From positions 2,974,001 through 3,038,000 of the forward strand of contig NZ_CP030941.1 in the NCBI RefSeq assembly GCF_036621415.1: 64,000 nt of DNA, written 5' to 3'. The translations under genes were made by a program, and so were the position numbers. Within the stretch, counting starts at the first letter, position 1. The number at the start of each line of letters is the position of its first letter. This stretch comes from Nitratireductor thuwali (GTDB taxonomy: Bacteria > Pseudomonadota > Alphaproteobacteria > Rhizobiales > Rhizobiaceae). Shown here piece by piece: positions 1 to 64,000 of this stretch. Under the pieces are notes generated by a model, which was not told where the DNA came from, did no database searches, and saw only the letters and a program-made list of their open reading frames with translations.

Positions 1-165
1 CGCCTGGTCGGGCGTGATGCACTCGATGTCCTCGATGCTGCGCCAGTCGAGCCAGGCCGCGGCTTCCTTCCACCCCTTCACGCCCCTGAGATTCTTCACG
101 AAAGTCGGCGTGCGAACGCGCCCGCTTCTGCCGACGGTCCGGCTTTCCTTTTTCTTGTCCAGCAT
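1..165 (-). CDS. Glutamine synthetase family protein, N-terminal part only (runs off window)
   Basis: Fifty-five codons are visible from an ATG at 165 down to the window edge. The peptide begins MLDKKKESRTVGRSG and continues with a VKNLRGVKGWKEAAAWL stretch, then IEDIECITPDQA. From memory this matches the N-terminus of rhizobial glutamine-synthetase-like proteins (gamma-glutamyl ligases often tied to amine or polyamine metabolism), where ITPD is followed by a GVARGK motif; that part lies outside the window. The catalytic domain cannot be seen. The start codon directly abuts the inverted repeat of a MITE-like element, so the original upstream region and ribosome binding site may have been displaced. 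A second, complete glutamine-synthetase-like gene lies at 6806. Family assignment is by recognition of the N-terminal sequence only. Confidence 0.6.
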   Translation of the reverse strand, partial: MLDKKKESRTVGRSGRVRTPTFVKNLRGVKGWKEAAAWLDWRSIEDIECITPDQA

Positions 166-437
166 TAGGGCCTGTTGACATTCATGGTTGTGGTGTCGGC
201 GCGGCGCTCAAGGCCAATGGCTAGGCGCGAAAGGCGTCGTAGTGTGAACCACTTCAAGCCTTTCGCAACAACGTCCATTGGGCTTGAGCGCCGCGTCCCG
301 CAGGGATTTGGCCAGAATGGCCCTTGGCCGCAGCCTTCGTCGTCGAATATGCTCTGCATGTCCTTCCTCCTCAGGCTACGACCCTGGGCCATTCTGGTCA
401 AACCGACACCGCAGCCATGAGTGTCAACAGGCCCTAA
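165..437. mobile_element. MITE-like palindromic element with 35-bp terminal inverted repeats
   Basis: Positions 165-199 and 403-437 are inverted copies matching at about 32 of 35 bases, beginning TTAGGGCCTGTTGACA. If the repeat proper starts at GGGCC, it is flanked by TA on both sides, as for elements that duplicate a TA target (IS630/Tc1 and some IS5-group elements). Inside are three further inverted pairs: 200-220 with 275-295 (20 of 21), 227-235 with 258-266 (9 of 9), and 312-323 with 386-397 (12 of 12). The interior can thus fold into two large hairpins. No plausible transposase is encoded. This is most simply a non-autonomous element; the parent family is not identified. Confidence 0.7.
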
Positions 438-510
438 TCACCAGGAGTGCTTCAGATGGCCGAGTATAGACGCGGGCATCCGGTAAAGGAAAGGGGCGTC
501 CCGCTTCGCT

Positions 511-897
511 TCACGGCTTCGGCTGGGTATGTTGCTTGATGACCCGGTCGATGATGGGCTGCAGGATATCCGGTGTGATCGGCTTCCCGGCCACCGTGTC
601 GATCAGATATCGATAGGCATCCAGCCGTTCGGCCTCGCCGGGCCCGCAGATCAGCACGACACGCGGCAGGGCGGGAAAGGCTGTCCGCCTTCTCTGCGCG
701 ATCCCGTCGAAAAGAGCGTGCAACAGATCGGGAGCGGCTGCGGTGTCGATGATCACCAGACCCGGGTCGCGGTGCATGAACTCGCGTTGCGCGACTTCGG
801 GGGTCACCGCTATCGCCTTTATGTAACACCGCTCGATCGTGCGGGAGATCACGATCCTGCTGATGGGAGAGGATGCAACCACAAGTGCAGTCTTCAT
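511..897 (-). CDS. Single-domain receiver-like protein with altered acidic pocket
   Basis: 128 residues from the ATG at 897. The fold signature is a CheY-like receiver: strand 1 with VVASSPISR, a strand ending LVIID with Asp51 at the phosphorylation position, and a late GKP motif with Lys105 in the conserved lysine position. The usual acidic pair after strand 1 (DD in VVDDSP) is replaced by Ala-Ser, so magnesium binding and ordinary phosphotransfer may be lost. There is no output domain. A longer in-frame start at 1005 exists, but its extra residues do not resemble a receiver and 897 fits the fold start. No obvious strong ribosome binding site precedes it. Its partner is unknown; it stands alone between the MITE and the aceA terminator. 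Confidence 0.6.
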   Translation of the reverse strand: MKTALVVASSPISRIVISRTIERCYIKAIAVTPEVAQREFMHRDPGLVIIDTAAAPDLLHALFDGIAQRRRTAFPALPRVVLICGPGEAERLDAYRYLIDTVAGKPITPDILQPIIDRVIKQHTQPKP

Positions 898-1095
898 GAT
901 TCCGTGCTTGTCAGGAGAACCGCATCGCGGGATGGAGACGGCACCAGGCGTCCTCGCGCATGTGGTGTGTTCATGACGCCACGTCATCCTGCCGTTCGAT
1001 CGCAATGTCAGGTTGAAATCAGTTTCCGCATACTCCCCACATCCGCGATTTTGTCAACCCGTATAACAGTTCGTGCGGCAATCTGTTCCCATAAA

Positions 1096-1125
1096 GAAAA
1101 AAGCTCCGGCGTGGACGCGCGGAGC
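1096..1125 (-). terminator. Rho-independent terminator for the aceA operon
   Basis: Read on the minus strand, a GC-rich hairpin (arms 1103-1108 and 1120-1125, with further inner pairing) is followed by six T residues (A1097-1102 on the plus strand). It lies downstream of aceA and the 81-residue gene, so the transcript would pass through the repeat at 1155-1260 before stopping. The 898-1254 stretch holds only this terminator and the repeat. Confidence 0.7.
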
Positions 1126-1154
1126 CTTTCTCGCACCGGGGGCGGGGGTGATGC

Positions 1155-1260
1155 AGAGCAATTCCAGGAAAAGGGGAAGCCGGTCTTCCGTCCGGAATTG
1201 CGCAAAATCAAACAGTTGGTTCAGCCTGGCGTTTCTGTGAAACGGTGAGCCGATCTAGCG
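1155..1260. repeat. Intergenic palindromic repeat, copy A
   Basis: Starts AGAGCAATTCCAGG and ends GATCTAGCG. It contains a hairpin with arms CAATTCC (1159-1165) and GGAATTG (1194-1200) around a GGAA...TTCC core, followed by a tail GTTTCTGTGAAACGGTGAGC. The same architecture recurs at 40791-40893 and 51788-51895, and the core hairpin alone at 16371-16412. The right edge supplies the TAG stop codon of the gene at 1255-1500. This looks like a rhizobial REP-type element. Confidence 0.75.
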
Positions 1261-1500
1261 CTGTGCCAGTCCGTTTGTGACGATCACCGGCACCAGCAGG
1301 TCGCCCCAGTTGCCGCCGCCGGCGTGGTGACGGGCCGAACGCACGAGCTCGACCGACACGCCGGCATCCACCGCCTTCATGACCGACTGGTTGAGACGGT
1401 GCAGATCGTTGGCCAGCATGCGGATGGCCGCCTGCTGGTCGTCGTTCATGGCCGATGCCTGTTCTTCGGCCCGTTCCTTGACGCGTGTGTTCGGTGTCAT
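1255..1500 (-). CDS. Small conserved-looking protein downstream of isocitrate lyase
   Basis: 81 residues, starting at the ATG at 1500 behind a clear AAGGAG ribosome binding site (1508-1513 on the plus strand). It is charged in its first third and predicted mostly helical, with an RSARHHAGGGNWGD stretch near residues 55-68. I recall small proteins of this kind next to isocitrate lyase in rhizobia but no named domain. It lies 30 bp downstream of aceA on the same strand and is presumably cotranscribed. Its TAG stop belongs to the right edge of a palindromic repeat, so the last few codons may have been set by that insertion. Function unknown. Confidence 0.6.
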   Translation of the reverse strand: MTPNTRVKERAEEQASAMNDDQQAAIRMLANDLHRLNQSVMKAVDAGVSVELVRSARHHAGGGNWGDLLVPVIVTNGLAQR

Positions 1501-1530
1501 TTCGGTTCTCCTTATGGGACCCGCCGGGGT

Positions 1531-2820
<1,290 letters not shown>

Positions 2821-2987
2821 GAACGCCTCTTTGCATGGGTGTCTTCGAGAGCCTCGCGCATGTCTCGGCTGAAACATGGCGTCGGGTTCGTGACAAGATT
2901 TACGCTGCAGTGCAGAATAAGGCGAAGGGAACGGCGCCGTTGAGTCGGAAATTCGCGTTAGTTTGTCCGGCATTTGACTGAATGAGC

Positions 2988-3047
2988 TTGTAAATCTGTC
3001 AATCTTGTAAAGAGAATGGCTCGCACATTTGACCCGCCTGTTGTAAA
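2988..3047. promoter_or_regulatory. Three TTGTAAA direct repeats between aceA and its regulator
   Basis: The heptamer TTGTAAA occurs at 2988-2994, 3005-3011 and 3041-3047; two copies continue into a nearby TGTCAA. They lie in the divergent promoter region between aceA and the ScfR-type regulator. Repeated half-sites in this location suggest an operator for the neighbouring regulator. No experimental motif for this organism is known to me, so this is positional inference. Confidence 0.4.
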
Positions 3048-3095
3048 TGATTGTCAAGTTTCAGCGATCGCCGCGCCCCGCATGAGGAAGGACAA

Positions 3096-4517
3096 TTGGC
3101 CAATCAGAAGATATTCGCCGGCCCGCGCATCAGGCGCATCCGCACCGCCAAGGGGCTGACCCAGACGGCGATGGCCGAAGGGCTCGGCATTTCGCCCTCC
3201 TATCTCAACCTGATCGAGCGCAACCAGCGCCCGCTCACGGTGCCGCTGATCCTCAAGCTGGCCTCCGCCTACCGCGTCGATCCCGACGAATTGCAGGGCG
3301 AGGCGGGGCTGTCGCTGGCGGCGCTGCGCGAGGTCTTTTCCGATCCGCTTCTTGCCGGCGAACTGCCGGGCGAGCAGGAACTGATAGATGTCGCCGAGGC
3401 CGCGCCCAACGCCGCTTCGGCCCTGGTCAAGCTCTACCGCGCCTACCGCGAGCAGGCGGGCCGGCTGACGGACCTTTCGGAAATGCTCGCGCGCGAAGGC
3501 CGCGCCACCGCGATCTCCGCCGCTCGCCTGCCCATCGATGAGGTGCGCGAGGTGCTGGAGCGCCGCCCCCATCATCTCGAGGGATTGGAAGAGGAGGCCG
3601 AGGCGTTTCGTCGGGTCTTGGGCGACGGCGAGGATTTGTCGGGCGCGCTCAGATCATGGCTGCGAAGCGAGCATGGCATCGCCGTGCGCGTGCTGCCCGT
3701 GGCCACCATGCCCAATTGGCGCAGGCGCTACGACCGGCATTCCCACCGGCTGTTCCTGTCCGAGCGCCTGTCCCCGCCCGACCAGCTGCGCGAGATCGCC
3801 ATCGAGGCGTCGTTGATCCGGATGCGCGCGGCCATCGCCATCGAGGTCGATGCCCTGAAGCTGTCGAGCGACGAGGCGCGGCGTCTCGCCCGTTTCGAGC
3901 TGGCGCGCTACGCCGCTCACGCGCTGATGATGCCTTACCAGCCTTTCCTGGCCGCCGCCGAGCGGGCGCGCTACGACATCGACGTGCTGCGCTCGCGCTT
4001 TGCCGTCTCGTTCGAGCAGGCGGCAAGCCGCTTGACGACCCTGAGCCGGCCGGCAATGGGCGGCGTTTCCTTCTTTCTCATGGAGGTCGACGGCGCCGGC
4101 AACCGGCTGCGGCGTTGCGGGGCCGAAGGCTATCCGCACAGCCGGTTCGGCGGCGGCTGTCCCAAGCTGGCGGTGCATGCCGCCTTCGCCCAGCCCGGAC
4201 GAATCTTGGTCGAGGCCGTCGAGATGCCCGACGGCGGCAGGTTCCTGACGCTGGCGCGAACGCTCGAGGGGCCGCACGGCGCCTTCGACGAGCGCCCCCG
4301 CCGTACGGCGCTGCTGCTGGCATGCGAACTGGCGCAGCGGGAGAAGCTGATCTATGGCGGCGCGTTGCCGGCCGCCGGCGACGGCGTGATGCCGGTCGGC
4401 CCCGCGTGCCGGCTGTGCGAGCGGACGGGCTGCCTGTCCCGGGCCGAGCCGCCGGTTACAAGGCCGCTGGGCCTGGACGAGATGGTGACGGGTCTTTCCG
4501 CCTTCGATTTCCAGTAG
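3096..4517 (+). CDS. ScfR/RamB-type short-chain fatty acyl transcriptional regulator
   Basis: 473 residues from a TTG start at 3096, preceded by GAGGAAGGA; this gives the family-typical N-terminus with KIFAGPRIRRIR. An XRE-type helix-turn-helix occupies about residues 8-65 (LTQTAMAEGLGISPSYLNL). The middle has an IrrE-like/DUF955 region (about 165-290) and the C-terminal part a DUF2083-type domain ending in CRLCERTGC with Cys438, Cys441 and Cys446. Proteins of this type sense short-chain acyl-CoA state and control glyoxylate shunt and propionate/acetate genes. Divergent placement from aceA supports control of that gene. An upstream ATG at 3051 is in frame but lacks a good ribosome binding site. 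Confidence 0.88.
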   Translation: MANQKIFAGPRIRRIRTAKGLTQTAMAEGLGISPSYLNLIERNQRPLTVPLILKLASAYRVDPDELQGEAGLSLAALREVFSDPLLAGELPGEQELIDVAEAAPNAASALVKLYRAYREQAGRLTDLSEMLAREGRATAISAARLPIDEVREVLERRPHHLEGLEEEAEAFRRVLGDGEDLSGALRSWLRSEHGIAVRVLPVATMPNWRRRYDRHSHRLFLSERLSPPDQLREIAIEASLIRMRAAIAIEVDALKLSSDEARRLARFELARYAAHALMMPYQPFLAAAERARYDIDVLRSRFAVSFEQAASRLTTLSRPAMGGVSFFLMEVDGAGNRLRRCGAEGYPHSRFGGGCPKLAVHAAFAQPGRILVEAVEMPDGGRFLTLARTLEGPHGAFDERPRRTALLLACELAQREKLIYGGALPAAGDGVMPVGPACRLCERTGCLSRAEPPVTRPLGLDEMVTGLSAFDFQ

Positions 4518-4529
4518 CGCGGGCCGCCG

Positions 4530-5405
4530 CTACTCCATCCCAAGGGGGCGCTCGCCGGCGAACAGCGCCCTGTGCGCCGTCAGAAGATCGGTGATGCGGT
4601 CGATGACGGTACGCACCTCCTTGCGATGCCGGTCGTCATTATGCGCCACCACCCATTGCCCTTCCTCGAGCGCCTCGATCGGCTCTCCCGCCCGCTCCAT
4701 CAGCGGATCGCGGTCGCCGGCAAAGCAGGGCAGGATCCCCTTGCCGACGCCCGCCCGTATCAGGTCGCTCAGCATCCGCGGCGTGTTCGCCCATGCCGCC
4801 ACCTGGATGTCTTCCTGCTCGTTGAGCCAGCGCGCCGAACGCGTGACGGCATCCTCCCGGCCGATCGCCAGCCATTCCTCCTCGCCCGGCCGGGCATGCG
4901 CGCGTGCGCGGAACGGCGCCTGCGCCACCACCGCCGTCTTCCGGGCAGCCAGGTTGGGGCTGTCCGGCGCACGGTTCCGGATGCCGATCTCGATTTCGCG
5001 GTGGGCGATGTCGAGTTTGGCCTCCGTCGTCTTGAACGCCAGCCGGAAGGGGTCGTCGGGCGACCACAGCTTGAAGATGTTCTCCGCAAAGAAATTGGCC
5101 GTCCACGTGCCGGCGGAAATCCTCACCACCGGCCTTTGCCCCTTGCCGCCGGACCATTCGGCGATGGGGCGGGCGCTCGCCTCCATCGCCAGCACGCGCC
5201 GCAGCAGGCTTTGGCCGTCGGCGGTCAGCGCGTAGCCGGTCTGGCTGCGGTGAAACAGCGGCCGGCCGACCGCTTCCTCCAGCGACAGCATCCGCCGTCC
5301 CAGCGTGGCCGGGCTCAGGCCTGTCTCCGCGCCCGCTTTCGTAAGGCCGCCGCCGCGCGCCACAGCCAGGAAGGATTGGAGGTCGTTCCAGTCTAGGTTT
5401 TTCAT
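4530..5405 (-). CDS. LysR-family transcriptional regulator
   Basis: 291 residues from ATG 5405. An N-terminal winged helix-turn-helix is clear in about residues 1-62: DLQSFLAVARGGGLTKAGAE, then LSPATLGRRMLSLEEAVGRPLF. The rest is a LysR-type effector domain of somewhat shortened, divergent character. Residues around 85-95 keep the pattern of the linker to that domain. It lies on the same strand and downstream of the quinone-oxidoreductase-like gene at 5630, separated by 224 bp. Such pairs often have the regulator controlling the dehydrogenase, though here they are not divergent. Effector unknown. Confidence 0.85.
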   Translation of the reverse strand: MKNLDWNDLQSFLAVARGGGLTKAGAETGLSPATLGRRMLSLEEAVGRPLFHRSQTGYALTADGQSLLRRVLAMEASARPIAEWSGGKGQRPVVRISAGTWTANFFAENIFKLWSPDDPFRLAFKTTEAKLDIAHREIEIGIRNRAPDSPNLAARKTAVVAQAPFRARAHARPGEEEWLAIGREDAVTRSARWLNEQEDIQVAAWANTPRMLSDLIRAGVGKGILPCFAGDRDPLMERAGEPIEALEEGQWVVAHNDDRHRKEVRTVIDRITDLLTAHRALFAGERPLGME

Positions 5406-5629
5406 TGTTGAAAAGCATAATGCGGAATCGCCCATTATCAAGCGCCAATCGCCGGCCTTATGCTCCATCCACGAAATTCCGACGGAGATAATGATGATGG
5501 ATTTCCTGCATGGGCTGGTCCTGCTCAACCACATATCGCACAAGACGAACGAGAACGATCGCCGGCCGGGCGGGGCCCAAAGGAGCCGGTATCGGCCGCG
5601 CCGCCTTTGGCGCGGCGTTGCAGGCCTTT

Positions 5630-6607
5630 TCAGACGATATCGACGATGACGTTGCCGACCGCCTGCCCGCCTTCCACCGCCTCGTGCGCCTTGGCGATCT
5701 CGTCGAGCCGGAACCGGGCCGCCACGTCGTGCTTGAGCGCGTTGGAGGCGAGCAGCGCCGTCAGCTGGTCGATGGCCCTGGCGCGCGCTTCCTCCTGCAA
5801 TTCGTAGACCAGGAACACCTCGAGGGTGAGGCTGTTCCACAGCATGGCAGGGAAGGAGAGCGCGATGTCGCCGGCATAGTTCGAGCCGTAGGAAACGCAC
5901 TTTCCATGCGCCGCCAGCACCCCTTGGGACAGGAGATCGGCGGTGCTGGCAAAATCCATGTCGATGATGCCGTCGACGCCCTTTCCGGCGGTCAGGTCCT
6001 TCACCACCTTGGCGACGTCCTTGGACTTGTAGTCGATCACGAAGTCCGCGCCCGCCGCGCGGGCCCGCGCCGCGCGGGCCGGTGACGCGGTCCCCAGAAC
6101 GCGCGCGCCGCGCGCCTTTGCGACCTGCAGCGCATAGTGCGCGACGGAAGAGCCGGCGCCGATGATCAGAAGCGTCTTGCCGGGCAGCTTTTCGAGCCTG
6201 TTGACCGCGTGCAGCGCCGTCAGCGCCGGTATTCCGAAACAGGCGCCGGTGGCGTAGTCGACATGTTCCGGCAGCCGGACCGCCTGGGCCTCCGGCACGC
6301 AGATATACTCGGCGGCGGTGCCCGACGTCCGGCGCCATTGCCCGTTCCACAGCCACACGCGTTCGCCGATGCGCGAACGGCTGACGCCCGCACCGACGGC
6401 ATCGATGTCGCCCGCCCCGTCGCTGTGGGGAATGATGCGCGGCCCGATCAGCGGGCGGCCCGCGCGCCCCTTCACGTCCGACGGATTGACGCCTGAAGCG
6501 TGGACCCGGACCCGCACCTCGCCGGCGGCGGGCTGGGGCGTCGGCGTCTCGCCCACCTCCAGCACGTTCCGCGCCGGGCCGTTCCGTTCGTACCAGGCAG
6601 CTTTCAC
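5630..6607 (-). CDS. NADPH:quinone oxidoreductase-like, zinc-less MDR dehydrogenase
   Basis: 325 residues starting at a GTG at 6607 with GGAGG nearby. This is a medium-chain dehydrogenase/reductase: GroES-like domain at about 1-115 with SGVNPSDVKGRAG, then a Rossmann domain beginning near TLLIIGAGSSVAHYALQVAKA, and a C-terminal return to the first domain. The structural-zinc cysteine cluster is absent, as in the QOR subgroup (quinone or enone reductase, NADPH dependent). The nucleotide loop reads GAGSSV rather than GAAGGV, a modest departure. A divergent glutamine-synthetase-like gene begins 198 bp away. Substrate cannot be stated. Confidence 0.85.
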   Translation of the reverse strand: MKAAWYERNGPARNVLEVGETPTPQPAAGEVRVRVHASGVNPSDVKGRAGRPLIGPRIIPHSDGAGDIDAVGAGVSRSRIGERVWLWNGQWRRTSGTAAEYICVPEAQAVRLPEHVDYATGACFGIPALTALHAVNRLEKLPGKTLLIIGAGSSVAHYALQVAKARGARVLGTASPARAARARAAGADFVIDYKSKDVAKVVKDLTAGKGVDGIIDMDFASTADLLSQGVLAAHGKCVSYGSNYAGDIALSFPAMLWNSLTLEVFLVYELQEEARARAIDQLTALLASNALKHDVAARFRLDEIAKAHEAVEGGQAVGNVIVDIV

Positions 6608-6805
6608 GGGCGTCCTCCTTCGCCATTTCCAGCCGACAAGCTGCCGCACCCTGCTGCCATTGACAAGTCCGAGTGAAGCGGCGCACCTTTCCCGCAAGCG
6701 CAACAGCAAGACAGGCGTAATTTGCGACAGAGAGCCAACGGACCTGCCAAAACAGGCACGGGCGCCAGGATACCGCTTCCCCACAGCAAGCTCCCCGATA
6801 CCGCC

Positions 6806-8191
6806 ATGGCCGTCTCCGTGCCGGAAAGAACGTCCACCGGCTTCACCTCCGCCGAGCACGAGGCGGAATACGAGGCATTCGTCGCGGAGCACCCCGACCT
6901 GGAAGCGGTCGAGTTCCTGCTGGTCGACCCCAACGGCGTCATCCGCGGCAAGTGGGCGCCGGGCGACAGCTTGAAAAAGGCGTATCAGGAGGGCGTGAAC
7001 TTCCCCATGTCCCTGCATGGGCTCGATGTCTGGGGCCGGGAGGTGGAAGAAACCGGCCTCCATATCGAGACCGGCGACAAGGACGGCTATTGCCGGGCGA
7101 CGCGCGGCTCTCTTTCCATCGTTCCATGGGCCAAGCGCAAGACCGCGCAGGTGCTGTTGCAGACCTTCACGCCCGAAGGCGAGCCCTATATGGCCTGCTC
7201 CCGCCAGGTGCTCAAGCGCAAGGTGCAGGAGGTCAACGCGAAGGGTTTCTACCCCACCGTCGCCTTCGAACTGGAGTTCTACCTGCTCGATCCGGAGACC
7301 GATTGGGACGACGGCATGCCCGCGCCGGTCGGCGCCATGGCCGGGCCCGACAGGCTGCGCATGTACGGCCTCGACGACCTGGCCGAGCATCAGGATCTGT
7401 TCGACATGATCCGCGACGCTGCCGATGCCCAGAGCCTGCCGATCGACACGATCATCAAGGAAGCCGCGCCCGGCCAGTTCGAGGTCAATCTAAAGCATCG
7501 CGCCGATCCGCTGCGCGCCGCCGACGACGTGATCCTCCTGCGCCGCATCGTCATGGGCTGCGCCCGCGCCCACGGGCTGACGGCCACCTTCATGGCCAAG
7601 CCTTTTCTGGAATATGCCGGCAACGGCATGCATGTGCACGCATCCATCTGCGACCGCGACGGCAATAACGTCTTTGGCGGCGGCGAGGGGAGGGCGCGGC
7701 TGGAGTCGGCGGTGGCCGGCCTGCTCACCACAATGCCGGAATCCCTGCTCCTCTTCATCAACACCTGGAACGGTTTTCGCCGCATCACGCCCGGCTCCTA
7801 CGCGCCCACCCGTGCCGTCTGGGCCGAGAACAACCGCTCGGTCGCCCTGCGCATCCCCGTCTCGAACGATGAGAACAAGCGCGTCGAGCACCGCATCGCC
7901 GGCGCCGACGCCAACCCCTACCTGGTCATGGCCGCCATCATCCAGGGCATGGTGGAAGGCATCGAGAGCAGGGCAAAGCCGCCGCCGCCGGTGGAGGGCA
8001 ACGCCTATGAGGGGGACGGGCCGGCCCTGCCGGACGACATGGATGATGCGCTGCAGCTCACCATGCGCAGCCACTTCGTCGACCGTGCGCTGGGTCCCTT
8101 GCTCGCCAAGGTCTATCGCGACTTGAAGCGTGCCGAGATCGTCGCCTTCTGGGGAGAGATAACGCCGCTCGAACGCACGACATATCTTTGA
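6806..8191 (+). CDS. PuuA-like glutamine synthetase family (gamma-glutamyl-polyamine synthetase)
   Basis: 461 residues from ATG 6806; an earlier in-frame start at 6722 would add 28 unconvincing residues, and neither start has a strong ribosome binding site. The catalytic beta-grasp and ATP-binding parts are complete: ELEFYLLDPE (metal-binding Glu), GNGMHVHAS, and NRSVALRIP. Length and sequence fit the GlnT/PuuA branch, which joins glutamate to an amine such as putrescine, rather than GlnA, which has a conserved adenylylation tyrosine loop not seen here. It lies 117 bp upstream of a PotFGHI-type polyamine transporter on the same strand, which supports a role in polyamine catabolism by the gamma-glutamyl route. 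Confidence 0.82.
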   Translation: MAVSVPERTSTGFTSAEHEAEYEAFVAEHPDLEAVEFLLVDPNGVIRGKWAPGDSLKKAYQEGVNFPMSLHGLDVWGREVEETGLHIETGDKDGYCRATRGSLSIVPWAKRKTAQVLLQTFTPEGEPYMACSRQVLKRKVQEVNAKGFYPTVAFELEFYLLDPETDWDDGMPAPVGAMAGPDRLRMYGLDDLAEHQDLFDMIRDAADAQSLPIDTIIKEAAPGQFEVNLKHRADPLRAADDVILLRRIVMGCARAHGLTATFMAKPFLEYAGNGMHVHASICDRDGNNVFGGGEGRARLESAVAGLLTTMPESLLLFINTWNGFRRITPGSYAPTRAVWAENNRSVALRIPVSNDENKRVEHRIAGADANPYLVMAAIIQGMVEGIESRAKPPPPVEGNAYEGDGPALPDDMDDALQLTMRSHFVDRALGPLLAKVYRDLKRAEIVAFWGEITPLERTTYL

Positions 8192-8308
8192 TGGAACAAG
8201 AAAATTCGCGCTTGTCGCATTCACGAAACGACAATAGGTTTTAACAAAACACGAAGCCGTCTGCCTGGATGGTGGACAAATAAGCATGCCGCAAATGGGA
8301 GTCACTCG

Positions 8309-9406
8309 ATGATACGCAAGACCGCACTGCTTTCAGCAGTTTCCCTCGCCGCGACGGTTCTGGGGCTGAATGCCCACGCTCAGGACCGCGTCGTGAACGT
8401 CTACAACTGGTCGGACTATATCGACGAATCCATCCTGGAGGACTTCACTGCGGAGACCGGTATCGAGGTCGTCTATGACGTGTTCGATTCCAACGAGATC
8501 CTGGAGACCAAGCTGCTGGCCGGCGGCACCGGCTATGATGTCGTGGTCCCCACCGGCACCTTTCTCGCCCGCCAGATCCAGGCCGGCGTGTTCCAGAAGC
8601 TCGACAAGTCGAAGCTGCCGAACCTTGAGAATATGTGGGACGTCATCGAGAACCGCACCGAGAAATACGACCCCGGCAACGAATACTCGATCAACTACAT
8701 GTGGGGCACCACCGGCATCGGCTACAATGTCGACAAGGTGAAGGAAGCGCTCGGCATCGACAAGATCGATTCCTGGGACGTCGTCTTCGATCCGGAAAAG
8801 CTTTCCAAGCTCAAGGATTGCGGCGTGCACATGCTCGACGCTCCGGCCGAGATGATCCCGGCCGCGCTGAACTATCTGGGCGAAGACCCGGACGGGCGGT
8901 CGCCGGAACAGATCGCGATGGCGGAGGAACTGCTGCTTTCCATTCGCCCCTACATCCGCAAGTTCCATTCTTCCGAGTACATCAACGCGCTCGCCAATGG
9001 CGACATATGCTTGGCCGTGGGCTGGTCCGGCGACGTCTTCCAGGCCCGGGACCGCGCCGCCGAGGCCGGTCAGGGCGTGACCGTCAGCTATTCCATCCCC
9101 AAGGAAGGCGCGCAGATGTGGTTCGACCAGATGGCCATCCCCGCCGACGCGCCCCACGTCGAGGAGGCGCATGAATTCATCAACTACATCATGCGTCCCG
9201 AAGTCATCGCCAAGGCCTCCAACTACGTGTTCTACGCCAACGGCAACAAGGCCTCCCAGGAACTCCTGGACGAGGAGGTGATCGGCGATCCGGCGGTCTA
9301 TCCCGATCAGGAAACGCTCGACAATCTCTTCACCACCACGCCGCCCGATCCCCGCGAGCAGCGCCTGATTACCCGGACCTGGACAAGGGTCGTCACCGGC
9401 CAGTAA
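8309..9406 (+). CDS. potF: Polyamine ABC transporter, periplasmic binding protein
   Basis: 365 residues with a signal peptide (MIRKTALLSAVSLAATVLG, cleavage after an AHA box near residue 25). The mature part begins with VVNVYNWSDYIDESIL, the hallmark of PotD/PotF spermidine/putrescine binding proteins; YNWSDY lines the amine site. GTTGIGYN and QMAIPADAPH further match the family. Start ATG 8309 follows a GGAG. It is the first gene of a four-gene transporter operon, and the upstream 117 bp gap is AT-richer than its surroundings and probably carries a promoter. Which amine is bound cannot be read from the sequence. Confidence 0.93.
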   Translation: MIRKTALLSAVSLAATVLGLNAHAQDRVVNVYNWSDYIDESILEDFTAETGIEVVYDVFDSNEILETKLLAGGTGYDVVVPTGTFLARQIQAGVFQKLDKSKLPNLENMWDVIENRTEKYDPGNEYSINYMWGTTGIGYNVDKVKEALGIDKIDSWDVVFDPEKLSKLKDCGVHMLDAPAEMIPAALNYLGEDPDGRSPEQIAMAEELLLSIRPYIRKFHSSEYINALANGDICLAVGWSGDVFQARDRAAEAGQGVTVSYSIPKEGAQMWFDQMAIPADAPHVEEAHEFINYIMRPEVIAKASNYVFYANGNKASQELLDEEVIGDPAVYPDQETLDNLFTTTPPDPREQRLITRTWTRVVTGQ

Positions 9407-9496
9407 TGGCGGCCGCGCCGGCCCGGTCTTCCGGGCCGGTCCCGCAGGGTCGATCAAGGTCTGCTGAGATTAAGGCTTGGGCTTAGGGCGCTTTTG

Positions 9497-10636
9497 ATGG
9501 AATCGCTGGGCAGCACGAGACGGAGCTTCGCTCCATGGGCCGATCCGAAGGCAAAGCCCTATATCCAGATCGAAAACCTCACCAAGCGCTTCGGCGATTT
9601 CACTGCGGTCGACGACCTGACGCTCACCATATATGAGCGTGAATTCTTCGCGCTGCTGGGTGCGTCCGGCTGCGGCAAGTCCACCCTCCTGCGGATGCTG
9701 GGCGGCTTCGAGACGCCGAGCGCCGGCCGCATCCTGCTTGACGGGCAGGACCTGCGGGGCATTCCGCCCTACAAGCGCCCCGTCAACATGATGTTCCAGT
9801 CCTATGCCCTGTTCCCGCATATGAGCGTGGAAGCCAATGTCGGCTTTGGGCTCAGGCAGGAGGGCATGCCAAAAGGACAGATCGCCGAGCGTGTGGCCCA
9901 GATGCTCAAGCTGGTGAAGCTGGAGCAGTTCGCCGGGCGCAAGCCGCACCAGCTTTCCGGCGGGCAGCGCCAGCGGGTCGCGCTCGCCCGCTCACTGGCC
10001 AAGCGCCCCAAGGTGCTGCTGCTGGACGAGCCGCTGGGCGCGCTCGACAAGAAGCTGCGCGAGGAGACGCAGTTCGAGCTGATGGACCTCCAGCACGAGC
10101 TCGGCCTCACCTTCGTCGTCGTGACCCACGACCAGGAAGAAGCCATGACCATGGCCGACCGCATCGCCATCATGGAAAAGGGCAACGTGTTGCAGGTGGC
10201 CACGCCGCCGGAGATCTACGAGGCACCGAACTCGCGCTTCGTGGCCGATTTCGTGGGCTCGATCAACATGTTCGAGGGAAAGCTGCGCGAGAAGGGCTCG
10301 CGCGGTTCGCGCATTGTGCGCGCCGATGGCCTGGCGCTCAGCGCCGATGCCCCGGCCGATGCGGTGGTTGGCGAAAAGGTGTGGCTGGCGGTGCGCCCCG
10401 AGAAGATGAAGGTGTCGAGCGCCCGGCCGGACAACGCGGTCAACACGATGGAAGGCGAGGTCTGGGACATCGCCTATCTGGGCGACATGACGATCTACTA
10501 TGTGAAGCTCGACGACGGCATGGTCGTCAAGGCCAGCACGGTCAACAGCCTGCGCAGGATCGGCGAGGAACTGACCTGGCACGACCGTGCATGGGTTTCC
10601 TTCGCGCCCGACGCCGGCGTCGTCCTGGCGCGGTAG
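9497..10636 (+). CDS. potG: Polyamine ABC transporter, ATP-binding protein
   Basis: 379 residues from ATG 9497 (a TTG one codon earlier is also possible). Walker A GASGCGKS at residues 55-62, Q-loop near MMFQSYALFPHM, signature LSGGQ at 153-157, Walker B ending DE at 177-178, and switch His in VVTHDQEEA. The C-terminal 110 residues form a TOBE domain. The 20-residue N-terminal extension before the ABC domain is typical of PotA/PotG. Acts at the cytoplasmic face with PotH and PotI. It follows potF by 90 bp and precedes potH by 6 bp. Confidence 0.94.
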   Translation: MESLGSTRRSFAPWADPKAKPYIQIENLTKRFGDFTAVDDLTLTIYEREFFALLGASGCGKSTLLRMLGGFETPSAGRILLDGQDLRGIPPYKRPVNMMFQSYALFPHMSVEANVGFGLRQEGMPKGQIAERVAQMLKLVKLEQFAGRKPHQLSGGQRQRVALARSLAKRPKVLLLDEPLGALDKKLREETQFELMDLQHELGLTFVVVTHDQEEAMTMADRIAIMEKGNVLQVATPPEIYEAPNSRFVADFVGSINMFEGKLREKGSRGSRIVRADGLALSADAPADAVVGEKVWLAVRPEKMKVSSARPDNAVNTMEGEVWDIAYLGDMTIYYVKLDDGMVVKASTVNSLRRIGEELTWHDRAWVSFAPDAGVVLAR

Positions 10637-10642
10637 GCGGCG

Positions 10643-11554
10643 ATGAACCGGGCCCTTTCAGCCGTCTTCCGCCGCCTCGTCATCGCCGTTCCCTATGCGT
10701 GGCTGCTGGTCTTCTTCCTCGTCCCCTTCTTCATCGTCTTCAAGATTTCTCTGTCTCAGACCGCGATCGCCATGCCGCCCTACGTGCCGACCTTCGGGTT
10801 GGAGGAGGGCTGGAGCGGGTTCGTTGAGGCGCTCGGCGAGCTCTCCTTCGAAAACTACCTCTGGCTGTTCGGCGATCCGCTCTATGTGAACGCCTATCTG
10901 TCCAGTGTCTGGATCGCCGGGGTTTCGACGATACTCACGCTGGCCGTCGGCTATCCAATCGCCTATGGCATGGCCCGCGCGCCTTCCGGCGTCAGGCCGC
11001 TGCTGCTCATGCTCGTGATCCTGCCCTTCTGGACCAGCTTCCTCATCCGCGTCTATGCCTGGATCGGGATTCTCAAGCCCGAGGGCCTGCTCAACCAGTT
11101 CCTGTTCTTCCTGGGTGTGATCGACCAGCCGCTGGTCATCCTCAACACGACGACCGCCGTCTATATCGGCATCGTCTATTCCTACCTGCCGTTCATGGTC
11201 CTGCCGCTCTATGCGACACTGGAGAAGATGGATTACTCGCTGATCGAGGCAGCCGGTGATCTGGGCTGCCCGCCGCTGACCGCGTTCTGGAAGATCACCT
11301 TTCCGCTGTCGCTTCCCGGTGTCGTCGCCGGCTGCATGCTGGTGTTCATCCCTGCGGTGGGCGAGTTCGTCATCCCGGACCTGCTCGGCGGCTCGCGCAC
11401 GCTGATGATCGGCAAGACGCTCTGGAACGAGTTCTTCTCCAACCGCGACTGGCCGGTGTCGTCGGCCGTGGCGGTGATCCTGCTCCTCCTTCTGATCGTG
11501 CCCATCGTCCTTTTCCAGCGGGCCCAGGCCCGCACGCAAGAGCAGGGACGCTAG
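10643..11554 (+). CDS. potH: Polyamine ABC transporter permease (PotH/PotB type)
   Basis: 303 residues, about six membrane segments starting at residues 12-33. The EAA loop EAAGDLGCPPLTAFWKITFP (about 208-227) contacts the ATPase, and AVGEFVIPDLLGG follows, as usual for PotB/PotH. It begins 6 bp after potG and ends 2 bp before potI, so the three are translated as one unit. Inner membrane component of the amine importer. Confidence 0.93.
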   Translation: MNRALSAVFRRLVIAVPYAWLLVFFLVPFFIVFKISLSQTAIAMPPYVPTFGLEEGWSGFVEALGELSFENYLWLFGDPLYVNAYLSSVWIAGVSTILTLAVGYPIAYGMARAPSGVRPLLLMLVILPFWTSFLIRVYAWIGILKPEGLLNQFLFFLGVIDQPLVILNTTTAVYIGIVYSYLPFMVLPLYATLEKMDYSLIEAAGDLGCPPLTAFWKITFPLSLPGVVAGCMLVFIPAVGEFVIPDLLGGSRTLMIGKTLWNEFFSNRDWPVSSAVAVILLLLLIVPIVLFQRAQARTQEQGR

Positions 11555-11556
11555 CC

Positions 11557-12375
11557 ATGGCCGGAACGTGGGGCAGGCTCAACATCGCCGCGCTGGTGCT
11601 CGGCTTCGCGTTCCTCTATCTGCCCATCGTGCTGCTGGTGATCTATTCGTTCAACGAATCGCGCCTCGTCACCGTCTGGGCGGGCTTCTCGACAAAATGG
11701 TATGCCGCGCTCTTCTCTAACCGGGGTTTGATGGATGCAGCCTGGGTGACGGCGCGGGTCGCCTTCCTGTCGGCGACCGTCGCCACCGTTCTTGGCACCA
11801 TGGCCGCGGTGACGCTCACCCGCTACGCACGGTTTCGCGGGCGCGTCCTTTTCTCCGGCATGGTGTTCGCGCCGCTCGTCATGCCGGAGGTCATAACCGG
11901 CCTTTCGCTGCTCCTGCTCTTCGTCGCCATCAATTTCGACCGCGGTTTCGCCACCGTCACCATCGCCCACATCACCTTCTCCATGTGCTTCGTGGCGGTC
12001 GTCGTGCAGTCGCGGCTGATCTCGTTCGACGAGGCGCTGGAGGAGGCCGCGCTCGACCTCGGGGCGACGCCGGTCGGGGCCTTCTTCCAGGTCACGCTGC
12101 CGGTCATCTTGCCTGCCGTCGTCTCGGGCTGGATGCTGGCCTTCACCCTGTCCCTCGACGATCTGGTGATCGCCAGCTTCACCTCCGGCCCCGGCGCCAC
12201 CACTCTTCCCATGAAGATCTACAGCCAGGTCCGCCTGGGCGTGACGCCGGAAATCAATGCCGCCTGCACGCTATTGATAGGCGTCGTCACCGTGGGCGTC
12301 ATCGCCGCATCGCTGGTCACGAAAACGCGCGAGGTCCAGCGCCGGCGGGACGAGCAGCTGGCGGAGCGCGGTTGA
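11557..12375 (+). CDS. potI: Polyamine ABC transporter permease (PotI/PotC type)
   Basis: 272 residues with about six membrane helices, the first near residues 6-28. It has the EEAALDLGATPVGAFFQVTLP coupling loop and FTLSLDDLVIASFTSGPG, a stretch strongly conserved in PotC/PotI. Last gene of the transporter operon; it converges on the AsmA-like gene 20 bp later. No clear terminator is seen in the gap. Confidence 0.93.
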   Translation: MAGTWGRLNIAALVLGFAFLYLPIVLLVIYSFNESRLVTVWAGFSTKWYAALFSNRGLMDAAWVTARVAFLSATVATVLGTMAAVTLTRYARFRGRVLFSGMVFAPLVMPEVITGLSLLLLFVAINFDRGFATVTIAHITFSMCFVAVVVQSRLISFDEALEEAALDLGATPVGAFFQVTLPVILPAVVSGWMLAFTLSLDDLVIASFTSGPGATTLPMKIYSQVRLGVTPEINAACTLLIGVVTVGVIAASLVTKTREVQRRRDEQLAERG

Positions 12376-12395
12376 GCTGGGCAGCGTCGTCGCAA

Positions 12396-14222
12396 TTATT
12401 GCGGCGCCGGCGCGTGGAAGGAAGCGATGAACGGGGCGCTCCACGAGCCGCCGACGAAAAACATCAGCGGCGCCGGCGGCGCAGCCGCCTCGTTTTGCGC
12501 GTGGCCGAGCGTGCCGTAGAGGGCAAGGCCCCGCCCGGCGATGGGAACCAGCCCGTCGAGCGAGATCGCATATGGGCCTGATCGGGCGTCCGCCCGGTCG
12601 ATCTGGGCCACGCCTTTGGTGATCGTTGCCCGCAGCTCGGCATTGTCGATAGCCAGAGTGCCTTCCGACAGCGCGGCCAGCGGGAAGAAGTCGCCCTCCT
12701 GGCTCAAGGCCAGGAAACGCGTCATGTCGAGCCCTGGGACCGTGCCTTTGCCCAAAGTGGCGGTGAAGCTTCCGTCGGCCCCTTGCAATACGGTTTCTAG
12801 GTCGCTGCCCGTGCCCCTGACCATGAGGGAGAAGGAGCCTTGCGCCTGGGGCACGAGCCGCTCGAGCCCGAAGGCCGCCCCGAACTCGCCGGTCTGGATC
12901 TGCTCCCCGGTCATGCGCAGTTCGATCATGTCCTGCGCCCCGGTCCGGTCGGCGCGCATGCCGAACTGCAGATTGCCGCCAAAGGCGGACGCGTCCGAGA
13001 CGTCGAAGGTTTCCAGCCCGTCCTTTACCTTCACCGCGGCCGCCACGCCCGACAGCTTCACCGAACCAAGCGCGGCTGTCGTGCTGGAAAGCCGCAGATC
13101 GACATCGAAACCGCCGATCCGCAGGTGCTGTTCGCGCCCGTCTGCCATGACCGTCCGCGAGAACGGGTTGAACGCGTTGAGCAGCGCGCGCAGGTCCAGC
13201 GCGTCGAAGGCCAGCGTGCCGGCGACGGCTGGCCGGCCATTGCCCAGGCTCACATCCAGAAGGCCCTTGCCGCCGCTCCCGTTGAAGCCGATCGCGGCGT
13301 TCTCGAACTTCAGGCGCCGCTGGTCGCCCGTAACCTGAGCCGACAGCGTGACGGGGCCGACGCGGTTTCCTGCGAAGGTCAGCGCATGCGTCCACTCCAT
13401 GAGCCGGTTCAGCGAAGGCGCCGCCAGGCTGATCTGCCCGTCGATGAAGCTGTCACCGGCAAAGCTGGCGGTGCCCTTATATGTCGCGTTCGCCGGCGCC
13501 GACTGGATGGATACGTCGACAGGCGCGCTGCCGCCGCCCAGCAAGATCAGCGGCTGTGCGCTGGAGGCGGCGATCTTGACGCTCTCGCCGTGCCATATGC
13601 CGCTGGCCGATAGCGAGGCCTGCCGGTTGAGCGCCGGCCAGTCGAGCTGCCCGGTAATGCTGGTCATCAGGTCGGTATGCTCCCCGCTGCCCTGCGCTAT
13701 CAGCCGCCCTTCGACAATTTCGATGGTCCCGAAAACGTCGTTTGGCAATCCTTGCAGGTCCGGGCTTGCCGGCGCGGAGGAAACGAGGGCCCGCGCGGCT
13801 TCGACCGAACGCGCAAGCTTTCCCCACCCTTTCGGTGCCGGCAACGTGTATCCGTCTTCGCCGGGCCGCAGCCGTATAAGCGGCCTGATGAGCCGCATCT
13901 TGGTGAAGACGACGTCGCCGCGCAAAGCCGCCAGCGCCGACAGATCGATCTCGATCCGTTCGGCTTCGACGACCGGCGCTGGATCGCCGGGATTCCAGTC
14001 CGCCAGCGACACGTCATGCAGCACGGCGCGGAAGGCGGGCCAGACCTGTATCTGGGGCGTTTCGTCCAGTCTTACGCGGTAGCCGCTCCAGGCGCTCATC
14101 TGCGAGGCAACGCTGTCCCGGACGATCTGCGTGGAAGCGATGACGGGCAAGCCGAAGACCACGAGCAAGGCCAGCACCACAGCGGCAGAAGCTGCCCACA
14201 CGCCCTTTCTGGCCAATGTCAC
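12396..14222 (-). CDS. AsmA family envelope protein
   Basis: 608 residues starting at a GTG at 14222, with AAGGAT upstream. One N-terminal membrane anchor (about residues 8-29) is followed by a long periplasmic beta-rich region. The N-terminal AsmA domain is recognisable in VRLDETPQIQVWPAFRAVLH and LADWNPGDPAPVVEAERIEI, and the C-terminal AsmA_2-like part in the last 250 residues. AsmA proteins belong to the bridge-like group linked to phospholipid transfer and outer membrane homeostasis. The gene is monocistronic, divergent from aacS and convergent with the polyamine operon. Specific cargo unknown. Confidence 0.85.
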   Translation of the reverse strand: MTLARKGVWAASAAVVLALLVVFGLPVIASTQIVRDSVASQMSAWSGYRVRLDETPQIQVWPAFRAVLHDVSLADWNPGDPAPVVEAERIEIDLSALAALRGDVVFTKMRLIRPLIRLRPGEDGYTLPAPKGWGKLARSVEAARALVSSAPASPDLQGLPNDVFGTIEIVEGRLIAQGSGEHTDLMTSITGQLDWPALNRQASLSASGIWHGESVKIAASSAQPLILLGGGSAPVDVSIQSAPANATYKGTASFAGDSFIDGQISLAAPSLNRLMEWTHALTFAGNRVGPVTLSAQVTGDQRRLKFENAAIGFNGSGGKGLLDVSLGNGRPAVAGTLAFDALDLRALLNAFNPFSRTVMADGREQHLRIGGFDVDLRLSSTTAALGSVKLSGVAAAVKVKDGLETFDVSDASAFGGNLQFGMRADRTGAQDMIELRMTGEQIQTGEFGAAFGLERLVPQAQGSFSLMVRGTGSDLETVLQGADGSFTATLGKGTVPGLDMTRFLALSQEGDFFPLAALSEGTLAIDNAELRATITKGVAQIDRADARSGPYAISLDGLVPIAGRGLALYGTLGHAQNEAAAPPAPLMFFVGGSWSAPFIASFHAPAPQ

Positions 14223-14414
14223 GAATATATCCTTGCCTGTTCCGATGCCCGTTCCCCGTTTAGGCTAAGAATACCGAAAAGTGAAGGAAGCCGCGCGGTA
14301 ATCCCCCGGCCATGCCTGCCGTTTACATGCCGTAGTCGCAGGCCGTTCCCGAATACCGTCTTGCTCCCGCCACCGGGTGAATGCATAACCGGCAAGCCAA
14401 TCTGGAGGATTTAG

Positions 14415-16373
14415 ATGCACCACGAGCAACCCCTTTGGACGCCCAGCCGCACAAGGATCGACCAGTCGGCCTTGACCGCATTTGCGCGGGAAGCCTCGCA
14501 GCGCGCGGGACGCGATGTCGAGGGGTTCCAGGCTCTGCATCGGTGGTCCATCGATGACCGGGAGGCCTTCTGGTCGTTGGTCTGGGACTTTTGCGGCATC
14601 GTCGGCGGGAAAGGCGGCACCGTCTTGGAAAACGGCGACCGCATGCCCGGCGCCTCCTTCTTCCCCGAAGCCCGGCTGAACTTTGCCGAGAATCTCCTGC
14701 CCAGGCGGGGCGCGGACGACGCCATCGTCTTTCGCGGCGAGAACAAGGCCGAGCGCCGGCTGAGCTGGGACGAGCTGCGCGACCTCGTTTCCAAGCTTCA
14801 GCAGTATTTCGCAGCGCACGGCGTGAAGGCCGGCGACCGCGTCGCCGCGATGATGCCCAACATGCCCGAAACGGTGGCGGCGATGCTGGCCGCGACGTCG
14901 CTCGGCGCGATCTGGTCCTCCTGCTCGCCCGATTTCGGCGTCCGCGGCGTCCTCGATCGTTTCGGGCAGATCGAGCCGGTCATCTTCATCGTGCCGGACG
15001 GCTACTGGTACAATGGGAAATCGTTTGAGGTGGCCGAAAAGACGGCGGAAATCGCGGCCTCGCTGCCGAGCCTGCGAAGGGTTCTGGTGGTCGACTATCT
15101 GGGAACCGCCGGCGAGGCCGCCAAATCGATCCCCAACGCCGTCTCGATGGAGGAGGCGCTGGAAACGATCGAGGCGAAGGAGCCGGTGTTCGAGCGGCTG
15201 CCGTTCGCCCACCCGCTCTATATCCTGTTTTCCTCCGGCACCACCGGCACGCCCAAGTGCATCGTCCACTCCGCCGGCGGCACATTGCTGCAGCATGTGA
15301 AGGAGCAGCGGCTGCACGCCGATATCCGCGAGGGCGACCGCGTCTTCTATTTCACGACCTGCGGCTGGATGATGTGGAACTGGCTCGTCTCCGGGCTGGC
15401 CTCGGGCGCCACGCTCGTCCTCTATGACGGTTCGCCCTTCCATCCGGATGGAAATGCGCTTTTCGACTACGCCGACGCCGAGAAGATCACCTATTTCGGC
15501 ACCTCGGCCAAGTTCATAGACGCCGTGCACAAGGCAGGGCTGGAACCGCGCAAGTCGCACGACCTTTCGAGCGTGCGGGTCATCTCCTCCACCGGGTCTC
15601 CGCTGTCGCCCGAAAGCTTCGCCTTCGTCTATGACGGCATCAAGTCCGACGTCCATCTCGCCTCCATTTCCGGGGGCACGGACATCGTCTCCTGCTTCGT
15701 CCTCGGCGTCCCGACGCTTCCCGTCTGGCCGGGAGAGATACAGGGCCCGGGCCTCGGCATGGCCGTCGACGTTTGGGACGACGACGGCAAGCACCTTAAC
15801 GCCGGCAAGGGCGAACTCGTCTGCACGCGCGCCTTTCCGGCCATGCCCATCGGCTTCTGGAACGACCCGGCGGGCGAGAAGTATCACGCGGCTTATTTCG
15901 ACCGCTTCGACAATGTCTGGTGCCACGGCGATTTCGCCGAATGGACGCGCCATGGCGGCATCGTCATCCATGGCCGCTCGGACGCCACGCTCAATCCCGG
16001 CGGCGTGCGCATCGGGACGGCGGAGATCTACAATCAGGTCGAACAGCTCCCCGAGATTCTGGAAGCCATCTGCATCGGCCAGGAGTGGGACGACGATGTG
16101 CGGGTGGTCCTGTTCGTCAGGCTGGCCGAGGGTGTGACTCTGGACGAGGCGCTGGAAAAGAAGATCCACACCAAAATAAGGACCGGGGCGAGCCCGCGGC
16201 ATGTGCCCGCCCGCATCGTCGCCGTCGCGGATATCCCGCGCACCAAGTCCGGCAAGATCACCGAACTCGCCGTGCGCGACATCGTCCATGGCCGCCCGGT
16301 GAAGAACAAGGAGGCGCTGGCCAACCCGGAGGCGCTGGACCTTTACCGCGACATCCCCCAGCTGAAGTCGTAG
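14415..16373 (+). CDS. aacS: Acetoacetyl-CoA synthetase
   Basis: 652 residues, the standard length. An adenylate-forming enzyme converting acetoacetate, ATP and CoA to acetoacetyl-CoA, used in ketone-body and PHB breakdown. The P-loop-like motif [13 protein letters not shown] is at about 274-286, GWMMWNW follows, and the C-terminal lysine motif TKSGKITEL is present. ATG 14415 has a GGAGG 8 bases upstream. The N-terminal ACAS_N-type segment and the TCGWMMWN stretch separate it from acetyl-CoA synthetase. Its TAG stop is also the first three bases of a palindromic repeat. Functionally it fits with the phasin gene at 23255. Confidence 0.95.
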
Positions 16374-16412
16374 AGCCGGATAAGGAAAAGTGGGAACCGG
16401 TTTTCCTTATCC
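16371..16412. repeat. Palindromic repeat, copy D (core hairpin only)
   Basis: Arms GGATAAGGAAAA (16378-16389) and TTTTCCTTATCC (16401-16412) pair perfectly around GTGGGAACCGG. The inner GGAAAAGTGGGAACCGGTTTTCC matches the core of the repeats at 1155, 40791 and 51788, but the outer arm differs (GGATAA instead of GAATTG). The leading TAG of TAGAGC is the aacS stop codon. Confidence 0.65.
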
Positions 16413-16499
16413 CGCTACAATTCGTGATCACCGCATGGTTAAGAGTTCCTTGCACCGAAATTTACCGAGAATTCACGGGTGATACACTTTCGTAAAGAT

Positions 16500-16669
16500 G
16501 GCAGTACCCCGGTAAGGTTCTGTTAAGGAATGGCGACGATAGTCGTGCGTAACTTGACGCAGCAGCCCGGCCCCTCCTTGGTGGGAAGTGGCCGGGGAAA
16601 CGCCAAGCCCCTGTTTTGACAGCACCCTGAAACGAATTTTTGCGCCCCTTTTTCAAGGGGCGCTTTTTT
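16500..16669 (+). ncRNA. Candidate structured small RNA or long 3' UTR ending in a strong terminator
   Basis: Between the aacS stop and the converging permease gene there is no coding signal, but two hairpins: CCCGGCC (16566-16572) with GGCCGGG (16590-16596), then a canonical terminator at 16642-16669. The sequence upstream, around TTAAGGAATGGCGACGATAG, is AT-richer than the surroundings and could carry a promoter. The 5' boundary is a guess. It could equally be the aacS 3' untranslated region. No Rfam family was recognised. Confidence 0.3.
16642..16669 (+). terminator. Rho-independent terminator
   Basis: Perfect arms GCGCCCCTT (16642-16650) and AAGGGGCGC (16655-16663) with a 4-base loop, followed by six T. 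It serves plus-strand transcription (aacS or the candidate RNA) and overlaps the stop codon of the converging permease gene by two bases. Confidence 0.85.
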
Positions 16670-18362
16670 ATGCGCCGCGATCCCGCATGAGCGGACCGGA
16701 CAAAAGCGCGACAGGCAGGATCGACGTGACGATGATCAGCAGCGCTGCCACGGCGCCCTCTTCGACGGCCCCCCGCGAAGCGTTTTCGTAGACATAGGTC
16801 GCGAGCGTGTTGAACCCGAATGGGCGGAGCAGGATGGTCGCCGACAATTCCTTGACCGTATCGACGAAGACAAGGATCGCCGCCGTGAAGATGGCCGGCT
16901 TGAGCAGGGGCAGGAGCACGCTCACCGCGCTCGCCGGTGCCGAGCGGCCGAGGCTGCGGGCGGCCTGGTCGAGATTGGGCGGCAGCTTCTCCAGCCCCGC
17001 CTGAACCGCGCCCTCGGCCAGCGCCAGGAAGCGGATCGCGCAGGCAAGGATGACGGCGGCCGCCGAGCCCGTCAGAAGCAGTCCTGTGGAAAAGCCCATA
17101 TGGCTGCGCGCGAACGCGTCAACCGCATTGTCCAGCCGCGCCAGCGATAGCAGCAGCCCCAGCGCAAGGATGGTGCCGGGCAGCGCATAGCCGACCGTCG
17201 CCAGGCGTACCATGAAGATCATCACCGGCGAGCGGACGAGCCGCGCCGCATAAAGGATGGCGAGCGCGGCTCCCACCGCGAGGCCGGCGGCCGCGACGGC
17301 GACGGCGACGCTCGTCAGGAACGCCTCGGCCAGCGCCGGCTCGCCAAACTGGTAGAGCCGGTTGAGCGCGTAGCGGCCGAAGATTGCGAGAGGCACCCCG
17401 AAGCCCGCCAGAATGGGCAGGAGCGCGAGGGCCATGGCCGCCAGCGCCCGCCCGCCCGACAGCGCCTTGCGCGGCGGGCGAATATTGATCTGGGTCCCCC
17501 TCGGGGCATGGAATCGCTGTTTGCGCCGCGCCATCTGCTCGGCCGTCAGCAGGACGAGAACGAGCACAAGCATGATGACGGCGATCTGCGCCGCGCCTTC
17601 CAGGCTTCCTCGGTTGAGCCATGTTGAATAGACCGCAAGGGTCATCGTGTTCACGCCGAGATGCTGGACCGCGCCGAAATCGTTGACCGTCTCCATCAGC
17701 ACGAGCGCGACGCCGGCCACGATGGCCGGGCGCGCCACGGGCAGCAATACCCGCCAGAAGACCCGCGCCGGCCCCGCGCCCAGCGTGCGCGCCACGTCGG
17801 CGATGTTGCGGCCCTGCATCAAGAAGACGACGCGGGCGGTCAGATAGACATAGGGGAAGGTGACCGCGGTGATGACGATGGCCGCGCCGATGGTCGAGCG
17901 TATGTCCGGAAACCAGTAGTCCGAAGGCCGCTCGAAGCCGAACAGGCCCCGCACCAGGCTCTGCACGGGCCCGACATAGTGGAAGAACTCGGCGAAGGCA
18001 TAGGCGGCCAAGTAGGGCGGCACCGCCAGCGGCAGCACGAGCGCCCAGGCGAAAACCCGCCGCAACGGGAACTCATACGCCACGACCAGCCAGGCGCACC
18101 CGACGCCGATGACGCCGCTGCCCAGCGCCACCAGCACCAGCAATCTCAGCGTCGTTGTTATCGACTGCGGCAGGACGTAACGTGCAAGATGGGGCCAGTC
18201 CTCGCCTGTGCCCCCCATCGCGGCAACGACGAGCGTTGCGACCGGCAGCAGGACGACCGCGGCGATGACCACGACGATGCCGATAGGCCATTTATGGCTT
18301 TGCCGGCGTGCCCGACGGTCGGCGGCGGGCAGCTTTGGAGTGTTCAGGCTGAAGCTGCTCAT
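16668..18362 (-). CDS. fbpB: Ferric iron ABC transporter permease (FbpB/SfuB type)
   Basis: 564 residues, about twelve membrane helices in two homologous halves, each with an ABC permease coupling loop (IADVARTLGAGPARVFWRVL in the first half, LDQAARSLGRSAPASAVSVL in the second). This duplicated architecture is typical of FbpB/AfuB iron(III) permeases. It follows the binding-protein gene by 97 bp, a gap filled by a strong hairpin. No ATP-binding subunit gene follows: the next element is the aacS terminator, convergent. The ATPase must be encoded elsewhere or shared with another transporter. Confidence 0.92.
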   Translation of the reverse strand: MSSFSLNTPKLPAADRRARRQSHKWPIGIVVVIAAVVLLPVATLVVAAMGGTGEDWPHLARYVLPQSITTTLRLLVLVALGSGVIGVGCAWLVVAYEFPLRRVFAWALVLPLAVPPYLAAYAFAEFFHYVGPVQSLVRGLFGFERPSDYWFPDIRSTIGAAIVITAVTFPYVYLTARVVFLMQGRNIADVARTLGAGPARVFWRVLLPVARPAIVAGVALVLMETVNDFGAVQHLGVNTMTLAVYSTWLNRGSLEGAAQIAVIMLVLVLVLLTAEQMARRKQRFHAPRGTQINIRPPRKALSGGRALAAMALALLPILAGFGVPLAIFGRYALNRLYQFGEPALAEAFLTSVAVAVAAAGLAVGAALAILYAARLVRSPVMIFMVRLATVGYALPGTILALGLLLSLARLDNAVDAFARSHMGFSTGLLLTGSAAAVILACAIRFLALAEGAVQAGLEKLPPNLDQAARSLGRSAPASAVSVLLPLLKPAIFTAAILVFVDTVKELSATILLRPFGFNTLATYVYENASRGAVEEGAVAALLIIVTSILPVALLSGPLMRDRGA

Positions 18363-18402
18363 CGATATGTCTGCGGATGGGACCGAGGGGGATCCTTACG
18401 CA

Positions 18403-18436
18403 CGGAGGCCGGGCAGGTCTCCCCGCCCGGCCTCCG
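18403..18436 (-). promoter_or_regulatory. Intercistronic hairpin between fbpA and fbpB
   Basis: Arms CGGAGGCCGGGC (18403-18414) and GCCCGGCCTCCG (18425-18436) form a perfect 12-bp stem with a 10-base loop. On the minus strand it follows the binding-protein stop codon and has no T run. Such stems commonly protect the upstream message or attenuate read-through, giving more binding protein than permease. Confidence 0.6.
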
Positions 18437-18459
18437 GGAATGCTCGGCGCGAAGCCTGC

Positions 18460-19509
18460 TCAGCTTTCCGGACCCTCGTCGAGTCCGACGCGGTCGACCA
18501 TTTCCGAGGCGGCCTTGCGGTGCGCGGCGATCTCGGCCAGCGGCAGGCTGTCGGGCTTGATGTCGCCGAAGGACTTGACGAGCTCGGCCGTCTCGGCGCT
18601 CGGCAGCACCGGATACTCGAAATTCTGCTCGGCATAGATGGCCTGGGCTTCCGCGCTCGACAGATATTCCATCAGCGCGATGGCGTTGTCCCGGTTCGGC
18701 GCGTGCTTGGCGAGTGCCATGCCGGAGATGTTGACGTGGGAGCCGCGGCCTTCGGTGTTCGGGAAGAGGACCTTGATGGCCTTCGCCCATTCCTTCTGCT
18801 CGGGCTCCTTGTCGTTGGTGATCATCTTGCCGACATAATAGGTGTTGCCGATGCCGAGATCGCATTCGCCGGCATAGATCGCCTGGGCCTGGCCACGGTC
18901 ATTGCCATTGGGCTTCCTGGCGAGATTGGCCTTCAGGCCCTGCATCCATTCCTCGGCTTTTTCTTCGCCATGATGAGCGATCATCGAGGCGAACAGCGCG
19001 ATATTGTACATGTGCTGGCCGCTGCGCATGCAGATCTTGCCCTTCCACTTCGGGTCGGCCAGTTCCTCATAGGTGATGGTGTCCTGGTCGACGCGCTCCT
19101 TGGAGGCATAGACGACGCGGCCGCGCGTGGTCAGGCCGAACCAGTTGCCCTCCGGATCGCGGAACTCCGCCGGAATGTTGGCATTGACCGTTTCATTGTC
19201 GACCGACTGCGTGACGCCTTTTTCCTTCACGTTGACCAGGCGGCCGATATCGACCGTCAGGATCACGTCGGCCGGGGAATTTTCGCCCTCGGCGGCGATC
19301 CGGTCCTCAAGACCCTTGTCGAGGAACAGGACCTCGGTCTCGATGCCCGTCTTTTCGGTGAAGGCGTCGAGCAGCGGCTCGATGAGGAAAGGCTGCCGGT
19401 AGGAGTAGATGTTCACCGTGCCTTCGGCCTGCGCCAGGGCGGGAGTGAAGCCGGCGGCCATCGCAAGGGCGGCGAAGCCGGCTATGAGCATAGGGGTTTT
19501 CGTCAACAT
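18460..19509 (-). CDS. fbpA: Ferric iron ABC transporter, periplasmic binding protein
   Basis: 349 residues from ATG 19509, chosen because TAGGAGA sits just upstream; a start six codons earlier is weaker. Signal peptide about residues 1-27 ending TPALAQA. The mature protein begins GTVNIYSYRQPFLIEPLLDAF and carries NTYYVGKM, the adjacent tyrosines that coordinate ferric iron in FbpA/FutA proteins. It delivers iron to FbpB across the inner membrane. An Irr-type box (19640-19656) lies about 130 bp upstream of the start, so transcription probably follows iron/haem status. Confidence 0.93.
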   Translation of the reverse strand: MLTKTPMLIAGFAALAMAAGFTPALAQAEGTVNIYSYRQPFLIEPLLDAFTEKTGIETEVLFLDKGLEDRIAAEGENSPADVILTVDIGRLVNVKEKGVTQSVDNETVNANIPAEFRDPEGNWFGLTTRGRVVYASKERVDQDTITYEELADPKWKGKICMRSGQHMYNIALFASMIAHHGEEKAEEWMQGLKANLARKPNGNDRGQAQAIYAGECDLGIGNTYYVGKMITNDKEPEQKEWAKAIKVLFPNTEGRGSHVNISGMALAKHAPNRDNAIALMEYLSSAEAQAIYAEQNFEYPVLPSAETAELVKSFGDIKPDSLPLAEIAAHRKAASEMVDRVGLDEGPES

Positions 19510-19635
19510 GATCTGTCTCCTAACCACCGGGAGCCAAGATCCCGGGAGGGTTTAACTCTGCGGTCAAGCCATCGGCGACCGTACCCTCCTATGGGAGAAA
19601 TTCACCCATGGGTCAAGAGAAGCGCAACAAAATCA

Positions 19636-19660
19636 GTAGTTTAGAATTATTCTAAACTAC
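19636..19660. promoter_or_regulatory. Iron control element (ICE, Irr box)
   Basis: A palindrome with 12-bp perfect arms (GTAGTTTAGAAT and ATTCTAAACTAC) around one base. Its core TTTAGAA-N3-TTCTAAA at 19640-19656 matches the ICE motif bound by the rhizobial regulator Irr. It lies upstream of fbpA and 3' of the kinase gene, so fbpA-fbpB is the likely target. Confidence 0.88.
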
Positions 19661-19693
19661 AAAACTCCACTATTGCCCCGCTGGCTGCGATTT

Positions 19694-22600
19694 TCAGTCG
19701 GCCAGCACGCGCGTCGGCGGGAAAACCACCTCGACCAGCGTCCCTTCGCCGGGCTTGGACTGGATGGTGAAGCGGGCGCGGTTGGCTTCCACCATGGCGC
19801 GGGTCAGGGGCAGCCCCAGCCCGGTGCCGTCGCCCCGTTTGCGCTTCAGCGTGTTGATCTGCTTGAACGGCTTCAGCGCCTCGTCGAGTTCGGCCGCGCT
19901 CATGCCGACGCCCGTATCGCGCACCCTCAGCACCACCGATCCGTCGGAATTATAGGCCGTCGAAACGATCACCTGGCCGCCGGCCGGCGTGAAGCGTATC
20001 GCGTTGGACAGGAGATTGATGGCGATCTGCTTGACGCTCCTGAGATCGGCCACCACCTCGGGCAGGCGCGATGCGAAGCTGGACCGGATGATGACGCGCT
20101 CGCCATTGGCTTGAGGCTGCATCATGGCCACCGTCTGGCCCAGCGCCTCGTTCAGCGAAACCGCCTCATAATGCATCTCCTGCTGCCCGGCCTCGATCTT
20201 GGAGATGTCGAGAAGGTCATTCACCAGATCGAGCACATGATTGCCGGAGCGCTTGATGTCGCGCAGATAGTCGCGGTAGCGGTCGTTGCCGATGGGCCCG
20301 AACTTCTCGTCCACCATGAGCTCCGAAAAGCCGATGATGGCGTTCAGCGGCGTGCGTATCTCATGGCTGACGCGCGCCAGGAACTCGCTCTTCTGTGAAG
20401 ATGCCCGTTCGGCCTGCGCCCGCGCCTGGGTAAGCTCCTCCTCGGCGCGCTTCCATTGAGTGATGTCGCGCAGGACGGCGCAATAGCCGCTGTCGTTGGG
20501 CAGCCGTCCGATCGTGATGAACAGCGGGATGAAGCGGCCCTTGGCCTCGCGGCCGATCACCTGGCGTCCGTCGTTCAGCACGCTTGCCACGCCGTGGTCG
20601 GAAAGCGCGCTAACATAGTCCTGCACCGTTCGCTGGCTCTCGATGGCGAACAGCGTCGTGAACGGCTTGCCCGTTACATTCTCGGCGTCAAAACCGAACA
20701 GGGCTTCGGCGGGACGGTTGATCGAGCGGATGTTGCCGTCCTTGTCGAGCACCGCAATGCCGTCGGTCGCGGTGTCGACGATGGCGCGCATTTCCACCAG
20801 CCGCGCCTCGATCTCGCGCTGTTCCGCCCCGGTCGGCTCCGCCTCCGGTTCCGGCAGCGCCGGCTTCAGCGCCAGCATCAGCGCCTTGCCCTGTCCCCAG
20901 GAGACCGACTGAAGATGCGCTTCGACCGGCGTCGAGGTGCCGTCCGCCTTGCGGATTTTCAGGCTGGCGCGCCGGCCTTCCCCGCCGGCTTCCTGCGGCT
21001 CGTCGAACAGCGCCTCCATTCCGCCCTGCGCGGCCAGCGTGTCGAGATCGCGATAGCCCGTGAACGCGAAGAATTCCGGATTGCCGTAGTGCATCCGGTC
21101 GCCCGAGTGCACCAGTATGGGCAAGGGCAGGGCGGCAAAGAGCGCGATATCGGCCTTTTCGCCGGCGCCGCCGGCAAAGGCCGAGGGCGTGAATTCAGGC
21201 GGCAGGGCCGCCGCTTGGTCGCCGCCGTTCTTGGTCTGCAAGGGCCTGGCCTGCGGGGGCTCGGCCGGTTCCGCATGCGCATCTGCCGTCGGGCCGCCAT
21301 GCGCGTCCTCCGGCCGAGGCTCGTCCGCCCTGTCGATGCCGGCAGCGCTGCCTTCGGCCTCGCCCTCCGGCGGCTGCGCGGGAATATCGTCGTTCACCGG
21401 ACGCAATCCCGCTTCGGTGTCCAGCGAGGGCTCCTGTGCGGACGTCTGTCCGCCACGGCCGGCGCCGGTGTCCAGCGTTTCCGATGCCGGATCGGTTTTC
21501 GCACGTTCCGCAAGGGCGTCGCTCGCCCGCCGCAGCCTGTCGCCGATCTCGCGGAAAGCCAGGCGTTCGCTGGCGGAAAGGCCGCTGTCGCGCAGTTCGG
21601 CCAGCCGGATGATCTTGTCGCTGGACCGTCTTTCCGGGCTTTGCGAAATGTGGAGCGCCGGTGTTTCGCCCAGAAACGGATCGATCACCGGCTCCGGCCT
21701 CTCCTCCGGTTCGGCCGCAGGCTGTGCCGCATCCTCCGGCTGGCCTTGCTGTGGCGCTGCCGCTTCCTGCGCCGTTGCCCGCTGTCCCTCCGGCGGCTGT
21801 TCCGGCGGAACCGTCTTTACGAGCGCCAGTCCTATCCTCTCCGGGTCCTTGACCGCCTGGCCGAGGCGGATGATGCCGAAGCCGCGAAAGCCTTCGAATG
21901 TGCGGTCGCGCCCGTAGGCCGGCAGCGCAGCCAGATCCACGGGCACTTTCAATTCCGTTCCCGACAGGGGCCACATGACGGTGCGCCCCGACCAGGTCTC
22001 CCGTCGATCGAGAAGCTTGACGATGATCCCTTCTTCGTCGAGGCCGAAAATATTGGAGACATCGCGGAAGCGCCGCCCGATAATGTCGGCCGCCGGCGCG
22101 CCCATGGCCTCGGCGAATTCCTCCGACAGCGCCGAAAACCGGCCTTCGGCGTCGGTCCGCCATGAAAAGCGCACGGTGCGGTCTTCGAGCGCGGCAGGCG
22201 CGGGTTCCGGTGCCGTCTCGACGTCGGCCGGCCGTTCCTCCGGCCGGGGGGGCTCCGGCTCGGCCCGCTCCGGCTCGGCCTCATCGGCCGGCGCTCCGGC
22301 CACTTCGGCTTCCGGCGCGGCGCCGGGTGCCGCCGCCTCGTCGGAAGGGGCAGGGCGGTCGTCGACGACGACCAGAAGGTGGCGCGCGGGATCCTCGGTC
22401 AGGCGGGCGATCCCGGCGGGAAAAAGACTGCCGTTACCTTCTATCCGCTTCTTTACCAGCCGGTCGTCCTCGCCGCGCACCTCCGACACCAGCGCCCGCA
22501 GGGTCGCCTCGTCGATGTTGAGGCCGCCGAAACCCTCGGAAGCGGCAAGGATGTTTCCTTCGCCGTCCAGCAGCCCCGCGAAATGACCGGGCTCGTCGAA

Positions 22601-22999
22601 GCCCTCGATCACCGCGGCATTGGCATCCTCGGCCTGAAAGGGCAGGGCGATGAGAACGGCCCGTTCGCCGCGCGGCAGGACGATCGCCGAGGCCAGCACG
22701 TTGACGACCCGGCTTTTCAGCCCCGACGTCATCCGCAGCCCGACCGGGCGCTCCTTTCCGGCTTCCGGCATCCGCGCGGCGCCCTGTAGCTGGCGCAGGG
22801 CGACGGGGGGCAGCCGCGGCGGCGCGCCGATGGCCGCTTCGATCCTGTCGTGTCCCACCAGCGCCGCGCCGGCGCCATTCGCCCACAGCACCTCGTCGAG
22901 ATCCGGCGAAAGCACCGCCAGCGCATCGCCCTTGGCAAAGCGCTCCCGGATCGCGTCGAGCACGGCAATATCTAGAAACGCATAGGAAGCCGAAGCCAT
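19694..22999 (-). CDS. pdhS: PdhS-like PAS sensor histidine kinase
   Basis: 1101 residues with no signal peptide or membrane helix, so probably cytoplasmic. The N-terminus FLDIAVLDAIRERFAKGDAL and LSPDLDEVLWANG recalls Brucella PdhS. A sensor region (1-200) is followed by a long Ala/Pro/Glu-rich linker with embedded PAS-like segments (about 215-620), a PAS near 750-860 (IDTATDGIAVLDKDGNIRSI), HisKA with His879 in SHEIRTPLNAI, and HATPase_c (N box Asn999, D1028TGVGM, GTGLGL). The PleC/DivJ/PdhS family acts on DivK in the CtrA cell-cycle pathway; both kinase and phosphatase activity are possible. Monocistronic between fbpA and the phasin. Confidence 0.82.
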   Translation of the reverse strand: MASASYAFLDIAVLDAIRERFAKGDALAVLSPDLDEVLWANGAGAALVGHDRIEAAIGAPPRLPPVALRQLQGAARMPEAGKERPVGLRMTSGLKSRVVNVLASAIVLPRGERAVLIALPFQAEDANAAVIEGFDEPGHFAGLLDGEGNILAASEGFGGLNIDEATLRALVSEVRGEDDRLVKKRIEGNGSLFPAGIARLTEDPARHLLVVVDDRPAPSDEAAAPGAAPEAEVAGAPADEAEPERAEPEPPRPEERPADVETAPEPAPAALEDRTVRFSWRTDAEGRFSALSEEFAEAMGAPAADIIGRRFRDVSNIFGLDEEGIIVKLLDRRETWSGRTVMWPLSGTELKVPVDLAALPAYGRDRTFEGFRGFGIIRLGQAVKDPERIGLALVKTVPPEQPPEGQRATAQEAAAPQQGQPEDAAQPAAEPEERPEPVIDPFLGETPALHISQSPERRSSDKIIRLAELRDSGLSASERLAFREIGDRLRRASDALAERAKTDPASETLDTGAGRGGQTSAQEPSLDTEAGLRPVNDDIPAQPPEGEAEGSAAGIDRADEPRPEDAHGGPTADAHAEPAEPPQARPLQTKNGGDQAAALPPEFTPSAFAGGAGEKADIALFAALPLPILVHSGDRMHYGNPEFFAFTGYRDLDTLAAQGGMEALFDEPQEAGGEGRRASLKIRKADGTSTPVEAHLQSVSWGQGKALMLALKPALPEPEAEPTGAEQREIEARLVEMRAIVDTATDGIAVLDKDGNIRSINRPAEALFGFDAENVTGKPFTTLFAIESQRTVQDYVSALSDHGVASVLNDGRQVIGREAKGRFIPLFITIGRLPNDSGYCAVLRDITQWKRAEEELTQARAQAERASSQKSEFLARVSHEIRTPLNAIIGFSELMVDEKFGPIGNDRYRDYLRDIKRSGNHVLDLVNDLLDISKIEAGQQEMHYEAVSLNEALGQTVAMMQPQANGERVIIRSSFASRLPEVVADLRSVKQIAINLLSNAIRFTPAGGQVIVSTAYNSDGSVVLRVRDTGVGMSAAELDEALKPFKQINTLKRKRGDGTGLGLPLTRAMVEANRARFTIQSKPGEGTLVEVVFPPTRVLAD

Positions 23000-23136
23000 G
23001 AAAACCGTACCAACCAGTCTTGCGGGGAGGGCCCGCGATTAACCACTCGTTAATAGAAGCACGCCGCGCCCGCGTCCACAAACTCCGCCGCCAACACCGC
23101 CCGAATTGCAGCCTTGGTTAATCGCCCGGGCGCAAA

Positions 23137-23171
23137 TGGTGCAGTGCAACATTAAATATTGCAATGCACCA
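23137..23171. promoter_or_regulatory. TGC-rich palindrome upstream of phasin gene (PhaR-type operator)
   Basis: TGGTGCAGTGCAA (23137-23149) and TTGCAATGCACCA (23159-23171) are inverted copies matching at 12 of 13 positions around a 9-base AT-rich centre. It lies about 85 bp upstream of the phasin ATG. PhaR/AniA repressors of PHB granule genes in alphaproteobacteria bind TGC-rich sites of this look, so it is a good candidate operator. Binding itself is inferred. Confidence 0.6.
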
Positions 23172-23254
23172 TAGAGTGCGTTATATAGGGGTCAAGTTTG
23201 GTTCAAATCCAGCCTGCCCGCAAGGCAGGCGCAACACTGACGAGGACAATCGAC

Positions 23255-23719
23255 ATGAGCAAGACCACTGGCAACACCTCCGCCGGCAAAACCGCCGAAA
23301 CCGAATTCCCGACCTTCGACGCCTCGAAGGCTACCGAGCAGTTCCGCGCCCTGACGGAAAAGAGCGCCGAGCAGACCAAGCAGGCCTTCGACCAGATCAA
23401 GACCGGCGCCGAAGATGCCCGCAAGGCCTTCGAGAATTCCTTCGAGTCCGCCAAGGGCGCCAGCGATGAGCTCGCGCTGAAGTCGATCTCCGCCATGCGC
23501 GCCAGCGCCGAAGCCAATTTCGCGCAGTTCGAAGCGCTGGTCGGCGCCAAGACCCTGTCGGAAGTCATCGAGCTGCAGAGCTCCTTCCTGCGCAAGCAGT
23601 TCGAGTTCGGCCTTGAGCAGGCCAGGGATTTCCAGGCGATCTCGCAGAAGGCCGCCGCCGAAGTCACCAAGCCGGTCAAGGACGTCTTCGAAAAGACGCT
23701 CAAGCAGACCGCTGCCTGA
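23255..23719 (+). CDS. Phasin, PHB granule-associated protein
   Basis: 154 residues from ATG 23255 with GAGGAC upstream; the frame is open from 23198 but the extra codons lie in the leader. Almost wholly helical and Ala/Lys/Glu-rich, with the Phasin_2 pattern (ALTEKSAEQTKQAFDQIKTG, then FAQFEALVGAKTLSEVIELQ and FLRKQFEFGLEQARDFQAIS). Phasins coat polyhydroxybutyrate granules. No signal peptide. A PhaR-like palindrome lies upstream and a strong terminator downstream, so it is a monocistronic, regulated unit. Confidence 0.92.
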   Translation: MSKTTGNTSAGKTAETEFPTFDASKATEQFRALTEKSAEQTKQAFDQIKTGAEDARKAFENSFESAKGASDELALKSISAMRASAEANFAQFEALVGAKTLSEVIELQSSFLRKQFEFGLEQARDFQAISQKAAAEVTKPVKDVFEKTLKQTAA

Positions 23720-23817
23720 GACGAACGGTCGCGCTGAACAAGGGAACATAAACCCCTATATGCGCGTTGTTCGCGAGAACACGGGTCGGCTCCTCCTCCT
23801 CCCGCCGACCCCTAGTG

Positions 23818-23854
23818 AAAAGACCGGGCTCCTCCCCCCGGTCTTTTCTTTTTT
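23818..23854 (+). terminator. Rho-independent terminator of the phasin gene
   Basis: Arms AAAAGACCGGG (23818-23828) and CCCGGTCTTTT (23837-23847) with a T tract after it. A second stem (GGGTCGGC at 23783 with GCCGACCC ending at 23811) stands just upstream and may stabilise the message. Confidence 0.9.
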
Positions 23855-24023
23855 GGCCCTGGGTTTCCTGCAGCGCCGGGAATCCCAGCCAAGCAACGAC
23901 GCCGTCGGCTCTTGAGTGGCGTTTTCGCCGGATGCGCCAATAAGTCTCCCGCCGGGTGGCGCATTGCTCTTGAAAATGCGATCATTTGCCCGTAAGGACG
24001 CTGGCGCGGTCGTCGCACGGTAT

Positions 24024-24100
24024 GCGGTTGTAGCTCAGTTGGTTAGAGCGCAGGATTGTGGCTCCTGAGGTCGGTGGTTCGAACCCACCCAACCGTACCA
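24024..24100 (+). tRNA. tRNA-His (GTG), CCA encoded
   Basis: 77 bases with a full cloverleaf and anticodon GTG at 24058-24060. The acceptor stem pairs GCGGTTG with CAACCGT; the discriminator is A, position 72 is T facing G1, and no encoded extra G at -1 faces a C73. This is the non-canonical tRNA-His form known in many alphaproteobacteria, which use a matching histidyl-tRNA synthetase. The T-loop GGTTCGAACCC is standard. Confidence 0.96.
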
Positions 24101-24443
24101 TTTCTCGGCGGGTCTGTTCCGGGCACATGGGTTACATTTCATTCTAGAGACATAGTGGAGTGCACGCTCGGGTGAAACAGAGATAGGCAACAGTTCTCCG
24201 TTTCTCAGACTGCAGCAGGGACTTTCCGCCGGGAGGTGTCGGGATGGGTGCAGGCGGGCCGCCTCGTCTTCCAGTTGCGCGGCATTGTTGGCTCGACGCG
24301 ACAACGGTCGCGGCTCTGTCGGCGTCGATGATCACCGTGGACGCGCGTGGGTCCGTTGCCGTAAGCTGAGTGCCTGCGGCTGGACGCTGGAGCATGCCAT
24401 GCCAGGTCATGGGGCGTTCTCCGGGTTCGTCGCTGTTTTGCCC

Positions 24444-24611
24444 CGGGGGTCCGCGCGGCTGCCTCCATCGTTCGAACACCTCGATCACGATCATGCGCCC
24501 TCCACAGCAGGGGCATGGCGGGCAGAAGTCACCCGGCAGGGCTGATCTGATGCTGGGTAACAATCGGCATGGCAGACGTCCTGTTGACCGCCCAATCTCC
24601 GAAGATCTCAT
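24444..24611 (-). pseudogene. Remnant of an IS91-like transposase C-terminus
   Basis: The frame contains CPCCGGRMIVIEVFE followed by RWRQPRGPP (about 24444-24533), which resembles the C-terminal zinc-ribbon-like CPxCGGRM end of IS91-family transposases. No upstream transposase domain or element end is visible. The rest of 24101-24649 shows no gene that I can support. Taken as a decayed mobile-element scar next to a tRNA gene. Confidence 0.45.
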
Positions 24612-24649
24612 GAGAGCCGGCCGTTACCGGGTGGCAGAAGGGCGGAAAA

Positions 24650-25105
24650 TTACGCTGAGCGAAGTTCTTTGCTCATTTGGATGCAGTCCTTGGCGAACCC
24701 GATCAGCTCACTTTTATCCCAATTGGTGCACTGCCAACCCATCTTCTCATAGTATCCGAGCGCCTCTGGAGCGGCGTTGACACGCAGCGTTTTAACACCC
24801 CGTTGCCTCGCCTCGGCCTCGACCAGAGCGTTCAGCTTCCTCCCGTGGCCTTTGCCTTGTTCCCTTTCAGTGACCGCAACCAGCCGGACGATGGCTACTT
24901 CTCCGCGCAGGTCGAGGCGGAATACACCTACTGGACGAGCATCGAAGAGAAGCAGAAAGGGTACATTCCCCTCTACGCGGTCGTCGGGGTGGTTCTCATC
25001 ATAGTCAACTGAATGCCGCTCGGGTGTGAAGAGAACGGTACGTCTGATGTGGTGCAGGTGATGCCACTCTTCCGGAGAACGGACAGGTCGCAGTTCGTAG
25101 GGCAT
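24650..25105 (-). CDS. GNAT family N-acetyltransferase
   Basis: 151 residues from ATG 25105, preceded by GAGGAC; 25138 is an alternative start. The acetyl-CoA binding motif A reads VRLVAVTEREQGKGHGRKL (Q/R-x-x-G-x-G/A), followed by helix RVNAAPEALGYYEKMGW, a standard GNAT end. The substrate cannot be inferred. It is downstream of the siderophore-interacting protein gene with a 195 bp gap, on the same strand; membership of that operon is uncertain. Confidence 0.85.
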   Translation of the reverse strand: MPYELRPVRSPEEWHHLHHIRRTVLFTPERHSVDYDENHPDDRVEGNVPFLLLFDARPVGVFRLDLRGEVAIVRLVAVTEREQGKGHGRKLNALVEAEARQRGVKTLRVNAAPEALGYYEKMGWQCTNWDKSELIGFAKDCIQMSKELRSA

Positions 25106-25300
25106 GTTGTTCGTCCTCGTCGGAGAGAAATGCTTCAAATCTCGTCTGCATCAGGTCCATTGTTTGAAGTGAAGCATCATAGTCAACGACCGGTCGCAGG
25201 TCATCAGCGGAACGACCGCTTCGCGCTGGCTCCATCCTGCCAAGCAGGTGGCCAGCTTTCGACCCAAAGGAGATGGTTGGTCCATTCCGGACCAGCCTTC

Positions 25301-26347
25301 CTATTCGCCTTCGGGGCGTCCTCTTCGCCAATAGGGGACGGCCAATTGGTTCCACTTGGCGACACCGCACTCCTCCTTCCAGTATCGCCGGATCGTCTGG
25401 ATCGTCTCGAACTCCGCGCCGGCCCAGCAGAAGTGCTTGCGATGCGTGGGAACGCGGATGCGGCTGACGGCGGCGGCCAGTCCTTCCGCACAGGCTGCTC
25501 GATGCAACCAGCGGATTTCGAAGCCGCGAGGGTGAGTGAGTGGCAATTTGTCGGCCTCACTCTCGACCTCGATCAGCGCCATGCCCTCCGTGCCGGGTGC
25601 GAGCCCTTCGAGAATGCGTGCGATCGCCGGCAATGCCGTCTCGTCTCCAACGAGAAGCAGCCAGTCTGCCGGCTGTGCGCCTCGCCCGCCGGGCCCGGCC
25701 ATGCCGATCATGTCGCCTTCCTTCGCATTCTTGGCCCAGTCGCTGCCGGTGCCGGGATCCCTGTGCAGCAGGAAGTCGATGTCGACCGTCCCTGTGACAA
25801 GATCGATGCGCCGGATCGTATATTTTCGGACGGCAGGCTGTCTGGCCGGCTCGATGTGCCGCTCCAGACCGTCCTCGCCGCGGGTCGGCCACACCGGCGG
25901 CTGGCCGGGCGCCGGGAAGAACAGGCGCACATGCAGGTTCTCGTCCGTCGCGAAGCGCCTGAGGTCCGTTCCGGCAAGGGTTATCCGCCGCATGTGCGGC
26001 GTCAGCTCGGTCACGCCGACGACCTTCATCTCGCGGAAATCAGCGAATGTGCCGCTCGGCTGGAAACCCGACCAGCGGATGACCGGCGTTTCCGGATGAG
26101 CGAATTCCAGTACATGCGAGGCAAGGAAGCTCGCCACGTCCTCAAGGCCGGACTCGCTTGCGGCCCGCACTTCCAGCTCAAGCATGGAAGCCTCTATCCG
26201 CATGGTCGCGTGGCCTGAGGGAAGATTGGCGCTGGCCACCTGTCCGTCGAACTCGACCACGAGCTCATGCTCGGCCAGATGCGTGCGTAATGCTTCCAGA
26301 ACCGAGACCGGGTTTGTGAGCGTGACGACCGCGCTGGCTGTTTTCAC
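25301..26347 (-). CDS. Siderophore-interacting protein (ferric-siderophore reductase, ViuB type) with DUF2218 domain
   Basis: 348 residues from a GTG at 26347 with GGAG upstream; no suitable ATG is in frame. Residues about 1-95 are a DUF2218-type domain. The rest is a flavin reductase: FAD-binding domain (about 105-225) with RKYTIRR, the FAD contact, and a SIP C-terminal domain with LLLVGDETALPAIARILE. These cytoplasmic enzymes reduce ferric siderophores to release iron. It begins 16 bp after the ATPase stop, so it is part of the siderophore import operon and supplies its last step. Confidence 0.92.
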   Translation of the reverse strand: MKTASAVVTLTNPVSVLEALRTHLAEHELVVEFDGQVASANLPSGHATMRIEASMLELEVRAASESGLEDVASFLASHVLEFAHPETPVIRWSGFQPSGTFADFREMKVVGVTELTPHMRRITLAGTDLRRFATDENLHVRLFFPAPGQPPVWPTRGEDGLERHIEPARQPAVRKYTIRRIDLVTGTVDIDFLLHRDPGTGSDWAKNAKEGDMIGMAGPGGRGAQPADWLLLVGDETALPAIARILEGLAPGTEGMALIEVESEADKLPLTHPRGFEIRWLHRAACAEGLAAAVSRIRVPTHRKHFCWAGAEFETIQTIRRYWKEECGVAKWNQLAVPYWRRGRPEGE

Positions 26348-26363
26348 GGCTGTACTCCGGATG

Positions 26364-27161
26364 TCATGAGAGGGATCGCGGGGCGTCGGCCGGCGCCCCG
26401 CGATCGGGGACGATGAAGAGGTTCTTGCCGAGATGCTCGACGCTCGCCGCGAAGCCATAAACGTCAGCCAGCATCGAGGGCGTGATAACGTCACGTGGCG
26501 CGCCGGCGCTGTGCAGCCGTGCGGATTTGAGCACGATCGTACGGTCCGCCCACTGCGCCGCGAGTGCCAGGTCGTGCAGCACGATCACCACCGCGGCACC
26601 GTTGCGGGCAGACGCCTGCACGAGGCGCATCACCTGGTGAACATGCCCAAGGTCGAGCGCGCTGGTCGGCTCGTCGAGGAAGAGCATGGCCGGGTCGCGC
26701 GCGATCGCCTGCGCGAGGCTGACGAGCTGGCGTTCTCCACCCGACAGCCGGTCGAGCGGTGCCAGTGCAAGCTCGGCGATGCCGAGTCGTTCGACCACGC
26801 CCACAGCACGGCGTTCTAGGTTGCCGGCCTCGCCGCCTGCTTTCAATGCGATGATGACGCTCTCCAGCGCGGTCAGCTCCGTGCCTTGCGGCAACACCTG
26901 CGGCATGTAGCCGATCATCGCGGCGCGCTGCCGCGGCGACAGCTGCCGCAGGTCGGCCGAGCCGAAATGCAGATCGCCGTCCGATGGCACCACGCGGGCA
27001 AGGGCCTTGAGCACGGTGGACTTGCCCGTCCCGTTCGGGCCGATGAGGGCCGTCACCTGGCCCCGCCGGATCGGCGGCAGTGTCAGGTCTTGCACGATGC
27101 GCCGGCGCCCGTAGGCGACGTTGAGACCGCCGACCAGAAGTGCGTCTTCGTTCGGCCTCAT
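26364..27161 (-). CDS. Ferric-siderophore ABC transporter, ATP-binding protein (FecE/FhuC type)
   Basis: 265 residues. Walker A GPNGTGKST at 41-49, signature LSGGERQLVSLAQAIARDP, Walker B MLFLDEPTSALDL, switch VLHDLALAAQWAD. The spacing and the LDLGHV sequence fit the FecE/FhuC/BtuD class. ATG 27161 overlaps the permease stop by 4 bases (ATGA), so the two are translationally coupled. Powers uptake through the FecCD-type permease. Confidence 0.93.
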   Translation of the reverse strand: MRPNEDALLVGGLNVAYGRRRIVQDLTLPPIRRGQVTALIGPNGTGKSTVLKALARVVPSDGDLHFGSADLRQLSPRQRAAMIGYMPQVLPQGTELTALESVIIALKAGGEAGNLERRAVGVVERLGIAELALAPLDRLSGGERQLVSLAQAIARDPAMLFLDEPTSALDLGHVHQVMRLVQASARNGAAVVIVLHDLALAAQWADRTIVLKSARLHSAGAPRDVITPSMLADVYGFAASVEHLGKNLFIVPDRGAPADAPRSLS

Positions 27162-28228
27162 CGCGCCCGCCTGTGCCGTCGCAGAACGAGCCAGACGAAG
27201 CCCGGCAAGCCCACCAGGGCTGTGACGATTCCGATCGGAAGCATCAATCCGGGGACGATGAGCTTGGTGGCGATCGAGGCGGCCGAGACGGTCAGCGCGC
27301 CGGTGATCAGGCTTGCCGGAAGGAAATAGCGGTGGTCCTCGCCCACCAGCATGCGCGCGACGTGCGGCGCGACGAGGCCGACGAAGCCGATCACGCCGAC
27401 GAAGGCGACGCTGGTGGCGGCGAGCAGGCTGGCGCGGACGAGCGCCATCAGCCGCAGGCGGCGCGTGTCGAGTCCGAAGCTGATAGCCCGCTCCTCGCCC
27501 AGGCGCAGCGCGGTGAGCTTCCACGCCGCGGCAAGCGAGAATGGTGCGACGATGCAAAGAACCGCTGCAGCAATGGGCAGCACGGTCCAGTCGGTGCGGG
27601 TGAGGCTGCCCATGCTCCAGAAGACGATCTGCTGTAGCGCGTCCGCCGAAGCCATGTACTGGACGAGCCACAGAAGGGCGCTCGCCGTGAAGCCGAGGGC
27701 GATGCCGAACAGCACCAGCGTCTCCGCCCCCGCGTCGCTCAGCCGTGCCAAGAGCTGGATCAGCAGCAAGGAACCCGCGGCGAACAGGAAGGCGTTGCCG
27801 GCGATCGTCAAGTTGGCAGGCAGCCATGCACCGCCCAGCCCGAACACGATGGCGAGCGCCGCGCCGAGCGCTGCGGCGTTGGAGACGCCCAGCGTGAACG
27901 GTTCGGCCAATGGATTGGCGAGCACGGTCTGCATCTCCGCTCCGGCGAGCGCCAGCGACGCCCCGACCAGGATGGCCATCAGTGCCACGGGCAGACGCAA
28001 CTGCCAGAGGATGACTTCCTGCGCGGGCGGCGGGTCCGCAAGACCCACGAGCGCGGAGAGCGCCTTAAGCGGTGCAATGCCGGCAGGTCCCGTGCCGAGG
28101 TCGAGGAGGAAAACCCCGACCCCGCAGGCAGCGAGGAGGCCGATCAGCAGCAGGCGCTGCCGCTTTAGCCGAGCGTAGCCGCGCAGCGCCTGCCCCTCGT
28201 CCGCGGCCCCTGCGGCAAGCTCCGTCAT
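27158..28228 (-). CDS. Ferric-siderophore ABC transporter permease (FecCD family)
   Basis: 356 residues with about nine or ten membrane helices, first near residues 25-45. The family blocks are present: RLPVALMAILVGASLALAGA, LAEPFTLGVSNAAALGAAL, and the coupling region FVGVIGFVGLVAPHVARMLV. A single permease polypeptide, so the transporter is likely a homodimer. Start overlaps the binding-protein stop by 4 bases (ATGA). Confidence 0.94.
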   Translation of the reverse strand: MTELAAGAADEGQALRGYARLKRQRLLLIGLLAACGVGVFLLDLGTGPAGIAPLKALSALVGLADPPPAQEVILWQLRLPVALMAILVGASLALAGAEMQTVLANPLAEPFTLGVSNAAALGAALAIVFGLGGAWLPANLTIAGNAFLFAAGSLLLIQLLARLSDAGAETLVLFGIALGFTASALLWLVQYMASADALQQIVFWSMGSLTRTDWTVLPIAAAVLCIVAPFSLAAAWKLTALRLGEERAISFGLDTRRLRLMALVRASLLAATSVAFVGVIGFVGLVAPHVARMLVGEDHRYFLPASLITGALTVSAASIATKLIVPGLMLPIGIVTALVGLPGFVWLVLRRHRRAR

Positions 28229-29370
28229 CGCCCGATCCAGTACGTTCCGGACATCGGCACCGGCAGGAATTCTCGATTGATGGCGTCGATCGTCGCCTGC
28301 GGATCGATATCGGCAAAGAGTTCCGGGTGTAAGAGCTTCGCCAGGAACTCGATCATCGCGATGTGGGCCGGCGTGTCGTTGAACATATGCCAGAGCGCGA
28401 AGGCATTTCCTTCCTTGACCGCCGTCAGCTGCGACAGCCCGGGCGTGGCGAGCAGCTTAGCGAAGGAGGCGTCCGCCTCCTCACGCGTTACGCCGGGCCC
28501 GAGCACGAGGCCGCCCCGCGCCGCCAGATGCGCGCCGCCGGTGGCGATGTAGATCTCCGGATCGTCGACGATCAGCTGCTCTAGGCTGATGTCGCCATAG
28601 AGGCCGCTGATATGGTCGAGCGCGACGTTCCGGCCCTTGGCAAGCGCGATCATGTCGTTGAACACGCCGCGCCCCGGCGACGGGCAGCACGGCATGCCGC
28701 CGGCGTGAACGTGCATGAACACGCCCGGCGGGCGCAGGTCGTCGGAGGCGAGGCGCGACTTCACCCGCTCGAGCCGGGAATTGTAGAACGCGACAAAGGC
28801 CTCGGCGCGATCCTCGGCGCCGATCGCCTGCCCGAGCATGCGCAGGCTGGGCAGAGCATTCTCCAGCGGATGCGAAAAGAAATCGACGACCAGCACCGGG
28901 ATCTCCAATTGCTCCAGCAGGTCCATGGACCGCCTGGTCGCAGCCGCGCTCGAATCGTACAGATCAAGTACCACGAGGTCCGGCTGAAGCTGTACGATCG
29001 TTTCCACCGGGAGCCCGTTGGCGGCATTGCCGCCGAGTACGGTAATCGCATCGATGTGCGGGAATTTTTCCGCCCAGGCGCCGTATTGCGCGCCGTCCAG
29101 CTTGAAGTCTCCGCGCCAGCCGACCACGAGCGATGCAGGGTCGGGATGCAGCAGGCCGAGCACCGGCAGCTGGCGTCCGGCGCCCATCACGATGCGGCTG
29201 GCCGGTGCGTCGAGCGTCACCTTCCTGCCAAGGACGTCGGCGATCTCGACCGCGCCCGCCGGCGCAATGGCCACTGACGCAATGATTGTCACCAACGCGA
29301 ACCATCCACAAAGCATGCGGGTCGCCAGGTACCTGGCGGCCCGCTGAAAGATTGCAAGCCCGCCTACCAT
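28225..29370 (-). CDS. Ferric-siderophore periplasmic binding protein (FecB/FepB type)
   Basis: 381 residues from ATG 29370. A long signal sequence (hydrophobic LCGWFALVTIIASVAIAPAG) ends near residue 40. The rest is a periplasmic-binding-protein-2 (TroA-like) fold: VLGRKVTLDAPASRIVMG, then LQPDLVVLDLYDSS, and a helical backbone. HVHAGGMPCCPSP is an unusual Cys-Cys stretch mid-protein. The start lies inside the end of the TonB receptor gene (ATGGTAG overlap), so reinitiation is likely and no separate ribosome binding site is needed. Confidence 0.9.
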   Translation of the reverse strand: MVGGLAIFQRAARYLATRMLCGWFALVTIIASVAIAPAGAVEIADVLGRKVTLDAPASRIVMGAGRQLPVLGLLHPDPASLVVGWRGDFKLDGAQYGAWAEKFPHIDAITVLGGNAANGLPVETIVQLQPDLVVLDLYDSSAAATRRSMDLLEQLEIPVLVVDFFSHPLENALPSLRMLGQAIGAEDRAEAFVAFYNSRLERVKSRLASDDLRPPGVFMHVHAGGMPCCPSPGRGVFNDMIALAKGRNVALDHISGLYGDISLEQLIVDDPEIYIATGGAHLAARGGLVLGPGVTREEADASFAKLLATPGLSQLTAVKEGNAFALWHMFNDTPAHIAMIEFLAKLLHPELFADIDPQATIDAINREFLPVPMSGTYWIGR

Positions 29371-31556
29371 CTGTACGTCAAGTTCGCCGTTATCGTTCTG
29401 CCCGCGCCATAGTTGCAGCTGCCTCCGGTGAGATTGAGGCAGTGTGTCACATAGGTCTCGTCGAAAAGGTTTGTCACGTTCACCCGCAATGTGGAGCCTT
29501 CGAGCTCTTCGTTCAGCACCCCGAAATCCAACTCGGCGCCGATATCGACCAACGTGCGGGCGGGGATGCGCAACAGCGGGTTGTATGCCGCATCGCTCTG
29601 ATAGGAAGACGTGGCGCGCACGCCTGCACTCAGCGAAAGACCCGGTATGTAGTGGGGCCGGTAGTTGACCCAAAGCGCCCCCTGATGCTGGGGAAGGCGC
29701 AGCATCTCGCGGCCGAGCTCGACGGGATTGTTCGAGCGCGTCACCTCCGAGTCCGAGTAGGCGTAGGCGGCGATGATGTCGAGCGACGGGGTAACCTCGT
29801 ACTTGCCTTCGATCTCGATGCCGCGCACGCGCTGCTCGCCAGTCTGGACGGAAGCGTTTGCGACATCCGGGTCCGGGGTCAGGGCGTTCTCGATCTGCAG
29901 GTCGAAATAGGAAACGCTGATCAGGCCGCGCGCGCCGGTCGGCTCGTACTTCACGCCAACCTCGAACTGGCGTGCCTTCTGCGCCTCGAATGGCCGGCCG
30001 AACCGGTCCGCGCCGAGCGTCGGCAGGAACGAGGTGGAATAGCTGACGTAGGGCGCGATGCCGTTGTCGAACAGATAGGTCAGGCCGGCGCGACCGGTCA
30101 GCGCGGTGTCGTTGTTGGTGGTGGCCGCGCCGCTTATCCGGTTCAGGCTGTCGATCTCGGAGATGTCGTAGCGCAATCCGAAGGTCCCGATCCAGCGATC
30201 GTAGCGGATCTGGTCCTGCGCATAGAAGCCGAGCTGCCGCGAGTTCTGCCGGATGGACGTGGTCACCGGCGCGGTGGGAAAGCCAAAGCCGTAGTCGGGG
30301 TCGAGGTAGTCGATCGGAGCGACGCCCACACCGTAGTTGCCGAAGGCCCTTTCAGACCTCGTCGCGTTGTAGTCGATGCCGAAGAGCCCGGTGTGCTGGA
30401 ACGCGCCCGTATCGAAATTCGCCTCGACCTGCGTGTCGACCGCAAAGGAACTGAGCTGGTCGTCAGAGACCGCAGTCACGCGATTGAGTGACGAGCCGGT
30501 CGGCGTGCCGGGAAAGGGATAGGCAAAGGCGGGGTTCACCAGCGCCAGGTCCATATGCTGGTCGGAGGCCGCGTAGCGAAGGTTCTGCCGCACGGTCCAG
30601 GTTTCGTTGAAGCGATGGTCGAACTCATAGCCGAGCGCATAGAAGTCGCGCGTGAAGGAACCCCAGGTCGGATCACCGAGGAAAACGTCGCGCGGGATCT
30701 GCCCGAACGGGTTGGGCAGCAGTGTGCCGCGTGCCGGATAGAAACGAGGGCTGAAGATTGGGTCGTCCTTTTGATAGTAGCCGTAGACGGTGAGCGAAGT
30801 ATCGTCCGATGGCGCCCAGGTGATGCTCGGTGCCAGCATGATCTGCCGATCCCGCTCATGGTCGATCTGGGTCCCGAGGTTCTTGGCAAGCCCCACGAAG
30901 CGCGCGAGGAACTGCCCGTCCTCGGTCAACTTGCCGGTCACGTCCACCGCGCCCTGGACGCCGCCGAAAGCCGTGGTCTGCAGCGATATCTCGCGCTGCG
31001 TGTCGGCCTGCGGACGCTTGCTCACCTGGTTGACCAGCCCGCCAGGAAGCGCGCGTCCGTAGAGCACCGAAGCCGGACCTTTGATCACTTCCACGCGCTC
31101 CAGCGCATAGGGGTTGATGGAGGGCAGCGCGTAGCCGACCGGATCGCCGGGAAGCATCAGGCCGTCGAGCCACATCGTGCCCAGCGCGTTGAAGCCGCGG
31201 ATGTAGAGCCAGTCGTAGCGGATGTCGTGCCCATTGGGCTCGTAGAGTACGCCCGGCGTGTAGCGCAGCGCGTCGGAGACCGACCGGGCGCCCTGGGCTT
31301 CCATTTGGTCACGCGTGACCACATTGACTGCCTGCGGCGTCTCGATCAGCGGCGTGGCGGTCTTGAGGGTCGTGGCGCTGCGTTTGGCAACGACGCCCGT
31401 ATCGGGGCCCTTGGCCGGCTCGTCACCCTCTCCTTCGACCACCAGACGCTGCAGCAGCGTCGTGCCTTCCTGAGCCTCGGCAGGCGTCAGGCACGAACTG
31501 CCCGACAGCACCGCGAGACCGAGCGAAAAACCGATGAATGTGCTGCCTGTACGCAA
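29364..31556 (-). CDS. TonB-dependent ferric-siderophore receptor
   Basis: 730 residues from a TTG at 31556, the only start codon after an upstream in-frame stop; GGGG lies nearby. Signal peptide about residues 1-28 (ending AEAQ). A TonB box-like DTGVV is near residue 52, then the plug domain (LIETPQAVNVVTRDQM, YTPGVLYE, ERVEVIKGPASVLYGRALPGGLVN) and a 22-strand barrel ending in TITANLTYRW with C-terminal aromatic Trp. No N-terminal STN signalling domain, so control is likely by the divergent AraC regulator. Sequence fits the FhuA/FoxA/FpvA siderophore group; the ligand is probably hydroxamate-like but this is inference. Confidence 0.94.
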   Translation of the reverse strand: MRTGSTFIGFSLGLAVLSGSSCLTPAEAQEGTTLLQRLVVEGEGDEPAKGPDTGVVAKRSATTLKTATPLIETPQAVNVVTRDQMEAQGARSVSDALRYTPGVLYEPNGHDIRYDWLYIRGFNALGTMWLDGLMLPGDPVGYALPSINPYALERVEVIKGPASVLYGRALPGGLVNQVSKRPQADTQREISLQTTAFGGVQGAVDVTGKLTEDGQFLARFVGLAKNLGTQIDHERDRQIMLAPSITWAPSDDTSLTVYGYYQKDDPIFSPRFYPARGTLLPNPFGQIPRDVFLGDPTWGSFTRDFYALGYEFDHRFNETWTVRQNLRYAASDQHMDLALVNPAFAYPFPGTPTGSSLNRVTAVSDDQLSSFAVDTQVEANFDTGAFQHTGLFGIDYNATRSERAFGNYGVGVAPIDYLDPDYGFGFPTAPVTTSIRQNSRQLGFYAQDQIRYDRWIGTFGLRYDISEIDSLNRISGAATTNNDTALTGRAGLTYLFDNGIAPYVSYSTSFLPTLGADRFGRPFEAQKARQFEVGVKYEPTGARGLISVSYFDLQIENALTPDPDVANASVQTGEQRVRGIEIEGKYEVTPSLDIIAAYAYSDSEVTRSNNPVELGREMLRLPQHQGALWVNYRPHYIPGLSLSAGVRATSSYQSDAAYNPLLRIPARTLVDIGAELDFGVLNEELEGSTLRVNVTNLFDETYVTHCLNLTGGSCNYGAGRTITANLTYRW

Positions 31557-31583
31557 AACGGTAGACCCCTGCCGTAAACCTGA

Positions 31584-31601
31584 TTAAGACGGTCATCTTA
31601 A
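31584..31601. promoter_or_regulatory. Dyad TTAAGA-N6-TCTTAA between receptor and AraC regulator
   Basis: Perfect 6-bp arms (31584-31589, 31596-31601) in the divergent intergenic region. It lies 28 bases upstream of the receptor start. It could be an operator for the regulator or an iron regulator; it is not a match to the ICE box at 19640. Confidence 0.35.
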
Positions 31602-31737
31602 GCGCTTGTCGTAGCCAGGGGCCGTGAGCAACGCAACGCCCCGGCCTTTGCGGCAGCGCCAAATTCGTTTGCGCGAGAGGCAAGCGGGGTCGAAACAGGT
31701 GGGGAACGGCGGCGTGGACATAGTGGAAGGCGCGGTG

Positions 31738-32721
31738 ATGCGGGTCGGCGACCTGGTCCGCCGCCCGGGCATCACCTTGGAAAGCCGGGAGGGCTTCGCC
31801 TCGCTCGATGACGCCCTGTTTCGCGGTTATTTCTGGCATCGCGAGCTGCGGCGCGGCCTGACCGTGCATGCCAGCGACGTGTTCGAGGAGGCCGGTTTCA
31901 CCGCGCTGTCGTCGCAGCATGAAGGCTTGTCCTGCATCTTCTTTCTTGACGGCGATGTCGACGTGGAGATCGGTGAACAGGGCTTTCACTTCAGGGGCGA
32001 TGGCCGCCTGCGGGAGGGACTGCTGCTGCCCAGCGTGCGCCCGGAAAGTTTCAAGCGCTGTTCGCCCGGCCGGCAGCGGATCAGGCATCTCGTCGTCTCG
32101 GCCACCCCGGAATGGCTCGACCGCGACGGGCTGGCGTCGGTGGATGACCGCAGCGCGATCAACGCAGCGCTGAGAGCGCATCTTGATGCGCGGAGCTGGC
32201 AAACGGGCCGGCGGCTGGCCTATCTCGTCGAACGGATCCTGCAGCTCGGCGGTTCACCCTCCGGTTTGGACCAGCTGCTGGTCGAAAGCGCGGCCGTCGA
32301 GATCGTGGCCGAGGCGCTTACATCCGCAACGGGCCGGGATGCGGCATTGCCCGGGAAGCCGCTCAATCTTTCTTCCCGCGACAGCACGCGCCTGCGGCGG
32401 GCTCACGATTTCATCCATGCGAATTTGAACATGTGGCCGAGCGTGGAAGCGATCGCGCGTGAGGCCGGAATGAGTCCGAGCAGCCTGCAGCGCCTGTTCA
32501 GGACGGCCTACGGCATCAGCGTCGTGGAGCAAATCCGCCGGGCCAAGCTCGAGTTCGCGCGCGACGCGCTCGCTGCGGGCGAGTATACGATCAAAGAGGC
32601 TGCGTTCATGTCCGGCTACTCGAGCGCCGCAAACTTCGCGACCGCATTCAAGCGTCATTTCGGCGGGCCGCCGAGTGACGTTGCAAGAGTTCGGCCAAAC
32701 CTCCGCACGCACAATACATAG
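31738..32721 (+). CDS. AraC-family regulator of the siderophore operon (PchR-like)
   Basis: 327 residues if started at ATG 31738 with GGAAGG upstream. GTG at 31714 (AGGTGGGG upstream) and GTG at 31624 are in-frame alternatives. The C-terminal 100 residues hold two helix-turn-helix motifs (WPSVEAIAREAGMSPSSLQR and TIKEAAFMSGYSSAANFATA). The N-terminal domain is cupin-like, with FFLDGDVDVEIGEQG. Divergence from a TonB receptor gene is the arrangement of PchR/AlcR-type activators that sense the incoming ferric siderophore. Likely activates the operon when siderophore is present. Confidence 0.88.
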   Translation: MRVGDLVRRPGITLESREGFASLDDALFRGYFWHRELRRGLTVHASDVFEEAGFTALSSQHEGLSCIFFLDGDVDVEIGEQGFHFRGDGRLREGLLLPSVRPESFKRCSPGRQRIRHLVVSATPEWLDRDGLASVDDRSAINAALRAHLDARSWQTGRRLAYLVERILQLGGSPSGLDQLLVESAAVEIVAEALTSATGRDAALPGKPLNLSSRDSTRLRRAHDFIHANLNMWPSVEAIAREAGMSPSSLQRLFRTAYGISVVEQIRRAKLEFARDALAAGEYTIKEAAFMSGYSSAANFATAFKRHFGGPPSDVARVRPNLRTHNT

Positions 32722-33410
32722 AGCTCGGCCTCGCGCGAAGCAGTCGACACCGCGTCAGTTTCAAGGCCAGGTTTGGAGCGAATAGGTATCCTCATCCGCA
32801 TGGCCGGGGTGGCGCGGCTGCCGAACGGCTGCTTACTCTGTTTTTCGGCCAGATCGGACAGTCAGCAGACGGCCCCAGGGCTGCCTGCCTGCAACGCGCC
32901 GGAATGTCGACGGTAGAGCCCAGCTTTTTTTGTCACTTACCGTAAGCAGACATTGCCTGCGATGAAACGAAGCCGCAGATCTCGGTTGCAGACTTTCGAG
33001 ACATTCGGATTGGCGATCGGTACGGGCGCGCTCGACCCTTTTGTGCCGTTGACGATAAATTCAGTGAGCACGAACGCGACATTGTAAACGGTATGAATGT
33101 CGAGGAGGCGGCCTGATATCAAGGTCGCCAGCTCACGGCCGATCGTGAGCGTTCCGACACCGGGATATCCATTCAAGACTACATGCTCGTGTTCGCCCTA
33201 ATGCCATTGGGAAAACGCTAAAGCGGTGGGGTTGTGATGTCACCATTCGATGCCGCGGATCGTCGCCCCTTTCCGACCCGGAAGCTCGGTTCATTAAAGG
33301 CACGGTAGGTCTGTGGCCGTGTATCGCGCCTCGCTCACGCCAACAGCGCATCCGAAATCGACGGCTCGAAACGGTCCCGCACGTCGCTTCTGTCGATCGG
33401 TTTGCAACAG
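32722..33410. other. Non-coding / decayed stretch
   Basis: Apart from a short P-loop kinase remnant (33054-33176, minus) no supported gene, RNA or terminator is seen here. It separates the siderophore region from the phosphatase-ABC cassette and looks like gene decay. Confidence 0.5.
33054..33176 (-). pseudogene. Fragment of a P-loop kinase/ATPase with broken Walker A
   Basis: About 41 codons read LNGYPGVGTLTIGREL and then GRLLDIHTVYNVAFVLTEF. This resembles the N-terminus of small AAA-type kinases whose start is INGYPGVGKLT and whose next block is RLLDNHxxYNVAFALTEF. The Walker A lysine is Thr here, the region before it has an out-of-frame ATG followed by a stop, and after TEF the similarity ends. 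A non-functional remnant. Confidence 0.5.
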
Positions 33411-34151
33411 CTATGTCAGCCGTTCGGTAACTCGGTTCATGTGTTCGGCGGCCATGGCATCATCGAAGTATGTCCGGAACCCGCCGTATCGTTCGTCGAC
33501 GTGACTGAGAAGTGAACGGATGGTGGCAGGCTCGCAGGACAGCAGCCTTAGGGCCACGTCGTCGGGAAGACCGCGCGCAACTGCCTGTTGCCTCAACCTG
33601 TCCAGAAGAGGGGTGGCGACACTGCCGGTCAGGGCATAATCGTCGACGATCTCGTCGTGGCCGACGCCGGCCAGCGACAGGAGCATGGCCGCCACCAGGC
33701 CGGTGCGGTCCTTGCCGGCACTGCAGTTGAACAGAACCACGCCCTCATCGGCATCGGCGACCGCCGCGAGCACACGGCCCATGGCAGGGCGGCAGCGGTC
33801 CGCGGCGTCGACATAGCGCGCGGCGAGATCGAACATGCCGGGCCCCCTGGTCAACAGATCCACCGGGGCCAGTTCCGAAAAGAGCGGAACGTGGTTGTAG
33901 CGAACCGCCTCATGAACGTGGAATGGGCTTGGCTGGTTTTCGAGTTCGACCGGGCTGCGCAGGTCGATCACCGTTCTCAGACCCATCTCCAGGAGGCGTT
34001 CGATATCGCCGGGCGTCAGCTCGTGGAGGCCATCGGCGCGCAGGATAGAGCGCCAGCGCGTGACACCGCCAGTGCCGATCGCATAGCCGCCGAGATCGCG
34101 GACGTTGAAAGCGCCTTCCAGGTGAATGTGGCGCTCGAATATTGCGGTCAT
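33411..34151 (-). CDS. Tyrosine-phosphatase-like protein (Y_phosphatase3 family)
   Basis: 246 residues from ATG 34151. The catalytic P-loop is NCSAGKDRTG with nucleophile Cys143 and Arg149 (C-x5-R); the N-terminal block GAFNVRDLGGYAI and LRTVIDLRSPVELE are typical of the LipA/TbLip-type phosphatases that act on phosphotyrosine, phosphoinositides or other phosphomonoesters. No signal peptide, so cytoplasmic. Its start overlaps the upstream permease stop by one base, so it is the last gene of the ABC operon. Together with the metallophosphoesterase at 37280 it suggests that the imported compound carries phosphate. Confidence 0.88.
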   Translation of the reverse strand: MTAIFERHIHLEGAFNVRDLGGYAIGTGGVTRWRSILRADGLHELTPGDIERLLEMGLRTVIDLRSPVELENQPSPFHVHEAVRYNHVPLFSELAPVDLLTRGPGMFDLAARYVDAADRCRPAMGRVLAAVADADEGVVLFNCSAGKDRTGLVAAMLLSLAGVGHDEIVDDYALTGSVATPLLDRLRQQAVARGLPDDVALRLLSCEPATIRSLLSHVDERYGGFRTYFDDAMAAEHMNRVTERLT

Positions 34152-34969
34152 CAGCGGATACCCGATTTCATGAAGGAGTCGACGATCTGGCGTTGCAGAA
34201 CAAGGTAGAGGATCAGGATCGGCAAGGACGCAAGCGTGGCTGCGGCCATCAGCAGGCCCCAGTCGTTGCCTTCCTGCGTCATGAAGAACTGAAGGCCGAT
34301 CTGCACGACGGAATTCTCCATGCGTCTGATCAGGAGAAGTGGCCAGAAATAGTCGTTCCAGGCCGAGATGAAGCAGAGGATGCCCACCGAGGCAAGTGGC
34401 GCCCGCATATTCGGCAACACCACCTCCAGCAGTGTCCGCAGGCTGGAAGTGCCGTCCATGCGTGCGGCCTCCACCACCTCGCGGGGAAAGCCGCGCATGG
34501 CATTGTAGATCACCAGGACTGCGATGGCCGCCGCCGCATTGGGGATGACCAGACCGGCGAGGCTGTCGAGAAGGCCAAGCCGCGTGGCCAGAACATAGTT
34601 GGGTATCATGACCACCTGGAACGGCACCAGCCAGGAAAGCGCGATCAGCGAGTGGACAAGCCGTCCACCAGGGAAGCGCCACCGAACCAATGCCCAGGCT
34701 GCCAGCAACCCCGTCGCAACCTGCGCGATCGCGGTGGCTCCGGCCATGACGAAGGTGTTCCAGATAATGCGAAAGATCGGCATTGCCTCGATCACTGCCC
34801 GGTAGTTGTCGAGCGTTGGCGCAGTTGGAAACAGCCCTGTGGAGAACACCGTGTTCTCCGGCCTGAAGGATGTCTGGACCATCCAGTAGACCGGAAAGAT
34901 GGCCAGCAGCGACAGCGTGATCATCACGCCATGGGCGAAAAAGCGGCCCGCGCGCGCATCATTCATCAT
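34151..34969 (-). CDS. ABC sugar/glycerophosphate-type transporter permease (UgpE/MalG family)
   Basis: 272 residues from ATG 34969, supported by GGAGG 10 bases upstream; a TTG three codons earlier also exists. Six membrane helices, the first near residues 10-35; WMVQTSFRPENTVF is characteristic of the MalG/UgpE class, and EAARMDGTSSLRTLLEVVLP is the coupling loop. Overlaps the preceding permease by 11 bases and the phosphatase gene by one. Confidence 0.92.
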   Translation of the reverse strand: MMNDARAGRFFAHGVMITLSLLAIFPVYWMVQTSFRPENTVFSTGLFPTAPTLDNYRAVIEAMPIFRIIWNTFVMAGATAIAQVATGLLAAWALVRWRFPGGRLVHSLIALSWLVPFQVVMIPNYVLATRLGLLDSLAGLVIPNAAAAIAVLVIYNAMRGFPREVVEAARMDGTSSLRTLLEVVLPNMRAPLASVGILCFISAWNDYFWPLLLIRRMENSVVQIGLQFFMTQEGNDWGLLMAAATLASLPILILYLVLQRQIVDSFMKSGIR

Positions 34970-35891
34970 AGACGGCAAGCCTCCGCATGAGAGCCAGGCA
35001 GACCAGTGCGGTCACCCCGAACACGGCAAAGACAAGCATGCCCGCGGCCGTGCTCCAGCCGGCTGCCATCGTCTTGAAGCCGTATTCCCACATCACGTAA
35101 TAGACGTTGGTGGTCGAACGGAGCGGCCCGCCGCCGGTGAGGGCATTGATATAGACGAAGCTCCATTGCGCGCCGAACAGGATGGTCATCATCGTCAACA
35201 GCAGGATAGTCGGCGACAGGAGCGGCAGGCGTATGTCGCGGACGATCTGCCAGCGGCTCGCGCCATCCATTCGTGCCGCCTCGACATAGCTCGGGTTGAT
35301 CGCGCTGTCGGCGGCGGCAAAGAGCAACGTGGAAAAGCCCATCAGCTTCCATCCGGTGACCCACACAAGCGTCCACAGCGCCACCTTCGGATCGCGCAGG
35401 AAGCCGACGGTCTCGAAGCCCAGCCCACTGAGCCAGGCATTCACCAGCCCATGATCATCGTTGAGGAGCCAGCGCCACAGAATGGCAGCCACGATGGGAG
35501 CCACGATCATCGGCACGAAGATCAGCGTCCGATAGAGGTTACGCAGCGGCCCGCTGAGCCCCCCTGTCAGAAGCGCGACGGCAAGCGGAATGCCCACCGA
35601 CAGAGGAAGGAGGCCGATCGTGTAGGAGATCGTGTTGAGCACCGCCGCTTGCATGTCCGGCAGCCCGAGGAGGTTTCGATAATTGTCGAAGCCGACATAG
35701 AGCGGCTCGGACCGGGGCAACATATTCCACTGGTAGAAGGACAGTTCGAACGCCTGCAACAGAGGCAGATAGGTCCAAACCATCACAACGGCTATGGCCG
35801 GGGCCAGGTAGAGCCAGGGTTCGATATGGCGAAACCGCAGCCTTGGGAGGATGCGGGGAATCTGCTGCTGAGCGGGGATTGCTGTGTTCAT
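34959..35891 (-). CDS. ABC sugar/glycerophosphate-type transporter permease (UgpA/MalF family)
   Basis: 310 residues from ATG 35891. Six membrane helices starting with WLYLAPAIAVVMVWTYLPLL. The coupling loop is YVEAARMDGASRWQIVRDIR, followed by ALTGGGPLRSTTNVYYVMWE, a segment seen in UgpA and related carbohydrate permeases. Partner of the MalG-type permease, with which it overlaps. Confidence 0.92.
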   Translation of the reverse strand: MNTAIPAQQQIPRILPRLRFRHIEPWLYLAPAIAVVMVWTYLPLLQAFELSFYQWNMLPRSEPLYVGFDNYRNLLGLPDMQAAVLNTISYTIGLLPLSVGIPLAVALLTGGLSGPLRNLYRTLIFVPMIVAPIVAAILWRWLLNDDHGLVNAWLSGLGFETVGFLRDPKVALWTLVWVTGWKLMGFSTLLFAAADSAINPSYVEAARMDGASRWQIVRDIRLPLLSPTILLLTMMTILFGAQWSFVYINALTGGGPLRSTTNVYYVMWEYGFKTMAAGWSTAAGMLVFAVFGVTALVCLALMRRLAVYDE

Positions 35892-35945
35892 GACGATCTT
35901 CGAAAAAGTGGTCGCCGGAGCCGAAGCTCCGGCGCGCAAGAAGGA

Positions 35946-37250
35946 TCAGTGGCCGGCAGGCATCAGGGGCTGGGCAGTCTCCTGTGCCGTACGCAGCACT
36001 TCATAGGGATCGCCGTCGCCGAAGACCGCCTCGGTCACGGCTTCCTTCATCATGTTCTCGACCTGCCGGTAGTTGGGGCCGGGGAAAGCGACGTTCGCCG
36101 TCAGCCGATCGAGCTGCTCGATATTGGCCTGGAACTTCGGATTTTCCTCGAGCCAGCCCTTGAGATACCGCTCGCTCTCGATCGCCTCGGGACGAAGCGG
36201 CAGGTAGCCGATCTTGGAGGTGATCGTCGTGTAGGCTTCGTTGGAGGTCAGGAACTTCATCAGTTCCCATGACGCACGCTGCTTTGCCGGATCCTCGGAG
36301 AACATGAAGATCGCCGAGCCCGAATTGGTGGGTGCGGTCGGCTTGTCTCCGAAGCTGGGCATCGCCGCCAGGCCGAGCTCGAAATTGCCCTCAGCTGCCT
36401 GCTCGAAGCGGCTAAGAACAGCGGAGGTGAACAGGAACATGCCGAGATTTCCGGACTGGAACGTGTCCATGTGGGCAGCCACGTCGATGCGCGCATGCGC
36501 ACCGCTGTCCATCAGGTCACGCAGCATGGCGACCGCGTCGGCCTGGTCCTGATCGGCGAATGTCAGACGGTTGCCCTCACGCACCTTGCCGCCATTGGAC
36601 ATGACGATGGATTGATAGACAAACGTGCCGTCAATCGGCCCGTAGGCGCCGGGGAAGAAACCGTGCTTGCCTGTGTTCTCGGCAATCGCGATGCCGGCCT
36701 GCTTGACCTCTTCCCAGGTGCGGGGCGGCTGATCGGGATCGAGGCCGGCCTCGCGGAAGAGGTCGCGGTTGATGAACATCACCGGGGTGGAGAAGACATA
36801 AGCGAGGCCATAGGTCTTGCCGTTCACCTCACCGAGCGCCAGACCGTTGGGCACAAAGCCCTCGGCATGAGCGGCGAGTTCCTCGCCCGCGACGTCTTCG
36901 AGCGGCTGCGCGCCAAGCTGCTCGGCGGCATAGATGAGATCGCGGAAGACGAGCTGAGCAACGCCCACGTCCTGCCCGGCGACCATATCGGCCTGAACCC
37001 GGCTCAGGACCTCGTTCGAAGGAACGGCGATCGGCTCGACCGTCACCATTGGATTGGCTTCTTCGAAGGCGGCGATCAGTTCGAGCGTCGCTTCGCGGCC
37101 GAGGCCGGCAGAGGCGAGATTGTAGTTATAGAAGGAGATGGTGACGGGTTCATCGATGCTGTCGGCCATCTGGGCACTGGCGCCGTTCAAGCCGCCTGCC
37201 ATGACGAAGCAGGTTGAGAGTGCAAGGCTGAGAAACTGTCTGCGGATCAT
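35946..37250 (-). CDS. ABC transporter extracellular solute-binding protein (family 1)
   Basis: 434 residues with a signal peptide (LSLALSTCFVMAGGLNGASA). The mature part is a family-1 solute-binding protein close in layout to UgpB: VTISFYNYNLASAG, GKTYGLAYVFSTPVMFINRD, and PTNSGSAIFMFSEDPAKQRA. Proteins of this class bind sugars, sn-glycerol-3-phosphate or glycerophosphodiesters. The ligand is not determined by anything I can see, but the operon's two phosphatases point to a phosphorylated compound. Confidence 0.9.
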   Translation of the reverse strand: MIRRQFLSLALSTCFVMAGGLNGASAQMADSIDEPVTISFYNYNLASAGLGREATLELIAAFEEANPMVTVEPIAVPSNEVLSRVQADMVAGQDVGVAQLVFRDLIYAAEQLGAQPLEDVAGEELAAHAEGFVPNGLALGEVNGKTYGLAYVFSTPVMFINRDLFREAGLDPDQPPRTWEEVKQAGIAIAENTGKHGFFPGAYGPIDGTFVYQSIVMSNGGKVREGNRLTFADQDQADAVAMLRDLMDSGAHARIDVAAHMDTFQSGNLGMFLFTSAVLSRFEQAAEGNFELGLAAMPSFGDKPTAPTNSGSAIFMFSEDPAKQRASWELMKFLTSNEAYTTITSKIGYLPLRPEAIESERYLKGWLEENPKFQANIEQLDRLTANVAFPGPNYRQVENMMKEAVTEAVFGDGDPYEVLRTAQETAQPLMPAGH

Positions 37251-37279
37251 GGGATTGGTCCTTTTCGGCTTGAGAGAGC

Positions 37280-38128
37280 TTATTCGGCGGCGGTCTTCAC
37301 CGGCGCGGCCCGCTGACGCATCAGCTCCAGCGGGTAGACGTTGAGTTCAGCCCGGTCGCTGGGCAGCGGAACAAAGGCCATGGTCAGGCCGCTCTTGCGG
37401 ATGGTGCCCAGCCCGAAAGAGGAGCCGCGCACCATGCGCAGCACGTTCGGCTTGAGGATGTCGCTGGCTGCGTGCTGCCCGGTACCGACCACCACGGGAA
37501 TCCCGTGCCAGTTCGACACGCGGTCGTGATGGATATGGCCGCTGAGGATGCCGAGCACGTTGCGCTCTTTGAGCATGTCGGCAAGCCGCCGGGAGTGCTC
37601 GTGGACGATGGTGCGCCAGTGGGCGGGATCGGGATCCTCGCCAAGCGACGGCGGATGGTGGGAGACGATCAGCTTCGGCAGGTCGAGATGCCGGTCCAGC
37701 GTTTCGGCAAGCCAGACGAACTGCTCCGGCTCGATGCTGCCGCCAATGTAGCCGGGCGTACTGGAATCGAGCGTGATGATGTGGATGCCATCGACCACCA
37801 GATCATGGCAAAAGGGTGCATCGAGATCGTAATCGCGGCCGACCATTCCGCGGTAGAAACCTTCCCGCGTGTCGTGGTTGCCCAGCGCATAGACGACCGG
37901 CAGGTCGAGCGCAGCCATGGCTTTCTTGAGATGGATGTAGCTTGCCGCATCGCCGCGGTTCGAAAGATCGCCGCTGGCCACCAGGAAACGCGGTCGGGGT
38001 TCGATGCCGGCGAGCAGACGCAGGATGCTGTCGAGCGTCTCACGGGTATCGCTGAACAGATGGTCGTCTGTTTCGTGATCGCCGATGTGCAGGTCCGTCA
38101 GATGGACGAAAGTGATTTCTCGCGACAT
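37280..38128 (-). CDS. Metallophosphoesterase (CpdA/GpdQ-like phosphodiesterase)
   Basis: 282 residues. All calcineurin-like motifs are intact: D12-L-H14, GDLSNRG (Asp54), GNHD (83-86), SHHPP (about 156-160) and GHIHHD (197-202). No signal peptide, so cytoplasmic. Closest in layout to class III cyclic-nucleotide or glycerophosphodiester phosphodiesterases. Its first 31 bases overlap the end of the ABC ATPase gene, and the binding-protein gene follows 29 bp later, so it is an integral member of the transporter operon. Probable role: opening an imported phosphodiester before the phosphatase at 33411 removes phosphate. That pathway is inference. Confidence 0.88.
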
Positions 38129-39243
38129 GCGTCAGCTCCAATTGTCTTTGTATCGATGGCCGGAATCACAAGCGGATCTACCCGGCTGCCATTCACGGCG
38201 AGGAAGGCGTGGACGGCTTCGTCGGCTATGGCGATGCCGTAGGGCACGGTGGGCAGGACGGTCCCCGCCGGCAGGGCCACCGCCACGATCGTGTCGGCCA
38301 CCGCGCCATGCAGATGGATCTCGCTGCCGAGGTCCTCGATCATCTCGGCTTCAAAAGGCAGGATGCCGGCGGCGGTGGCGCCCGTGACAGGGCGGGCAGC
38401 GCTCGGCCTGAAGGCGATCTCGATGGCCGTGCCTTCGGCGAGGTCCCAGCGCAGTTGCGGCCAGGGCATCCTGCGGTCTGCCAGACAGGCGCTACCTTCG
38501 CGATCGATGACAGCCGGCAGGAAATTCATTGGCGGAGAACCGAGGAAGTTGGCCACGAAGCGGCTGTTGGGCCGCCGATAGACCTCGGCGGGGCTGCCGA
38601 CCTGTTCGATCAGCCCATCATTCATGACCACGAGCTTGTCGGCCAGCGTCATCGCTTCGACCTGATCGTGGGTCACGAAGACGCTGGTGGTGCGCAGTTC
38701 CCGGTGCAGCCGCTTGATCTCGAGCCGCATCTGGATGCGCAGCTTGGCATCGAGGTTCGACAGGGGCTCGTCGAAGAGGAAGATGCCGGGCGAGCGCACC
38801 ATGGCGCGCCCCATGGCGACACGCTGCCTCTGCCCACCGGAAAGCTCCGACGGCTTGCGGTGCAGCAGCAACTCCAGACCCAGCGTGCCGGCGATGCGGC
38901 GCACCCTCTCGTCACGCTCCGCACGCGGCATCCCAGCGACCTTGAGGGCGTAGCCGATATTCTGCGCAACCGTCATGTGCGGGTAGAGGGCATAATTCTG
39001 GAAGACCATCGCGCAACCGCGCCGCGCAGGCTCCACATCGTTGACCACGCGTCCGTCGATCGAAATCTCGCCGGCGGTGATGTCCTCGAGGCCCGCGATC
39101 ATCCGCAAGAGGGTCGACTTGCCGCAGCCTGAAGGTCCGAGAATGACCATGAAGGAGCCATTCTCGACGATCAGGTCGATGCCGCGGACGGCGGGGGTGG
39201 ACCCGTAGAGCTTATGGACGCTGGAGATGTGTATCGATGCCAC
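38098..39243 (-). CDS. ABC transporter ATP-binding protein (UgpC/MalK type)
   Basis: 381 residues. Walker [10 protein letters not shown] at 36-44, signature [17 protein letters not shown], Walker [16 protein letters not shown], switch [13 protein letters not shown], and a C-terminal OB/TOBE domain of about 140 residues. This is the CUT1 family ATPase. It is the first gene of the cassette and is preceded by a 125 bp gap with a dyad that may bind the TetR protein. Confidence 0.93.
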
Positions 39244-39319
39244 GGTCTGATGCCTTGTCGTCGCTTTTCAGCTACGGGGGCATCTCTAGCGGCGCGTCAT
39301 ATACGCTGCGTGACGGTCT

Positions 39320-39334
39320 TCGAACGCTGTTCGA
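39320..39334. promoter_or_regulatory. Dyad TCGAAC-GCT-GTTCGA upstream of the ABC-phosphatase operon
   Basis: Perfect 6-bp arms around three bases in the gap between the TetR gene and the ABC ATPase gene. A TetR-family regulator is encoded immediately upstream, which makes this the best visible operator candidate. Confidence 0.4.
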
Positions 39335-39368
39335 TACTGTGGAAAACGACGACTCTGGCAGCCCCGGG

Positions 39369-39995
39369 TCAGGATGCGCGCCGGAACATGGGCGCCACGA
39401 CCTCGACGATGCGCGCGATGACCTGCTCGGCATCGGAAAAATCGATCGTATGGGCGGTGAGCATCTCGTTGCGCAGGCGGGATCGCGTCACCTGGGAGCG
39501 AATGCCGAGCGCGCAGCTCATGCGCCACCCGATATCGGCTTCGCTGAGCCACGGCGCCAGAACCCGGAACTGGTGAATGAATACCTGGTGGTGCTCGATC
39601 CCTTCAATCACGGACCGGTAGGCTTCCGGATCCTGGCTGCGCTGCGACATCGAGGTGAAATGGACCAGGACACGGTATTTGGAGTTGGGCTCCAGGCTCC
39701 AGCGAACCGACGGGCCGACAAGAGCCGCGATGACGTCTTCGACCGCGGGCGGATTTGGGGAGGATTTCTGCGTGGCGGCGTTGAGCATCGACAGCCGCTC
39801 GGCGTTGAGCCGCTTGTAGACGCGCTCCGCCGTGGCGATGATCAGACGTTCCTGCGAGCCGAAATGGTAGCTGATGGAAGAAGGCGTGGTCCCGGCCACG
39901 CTGGCCAGCCTGCGCGCTGTCAACTGGTCGACACTGTCGACGCGACACAGCAGCTCCTCGCAGGCGTCGAGCAGCCTGATGGGCGTCTGATTCAT
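39369..39995 (-). CDS. TetR-family transcriptional regulator
   Basis: 208 residues from ATG 39995. The N-terminal helix-turn-helix is in about residues 20-55 (LTARRLASVAGTTPSSISYHF), with the following YHFGSQERLIIATAERVYKRL typical of TetR proteins. The C-terminal ligand domain has a TetR_C-like helical make-up. It lies upstream of the ABC-phosphatase operon on the same strand, and is probably its local repressor. Ligand unknown. Confidence 0.87.
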   Translation of the reverse strand: MNQTPIRLLDACEELLCRVDSVDQLTARRLASVAGTTPSSISYHFGSQERLIIATAERVYKRLNAERLSMLNAATQKSSPNPPAVEDVIAALVGPSVRWSLEPNSKYRVLVHFTSMSQRSQDPEAYRSVIEGIEHHQVFIHQFRVLAPWLSEADIGWRMSCALGIRSQVTRSRLRNEMLTAHTIDFSDAEQVIARIVEVVAPMFRRAS

Positions 39996-40029
39996 GAGAG
40001 CTGTCCGCCATTCTACCGATGGGCAGAGA

Positions 40030-40790
40030 CTACGCGCGGCAAATCGCGTCCATATGAAGGCGGTGTTGTTTCTCGGTTGAACGCGATGCCGCCTGCCGAT
40101 CGATGGCGTTTAGCCGTTCCATGTCGTGGATGATCAGCTGCTGGCGGCTTCTCGCCAGCGGCATGAAGATGGCGTCAGCCCGCTCGGACGAATCCGGCAC
40201 AGGGTGAAACCCATGCCGTCGACCACCTGCAGGCCCGAACGGAACGTGACGTCGACTGCATTGTGCAGTCCCGTCCCGATGATCACCGGAATCCCGTACC
40301 AGTGGATCACGCTGTCGAAATGGACGTGGCCGGAGAGGATCGCGAGAACCTTCCTGCCGCGAACCGCTTCGAGCCTCTTGGTGCTGGCCGGGTCTAGGCT
40401 GTGCCAGTTCGCCTCGGTTCCGTCGAGATGCGGCGGATGGTGGCAGCCGGCCAGCTTGGGCAGGTCCGTGTTCTTGGAGAGGGCATCGTTCAGGAAGTCG
40501 ATCTGGTCCTCGCCAGGGCGCCGGGGATACGACCGGGAATGCTGTAATCGAGCGCGATGACATGCGTGCCGGAAATCACTTCCTCATGCAGACAGGGCGC
40601 TTGCGGCTCACCGGCTCCAAGCCTCACGGAGCGGAATGCCGGCCGCAAAGCGTGATTGCCCGGAGCAAAGATCTTCGGCGCGGCGATCGGCGCCAGCAAG
40701 CCGTCGTCGCCAAGCCGTTGAACGAACCCGCTTCTTGACGTTGAGACGCCGCAGGTGCCGCAGGGCGCCGCGGCAGAACACAATTCCAGA
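40030..40790 (-). pseudogene. Decayed metallophosphoesterase, paralogue-like to the gene at 37280
   Basis: In three reading frames on the minus strand one finds successive parts of a calcineurin-like phosphodiesterase: FAPGNHALRPAF, a CLHEEVISGTHVIALDYS block, then VLAILSGHVHFDSVIHWYGI followed by PVIIGTGLHN, then GFTLCRIRPSGLT. At least two frameshifts separate them. The GNHD motif reads GNHA and the N-terminal D-x-H motif is missing. The 5' side stops at the palindromic repeat at 40791. The GH-H block resembles [19 protein letters not shown] of the intact gene, so the two are related. It lies just upstream of the TetR gene. Confidence 0.75.
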
Positions 40791-40893
40791 GAGCAATTCC
40801 AGGAAAAGTGGGAGCCGGTTTTCGTCCGGAATCGCATATATTCAAATGGTTAGGTCAGTTCAGCGTTCTGTGAAACGGTGCGCTGATCTAGCG
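40791..40893. repeat. Intergenic palindromic repeat, copy B
   Basis: Starts GAGCAATTCCAGGAAAAGTG and ends GCTGATCTAGCG; same design as copies A and C. It separates the decayed phosphoesterase from panC and overlaps the last 44 bases of the panC reading frame, so it encodes the enzyme's C-terminal tail. Confidence 0.78.
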
Positions 40894-41749
40894 AAAGCCT
40901 CGCCGGCATCACCTTCACATTGTCGATCAGCCGCGTCTCACCGAGCCAGGCGGCGGCGAGCAGCCGGGCCGGCTTCTCGGCCTGCTCGATGGGCGCCAAT
41001 GTCTCCTCGTCGCGCAGTTCCAGATATTCCACCTTATCGAAACCGCCCGCTTCGAGCGCCACGCGCGCCGCGTCCAGCGCTGCGGCCGCCGGCACGCCTT
41101 CGGCCAGTCGGCCGGCCGTGTCGAACAGCGTTTCCGCCAGCTTCGGCGCGATGCGCCGCTCGGCCGCCGAAAGGCGCACATTGCGGGAGGAAAGCGCCAG
41201 GCCGTCGGGCTCGCGCACCGTCGGGCAGCCGACGATCTCGATTGGGATGTCGAGATCGCGCGCCAGCCGGCGGACCACGTGAAGCTGCTGGAAATCTTTC
41301 TCGCCGAAAAAGGCGAAGTCCGCGCCACCCTGCAGGAAGAGCTTGGTCACCACCGTCGCCACCCCGTCGAAATGGCCGGGCCGGTGCGCGCCGCACAGGC
41401 CTTCGCTGACGCCGCTCACCGACACGGTTGTGGCAAAGCCCGGTCCGTACATCTCGTCCCCATAGGGGGCGTAAAGCACATGCGCGCCGAGCGGCGCCAG
41501 CTTGGCGGCGTCGTCCATTTCGGTGCGCGGATAGGCGGCCAGGTCTGCGGCGCTGTTGAACTGCTTCGGGTTCACGAAAAGCGTCACGATCACCCGGTCG
41601 GCGCGCGCAAGCGCGGCGCGCACCAGGCTCAGATGCCCCTCGTGCAGCGCTCCCATGGTCGGCACCATGGCGATAGAGGCGCCCTCCCGGCGCCAGATGG
41701 CGGTCAGTGCCCGCAGATCCGAAACCGTGCGTATGATCGGCAGGCTCAT
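40850..41749 (-). CDS. panC: Pantothenate synthetase
   Basis: 299 residues from ATG 41749 (AGGATG upstream). Joins pantoate and beta-alanine with ATP to make pantothenate, precursor of CoA. Signature VPTMGALHEGHLSL at about 29-41, VTLFVNPKQF, and FGEKDFQQL are intact; ALSSRNVRLS closes the active site. Typical enzymes are about 280-287 residues. The last 15 here, starting LSLDQRTV, are encoded by the palindromic repeat and have no place in the family fold. panB is not nearby. Confidence 0.95.
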   Translation of the reverse strand: MSLPIIRTVSDLRALTAIWRREGASIAMVPTMGALHEGHLSLVRAALARADRVIVTLFVNPKQFNSAADLAAYPRTEMDDAAKLAPLGAHVLYAPYGDEMYGPGFATTVSVSGVSEGLCGAHRPGHFDGVATVVTKLFLQGGADFAFFGEKDFQQLHVVRRLARDLDIPIEIVGCPTVREPDGLALSSRNVRLSAAERRIAPKLAETLFDTAGRLAEGVPAAAALDAARVALEAGGFDKVEYLELRDEETLAPIEQAEKPARLLAAAWLGETRLIDNVKVMPARLSLDQRTVSQNAELT

Positions 41750-41955
41750 CGGCCGGCCATCCTGCCGGTGGCCGCCGCCAGCATCAAGGCTCTCCTCGTT
41801 CCCGCAACGCTCAAGGCACCGTCCCTCCGTCCCTTCCTGTGACACGGCATATGCCACAGTTTTGTGCATTTGCGAAGAAGGACCGGCGCAGCGAGCGCAG
41901 CCCCGCCGAAACAGGTGCGCCGGGCTCAAAATTTTCAATGATTCAAAGGATTTAA

Positions 41956-42032
41956 TGGCGCGCCCGAAAGGATTCGAACCTCTGACCCCCAGATTCGTAG
42001 TCTGGTGCTCTATCCAGCTGAGCTACGGGCGC
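41956..42032 (-). tRNA. tRNA-Arg (ACG), CCA encoded
   Basis: 77 bases on the minus strand, cloverleaf with acceptor GCGCCCG pairing CGGGCGC, anticodon ACG (plus-strand CGT at 41996-41998), T-loop GGTTCGAATCC, encoded CCA. Read by A34 modified to inosine, this decodes CGN codons, common in GC-rich genomes. Confidence 0.96.
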
Positions 42033-42236
42033 GCTGTCTGCCACGGCGGCAGGTGATCAAGGGAACAAGCCATTGACCGAACGCCGCCTACCTAACGATT
42101 GAAACCGGCAAAAGCAAGCGCCGTCATGACATTTATTTGTCTGTTTCCCGCGATCTTCAAAGGGCCGGCAAGCCGGAGGGGTGGAGCATGGCGCGCGCCG
42201 ATTCCGGCATCCGCGATGGCGCTGCCGGCGGCGCGG

Positions 42237-43739
42237 TCAGGCGCCCTTGGCCGGCGCCGTGCCTCTTGCCTGCGACGGAGTGGCGGTGCCGCCATCGGCA
42301 TGGGGCAGGATCACGGCGAAGACGGTGCGTCCGTTGCCGGTCTCCACCAGCTCGATCCGCCCGCCATGCGCGCTCACCAGCTCGTGGGCGATTGCCAGCC
42401 CCAGCCCGGTGCCGCCGCTCTTGGCCGAGCCGCGGAATGCGGCGAAGAGGTTTTCCTGCGCCCGCGGGGGCAGGCCGGGCCCCGTGTCGCAGATGTCTAT
42501 GCGCACCTCGCCGCCGTCGACGCGCGCCGACACGGTCAGCCGCCGCACAAGCGCGGGATCGTGTTCCCCCGACATCGCCTGAACCGCATTGCGGCACAGA
42601 TTGGCCAGCACCCGGAAGAATTGTTCCGCATCGGCGCTGATCTCGAACTCCGGGTCGATTTCGTTGATGAACTCGATCCCGCCGTCGGGGTCGATCGCCA
42701 GCGTCGCCTGCACATCGTCGATGATCTGCGCGAGCCGCAGGCGCCGGCGCCGCGGCGGGGCCTCCTGCGTGCGTCCATAGGCAAGGACGCCCTCCGTATA
42801 GGCGACGGCGCGGTCGAGCGTCCGCACGAGGCGCGGCGTCAATGATTGCACGGTGGGATCATCGATCATGGTCAGCCGGTCGGACATGAGCTGCGCCGAA
42901 GACAGCATGTTGCGCATGTCGTGGTTGATCTTCGAGACGGCGAGCCCGAGATCGGCCAGGTGCTTGCGCTCGCTCAGCGTTCGCTGCAGCGTCCGCTGCA
43001 TGTCGGCCAGTTCGCGCTCGGCCGTGCCGATCTCGTCGGCGCGGTCTTCCGGCTGGATGATGCGCGCCGCGTCGTCGGGCGCGGCCGCGAAGTCGAGCAT
43101 GGACTGCGTCATCGCGCGGATGGGCCTGATCATGATCCGGTTGATCGCGTAGAACACGAGCATCGCCGTGAACAGCGAAATGATGAGCGACAGAAGCGCC
43201 ACGTTGCGGGCATAGACGAGCATGGCCGAGCGCAGTTCTCTGTCGGGGATGACAATCTCGAACCGCTTGCCCGTCTCGCCGACCAGGCCGTGAACCCGCA
43301 ACATCCGGTCGCCGCCGGAGAAAAGCGTGACGAAGGCCTGGCCGATGGCCTCCACCGGCCCCACCGCGTCGAGGTCCACATGCATGTCCACCTGCGGCGG
43401 CATCTGCGAAACGACCAGAAGGCGCGACATGCCCTCCTCGCGCACCGCGATCGCCCTGGCTCCCGTCGCCATCAGGATTTCGTTGCTGGCCTCGCGGCTC
43501 AGGCTGTCGGGATCGCCGTTCATCAGGACAACCGCGACGGCGGCAACCGTGCGCAGCCGCTGGCTCATCCACTGCTGGCCGAAATTGGCGACCGAAGGGA
43601 TGAAGATCAGAATCTCGGCCAGGAGCACGAAAAGGATGGTCAGGAACAGCAGCTTGGTCGACAGCCCGCGCGTCAGCGGAACCGGCGGCGCGTGCCCGGC
43701 CGCGCCACTGCCGTTGTGATGTCGTTCCTCGCTTGCCAT
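42237..43739 (-). CDS. Membrane sensor histidine kinase
   Basis: 500 residues. Two membrane helices (about 28-50 and 185-207) bracket a periplasmic sensor region of about 135 residues. A HAMP linker follows, with IMIRPIRAMTQSMLDFA. The phosphoacceptor box is KINHDMRNMLSS (a variant H box, HDMRN), and HATPase_c has NLCRNAVQAM, DTGPGL and GTGLGLAIAHELV. No response regulator gene is adjacent, so it is an orphan kinase. The downstream neighbour is tRNA-Arg. Signal not known. Confidence 0.9.
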   Translation of the reverse strand: MASEERHHNGSGAAGHAPPVPLTRGLSTKLLFLTILFVLLAEILIFIPSVANFGQQWMSQRLRTVAAVAVVLMNGDPDSLSREASNEILMATGARAIAVREEGMSRLLVVSQMPPQVDMHVDLDAVGPVEAIGQAFVTLFSGGDRMLRVHGLVGETGKRFEIVIPDRELRSAMLVYARNVALLSLIISLFTAMLVFYAINRIMIRPIRAMTQSMLDFAAAPDDAARIIQPEDRADEIGTAERELADMQRTLQRTLSERKHLADLGLAVSKINHDMRNMLSSAQLMSDRLTMIDDPTVQSLTPRLVRTLDRAVAYTEGVLAYGRTQEAPPRRRRLRLAQIIDDVQATLAIDPDGGIEFINEIDPEFEISADAEQFFRVLANLCRNAVQAMSGEHDPALVRRLTVSARVDGGEVRIDICDTGPGLPPRAQENLFAAFRGSAKSGGTGLGLAIAHELVSAHGGRIELVETGNGRTVFAVILPHADGGTATPSQARGTAPAKGA

Positions 43740-43781
43740 CGCCGATCCTTGTTCGGGGCCGACAACGCTTGCCGCCGGCGA

Positions 43782-45209
43782 TTACCCGAATAAGCGCATA
43801 AAGCGTATGAGTCCACGCACCACGGGCTTGCGGGTAGCGCTGGTGAAGTGCGTTATCGCGGCTCGTTTGCCGATCTCGGACATGGTCGGATAGGGGGCCA
43901 CATAGCCGGCGATGTCGCGTGTCCTCATCTTCTTGGCGAGGGCCAGCGACCAGAAGTTCATCATCTCGCTCGCATTGGCTCCGACGATGGAGACCCCGAG
44001 AATGCGTCCGCCCCTGCCGGTGACCAGCTTGATGAAGCCGCTTGTCTTGCGCTCCGTCTGGGCGCGGTCGTTCTCCGCATAGGGCCAGCGCAGGATGCCG
44101 ATCTTTCCATGGCGCGTGCGCGCGGCCTCCTCGGTCAGGCCGATATGTGCCAGTTCCGGATCGGTGAAGGTGGCCCACGGTATCGTGTCGCGCTTTTCGG
44201 AAGCGGGCAGGCGGAACAGCAGCGCCCGGATCACGAGCCCCGCATGATAGCCCGCCACATGGGTGAACTGCAGGCCCCCGGCAACGTCGCCGATGGCATA
44301 GACCCGCCGGTTCGTCGTGCGCAGTTTCCTGCTCACCTTGATGCCCGAGCGGTCATGGGCGATGCCCGCCTTGTCGAGTTCCAGCGCTTGCGTGTTGGGG
44401 CTGCGGCCCGCCGCCACCAGCAGCGTCGAGCCATCGATGGCGCCCGGGCCCTCCGCTCCTTCCACATGCACGCGCACGCCGCCGCGTCCCCGCTTTTCGA
44501 CGCTCGATACCTTGGTCTGCTCCAGGACTTCCACGCCTTCCTCGCGCAACTGCTTCAGGACGATTGCTGCAAGTTCGGGATCGTCCTTGCCCAGCGCCTT
44601 CATCGCCTCGATCACGGTCACCCGCGCCCCCAGCCGCCGATGCGCCTGGGCAAGTTCCATGCCGATGGGCCCGCCGCCGATGACGATCAGGTGCTCGGGC
44701 AGCTTCTTCTGGGAGAAGATCGTCTCATTGGTGTGGTAGGGAACGTCGTCGAGCCCCGGAATGGGCGGCGTCATTGGTGATGAGCCGGTCGCGATCACGA
44801 AGCGGCGGGCGCGGATCACGAAATCTCCCGCCGTCACGGTGCGTGCATCGGCAAAGCGCGCCTCTTCCTGGACGACCTTCACGCCGAGGGCGGTGAAACG
44901 CTCGACCGAATCATTGGGCGCGATCGCCGCGATGACGCTCTCCACATGCTGCATCACCTTGCGGAAGTCGACATCCGGCTCGACATCGGCAATGCCGAAC
45001 CCTGCGCCATGGCGCAGCCGGGCCGCGTGCCTGCCGGCGGCGATGAGGGATTTGGAGGGCACGCAGCCATAATTGAGGCAGTCTCCGCCCATCCTGCCGC
45101 GCTCAATCAGCACCACCGGAACCCCGAAGGAGGCGGCCGCCGCCGCCACGGTCAGGCCGCCGGAGCCCGCGCCGATGACGCAGATGTCTGGGGTGAGGGT
45201 GGTCGGCAT
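43782..45209 (-). CDS. FAD-dependent pyridine nucleotide-disulfide oxidoreductase (MerA/Lpd-like)
   Basis: 475 residues from ATG 45209. N-terminal FAD-binding GAGSGG (13-18) and redox pair Cys44-x4-Cys49 in CLNYGCVPSK, NAD(P)-binding GGGPIGMELA, FAD site YAIGDVAGG, and a C-terminal dimer domain. The catalytic His-Pro of lipoamide dehydrogenase (AHPTxSE) reads PYPTMSE, with Tyr440 in place of His, so it is not an ordinary E3; this is the mercuric-reductase-like group. No Hg-binding Cys pair at the C-terminus. The start overlaps the stop of the TVP38 gene by one base, so the two are coupled. Confidence 0.86.
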   Translation of the reverse strand: MPTTLTPDICVIGAGSGGLTVAAAAASFGVPVVLIERGRMGGDCLNYGCVPSKSLIAAGRHAARLRHGAGFGIADVEPDVDFRKVMQHVESVIAAIAPNDSVERFTALGVKVVQEEARFADARTVTAGDFVIRARRFVIATGSSPMTPPIPGLDDVPYHTNETIFSQKKLPEHLIVIGGGPIGMELAQAHRRLGARVTVIEAMKALGKDDPELAAIVLKQLREEGVEVLEQTKVSSVEKRGRGGVRVHVEGAEGPGAIDGSTLLVAAGRSPNTQALELDKAGIAHDRSGIKVSRKLRTTNRRVYAIGDVAGGLQFTHVAGYHAGLVIRALLFRLPASEKRDTIPWATFTDPELAHIGLTEEAARTRHGKIGILRWPYAENDRAQTERKTSGFIKLVTGRGGRILGVSIVGANASEMMNFWSLALAKKMRTRDIAGYVAPYPTMSEIGKRAAITHFTSATRKPVVRGLIRFMRLFG

Positions 45210-45955
45210 CACATATCCTTCGTTGCGCGCAGCTTTCTTATGACGAGCGGTATCAGGGCCACAAGGGCGAGCGCGGCGAACGCCAGGGTGATCTGCGGCG
45301 TGACAAGGTCCGCCGCCGTAAGGTCTTTCCCCGACCGGGCCGCCGCAACAAGCACGCTCTCGAGCCCTCTGCCCAGATAGGCATAGGCGAAGGTGCCGGG
45401 CATTATGCCGAGCGCGGTCGCGGCGACATAGGTCTTCACCCGCACATTGAATAGGGCAGGGGCCAGATTGACGACCCAGAACGGAAAGATGGGCGCCAGT
45501 CTGAGCACCAAGAGATAGCCGAAGGCGCCCTCCTCGAACCCGCGGGCAAGCTTGCCCGCCACGCCGCCGAGCCGCCGGCGCACCGTATCGCGAAAGGCGC
45601 TGCGGGCCGCCAGGAAAAGCACCGTCGCGCCGGCCGTCGCCGCAACCACCACCAGCGCGCCGCCCAGCACCCAGCCGAAGAGGAACCCGGCGAAGATGGT
45701 CAGAACGGAGGCGGCGGGAAAGGAGACGGCCACGGCGGCGGCATAAAGCAGCATGAAAAGCGCCGGCGCGAGCAGGGGGTGGGCATCCACATAGGCCTTC
45801 AGCTGCTCGCGGCTTTCGGCAAGCATCGAAAGGCGCAGATAGTCGTGAAGGCCGAGCGCATAGCCGGCGGCAAGGACCGCGACGATCACGGCCAGCGGCG
45901 CGAAATGCGCAAGCCGGCTCTTCTTCCCACCGTTTTTCAGCTTCTCGGTCGTCAT
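45209..45955 (-). CDS. TVP38/TMEM64 family membrane protein (DedA-related)
   Basis: 248 residues from ATG 45955. Six or so membrane helices. The SNARE-associated/VTT domain is clear: FPAASVLTIFAGFLFGWVLG, then GFEEGAFGYLLVLRLAPIFPFWVVNLAP and GIMPGTFAYAYLG. These proteins are thought to be lipid scramblases or transporters linked to membrane homeostasis. It is the first gene of a two-gene operon with the disulfide oxidoreductase, an association that recurs in bacteria but whose chemistry is unclear. Confidence 0.9.
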   Translation of the reverse strand: MTTEKLKNGGKKSRLAHFAPLAVIVAVLAAGYALGLHDYLRLSMLAESREQLKAYVDAHPLLAPALFMLLYAAAVAVSFPAASVLTIFAGFLFGWVLGGALVVVAATAGATVLFLAARSAFRDTVRRRLGGVAGKLARGFEEGAFGYLLVLRLAPIFPFWVVNLAPALFNVRVKTYVAATALGIMPGTFAYAYLGRGLESVLVAAARSGKDLTAADLVTPQITLAFAALALVALIPLVIRKLRATKDM

Positions 45956-46138
45956 TTCCTGCCGCCTGTTGCCTGATCGCACGACCGGAGCCCGAAAGTC
46001 CCCACACGACCGCCCTTGCCCTTGAAACGCCACCTACATGAGCCCTTTGCCGGTCGTCGGCAATGACTTGGCCGGTCTCTCACCGGCATTTGACATGGCG
46101 GGCGGGCCGCTTCACCTGTACGTGAAGCCGGCTGAACG

Positions 46139-46162
46139 AAAAAGCCCGCCAACGCGGCGGGC
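46139..46162 (-). terminator. Rho-independent terminator of doxX
   Basis: Minus-strand stem GCCCGCC/GGCGGGC (46156-46162 and 46144-46150) with a 5-base loop, followed by five T (A46139-46143 on plus). It lies about 35 bases past the doxX stop. Confidence 0.8.
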
Positions 46163-46194
46163 TTCGAAAAAGCGGCTGGCGGGAAAGGCGGCGC

Positions 46195-46575
46195 CTATCT
46201 GCGCCCGTCGATGGACAGCCTGCCGGGGCCGAAAGCGGCCAGCACCAGCAGCCCGCCCGTCATCGACATGTTCTTCATGAACTGGATCGCCTGCATCTGG
46301 TCGGCAAAGTCGAAATGCGCGATGAAGCTCGAGCCTACCGTGAACAGGGCAAGCAGGATGGCGGCGATGCGGGTCTGGAAACCCACGGCCACGGCAATGC
46401 CGCCGAAAAGCTCGAGCACGCCCACGAGCACGGCGGTGACCATCGGCAGCGGAAGCCCCAGGCTTCCGAAATAGCCGGCGGTGCCGGAAAGGCCGGTAAG
46501 CTTGCCATAGCCGGAAATGATGAAGATGAGCGCGAGCAGGATGCGGCCCGCGAGAACGAGAAGGTTATTCGTCAT
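46195..46575 (-). CDS. DoxX family membrane protein
   Basis: 126 residues from ATG 46575. Four membrane helices: LVLAGRILLALIFIISGYGKL, PMVTAVLVGVLELFGGIAVAV, IAAILLALFTVGSSFIAH and MTGGLLVLAAFGPG. The GYGKL and ELFGGIAVAVGF features are those of the DoxX/YphA group, small inner-membrane proteins sometimes tied to sulfur or redox stress. An upstream start at 46695 is less likely. Monocistronic with its own terminator. Confidence 0.88.
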   Translation of the reverse strand: MTNNLLVLAGRILLALIFIISGYGKLTGLSGTAGYFGSLGLPLPMVTAVLVGVLELFGGIAVAVGFQTRIAAILLALFTVGSSFIAHFDFADQMQAIQFMKNMSMTGGLLVLAAFGPGRLSIDGRR

Positions 46576-46870
46576 GAGATGACTTCCGTTTGTTAATGCC
46601 GGAGCGGCTTTTATGTCGGTTTGCCGCGATGGGAAATAGCTGGTTTCATTGACAAAGCGTTTACCGTAGACGCTTGAAGACCCGCTGCGGAACATTCTCG
46701 GCGATCGCGGATTTTCAGCCCGCGGGCGTGCGCCGTGTCAACCGGACGCGACGGCACGGGGCACAGGTCGGTTTTTCCGGTTTCCCGCCTGGCCATGGGA
46801 ATGGCACCCACCCTTGTCCCGTCCGGCGCGCGCCCGGCCGCTTGGGACGGGCGCCTGCCGGACGAAAGCG

Positions 46871-48262
46871 CTATTTGGGCGCGATCATGAGTTCCGGCCG
46901 CACCAGCCGGTCGTAGTCTTCCTCCGACACATGGCCGCTCTTCAGGGCTTCCTCGCGCAAGGTCGTCCCGTTCTTGTGCGCCTTCTTGGCGATCGCCGCC
47001 GCATTGTCGTAGCCGATGGCCGGCGCCAGCGCCGTCACCAGCATCAGCGAGCGCTTCATCAGGTCGGCGATGCGCTCCTCATCCGCCTCGATGCCCTTCA
47101 CGCAATTGTCCGCGAAGGAGCGCATGGCGTCGGTGAGGATGCGGATCGACTGCAGCACGGCGTTGGCGATGACGGGCTTGAACACGTTGAGTTCGAAATG
47201 GCCCTGGCTGGCGGCAATGCTCACCGTCGTCTGGTTGCCCATCACCTGGGTCGCCACCATGGTGAGCGCTTCCGCCTGGGTCGGGTTCACCTTGCCCGGC
47301 ATGATGGAGGAGCCGGGCTCGTTTTCCGGCAGTTTCAGTTCGCCCAGCCCAGAGCGCGGACCCGAGCCGAGAAAACGGATGTCGTTGGCGATCTTGAACA
47401 GGTCCGCGGCCAGCGCGTTGAGCGCGCCATGGAAGGTGTTGAGCGCGCCATGGCTAGCCAGCGCCTCGAACTTGTTGTCGGCCGTGCGGAAGGGCAGGCC
47501 GGTGATCGCGGCCACCTTGTCGGCAAATGCCTTGTCGAAGCCGGCGGGCGCGTTGAGCCCGGTGCCCACCGCCGTGCCGCCCTGCGCCAGAGCGTAGACG
47601 TCGCCCAGCGCGTGCTCGATGCGCTTCGCGCCGAGTTTCAGGGCCGCCACATAGCCCGAGAATTCCTGGCCCAGCGTCAACGGCGTCGCGTCCTGCGTAT
47701 GGGTGCGGCCGATCTTGACGATCCCGTCGAAGGCCTTGGCCTTTTCTTCCAGCGCCTCGGTCAGATGGGCGAGGGAAGGCAAAAGCTCGCCCGCCGCCTC
47801 GCGGCCGGCCGCGATATGCATGGCGGTCGGGAAGGTGTCGTTTGACGACTGTCCCATGTTGACGTGGTCGTTGGGGTGGACGGGCTTCTTCGATCCCATC
47901 TCGCCGCCCAGCATCTCGATGGCGCGGTTGGCGATCACCTCATTGGCATTCATGTTGGACTGGGTGCCGGAGCCGGTCTGCCAGACGACAAGAGGAAAAT
48001 GATCGTCGAGCTTGCCGGCGACCACTTCCCGGGCCGCGGCTATCATGGCCTCGCCGATTTTGCGGTCGAGCTTGCCCAGGTCCAGGTTCACCTCGGCCGC
48101 CGCCTGCTTGACCACCCCCAGCGCCCGGATCAGCGGCACCGGCATCTTTTCCGTGCCGATCTTGAAATTCCCAAGCGACCGCTGCGTCTGCGCGCCCCAA
48201 TAGCGGTCGGCGGCCACGTCGAGGGGGCCGAAAGTATCGGTTTCGGTACGGGTATTGGACAT
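46871..48262 (-). CDS. fumC: Fumarate hydratase class II
   Basis: 463 residues from ATG 48262; the frame continues to 48436 but the family starts with the [12 protein letters not shown] segment. The signature [11 protein letters not shown] is present with its catalytic Ser in the flexible loop, plus [14 protein letters not shown] and [16 protein letters not shown] for substrate binding. Interconverts fumarate and malate in the TCA cycle; oxygen-stable, iron-free. A GC-rich hairpin of no T tract lies downstream. Confidence 0.96.
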
Positions 48263-48447
48263 GCGAACTCGCTCCGTGTTCAGCAATCGGCCGATCGGCC
48301 CAAGGCGATGGATCTGAAGCGCGGCGTCACTGCCGCTCAGCGTGCTTGTAATGGCGCTAACGGAGCGGCAATGCAACGCCCGACAGCTTTCGGGCGGAAC
48401 GGTTTCAAAGGAGGGGCGGCCATGACGGCCGCCCATTCCCTTGCCGG

Positions 48448-48699
48448 TCAGCGCATTTGCTGGAAGCGCGGCGTCGGTTCATCGTTCTGGTCGCTGGGGC
48501 CGAAGCCTTGAGCGGCAGAAAAACCCGCCGGCTTGCGCGGGGTCCGGGGGGCCCCGACGCTGGACGTAATCGCACTGACGTCGACCGCCATCCGGTCGCG
48601 CGGGCCGGAATCCGGTTCGCTCGGACGGAAGTCCTGCGCCGACGCGGCGGTCAAACCAAGTATGGAAATGACGGAAGTGACAATAATCAGGTTACGCAT
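48448..48699 (-). CDS. Small exported protein of unknown function
   Basis: 83 residues with a strong AAGGAGA ribosome binding site and ATG at 48699. Signal peptide [20 protein letters not shown], cleavage expected near AQD. The mature part (about 60 residues) is Pro/Arg/Ser rich with no recognised domain and is probably disordered. It stands between fumC and groEL as a separate unit. The signal sequence and the ribosome binding site are the reasons to accept it. Confidence 0.65.
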
Positions 48700-48901
48700 G
48701 AAATAGTCTCCTTAAAAATATAGTAGATTTATCCGGTTTTTGCTTCGTCTATCTAAAGAAGCGCATCCGATTTACGGACGGCATGAGGCAATTTCATGGT
48801 CCGCCGACCATCGTTTCCGCAAGCTGCAATCAACTTTGCGTTATGGCCGGCAACCCTGCTTGCCGCTTTCCCCGGCACCGCGCGGAACCCGCCCGCCAAG
48901 A

Positions 48902-48956
48902 GCGCCCTCAAAGAAAAAGCGCCCTCAAAGAAAAAGGGCGCCCCGTCGGGACGCCC
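48902..48956 (-). terminator. groESL terminator with duplicated descending arm and T tract
   Basis: On the minus strand the stem GGGCGTCCC/GGGGCGCCC (plus 48948-48956 and 48936-48944; one G-T wobble that pairs only in minus-strand RNA) is followed by TTTTT. Beyond it a 17-base unit on the plus strand (GCGCCCTCAAAGAAAAA) is repeated exactly at 48902-48918 and 48919-48935, so the arm-plus-T-run occurs three times in a row. Confidence 0.8.
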
Positions 48957-48984
48957 TTTCCATGTCGGCTTGTCGGGGGTTGGC

Positions 48985-50691
<1,707 letters not shown>

Positions 50692-50694
50692 TTA

Positions 50695-50991
50695 TCAGCC
50701 GATGATGCCCATGATGTCGCTCTCCTTCATGATGAGGAGATCTTCGCCATTGAGCTTGACTTCGGTGCCGGACCACTTGCCGAAGAGAACGCGGTCGCCT
50801 TCCTTCACGTCGAGCGGAACCAGCTTGCCGGCCTCGTCGCGCGCGCCGGAGCCGATGGCGATGATTTCGCCTTCCTGCGGCTTCTCCTTGGCGGTATCGG
50901 GGATGATGATGCCGCCGGACGTCTTCTCCTCGGATTCTACCCGACGTACGACCACACGGTCATGGAGCGGGCGAAAATTCGTCTTGGCCAT
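50695..50991 (-). CDS. groES: Co-chaperonin GroES (10 kDa)
   Basis: 98 residues from ATG 50991. [19 protein letters not shown], the mobile loop [18 protein letters not shown], and [20 protein letters not shown] are standard. Caps GroEL. First gene of groESL, behind the CIRCE element. Confidence 0.98.
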
Positions 50992-51054
50992 GTTTTGAAC
51001 CCTTGATTCGGATGATGGAATAGGTTTTCCCTCCACCGGCGCTGCCGGATGGCT

Positions 51055-51081
51055 TTAGCACTCACCTATCGAGAGTGCTAA
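51055..51081. promoter_or_regulatory. CIRCE element (HrcA operator) of groESL
   Basis: TTAGCACTC-N9-GAGTGCTAA, a perfect match to the CIRCE consensus, 64 bases upstream of the groES start. HrcA repressor binding here makes groESL heat-inducible. Confidence 0.97.
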
Positions 51082-51129
51082 TGCGGGCCTGAGATAGTGG
51101 CGACGGGAAAGAGAGTCAAGGCGACCTGT

Positions 51130-51768
51130 TCATACGGGACGTGTGAACCGCTCCCGCTCCGCCTCCACCACCGGCCGCATCGAGCAGCCTTCGATGTGGT
51201 CGTTGACCAGCCCCATCGCCTGCATGAAGGCATAGATCGTCGTGGGGCCGACGAAGGACCAGCCGCGCTTTTTCAGGTCCTTCGAGATGCGCGCCGAGAT
51301 ATCCGTCTTGGGATTGGCCATAAGCGTGGGAAAGTCCAGCAGCGCCGGCCGGGCGTCCGGCCCCGGCTCATGCCGCCAGAAATAGCGCGCCAGCGAGCCG
51401 AACTCCCGGCGCAGCTCGATGGCGCGCTGGGCGTTGTTGATCGTCGAGCGTATCTTGCCGCCATGGCGCACGATTCCGGCATTGGTCAGAAGCCGGTCGA
51501 CATCCTCGTCCTTAAAGCGCGCCACCCGCTCGAAGTCGAACCCTTCGAAGGCTTCGCGGAAGTTCTCCCGCTTGCGCAGGATCGTGAGCCAGGAAAGGCC
51601 GGACTGGAAGCCTTCCAGGCACAGCTTCTCGAACAGGCGGATATCGTCGTCGACAGGCCGGCCCCACTCCTCGTCATGATAGGTCAGGTAGTCCGGCAGG
51701 TTGGCGTGCCAGAAGCATCGCGTCTTCCCGTCAGGCCCCTCGATCAGCCCCGTCCGCTCGTCGCCCAT
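51130..51768 (-). CDS. tag: DNA-3-methyladenine glycosylase I
   Basis: 212 residues from ATG 51768. RCFWHANLPDYLTYHDEEWG supplies the Zn-binding Cys and His; the C-terminal NDHIEGC has the partner His and Cys. QSGLSWLTILRKRENFREAF and FVGPTTIYAFMQAMGLVNDH are characteristic. Removes alkylated 3-methyladenine in base excision repair. Monocistronic, divergent in promoter sense from nothing obvious; a palindromic repeat lies 20 bp upstream. Confidence 0.95.
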   Translation of the reverse strand: MGDERTGLIEGPDGKTRCFWHANLPDYLTYHDEEWGRPVDDDIRLFEKLCLEGFQSGLSWLTILRKRENFREAFEGFDFERVARFKDEDVDRLLTNAGIVRHGGKIRSTINNAQRAIELRREFGSLARYFWRHEPGPDARPALLDFPTLMANPKTDISARISKDLKKRGWSFVGPTTIYAFMQAMGLVNDHIEGCSMRPVVEAERERFTRPV

Positions 51769-51787
51769 GTAACCGTCCTCTGATGGT

Positions 51788-51895
51788 TAGAGCAATTCCA
51801 GGAAAAGTGGAAACCGGTTTTTCCGTCCGGAACTGCGTAAAATCAAACCGTTAGATCATTTGGCCGTTTCACGGAAACGGCCAAATGATCTAACG
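51788..51895. repeat. Intergenic palindromic repeat, copy C
   Basis: Same left hairpin as copies A and B (TAGAGCAATTCCAGG to the matching GGAACTGC), but the right half is a separate perfect palindrome: 20-bp arms at 51851-51870 and 51874-51893 around ACG. The stretch from 51896 to the transpeptidase start shows no further feature. Confidence 0.78.
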
Positions 51896-52142
51896 CATGA
51901 AATCAGTCGTTTAACGGCCGATTCACCAGCTTTTTGAACCGCCGGGTAACCACGCCAAATGGTTTTGTCGTTCTATCGCATTTTATCGATGCGGATTCAC
52001 CATTCGCTTGCCGCCGCCGATGCAGCATCCTGACACGGATTGACGGGAGAACCGCTTTTTCCGTCCGCCGCCACCCGTTTCCCGCGCCAGATTGCGGGAA
52101 GCGTCCTGAAGGCAACCGCGTCGAATAGTAGGAATTACGTCA

Positions 52143-52967
52143 ATGAAGCCATTTCTGTGTGCCGCCGGCCTTGTGGCCGTGCTGCTTTCACCCTGGGGGG
52201 CCCAGGCGCAGAACCGCTATGTCGAGCGCCCGCCGGTTCTGGTCAGTCCCGATCTGTCCGCCCCGTGGGTGATGCAGCTTCGCACCGTGCCCGCCGAGGC
52301 GCAGGCGCGCTACCGCGCCCGGCAGGCCGAACAATATGGCCGCTATGAGGAGAGCCAGCGCCAGATGCAGCGCCGCGTTCCCGTGGCGCAGCCCCGCCAT
52401 GTCGAGCGGCCCCGCCAAGTAGAACGGCAACGCGCCTTTCCGCCCGCCCCGCAGCGATTGCACACCGCCGCCGTTGCGCCGCGTGCGCCACAGCAGCCCG
52501 ACAACCGTATCGACCCGAAATTCCTGCCGCAGGAAGTGAATTACGACGGACCGCACAAGCCCGGCACCATCGTTGTCGATACCGGCCAGCGCTTTCTTTA
52601 TCTCGTGCAGCCCGGCGGCAAGGCGCGCCGCTATGGCGTCGGCGTCGGCAAGGAGGGCTTCTCTTGGTCGGGAACCGAGAAAATCTCGCAGAAGCGCGAA
52701 TGGCCGGACTGGCGTCCGCCGGCCGAGATGATCGCCCGCGAAAAGAAAAAGGGCCGCATCCTGCCCGCGCATATGAAGGGCGGACCGTCCAATCCCCTCG
52801 GCGCGCGTGCTCTCTACCTCGGCTCCACGCTCTACCGGATCCACGGCACCAACGCGCCCTGGAGCATCGGCCGCGCCGTGTCGTCCGGCTGCATCCGCAT
52901 GCGCAACGAAGACGTCATCGACCTCTACAACCGTGTCCAGGTAGGCACCAGGGTCGTCGTCATCTGA
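52143..52967 (+). CDS. L,D-transpeptidase (YkuD/ErfK family), exported
   Basis: 274 residues with signal peptide (LCAAGLVAVLLSPWGAQA, cleavage near residue 23). A Gln/Arg/Pro-rich linker (about 45-118) is followed by the YkuD catalytic domain, with His234 in HGTN and Cys250 in SSGCIRMRN. These enzymes make 3-3 cross-links in peptidoglycan or attach proteins to it; in Hyphomicrobiales they matter for polar growth and anchoring outer membrane proteins. The linker is basic enough to bind the wall. Terminator follows. Confidence 0.93.
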   Translation: MKPFLCAAGLVAVLLSPWGAQAQNRYVERPPVLVSPDLSAPWVMQLRTVPAEAQARYRARQAEQYGRYEESQRQMQRRVPVAQPRHVERPRQVERQRAFPPAPQRLHTAAVAPRAPQQPDNRIDPKFLPQEVNYDGPHKPGTIVVDTGQRFLYLVQPGGKARRYGVGVGKEGFSWSGTEKISQKREWPDWRPPAEMIAREKKKGRILPAHMKGGPSNPLGARALYLGSTLYRIHGTNAPWSIGRAVSSGCIRMRNEDVIDLYNRVQVGTRVVVI

Positions 52968-53016
52968 TCATCGAACGGGGGATGTCCGGCGCGGCGATCG
53001 CCGGGCATACGAAGAA

Positions 53017-53048
53017 GGGCGGCGCCTCGGGAATGCGCCACCCTTTTT
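53017..53048 (+). terminator. Rho-independent terminator of the L,D-transpeptidase gene
   Basis: Arms GGGCGGCGC (53017-53025) and GCGCCACCC (53035-53043), eight of nine pairs, followed by five T. Confidence 0.8.
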
Positions 53049-53073
53049 CATGGTGGCATTACAATCACGATTT

Positions 53074-53268
53074 GCCGCAGCGCCCCTTCGCACCCCCTCT
53101 GCCCTGACGGGCATCTCCCCCCTCAAGGGGGTAGATCATTTCTTCATCAACGTTACTCTTGATTCTTGAATGGTCGAAGATTGGCGAAATCAGTCATGAG
53201 AGCCAATCTCCCCCCTTGAGGGGGAGATGCCCGGCAGGGCAGAGGGGGGTCGCGCAGGGCGCGGCGGT
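53074..53268. repeat. Long interrupted palindrome (rhizobial CCCCCTCTGCCCTG-type repeat)
   Basis: Two arms of about 58 bases (53074-53131 and 53211-53268) are inverted copies; the inner 40 bases (around CTGCCCTG, GGGCATCTCCCCC and CTCAAGGGGG) match almost perfectly, the outer 18 more loosely. They flank about 79 bases. I recall repeats with this CCCTCTG...GCATCTCCCCCTCAAGGGGG look as frequent in rhizobial intergenic regions. With the terminator at 53017 it accounts for the 52968-53313 gap between convergent genes. Confidence 0.75.
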
Positions 53269-53313
53269 AAATCATGACCGTAGAATCAATCTAACCGATG
53301 ACCCCTACAGCCC

Positions 53314-54618
53314 TCACAACGCAATCACATCCGGCTTCGGCCCGCCATAAGCCCAGTCGAGCAGTTGCACCGTGTGCAGGATGGGCATCGCGGTCCCGCC
53401 GGCGATCTGCGTGATGCAGCCGATATTGCCGGTGGCGATCGCCTGTGCTCCCGTCGCCTCGATATTCCGCACCTTGCGCTCGCGCAGCCTCGCCGAAATT
53501 TCCGGCTGCATGATGTTGTAGGTGCCGGCGGAACCGCAGCACAGATGCCCCTCGCGCGGCTCCTTGACGGTGAAGCCGGCGGCTTTCAGGAGATCGCGCG
53601 GCTGGCGCGTGATCTTCTGGCCGTGCTGCATCGAGCAGGCCGAGTGGTAGGCGACCTCCAGTCCCGGCTCGATCGCGGGCTCGGGCAGGTCGAGCGTGGC
53701 GAGGAACTCCGTCACGTCCTTGGCCAGCGCCGAGACCCGCGCGGCCTTGTCCGCATAGGCGGGATCGAGCCGCAGCATGTGGCCGTAGTCCTTGATCGTC
53801 GTGCCGCAGCCCGACGCGGTGATGACGATGGCGTTGAGGCCGCCCCCCTCGATTTCGCGCGTCCAGGCGTCGACATTGCGGCGCGCGAAGGCAAGCGCCT
53901 CTTCCTCGCGTCCCATATGGTGGACGAGCGCTCCGCAGCAGCCCTCGCCCTCGGGCACCACCGTCTCGATGCCCAGACGCTTGAGCAGGCGGATCGTCGC
54001 CGCGTTGATCTCCGGATCGAGCACGGATTGCGCGCAGCCCGTCAGCAGCGCCACGCGGGCGCGTCTGGCGCCTTCGGCTTCATGCCGCCCCGGCTTGGCG
54101 GCCCTTGCCGGTGCGGGCACGTGCGAGGGCGCCAGCGCCAGCATCGCGCCCAGCGGTTTCAGGCCGGGAATAGTCCGCAACAACGGCGCAAAGGGACGGC
54201 CGAGCTTTGCCAGCCTGAGCGCGGCGCGAAACCGGCTCGGATAGGGCAGCACCCGCGCCAGCACGGCGCGTATCACCCGGTCGGGCAGGGGGCGCTTGTA
54301 TGTCTTTTCGATATGCGCCCGCGCATGGTCGACCAGATGCATGTAGTCGACGCCCGAGGGGCAGGTGGTCACGCAGGCAAGACACGAAAGGCAGCGGTCG
54401 ATATGGGTGACGACCTCCTCGTCCGCCGGTCTGTCGTTCTCCAGCATGTCCTTGATGAGATAGATGCGCCCGCGCGGACTGTCGAGCTCGTTGCCGAGCT
54501 CGACATAGGTCGGGCATGTGGCCGTGCAGAACCCGCAATGCACGCATTTGCGCAGGATCTGCTCCGATTCCGCGACATGGGGATCGGCAAGCTGCTCGGC
54601 CGTGAAATTGGTCTGCAT
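53314..54618 (-). CDS. glcF: Glycolate oxidase iron-sulfur subunit
   Basis: 434 residues. Two 4Fe-4S ferredoxin motifs: CVHCGFCTATCP (about 25-36) and CLSCLACVTTCP (about 76-87), then two CCG domains (GEGCCGALVHHMG and HLCCGSAGTYN). Passes electrons from the flavin subunits GlcD/GlcE to the quinone pool. It is the last gene of glcD-toxin/antitoxin-glcE-DUF4870-glcF. ATG 54618 follows the DUF4870 stop by 6 bp. Confidence 0.95.
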   Translation of the reverse strand: MQTNFTAEQLADPHVAESEQILRKCVHCGFCTATCPTYVELGNELDSPRGRIYLIKDMLENDRPADEEVVTHIDRCLSCLACVTTCPSGVDYMHLVDHARAHIEKTYKRPLPDRVIRAVLARVLPYPSRFRAALRLAKLGRPFAPLLRTIPGLKPLGAMLALAPSHVPAPARAAKPGRHEAEGARRARVALLTGCAQSVLDPEINAATIRLLKRLGIETVVPEGEGCCGALVHHMGREEEALAFARRNVDAWTREIEGGGLNAIVITASGCGTTIKDYGHMLRLDPAYADKAARVSALAKDVTEFLATLDLPEPAIEPGLEVAYHSACSMQHGQKITRQPRDLLKAAGFTVKEPREGHLCCGSAGTYNIMQPEISARLRERKVRNIEATGAQAIATGNIGCITQIAGGTAMPILHTVQLLDWAYGGPKPDVIAL

Positions 54619-54624
54619 ATGTGG

Positions 54625-55005
54625 TTACAAAATCCAGCTTTGAGGGTTCTTGATCGGCTCGCGGCGGCTGACGGCCTGCAGCCCGATGACGATGCGCACG
54701 ACGGCCCAGACGGCCACGGCCAGAAGCAGCAGGAATCCGATGCCGACCACCATCAGTATGGCGGAGATCAGGCCGAAGAGGATGCCGATCCAGAAGGTGC
54801 GGATCGCCCAGGTGTAGTGCGTTTCCACCCACGCTTCCGATTTGCCTCGGTTCATATAGGCGAGCACGATGCCCACCAGCGCGGAGATGCCGATGACGAA
54901 GCTGACGAGGTAAAGAACGTAGATGACCTGAATGTTCGTGGGCCCCGGTTCCAGCCAGCCGTCGGTCTTGCGCTGCGGTGCGGGTTCGCTGTTCGGATCG
55001 CTCAT
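54625..55005 (-). CDS. DUF4870-type small membrane protein
   Basis: 126 residues from ATG 55005. Acidic/polar N-terminus (about 1-25), then three membrane helices (VIYVLYLVSFVIGISALVGI, TFWIGILFGLISAILMVVGI, LLLLAVAVWAVVRIVIGLQA) with NRGKSEAWVETHYTWAIRTF between the first two, the feature of the DUF4870/Tic20-like family. It lies between glcE and glcF, 6 bp before glcF and about 37 bp after glcE, in the same transcript. Such genes are known near glcDEF in rhizobia, but the function is not known to me. Confidence 0.85.
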   Translation of the reverse strand: MSDPNSEPAPQRKTDGWLEPGPTNIQVIYVLYLVSFVIGISALVGIVLAYMNRGKSEAWVETHYTWAIRTFWIGILFGLISAILMVVGIGFLLLLAVAVWAVVRIVIGLQAVSRREPIKNPQSWIL

Positions 55006-55042
55006 TTGCCTTCTCCCAATCTTGAAAAACGGTGCCACCCTA

Positions 55043-56281
55043 TCATGCTCTCGATCCACGGCCATGCGCCTGGCCGTTCGGGTTGGCCATGCGCCCGGGG
55101 TTGAGAATGTTCCGCGGATCGAACTGCTCCTTGAGACGCCGCGCAAGCTCCGCCAGTGCCGGCGGCTGCGGCTGAAAGACGGGCAGGGCGGCGCGCAGGC
55201 TTTCCGGCGCCCGCACCAGCGTCGCATGGCCGCCGCCGAAATGGGCGATCAGCTTACGCAATGTCTCCGCTTCGGGGTCGGCTTCCATGCGTAGCCAGAT
55301 CAGCCCGCCCTGCCAGTCGTAATAGGCATTGGCGCCCGCCGCGCGGCGAAAGGCATCGACCAGCCGATGGCCTACCGTCGGCGCGACCGATACCCGCCAC
55401 ACCGGCGCGTTTGACCCATCGGCAAACGGCGCGACATCGCGGATTTCGCGCCACAGCCGCTTGCTGCCGTCCGCCTCGATCGTTTCGCCCGCCCCGTATG
55501 GCTTCAACAGCCGGGCCAGAAGGTCGATGCGGTAGTCGACCGAGGGGCCGAAGCCTTCGACGCGCAGAACCGTGGAGGCCGCCGAAAACGCCCCGCCGAA
55601 AAAGCGCCCCACAACGCCCTCCGGCAGATGCGCCGCGCCTGAGACCTCGCCGCTCGATCCCATCGCTTCCGCCATGGCGCCGGCCGCCCCGGCATCGTCC
55701 AACCCGGCCAGCACGAATGTCCGCTCCGTCTCGCTCGCCGGCAGCACCTTGAACGTGACATCCGTCACCACCGCCAGCGTGCCCCACGAGCCCGCCAATC
55801 CCTTGGACAGGTCGTAGCCGGTCACGTTCTTCACCACCCGCCCGCCGGATTTGAAATTTTCGCCGCGTCCCGAGACGGCATGGATGCCCAGCACATGATC
55901 ACGCGCGGCCCCGGCCTTGATCCGCCGCGGCCCCGACAGATTGGCGCCCAGCATCCCTCCGACCGTCCCGCGCCCGGCCTCCTGTCCCAGCAGCGGCCCA
56001 TAATCGATCGGCTCGAAATCGAACCGCTGGCTGTGCCGGACCAGCATCGCCTCGATCTCGGCCACGGGCGTTCCCGCCTTGGCCGAAAGCACAAGCTCCT
56101 CCGGCTCATACAGCGTGACGCCGGAAAGCTGCGAAAGATCGAGCACATGCGCCGCCTGCACCGGCCGGCCGATGCCGCGCTTGGACCCGTGGCCGGTGAT
56201 CTCCAGCGACGTCTCCTCGTCGACCGCCCATTGAACGGTTTCCAGCACGGCTTCGGCGGTGGCGGGGGTGAAAACGGTCAT
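55043..56281 (-). CDS. glcE: Glycolate oxidase FAD-binding subunit
   Basis: 412 residues from ATG 56281. FAD_binding_4 (PCMH) domain: ITGHGSKRGIGRP, LDLSQLSGVTLYEPEELVLS, then GTVGGMLGANLSGPRR, and a short C-terminal cap ending in the FAD-oxidase C motif LKEQFDPRNILNPGRM. Works with GlcD and GlcF in oxidising glycolate to glyoxylate, which feeds the glyoxylate pathway. ATG overlaps the toxin stop by four bases (ATGA), so glcE is translated by coupling to the toxin gene. Confidence 0.94.
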   Translation of the reverse strand: MTVFTPATAEAVLETVQWAVDEETSLEITGHGSKRGIGRPVQAAHVLDLSQLSGVTLYEPEELVLSAKAGTPVAEIEAMLVRHSQRFDFEPIDYGPLLGQEAGRGTVGGMLGANLSGPRRIKAGAARDHVLGIHAVSGRGENFKSGGRVVKNVTGYDLSKGLAGSWGTLAVVTDVTFKVLPASETERTFVLAGLDDAGAAGAMAEAMGSSGEVSGAAHLPEGVVGRFFGGAFSAASTVLRVEGFGPSVDYRIDLLARLLKPYGAGETIEADGSKRLWREIRDVAPFADGSNAPVWRVSVAPTVGHRLVDAFRRAAGANAYYDWQGGLIWLRMEADPEAETLRKLIAHFGGGHATLVRAPESLRAALPVFQPQPPALAELARRLKEQFDPRNILNPGRMANPNGQAHGRGSRA

Positions 56282-56685
56282 GCGAACGTGTTCGCATGCT
56301 GAGCGGCAAGACCTAATTTGCTGACATGGGTCACGGCCTTGCGGTCGAATGACACAAACATCTCCGAGCCCATTGCAGCACCGGAGCTGGCAATAATTCC
56401 GTCTGCGAAATCCCCGCCGGCCGCAAAGACATCCAATCCGGCTTCCACTACTGGCACCTCGGTCAGAACATTCGCCGAATTGATCAGTACATGCACGGCC
56501 TCGGCGATTTCGCTGCGTGGAAGGCGGTAGAGGCTCCCGAGCACCCAAACGAGTTCAAGGATGCACGGGATCGGCACAATTACCCATTCTGCCGTTGAGA
56601 TTATCTTCAACGCGGTCGCAGCCTGAAGCTCGTCATCCCTTGTTGCCATTCGCACAAGCAAATTCGTGTCGGCGGTAATCCTCAC
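56278..56685 (-). CDS. PIN-domain toxin (VapC type)
   Basis: 135 residues. PIN-domain acidic residues in order: Asp6 in ITADTNLL, Glu44 in PCILELVWVL, Asp95 in GDFADGIIA (with Asp92 close by), and Asp114 in FDRKAV. Such proteins are magnesium-dependent endoribonucleases, often cleaving tRNA. The start overlaps the antitoxin stop by four bases (ATGA); glcE in turn starts in the toxin's last codons. The pair is thus in the middle of the glcD-glcE-glcF operon. Confidence 0.9.
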   Translation of the reverse strand: MRITADTNLLVRMATRDDELQAATALKIISTAEWVIVPIPCILELVWVLGSLYRLPRSEIAEAVHVLINSANVLTEVPVVEAGLDVFAAGGDFADGIIASSGAAMGSEMFVSFDRKAVTHVSKLGLAAQHANTFA

Positions 56686-56936
56686 CTCAACAACCCCGCC
56701 CAGCCCTTCTCGATCACCTCATTCATCTCCTCGATCGTGGCAACCTTGTCGGTCTTGCCAGCCACGATCCCGTAAAAGTCCTCGATCTTGCCCTTTGGCC
56801 GCGCGGCTGTGATCGAAAGCCTTCCGCCGGGCAGCGGGTCGACCTCGATCTTCTGCCCCGGTTGCACACCAAGGTGCTGAAGCAGTTCCTTCTTCAGCGT
56901 CACCTGTCCCTTGGCCGTCACCGTCAGCGTCGTCAT
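56682..56936 (-). CDS. AbrB/MazE-type antitoxin
   Basis: 84 residues from ATG 56936. An N-terminal SpoVT-AbrB swapped-hairpin (TLTVTAKGQVTLKKELLQHL, then GVQPGQKIEVDPLPGGRLSI) binds DNA; the C-terminal helix IEEMNEVIEKGWAGLLR would occupy the toxin. Antitoxin-first order and the overlap with the PIN gene make this a type II VapBC-like module. A perfect palindrome upstream (56957-56990) is the likely autoregulatory operator. Confidence 0.88.
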   Translation of the reverse strand: MTTLTVTAKGQVTLKKELLQHLGVQPGQKIEVDPLPGGRLSITAARPKGKIEDFYGIVAGKTDKVATIEEMNEVIEKGWAGLLR

Positions 56937-56956
56937 GTATCGTCTCCATATCTGCG

Positions 56957-56990
56957 ATTGAAAGTAAGGCAATTTTCCCTTACTTTCAAT
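56957..56990. promoter_or_regulatory. Perfect inverted repeat upstream of the antitoxin (autoregulatory operator candidate)
   Basis: Arms ATTGAAAGTAAGG (56957-56969) and CCTTACTTTCAAT (56978-56990) with 8 bases between. It fills the gap from the glcD stop codon (56992) to the antitoxin start (56936). AbrB-type antitoxins bind such palindromes, so toxin-antitoxin level could also tune glcE-glcF. The stem could also form in the glc transcript. Confidence 0.7.
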
Positions 56991-56991
56991 G

Positions 56992-58488
56992 TCAGAACCG
57001 CTCCAGCTCCGGAAACGGCACCCGGCCGCGGTGGATATGCATCCGCCCCAGTTCCGCGCAGCGGTGAAGCTGCGGGAACACCTTGCCGGGGTTGAGCAGA
57101 TGGTTCGGATCGAAGGCGCATTTGACGCGGATTTGCTGGTTGAGGTCGTCTTCGGTGAACATCTCCGGCATCAGGTCGCGCTTTTCCACGCCGACGCCGT
57201 GCTCGCCGGTCAGCACCCCGCCCACCTTGACGCAAAGCCGCAGGATATCGGCGCCGAAATCCTCGGCCCGCTCCAGTTCGCCCGGCTCGTTGGCGTCGTA
57301 GAGGATGAGCGGGTGCAGATTGCCGTCGCCCGCGTGAAACACATTGGCCACGCGCAGCCCGTATTTCTCCGACAGTTCGCGCATGCCCGCCAGAACGCGC
57401 GGCAGTTCCTTGCGCGGGATCGTGCCATCCATGCAGTAATAGTCCGGCGAGATGCGCCCCACCGCCGGAAAGGCGGCCTTGCGCCCGGCCCAGAAGGCGG
57501 CCCTTTCCTCGTCGGAATGGGAAACGCGGCTGGTGGTCGCGCCGTTATCGCCGGCGATCTTCTCCACCCGCCCGATCAGATGGTCGACCTCGGCCTGCGG
57601 CCCGTCGAGTTCCACGATCAGCAGCGCCTCCACGTCCAGCGGGTAGCCGGCATGCACGAAATCCTCCGCCGCGTGGATGGCCGGCCTGTCCATCATCTCC
57701 ATGCCGCCGGGAATGATGCCGGCGCCGATGATGTCGGCCACGCACTGCCCCGCCGCCTCGCTGGAGGGAAAGCCGATCAGCATCGCCCGCGCCGTTTCCG
57801 GCTTCTTGAGCACGCGCACGGTCACTTCCGTCACCACGCCCAGAAGCCCCTCGGATCCCGTCATCAGGCCCAGAAGGTCGTAGCCCTCGGCGTCCAGATG
57901 CTTGCCGCCCAGCCGGACGATGTCGCCATTGATCAGCACCATCTCGACGCCCAGGATGTTGTTCGTCGTCAGCCCGTATTTCAGGCAATGCACCCCGCCC
58001 GAGTTTTCCGCCACATTGCCGCCGATGGAGCAGGCGATCTGCGAGGAAGGGTCGGGCGCATAGTAAAAGCCTTCCTGCTCCACCGCATGGGTGATACCGA
58101 GATTGGTCACGCCGGGCTGCGCCACCACGGCGCGGTTGGCCAGATCGATATCGAGGATGCGGTTGAACCGGCTCATCACCAAAAGCACCGCATCCTCCAG
58201 CGGCAGCGCTCCGCCGGAAAGGGATGTGCCGGAGCCGCGGGGCACCACGCGGATATTTCGCTCGTTGCAATATTTGAGAATTCGCGCCACTTGGCGCGTC
58301 GTCTCCGGAAGCACCACCACCAGCGGCAACTGGCGATAGGCCGTCAGCCCGTCGCTCTCGAACACGCGCATCTCGTTGGCCGCGTCGACCACCCCTTCTC
58401 CCGGCACGATGACGCGCATGTCGGCGACGATCTCCTCGCGCCGCTTCATCGTGGCGGCATCGGCCTTCGGCATTACGGGTCCGGACAT
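56992..58488 (-). CDS. glcD: Glycolate oxidase catalytic subunit
   Basis: 498 residues from ATG 58488, chosen for the GGAG six bases upstream; a TTG at 58500 is possible. FAD-binding PCMH: VVPRGSGTSLSGGALP, QPGVTNLGITH, then CSIGGNVAENSGGVHCLKYG; the C-terminal domain has VFHAGDGNLHPLIL and GGVLTGEHGVGVEKR. Catalyses glycolate (or D-lactate) oxidation. First gene of the glc operon, divergent from the GntR/FadR regulator, with a dyad at its start. Confidence 0.95.
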   Translation of the reverse strand: MSGPVMPKADAATMKRREEIVADMRVIVPGEGVVDAANEMRVFESDGLTAYRQLPLVVVLPETTRQVARILKYCNERNIRVVPRGSGTSLSGGALPLEDAVLLVMSRFNRILDIDLANRAVVAQPGVTNLGITHAVEQEGFYYAPDPSSQIACSIGGNVAENSGGVHCLKYGLTTNNILGVEMVLINGDIVRLGGKHLDAEGYDLLGLMTGSEGLLGVVTEVTVRVLKKPETARAMLIGFPSSEAAGQCVADIIGAGIIPGGMEMMDRPAIHAAEDFVHAGYPLDVEALLIVELDGPQAEVDHLIGRVEKIAGDNGATTSRVSHSDEERAAFWAGRKAAFPAVGRISPDYYCMDGTIPRKELPRVLAGMRELSEKYGLRVANVFHAGDGNLHPLILYDANEPGELERAEDFGADILRLCVKVGGVLTGEHGVGVEKRDLMPEMFTEDDLNQQIRVKCAFDPNHLLNPGKVFPQLHRCAELGRMHIHRGRVPFPELERF

Positions 58489-58498
58489 GGCGCACTCC

Positions 58499-58523
58499 AA
58501 TTGGTAAAGGAAAATTACCGATT
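58499..58523. promoter_or_regulatory. Dyad at the glcD start region (FadR/GntR-type operator candidate)
   Basis: AATTGGTAA (58499-58507) and TTACCGATT (58515-58523) around AGGAAAA, matching at eight of nine positions. GGT...ACC spacing is the kind bound by FadR-subfamily GntR regulators, and such a regulator is encoded 220 bp away on the other strand. It overlaps the glcD ribosome binding region. Confidence 0.5.
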
Positions 58524-58741
58524 TGTTCCACGATAATCAACATCGTTCTGTCGATGCGGGCACGCCATCGCTATGCCGTTACGTTGCGGTCAAAGATCGT
58601 GCGGCCACCTTCTGTACCCGGGGCTTGCGGACTCTCTGGACTCAGGGCCGCGGGAAAAGGCCCATAGGCCAACCGGCAACGCCCATCCGTGCCGCGTACT
58701 GTGGACAAAACATTTGACCAAAAAGCGCTCCTGATCCTAGA

Positions 58742-59593
58742 ATGGCAATGAAATCTCGCTCCAGCGGTTCCGGCTCAGTGACCACGATTTTTACAAGAAT
58801 AGAGCATTCGCGCACCGCCGACGAGGTGACGCGCCAGATCGAGGCGCTGATCCTTGAAGGCGTCCTGCGCGACGGGGACCGCTTGCCGGCGGAGCGGGAG
58901 CTGGCCGCCGAGATGCAGGTCTCCCGCCCCATTTTGCGGGATGCGCTGAAGGCGCTGGAAGCGCGCGGCCTGCTCGTCACGCGCCAGGGCGGCGGCACTT
59001 TCGTCGGCAACATCGTCGGCGAGGTTTTCGCCAAGCCGATGCGCGAGTTGATCGCCACCCATCCCAAGGCGACCGCCGACTATCTGGAATACCGCCGCGA
59101 GGTGGAGGCCGTCGCCGCCGAGATGGCCGCCCGCCGCGCCACGCCCGCCGACAAGGCCTTGCTGGCCGGTCTCGTGGAGCGCATGCAAAAGGCCCATCGC
59201 AACGGCGACTTTGACATCGAGGTCGAGATCGACGCTGAGTTCCACAACGCCGTCAGCGAGTGCACCCACAATTTCGTGCTCATGCACACGCTGCGCTCGT
59301 GCTATCGGCTTTTGGCGGAGGGCGTGTTCTACAACCGCGCCAAGGTCTACGATCTGCCGGGCGCCCGCGAACAGCTTCTTGCCCAGCACCTGGCCATCTA
59401 CGAGGCCATCCGCGACGGCGATCCCGAGGCCGCGCGCGCCGCGGCGGTCAGCCACATCGCCTTTGTCGAGCGGGCCAGCGCGGAGGCCGAGCGCACCGGC
59501 GAGTGGGAACGCATCTCCGCCATGCGCCTGCGCCAGCGCTCCGAAAATTCCACCAAACCAGCCCGTAGTAGCAAGCGGTCCGCCGCGACCTAG
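58742..59593 (+). CDS. GntR-family regulator, FadR subfamily (LldR/GlcC-like)
   Basis: 283 residues from ATG 58742 (58748 also possible). Winged helix at about 24-92: DGDRLPAERELAAEMQVSRPILRDALKALEARGLL. The FCD effector domain (about 105-250) has EYRREVEAVAAEMAARRAT and metal-binding His/Asp positions (EIDAEFHNAVSECTHN, HLAIYEAIRDGD, and AAAVSHIAFVE). FCD regulators of this context respond to lactate or glycolate. Placed between glcD (divergent) and lutABC (22 bp downstream), it probably controls both. Confidence 0.9.
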   Translation: MAMKSRSSGSGSVTTIFTRIEHSRTADEVTRQIEALILEGVLRDGDRLPAERELAAEMQVSRPILRDALKALEARGLLVTRQGGGTFVGNIVGEVFAKPMRELIATHPKATADYLEYRREVEAVAAEMAARRATPADKALLAGLVERMQKAHRNGDFDIEVEIDAEFHNAVSECTHNFVLMHTLRSCYRLLAEGVFYNRAKVYDLPGAREQLLAQHLAIYEAIRDGDPEAARAAAVSHIAFVERASAEAERTGEWERISAMRLRQRSENSTKPARSSKRSAAT

Positions 59594-59615
59594 TAGCAAG
59601 CAACAGGATAGTCCA

Positions 59616-60389
59616 TTGTCTGAAAGCGACCACCAGCCCCCCCGCGTCGGCCTGTTCGTGACCTGCCTTGTCGACCTTTTCCGGCCCAGCGTCGGCTTTG
59701 CGTCGGTCAAGCTCCTGGAGGACGCCGGCTGCCGTGTCGAGGTACCCATGGCGCAGACCTGCTGCGGTCAGCCGGCCTATAATTCCGGCGACCGCACTGA
59801 TGCCATCGCCATCGCCAGGAACACGATCGAGACCTTCGAGGACTACGATTATATCGTCGCGCCGTCGGGCTCCTGCGCCGGCATGCTGAAGAAGCATTAC
59901 CCGGCGCTCTTCAAGGACGGCGACTGGCAGGACCGCGCCGAAGCTTTCTCGGCCAAGGTGCATGAGCTGATGAGCTTCCTCGTCGACGTGATGGGCATGG
60001 AGAAGGTCGCGGCCCGTCACGAGGGAACCGTCACCTATCACGATTCCTGCTCGGGCCTGCGCGAACTCAAGGTAAGGGACCAGCCGCGCCGCCTGCTCGC
60101 CACCGTCTCGGGTCTGAAGCTCAAGGAAATGCGCGACAGCGACGTGTGCTGCGGCTTCGGCGGCACTTTCTGCGTCAAATATCCCGACATCTCCAACAAG
60201 ATCGTCACGGAGAAGGCGGCCAATATCGACGCTTCGGGCGCCGAGACGCTTCTGGCCGGCGACCTCGGCTGCCTCATGAACATGGCCGGCAAGCTTCAGC
60301 GCGAAGGCAGCAGCGTCAGGGTGCGCCACGTCGCCGAGATTCTGGCCGGCCTCGACGACAAGCCGTCCATCGGCGGGGGGAAAAGCTGA
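59616..60389 (+). CDS. lutA: L-lactate utilisation protein LutA (iron-sulfur, CCG domains)
   Basis: 257 residues from a TTG at 59616 with AGGATAG ahead. Two CCG (cysteine-rich) domains: CLVDLFRPSVGFASVKLLED, then TCCGQPAYNSGD, and the second with HDSCSGLRELKV and CCGFGGTFCVK. Subunit of the LutABC complex that oxidises L-lactate to pyruvate. Starts 22 bp after the regulator stop; ends in a TGATG overlap with lutB. Confidence 0.93.
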   Translation: MSESDHQPPRVGLFVTCLVDLFRPSVGFASVKLLEDAGCRVEVPMAQTCCGQPAYNSGDRTDAIAIARNTIETFEDYDYIVAPSGSCAGMLKKHYPALFKDGDWQDRAEAFSAKVHELMSFLVDVMGMEKVAARHEGTVTYHDSCSGLRELKVRDQPRRLLATVSGLKLKEMRDSDVCCGFGGTFCVKYPDISNKIVTEKAANIDASGAETLLAGDLGCLMNMAGKLQREGSSVRVRHVAEILAGLDDKPSIGGGKS

Positions 60390-61825
60390 TGCAGATCACG
60401 TCACCCAGTTTCAAGAAGAACGCGCGCGGCGCGCTATCCAATGTCCAGTTGCAAAAGGCGCTCGGCAATGTGCGTCTGGGCTTCATCGACAAGCGCATCA
60501 AGGCGGTCGACGCGCTGCCCGAATTTGATGCGCTGCGCGATTCGGCCCGCGACATCAAGGACCACGCGCTGGCTCATCTCGATCTTTACCTGGAAGCCTA
60601 TGAGGAAAAGGTCACCGCGGCAGGCGGCAAGGTGCATTGGGCCGAAACGGCGGAGGATGCGCGCAAGGCCATCCTCGGCATTTGCCGGGCCGCCGGCGCC
60701 CGCACGGTCACCAAGGGCAAATCGATGATCACCGAGGAGATCGGCCTGAACGATTTCTTTGAGGAAAACGGTATCCGCCCCGTCGAGACCGATCTGGGCG
60801 AATACATCATCCAGCTCCGCGGCGAGCATCCCAGCCACATCATCGCCCCCGCCGTCCATCTCAACAAGGAGCAGGTGGAGGAGGATTTCAGACGGGTGCA
60901 CACCCATCTGCCCGAGGGCCGCGACCTGACCGAGCCCGAGACGCTCCTGGCGGAGGCGCGCCGTGTCCTGCGGGCGGAATATTTCGCCGCCGACGTGGGC
61001 ATCACCGGCGCCAATTTCCTTGTCGCCGAGAGCGGTACTTCCGTCATCGTCACCAATGAGGGCAATGGCGACCTCACCCAGACGCTGCCGAAGGTGCACA
61101 TCGTCGTCGCCTCGATCGAGAAGATCGTGCCGACGCTGGACGATGTGGGGCAGATCCTGCGCGTGCTCGCCCGCTCGGCCACGGGCCAGGACATGAGCGT
61201 CTACACCACCTTCTCCACCGGCCCGCGCCGGCCCGACGATCCCGACGGCCCGGAGGAATATCACGTCATCCTGCTCGACAACGGCCGCTCGTCCATGCTG
61301 GGCAGCGAGTTCCAGGACATGCTGCGCTGCATCCGCTGCGGCGCCTGCATGAACCATTGCCCCGTCTATCACGCGGTCGGCGGCCACGCCTATGGCTGGG
61401 TCTATCCGGGCCCCATGGGCGCGGTGCTCACCCCGTCGCTGATCGGTGTCGACAAGAGCGGCCACCTGCCCAACGCCTCCACCTTCTGCGGCCGCTGCGA
61501 GGCCGTCTGTCCCATGCGCATCCCGCTACCCAGGATGATGCGGCACTGGCGCGAGCGCGAATTCTCGCGCCGCCTCAACCCGGCGACCCAGCGCTACGGG
61601 CTGCGCGCCTGGGCCTGGTTCGCCCGCCACCCGAGGCTCTATCAACTGGCAACGTCGTTCGCCATTCCTGGCCTGTCCCTTCTGGCCGGCCGGCGCGGCA
61701 GGTTCGGCTATCTGCCCTTTGCCGGAGGCTGGACCAGGCATCGCGACCTGCCGGCCCCCGAAAGCAGGACCTTCATGCAGCAATGGCGCGACCGGGAAAC
61801 GCTGAAGCAGGGAGGTTCGGCATGA
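60389..61825 (+). CDS. lutB: L-lactate utilisation protein LutB (4Fe-4S)
   Basis: 478 residues from ATG 60389. A DUF162/LUD domain (about 60-300; TVTKGKSMITEEIGLNDFFE and ADVGITGANFLVAESGTSVI) is followed by two 4Fe-4S motifs, CIRCGACMNHCPVY and CGRCEAVCPMRIPL, and a C-terminal DUF3390-like part. Electron-transfer subunit of LutABC. Overlaps lutA by one base and lutC by four. Confidence 0.94.
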   Translation: MQITSPSFKKNARGALSNVQLQKALGNVRLGFIDKRIKAVDALPEFDALRDSARDIKDHALAHLDLYLEAYEEKVTAAGGKVHWAETAEDARKAILGICRAAGARTVTKGKSMITEEIGLNDFFEENGIRPVETDLGEYIIQLRGEHPSHIIAPAVHLNKEQVEEDFRRVHTHLPEGRDLTEPETLLAEARRVLRAEYFAADVGITGANFLVAESGTSVIVTNEGNGDLTQTLPKVHIVVASIEKIVPTLDDVGQILRVLARSATGQDMSVYTTFSTGPRRPDDPDGPEEYHVILLDNGRSSMLGSEFQDMLRCIRCGACMNHCPVYHAVGGHAYGWVYPGPMGAVLTPSLIGVDKSGHLPNASTFCGRCEAVCPMRIPLPRMMRHWREREFSRRLNPATQRYGLRAWAWFARHPRLYQLATSFAIPGLSLLAGRRGRFGYLPFAGGWTRHRDLPAPESRTFMQQWRDRETLKQGGSA

Positions 61826-62499
61826 GCGGCCGCGACGCGATCCTGGGCAAGGTGCGGGCCTCGCTCGGCGCGGCCGGCGACGATGCCGCTCGCAGAAGGA
61901 GCGTGGCCGGCCGCCTCGACGCCGCGCCCAAGGGCGTCATACCCGCCCGCGGCCAGCTCGGCGGCAAGGAGCGGATCGAGATGTTCTGCCAGATGGCGGA
62001 AAAGGTATCGGCCACCGTCAAGCGCGTGAAGAAGGATGCGAACGTGCCGGCCGCCGTGGTCGAATATCTGCGTTCGAAGAACCTGCCGGCCTCGGTGCGC
62101 ATGGGCGCGGATGAGCGGCTGGCGGCGATGCCCTGGGAAAAGGCCAGATCCCTCGAAGTCACGCACGGCCCGGCCGGGCCGGACGACGAGGTCGGCGTCA
62201 GCCACGCCTATGCCGGCGTGGCCGAGACCGGCACCGTTGCCCTTCACTCGGGCCAGGACAATCCGACCACTGTCAATTTCCTGCCCGAGCACCATATCGT
62301 TGTCGTCAAGGCCGGCGATATCGCCGGCGACTTGGAAGCGGTGTTCGACCGTCTCAGACAGACCTTCGGGAAGGGACAGATGCCAAGGACGCTCAATCTC
62401 GTCACGGGCCCCTCGCGTTCTGGCGACATCGAGCAGAAGCTGCTTTTGGGCGCCCACGGGCCGCGCGCCCTGCATCTGATCGTGGTCGATGAGGGGTGA
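61822..62499 (+). CDS. lutC: L-lactate utilisation protein LutC (LUD domain)
   Basis: 225 residues from ATG 61822 (GGAGG upstream), overlapping the lutB stop by four bases. LUD domain: VGVSHAYAGVAETGTVALHS and FLPEHHIVVVKAGDIAGDLE. Third part of the lactate oxidising complex; no cofactor motif of its own. The next gene starts within its last four codons. Confidence 0.92.
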   Translation: MSGRDAILGKVRASLGAAGDDAARRRSVAGRLDAAPKGVIPARGQLGGKERIEMFCQMAEKVSATVKRVKKDANVPAAVVEYLRSKNLPASVRMGADERLAAMPWEKARSLEVTHGPAGPDDEVGVSHAYAGVAETGTVALHSGQDNPTTVNFLPEHHIVVVKAGDIAGDLEAVFDRLRQTFGKGQMPRTLNLVTGPSRSGDIEQKLLLGAHGPRALHLIVVDEG

Positions 62500-63247
62500 C
62501 GGCGGCATTCACTTCGACGATGCATCCACGCCCGAGGGCATGCGCCTTTATGCCGTCGGCGATATTCACGGCCGTCACGATCTTCTGGTCGAGATGCACC
62601 GCCGCATCATGGCGCAGATCGTCGAGGACCGCCCCGCCGATTGGCGGCTGATCTACCTGGGCGACTATGTCGACCGGGGCGGGGCCGAAAGTGACGTCCT
62701 CGAGTTCCTGTCGCGCGTCACGCGCGAGGAGCCGCGCGTTGTCGCCCTGGCCGGCAACCACGATGTCGGACTGCTGGACTTTCTGGACCAGCCCGGCCTG
62801 GACGGGCTTTTCGTCAACAATGGCGGCGAGACGACGGCGCGGTCCTATGGCGTGGAGCCGGATTTCGGCTCGCATTCCGGCCTGATGCGCAGCCACGCCC
62901 GCCTGCTGCAGGCCATTCCCGAGGCCCATTTGAGGTTCCTGCGCAGCCTCTCATTCTCGGCCAGTCACGGCGACTTCTTCTTCTGCCATGCGGGCATTCG
63001 CCCCGGCGTGCCGCTCGAAGAGCAGTCGCCTCAGGATCTCGTCTGGATAAGGCAGAGTTTCCACCGTCATGCCGGCCTCCATCCGAAAGTCGTCGTCCAT
63101 GGCCACACGCCCGTCGCAGCGGCGGAGATCCTTCCCAACCGCGTCAATCTGGACACCGGCGCCTGGACGTCCGGTCGCCTGACGGCAATGATGTTCGAGG
63201 GGAAGCGAAAGAGGCTGCTGGAAGTCGTGCGCGGTTCTATTGGGTAA
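62489..63247 (+). CDS. Serine/threonine-type protein phosphatase / bis(nucleosyl)tetraphosphatase-like
   Basis: 252 residues from ATG 62489, overlapping lutC by 11 bases. PPP-family metallophosphoesterase: VGDIHGRHDLL (about 23-33), GDYVDRGG, GNHDVG, then HAGIRPG and HGHTPV. These fit PrpA/ApaH-like enzymes acting on phosphoproteins or Ap4A. Translational coupling to lutC is clear; a functional link with lactate oxidation is not. No signal peptide. Confidence 0.9.
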   Translation: MRGDGGIHFDDASTPEGMRLYAVGDIHGRHDLLVEMHRRIMAQIVEDRPADWRLIYLGDYVDRGGAESDVLEFLSRVTREEPRVVALAGNHDVGLLDFLDQPGLDGLFVNNGGETTARSYGVEPDFGSHSGLMRSHARLLQAIPEAHLRFLRSLSFSASHGDFFFCHAGIRPGVPLEEQSPQDLVWIRQSFHRHAGLHPKVVVHGHTPVAAAEILPNRVNLDTGAWTSGRLTAMMFEGKRKRLLEVVRGSIG

Positions 63248-63377
63248 ACGCAGTAATGCCGTAGCCGTCTGTCGTCGCCTGGGTTCCCGATGCGGTCGCC
63301 GCATAGATGCCGGCGCCGCTGGCTGCAACGGCGGTGAGCATCATCAGGGAAAGAACGGCAGCGCGCATGAGGCTCAT
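63237..63377 (-). CDS. Possible small exported peptide
   Basis: 46 codons from ATG 63377 (or 63368): a hydrophobic signal-like N-terminus (AAVLSLMMLTAVAASGAG) and a short Thr/Ala-rich end. It converges with and overlaps the phosphatase gene by 11 bases. The ribosome binding site is weak. Could be a real small secreted or membrane peptide; coding potential is modest. Confidence 0.35.
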   Translation of the reverse strand: MSLMRAAVLSLMMLTAVAASGAGIYAATASGTQATTDGYGITAFTQ

Positions 63378-63575
63378 TTGGGTTCTACTCGTTGGGCAAC
63401 AGCTTACGATACGGCAGGTTACGAAAACGTTCCGCGTATCGGGTTGAATGGCAGCGACTCGAGGTCGGAGACGACGCGCCAATTGCTGCTATTCCTAAAA
63501 AATGACAAGCCGGTTTCTGTTATTGTTCGTGACTTTTGCAATCCCGATGTGACTTGCCTGCAACTAGGGTCCCGC

Positions 63576-64000
63576 ATGCCTCTCCAGAACCGGGTCGATC
63601 CCTTCGGCGAAATCCACAGCACCCCGGCGCGCGGTCTCTTCACGGGCAATCGCGGCGTGATCCACGATCCCGATTCGCGCACGCTCCTGAAGCGGCGCTG
63701 GACGAGCCGTGCCTGGATCGTCTGCGAGTGCGCGTTCCGCGGCCGCAGCCGCGAGGTTATGGGCCGCAATGCCCCCCGCGGCGGCGCCGGCTGGACCGAG
63801 CTCTTCTTCCTCGACGAGGTGACCGCCCTGGCTGCCGGCCATCGCCCATGCTTCTACTGCCGCAGGGAACGGGCGAAACGGTTCAGCCGGTGCCTCGCGC
63901 AGGCCCTGCATCGCCCCGGCATTCGCGCTCCCGAGATCGACGCCCTGCTGCACGCCCAGCGATGGGCCTCGGCCGGAAGCCGCGAAACTGTGGAGCCGGA
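63576..64000 (+). CDS. Conserved protein of unknown function, cut by window end
   Basis: At least 141 codons from ATG 63576 with no stop before the edge. Distinctive stretches: RGLFTGNRGVIHDPDSRTLL, then KRRWTSRAWIVCECAFRGR, VMGRNAPRGGAGWTELFFLD, and HRPCFYCRRERAKRF, with paired Cys in two places. I recall a conserved rhizobial protein with this text but no assigned function. The CxC and CxxC pairs could bind a metal. Confidence 0.7.
   Translation, partial: MPLQNRVDPFGEIHSTPARGLFTGNRGVIHDPDSRTLLKRRWTSRAWIVCECAFRGRSREVMGRNAPRGGAGWTELFFLDEVTALAAGHRPCFYCRRERAKRFSRCLAQALHRPGIRAPEIDALLHAQRWASAGSRETVEP

Follow-up and report, generated by a model that had tools for sequence, protein, structure and literature searches.

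In the 64,000-nucleotide window of the Nitratireductor thuwali genome analyzed here, seven genes lie on the minus strand at positions 33411-39995, most of them overlapping or closely spaced. Gene calls and Pfam searches agree with the original prediction of six close-set genes preceded by a TetR gene. This first gene of the unit (39369..39995) encodes a TetR-type regulator, in which TetR_C_30 scores above and TetR_N below its cut-off. After a gap of 125 bp follows an ABC importer ATPase of the MalK/UgpC type (38098..39243, GTG start; ABC_tran, NCBIfam UgpC subfamily), whose gene overlaps by 31 bp that of a metallophosphoesterase (MPE; 37280..38128; PF00149 Metallophos) related to CpdA, Rv0805 and GpdQ. 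Another 29 bp separate MPE from a CUT1-type solute-binding protein (SBP; 35946..37250; SBP_bac_8/1) with a twin-arginine-like signal, IRRQFL. Two BPD_transp_1 permeases, permease 1 (34959..35939) and permease 2 (34151..34978), precede a PtpB-class phosphatase (PTP; 33411..34151; PF13350 Y_phosphatase3; P-loop NCSAGKDRT with C143 and R149), whose gene runs from an ATG at 34151, overlapping the permease 2 stop codon by a single base, to 33411. For permease 1, an ATG at 35891 is a more probable start than the listed TTG, and it sets SBP and permease 1 apart by a stretch that holds a GC-rich stem-loop of 9 pairs (35913..35934, minus strand), located directly 3' of the SBP gene and a probable expression-balancing element. 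The remnant of a second metallophosphoesterase (40170..40696, minus strand), split over two frames and matching only from about residue 65 onward, is outside the working unit. A standard promoter scan of 33000-40300 returned no sites.

The transport components have the composition of a CUT1 ABC importer, with an SBP_bac_1/8 binding protein, two BPD_transp_1 permeases and a MalK-like ATPase; the Pfam matches, all above cut-off, are SBP_bac_8 (110.8 bits), SBP_bac_1 (89.6 bits), BPD_transp_1 (58.6 and 67.4 bits) and ABC_tran (117.3 bits), while OB_MalK on the ATPase, at 23.3 bits, falls under its cut-off of 27. MPE exceeds the PF00149 cut-off (56.5 versus 21.5 bits) and shows the metal-ligand motifs D12, H14, D54, N84, H157, H198 and H200 in 31/31 aligned rows, a family membership and motif set that it has in common with class III cyclic-nucleotide phosphodiesterases and GpdQ. 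It nevertheless scores below the NCBIfam equivalog cut-offs for CpdA (68.0 versus 225 bits) and SpdA (69.3 versus 400 bits). PTP is placed in PF13350 and the PtpB class by its Pfam score, the C-x5-R P-loop (29/29 aligned rows) and the PtpB fold, and is set off within that class by the residue before the Cys, which is Asn in 19/29 rows and His in 10/29. A simple hydropathy check, on which our reading of signal peptides is based, found a strongly hydrophobic N-terminus in SBP and none in MPE or PTP. Both enzymes are thus predicted to be cytoplasmic, and together with the linkage described below this bears out the original proposal that an importer and two phosphoester-cleaving enzymes without signal peptides form one unit, with features that fit the opening of a diester followed by phosphate removal.

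The survey of genome neighborhoods that had been proposed as a check on the prediction was strongly positive. Among 77 MPE loci on genome contigs, 72 have SBP directly downstream along with both permeases, and PTP is also present in 65 of these 72. In the 45 genomes behind the named loci, a sample selected through MPE, MPE lies directly upstream of SBP in 54/54 SBP copies and PTP within 4.5 kb of SBP in 51/54. Pairwise identities correlate across 71 units including that of N. thuwali (MPE-SBP, r = 0.94; MPE-PTP, r = 0.79), and where a locus holds two complete units, as seven do, each type has kept its own MPE, SBP and PTP. The adjacency of MPE and SBP persists across loci in which the ATPase gene is upstream, downstream or absent. 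A second regulator (cluster c7) recurs in 28 loci; besides it and the seven genes, no neighbor-gene cluster exceeds 8 of 78 loci, and the neighbors gave no clue to the ligand. An apparent ATPase-MPE fusion (P0032) was rejected as a collapsed ATPase gene joined to MPE. The association of the seven genes is not due to chance.

In wider sampling, among 150 genomes of the order, own genome counted, SBP was found in 1, MPE (1e-30) in 2 and PTP (1e-15) in 4, and among 385 genomes of the class SBP was found in at least 2, MPE in at least 1 and PTP in at least 27; these are lower bounds, as the class runs scored part of the first-look candidates and a distant MPE, that of genome G423, escapes the MPE search. 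The PTP matches in 26 other genomes of the class, G423 not among them, are 28-39% identical, and PF13350 alone is therefore no marker of the unit. G423, which was not chosen through MPE, encodes an MPE of 25% identity (PF00149) and a PTP of 30% identity (PF13350) before an SBP of 54% identity. In a Gemmobacter locus (L081), SBP_bac_5, permeases, ATPases, MPE and PTP form a single run that specifies a dipeptide-type ABC importer, with the MPE and PTP genes overlapping as listed. Given the linkage of the two enzymes, their distant versions in G423 and the different importer in L081, MPE and PTP appear to form a coupled pair in the service of an importer.

We examined the relation to the Ugp system at the level of both family models and ligand contacts. 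Like UgpBAEC(Q), the unit encodes a CUT1 importer with the same ATPase model; against the NCBIfam UgpC subfamily, the ATPase scores 478.3 bits, above the cut-off of 432. It is the sole component to match a Ugp model above cut-off, however, since SBP and the permeases fall far below the UgpB, UgpA and UgpE equivalog cut-offs (82.5 versus 411, 100.8 versus 335 and 138 versus 297 bits, respectively), and MPE and PTP stand in the place of UgpQ. Of the phosphate contacts in UgpB-like phosphate-ester binding proteins (Tyr64, Ser143, Ser266 and Tyr342), SBP keeps three positions, by alignment, as S154, T275 and Y349, with Ser266 changed to Thr as in the Thermus dinucleotide-binding protein, and the first, Tyr64, corresponds to S78/N79. 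In an alignment of 83 distinct family rows, the N. thuwali protein counted once, S154, T275, Y349 and G311 (the retained Gly303 of UgpB) are invariant (83/83). The glycerol contacts of UgpB, given as Glu88, Arg393 and Trp188/191 (Phaeobacter numbering) in PMC12718374, are not kept by alignment, with F102, E398, A202 and P205 at these positions. The Glu88 position is F in 83/83 rows and the Arg393 position E in 49/83 and R in 0/83; a conserved Arg, R395 (77/83 rows), lies three residues before the latter.

The specificity of the phosphate-contact positions was assessed with 14 weaker matches to the SBP profile. Two pieces from L037 were dropped as fragments of a family member; among the remaining 12, some partial and two at about 20 bits, 8 aligned over all three positions. 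The S, S/T, Y set is present in 3 of these, namely the second copies of two loci, L004 and L019, and a true UgpB in L092, and not in the other 5, so the test points to the UgpB-like branch rather than to the SBP family alone. A maltose binder has D, G and T at these positions. The SBP profile scores the Thermus dinucleotide-binding protein at 91.8 bits and E. coli UgpB at 91.5 bits, and Thermus S127 and T240 align with S154 and T275. The fold and the Ser/Thr and Tyr phosphate-contact positions of SBP are common to the Thermus protein (7c0k and mutants) and to M. tuberculosis UgpB with glycerophosphocholine (6r1b), whereas F102 and E398 are not found in either in the alignments compared. Fold comparison gave no ligand name, with phosphate and sugar binders within a few Z units of one another and the same mix in the Foldseek ranking. 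From these pocket positions we infer a phosphate-containing ligand and favor phosphoester uptake, probably of a diester other than plain glycerol phosphate.

The TetR-type regulator of N. thuwali is likely a local repressor. Counting that of N. thuwali, 44 upstream regions have a TetR relative ahead of the unit. In MPE-first promoters, an inverted repeat, TGAATGAA-N2-TTCATTCA, occurs with at most 2/16 mismatches in 27/38 regions and with at most 3/16 in 29/38, versus 40/3800 random stretches; among other promoter types it was found in 0/49. This repeat, probably a TetR operator, overlaps the upstream half of the PHO-box-like site, and the low mismatch counts in MPE-first promoters are consequently not all owed to PhoB. 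PHO-box-like promoters are frequent and enriched upstream of the unit in relatives, with spacers that are mostly not A/T-rich, and in many of these genomes the pattern suggests added control by phosphate shortage. N. thuwali itself has a degenerate PHO-box-like site (40027..40060, minus strand; 6/14 mismatches, TAGTCT 10 bases on, 47 bases before the TetR start) in the same register as in relatives. It is not significant alone and was not accepted as proof for this promoter, as controls reach the same level: at most 6 mismatches with TA at the right distance occurred in 79/1100 shuffled promoter regions of the same type and 31/1100 random stretches. A search of the N. thuwali genome with the PHO pattern returned two 1-mismatch sites, whose adjoining ORFs resemble, on inspection by eye, one DeoR-type and one response regulator rather than pst genes, so that this search supplied no positive control.

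Several other readings of the locus deserve consideration. The unit could be an extra Ugp system for glycerophosphodiesters such as glycerophosphocholine or glycerophosphoinositol, with MPE replacing the GDPD enzyme UgpQ, as the best NCBIfam matches of SBP and the permeases (UgpB/A/E), the UgpC-type ATPase, the relation of MPE to GpdQ and the top fold match of SBP, a glycerophosphocholine-bound UgpB that is not clearly ahead, would suggest. The wide shortfall from the Ugp cut-offs, the replaced Glu88 and Arg393 positions, the missing Trp pair and a separate true UgpB elsewhere in the genome (600.9 bits) make this unlikely, and glycerophosphodiesters accordingly lose the place of first candidate that they held in the original prediction. 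Nucleotide-type phosphodiesters, dinucleotides or cyclic nucleotides scavenged from decaying RNA, are a quite improbable substrate. MPE does find its best NCBIfam matches in CpdA and in SpdA, a phosphodiesterase of 2',3'-cyclic nucleotides, and the SBP profile places the Thermus protein on par with E. coli UgpB, with S154 and T275 aligned, but both enzyme scores are a fraction of their cut-offs and, by the neighbor count above, the unit is not accompanied by a nucleoside pathway. To our knowledge, PF13350 enzymes do not usually act as nucleotidases.

We likewise assign little probability to an ordinary sugar importer accompanied by two regulatory, non-catabolic phosphatases, acting in signal hydrolysis or in protein or lipid dephosphorylation. 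PtpB-class enzymes have protein and lipid phosphatase activity, the transporter is of the CUT1 family and sugar-binder folds score nearly as well; this reading is nonetheless set back by the phosphate-contact test (83/83 within the family, 3 of 8 other matches with the set and 5 without, and D, G, T in the maltose binder), by the MPE-PTP pair behind the dipeptide-type importer of L081 and by the fact that none of the seven genes encodes a glycosidase or a sugar kinase. That the genes are merely neighbors kept by descent, without a shared pathway, would be in keeping with the common ancestry of related loci and the Rhizobium, Neorhizobium or Devosia affinity of many sampled genomes, yet it is highly improbable in view of the distant enzyme pair in G423, the unrelated transporter in L081, the seven loci with two full units, and the varying or missing ATPase gene beside a constant MPE-SBP order.

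Our preferred reading, to which we assign a probability of roughly 0.6, is that importer, MPE and PTP form one uptake-and-cut unit. SBP would capture a phosphate-containing compound in the periplasm, and the CUT1 importer would carry it into the cell, where MPE would hydrolyze a phosphodiester bond and the PtpB-class PTP would take the phosphate off the resulting monoester, yielding Pi and an alcohol or sugar usable by common metabolism. The ligand is probably neither glycerol phosphate nor a simple glycerophosphodiester, and TetR probably senses the ligand or product.

A precedent exists in the agrocinopine acc genes of Agrobacterium, which, according to PMC4526662, encode an ABC importer that takes up a sugar phosphodiester through the binding protein AccA, the cytoplasmic phosphodiesterase AccF, the putative phosphatase AccG and the repressor AccR. 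Acc follows the same logic of an importer, a cytoplasmic phosphodiesterase and a phosphatase encoded together, an arrangement that the gene families of the N. thuwali unit, with their predicted activities, would fit. By this analogy, uptake followed by cleavage is already known from Acc, and the MPE/PTP unit is best viewed as a variant of this kind of system. The Acc transporter and binding-protein type and its enzyme families probably differ from those here. The original statement that no named system has this exact set agrees with the literature searched, in whose titles and abstract openings we found no description of this gene set, although its logic had been published for acc. More tentatively, and at somewhat below even odds, we propose a so far undescribed alphaproteobacterial phosphorus-scavenging cassette, in which an MPE-PtpB pair cleaving phosphodiesters inside the cell has become associated with two unrelated ABC importers, one of CUT1 and one of dipeptide type. 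Some genomes would hold paralogous versions for different ligands, TetR (ligand) and PhoB (phosphate) would jointly control the cassette, and the imported phosphodiester would be other than a glycerophosphodiester or agrocinopine.

If true, this would add a further route by which some soil and marine Alphaproteobacteria import organic phosphorus whole and open it inside the cell, with a ligand of its own, and would give a branch of the PtpB-class phosphatases a nutritional role. SBP would then be a ready probe for an unrecognized phosphodiester in soils and seawater.

The unit comprises seven genes, all on the minus strand of the window (33411–39995, on contig C1 of the 4.75-Mb host genome), encoding a TetR regulator, an ABC ATPase, a metallophosphoesterase (MPE, PF00149), a CUT1-type solute-binding protein (SBP), two permeases and a PF13350 phosphatase (PTP). 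The ATPase and MPE genes overlap by 31 bases, gaps of 29 and 125 bases separate MPE from SBP and TetR from the ATPase, respectively, the permease genes overlap by 20 bases when their listed starts are assumed, and the stop of the second permease shares one base with the PTP start. Directly upstream of TetR lies the remnant of a second MPE (40170–40696, minus strand), split over two frames and missing its N-terminal part; its larger piece is nearest (52%) to the MPE copy adjoining a dipeptide-type importer at locus L077, and the N. thuwali genome may once have carried a second MPE version, since lost. Elsewhere in the window (29364–32721), visual inspection of the ORFs suggests a TonB-dependent receptor gene (minus strand) beside a divergent AraC-type regulator gene, like a siderophore uptake pair.

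Searching genome contigs with the MPE alignment, we collected 77 loci, drawn from the 80 top-ranking stretches among 147 that were confirmed. Within this set, SBP directly follows MPE and both permeases are present at 72 of the 77 loci, SBP being absent from L050, L070, L072, L075 and L077, and PTP accompanies 65 of these 72 (all except L045, L046, L048, L054, L055, L057 and L080). A survey for co-occurrence of both phosphatase families with CUT1 transporters, proposed as a check of the original prediction, thereby gave a clearly positive result. We then used whole-genome searches of the 45 genomes behind 46 of 47 selected loci (two loci in one genome), all picked through their MPE. SBP was found 54 times across 43 genomes (E up to 1e-60), MPE 61 times across 45 (E up to 1e-40) and PTP 55 times across 42 (E up to 1e-20). 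In these MPE-chosen genomes, MPE is directly upstream of all 54 SBP copies and PTP lies within 4.5 kb of 51 of them; seven of 61 MPE copies occur without SBP, and four of 55 PTP copies without a nearby MPE. The SBP family alignment contains 83 distinct rows.

A sample of 385 alphaproteobacterial genomes, independent of the choice by MPE, yielded one further SBP genome (G423), with the gene order MPE-PTP-SBP-permease-permease. Here, MPE (PF00149; 25% identical) and PTP (PF13350; 30% identical) stand in front of a 54% SBP (L106, G423:C226:1-14000, 3725–6731), the enzyme classes being those of the window and the sequences hardly related. In Gemmobacter, an MPE-PTP pair ends a dipeptide-type ABC operon (L081, G191:C2:39000-55000, 1227–8610), and the same genome carries the CUT1 version at another place. 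Tandem MPE-SBP-PTP units, the first without its own permeases, were seen at L031, L032, L035, L036, L039, L040 and L068; one importer may be shared by two binding proteins. In the 390-aa protein P0032, all that is left of the ATPase gene is the Walker A-containing beginning and the far end, joined in frame to MPE. Loss of the unit's own ATPase can thus occur, as at those Rhizobium-type loci with none directly beside the MPE-SBP core.

The SBP N-terminus (37250–37200) carries a twin-arginine-like signal, with R4 invariant and R3 nearly so in 45 aligned rows, and export may follow the Tat route. Directly 3′ of the SBP gene is a 9-pair stem-loop, and a strong stem-loop within 90 bases was found at 39 of 65 SBP-permease junctions, including that of the window, versus 1.4% of shuffled sequences. 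The pattern is suggestive of surplus production of the binding protein, a feature of other binding-protein operons. Because the stem-loop falls between SBP and permease, the ATG at 35891 is the likely start of the first permease. Of 29 aligned PTPs, 19 have Asn where His normally precedes the catalytic Cys of the P-loop (residues 142–150 in the window's PTP, gene 33411–34151).

The PHO box is described as CTGTCAT-N4-CTGTCAT with an A/T-rich spacer (PMC3131613). We sought this box, followed by TA after 10–11 bases, upstream of the first gene in 87 regions (76 loci plus the window). When up to 4 of the 14 positions could mismatch, it was present in 28 of 38 MPE-first regions (reverse strand 0/38; shuffles 15/3800; random same-locus stretches 29/3800), 8 of 34 TetR-MPE regions (reverse 1/34; shuffles 11/3400; random 26/3400) and 1 of 11 TetR-ATPase regions, the window's type (reverse 0/11), counts that are not independent, many loci being closely related. 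At up to 6 mismatches, the latter two rose to 19/34 (reverse 3/34; shuffles 315/3400; random 165/3400) and 7/11 (reverse 0/11; shuffles 79/1100; random 31/1100), and two of four ATPase-first regions matched with at most 3 (reverse 1/4 at 4). In the window itself, the site carries 6 mismatches and lies roughly as far away as the sites of relatives do, which alone is no proof; spacers of these sites are mostly not A/T-rich. Overlapping the box, a palindrome, TGAATGAA-N2-TTCATTCA, occurs with no more than 2 mismatches over 16 positions in 27 of 38 MPE-first promoters (for example L031:12695, L056 and L071, upstream of MPE) and in 0 of 49 regions of the other types. It is probably a TetR operator, and from these patterns we infer the control: the overlap would be compatible with joint action of a TetR repressor and PhoB at a single promoter.

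From the genes, their linkage and their residues, we infer ligand and activities as follows: the importer would take up a phosphoester, most simply a diester, MPE would cleave it, and PTP would then dephosphorylate the product, leaving Pi and an alcohol or sugar. That the compound is specifically a glycerophosphodiester seems unlikely, and a nucleotide diester is improbable; a scheme in which a plain sugar is imported and both phosphatases are regulatory is likewise given little probability. For stepwise cleavage of an imported phosphoester, the agrocinopine (acc) system of Agrobacterium shows that an import-and-cleave path exists in the bacterial group of the window's host, with importer AccA-BCDE, phosphodiesterase AccF and putative phosphatase AccG, and with the first cleavage product serving as inducer (PMC4526662).

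A literature search, with subscription papers mostly outside its reach, found no paper on MPE, a PF13350 phosphatase and a CUT1 importer together. Counting the host genome each time, SBP occurs in at least 1 of 150 Rhizobiales and at least 2 of 385 alphaproteobacterial genomes; the system is rare but scattered. What is known is the import-and-cleave principle; what is new is the combination of families.
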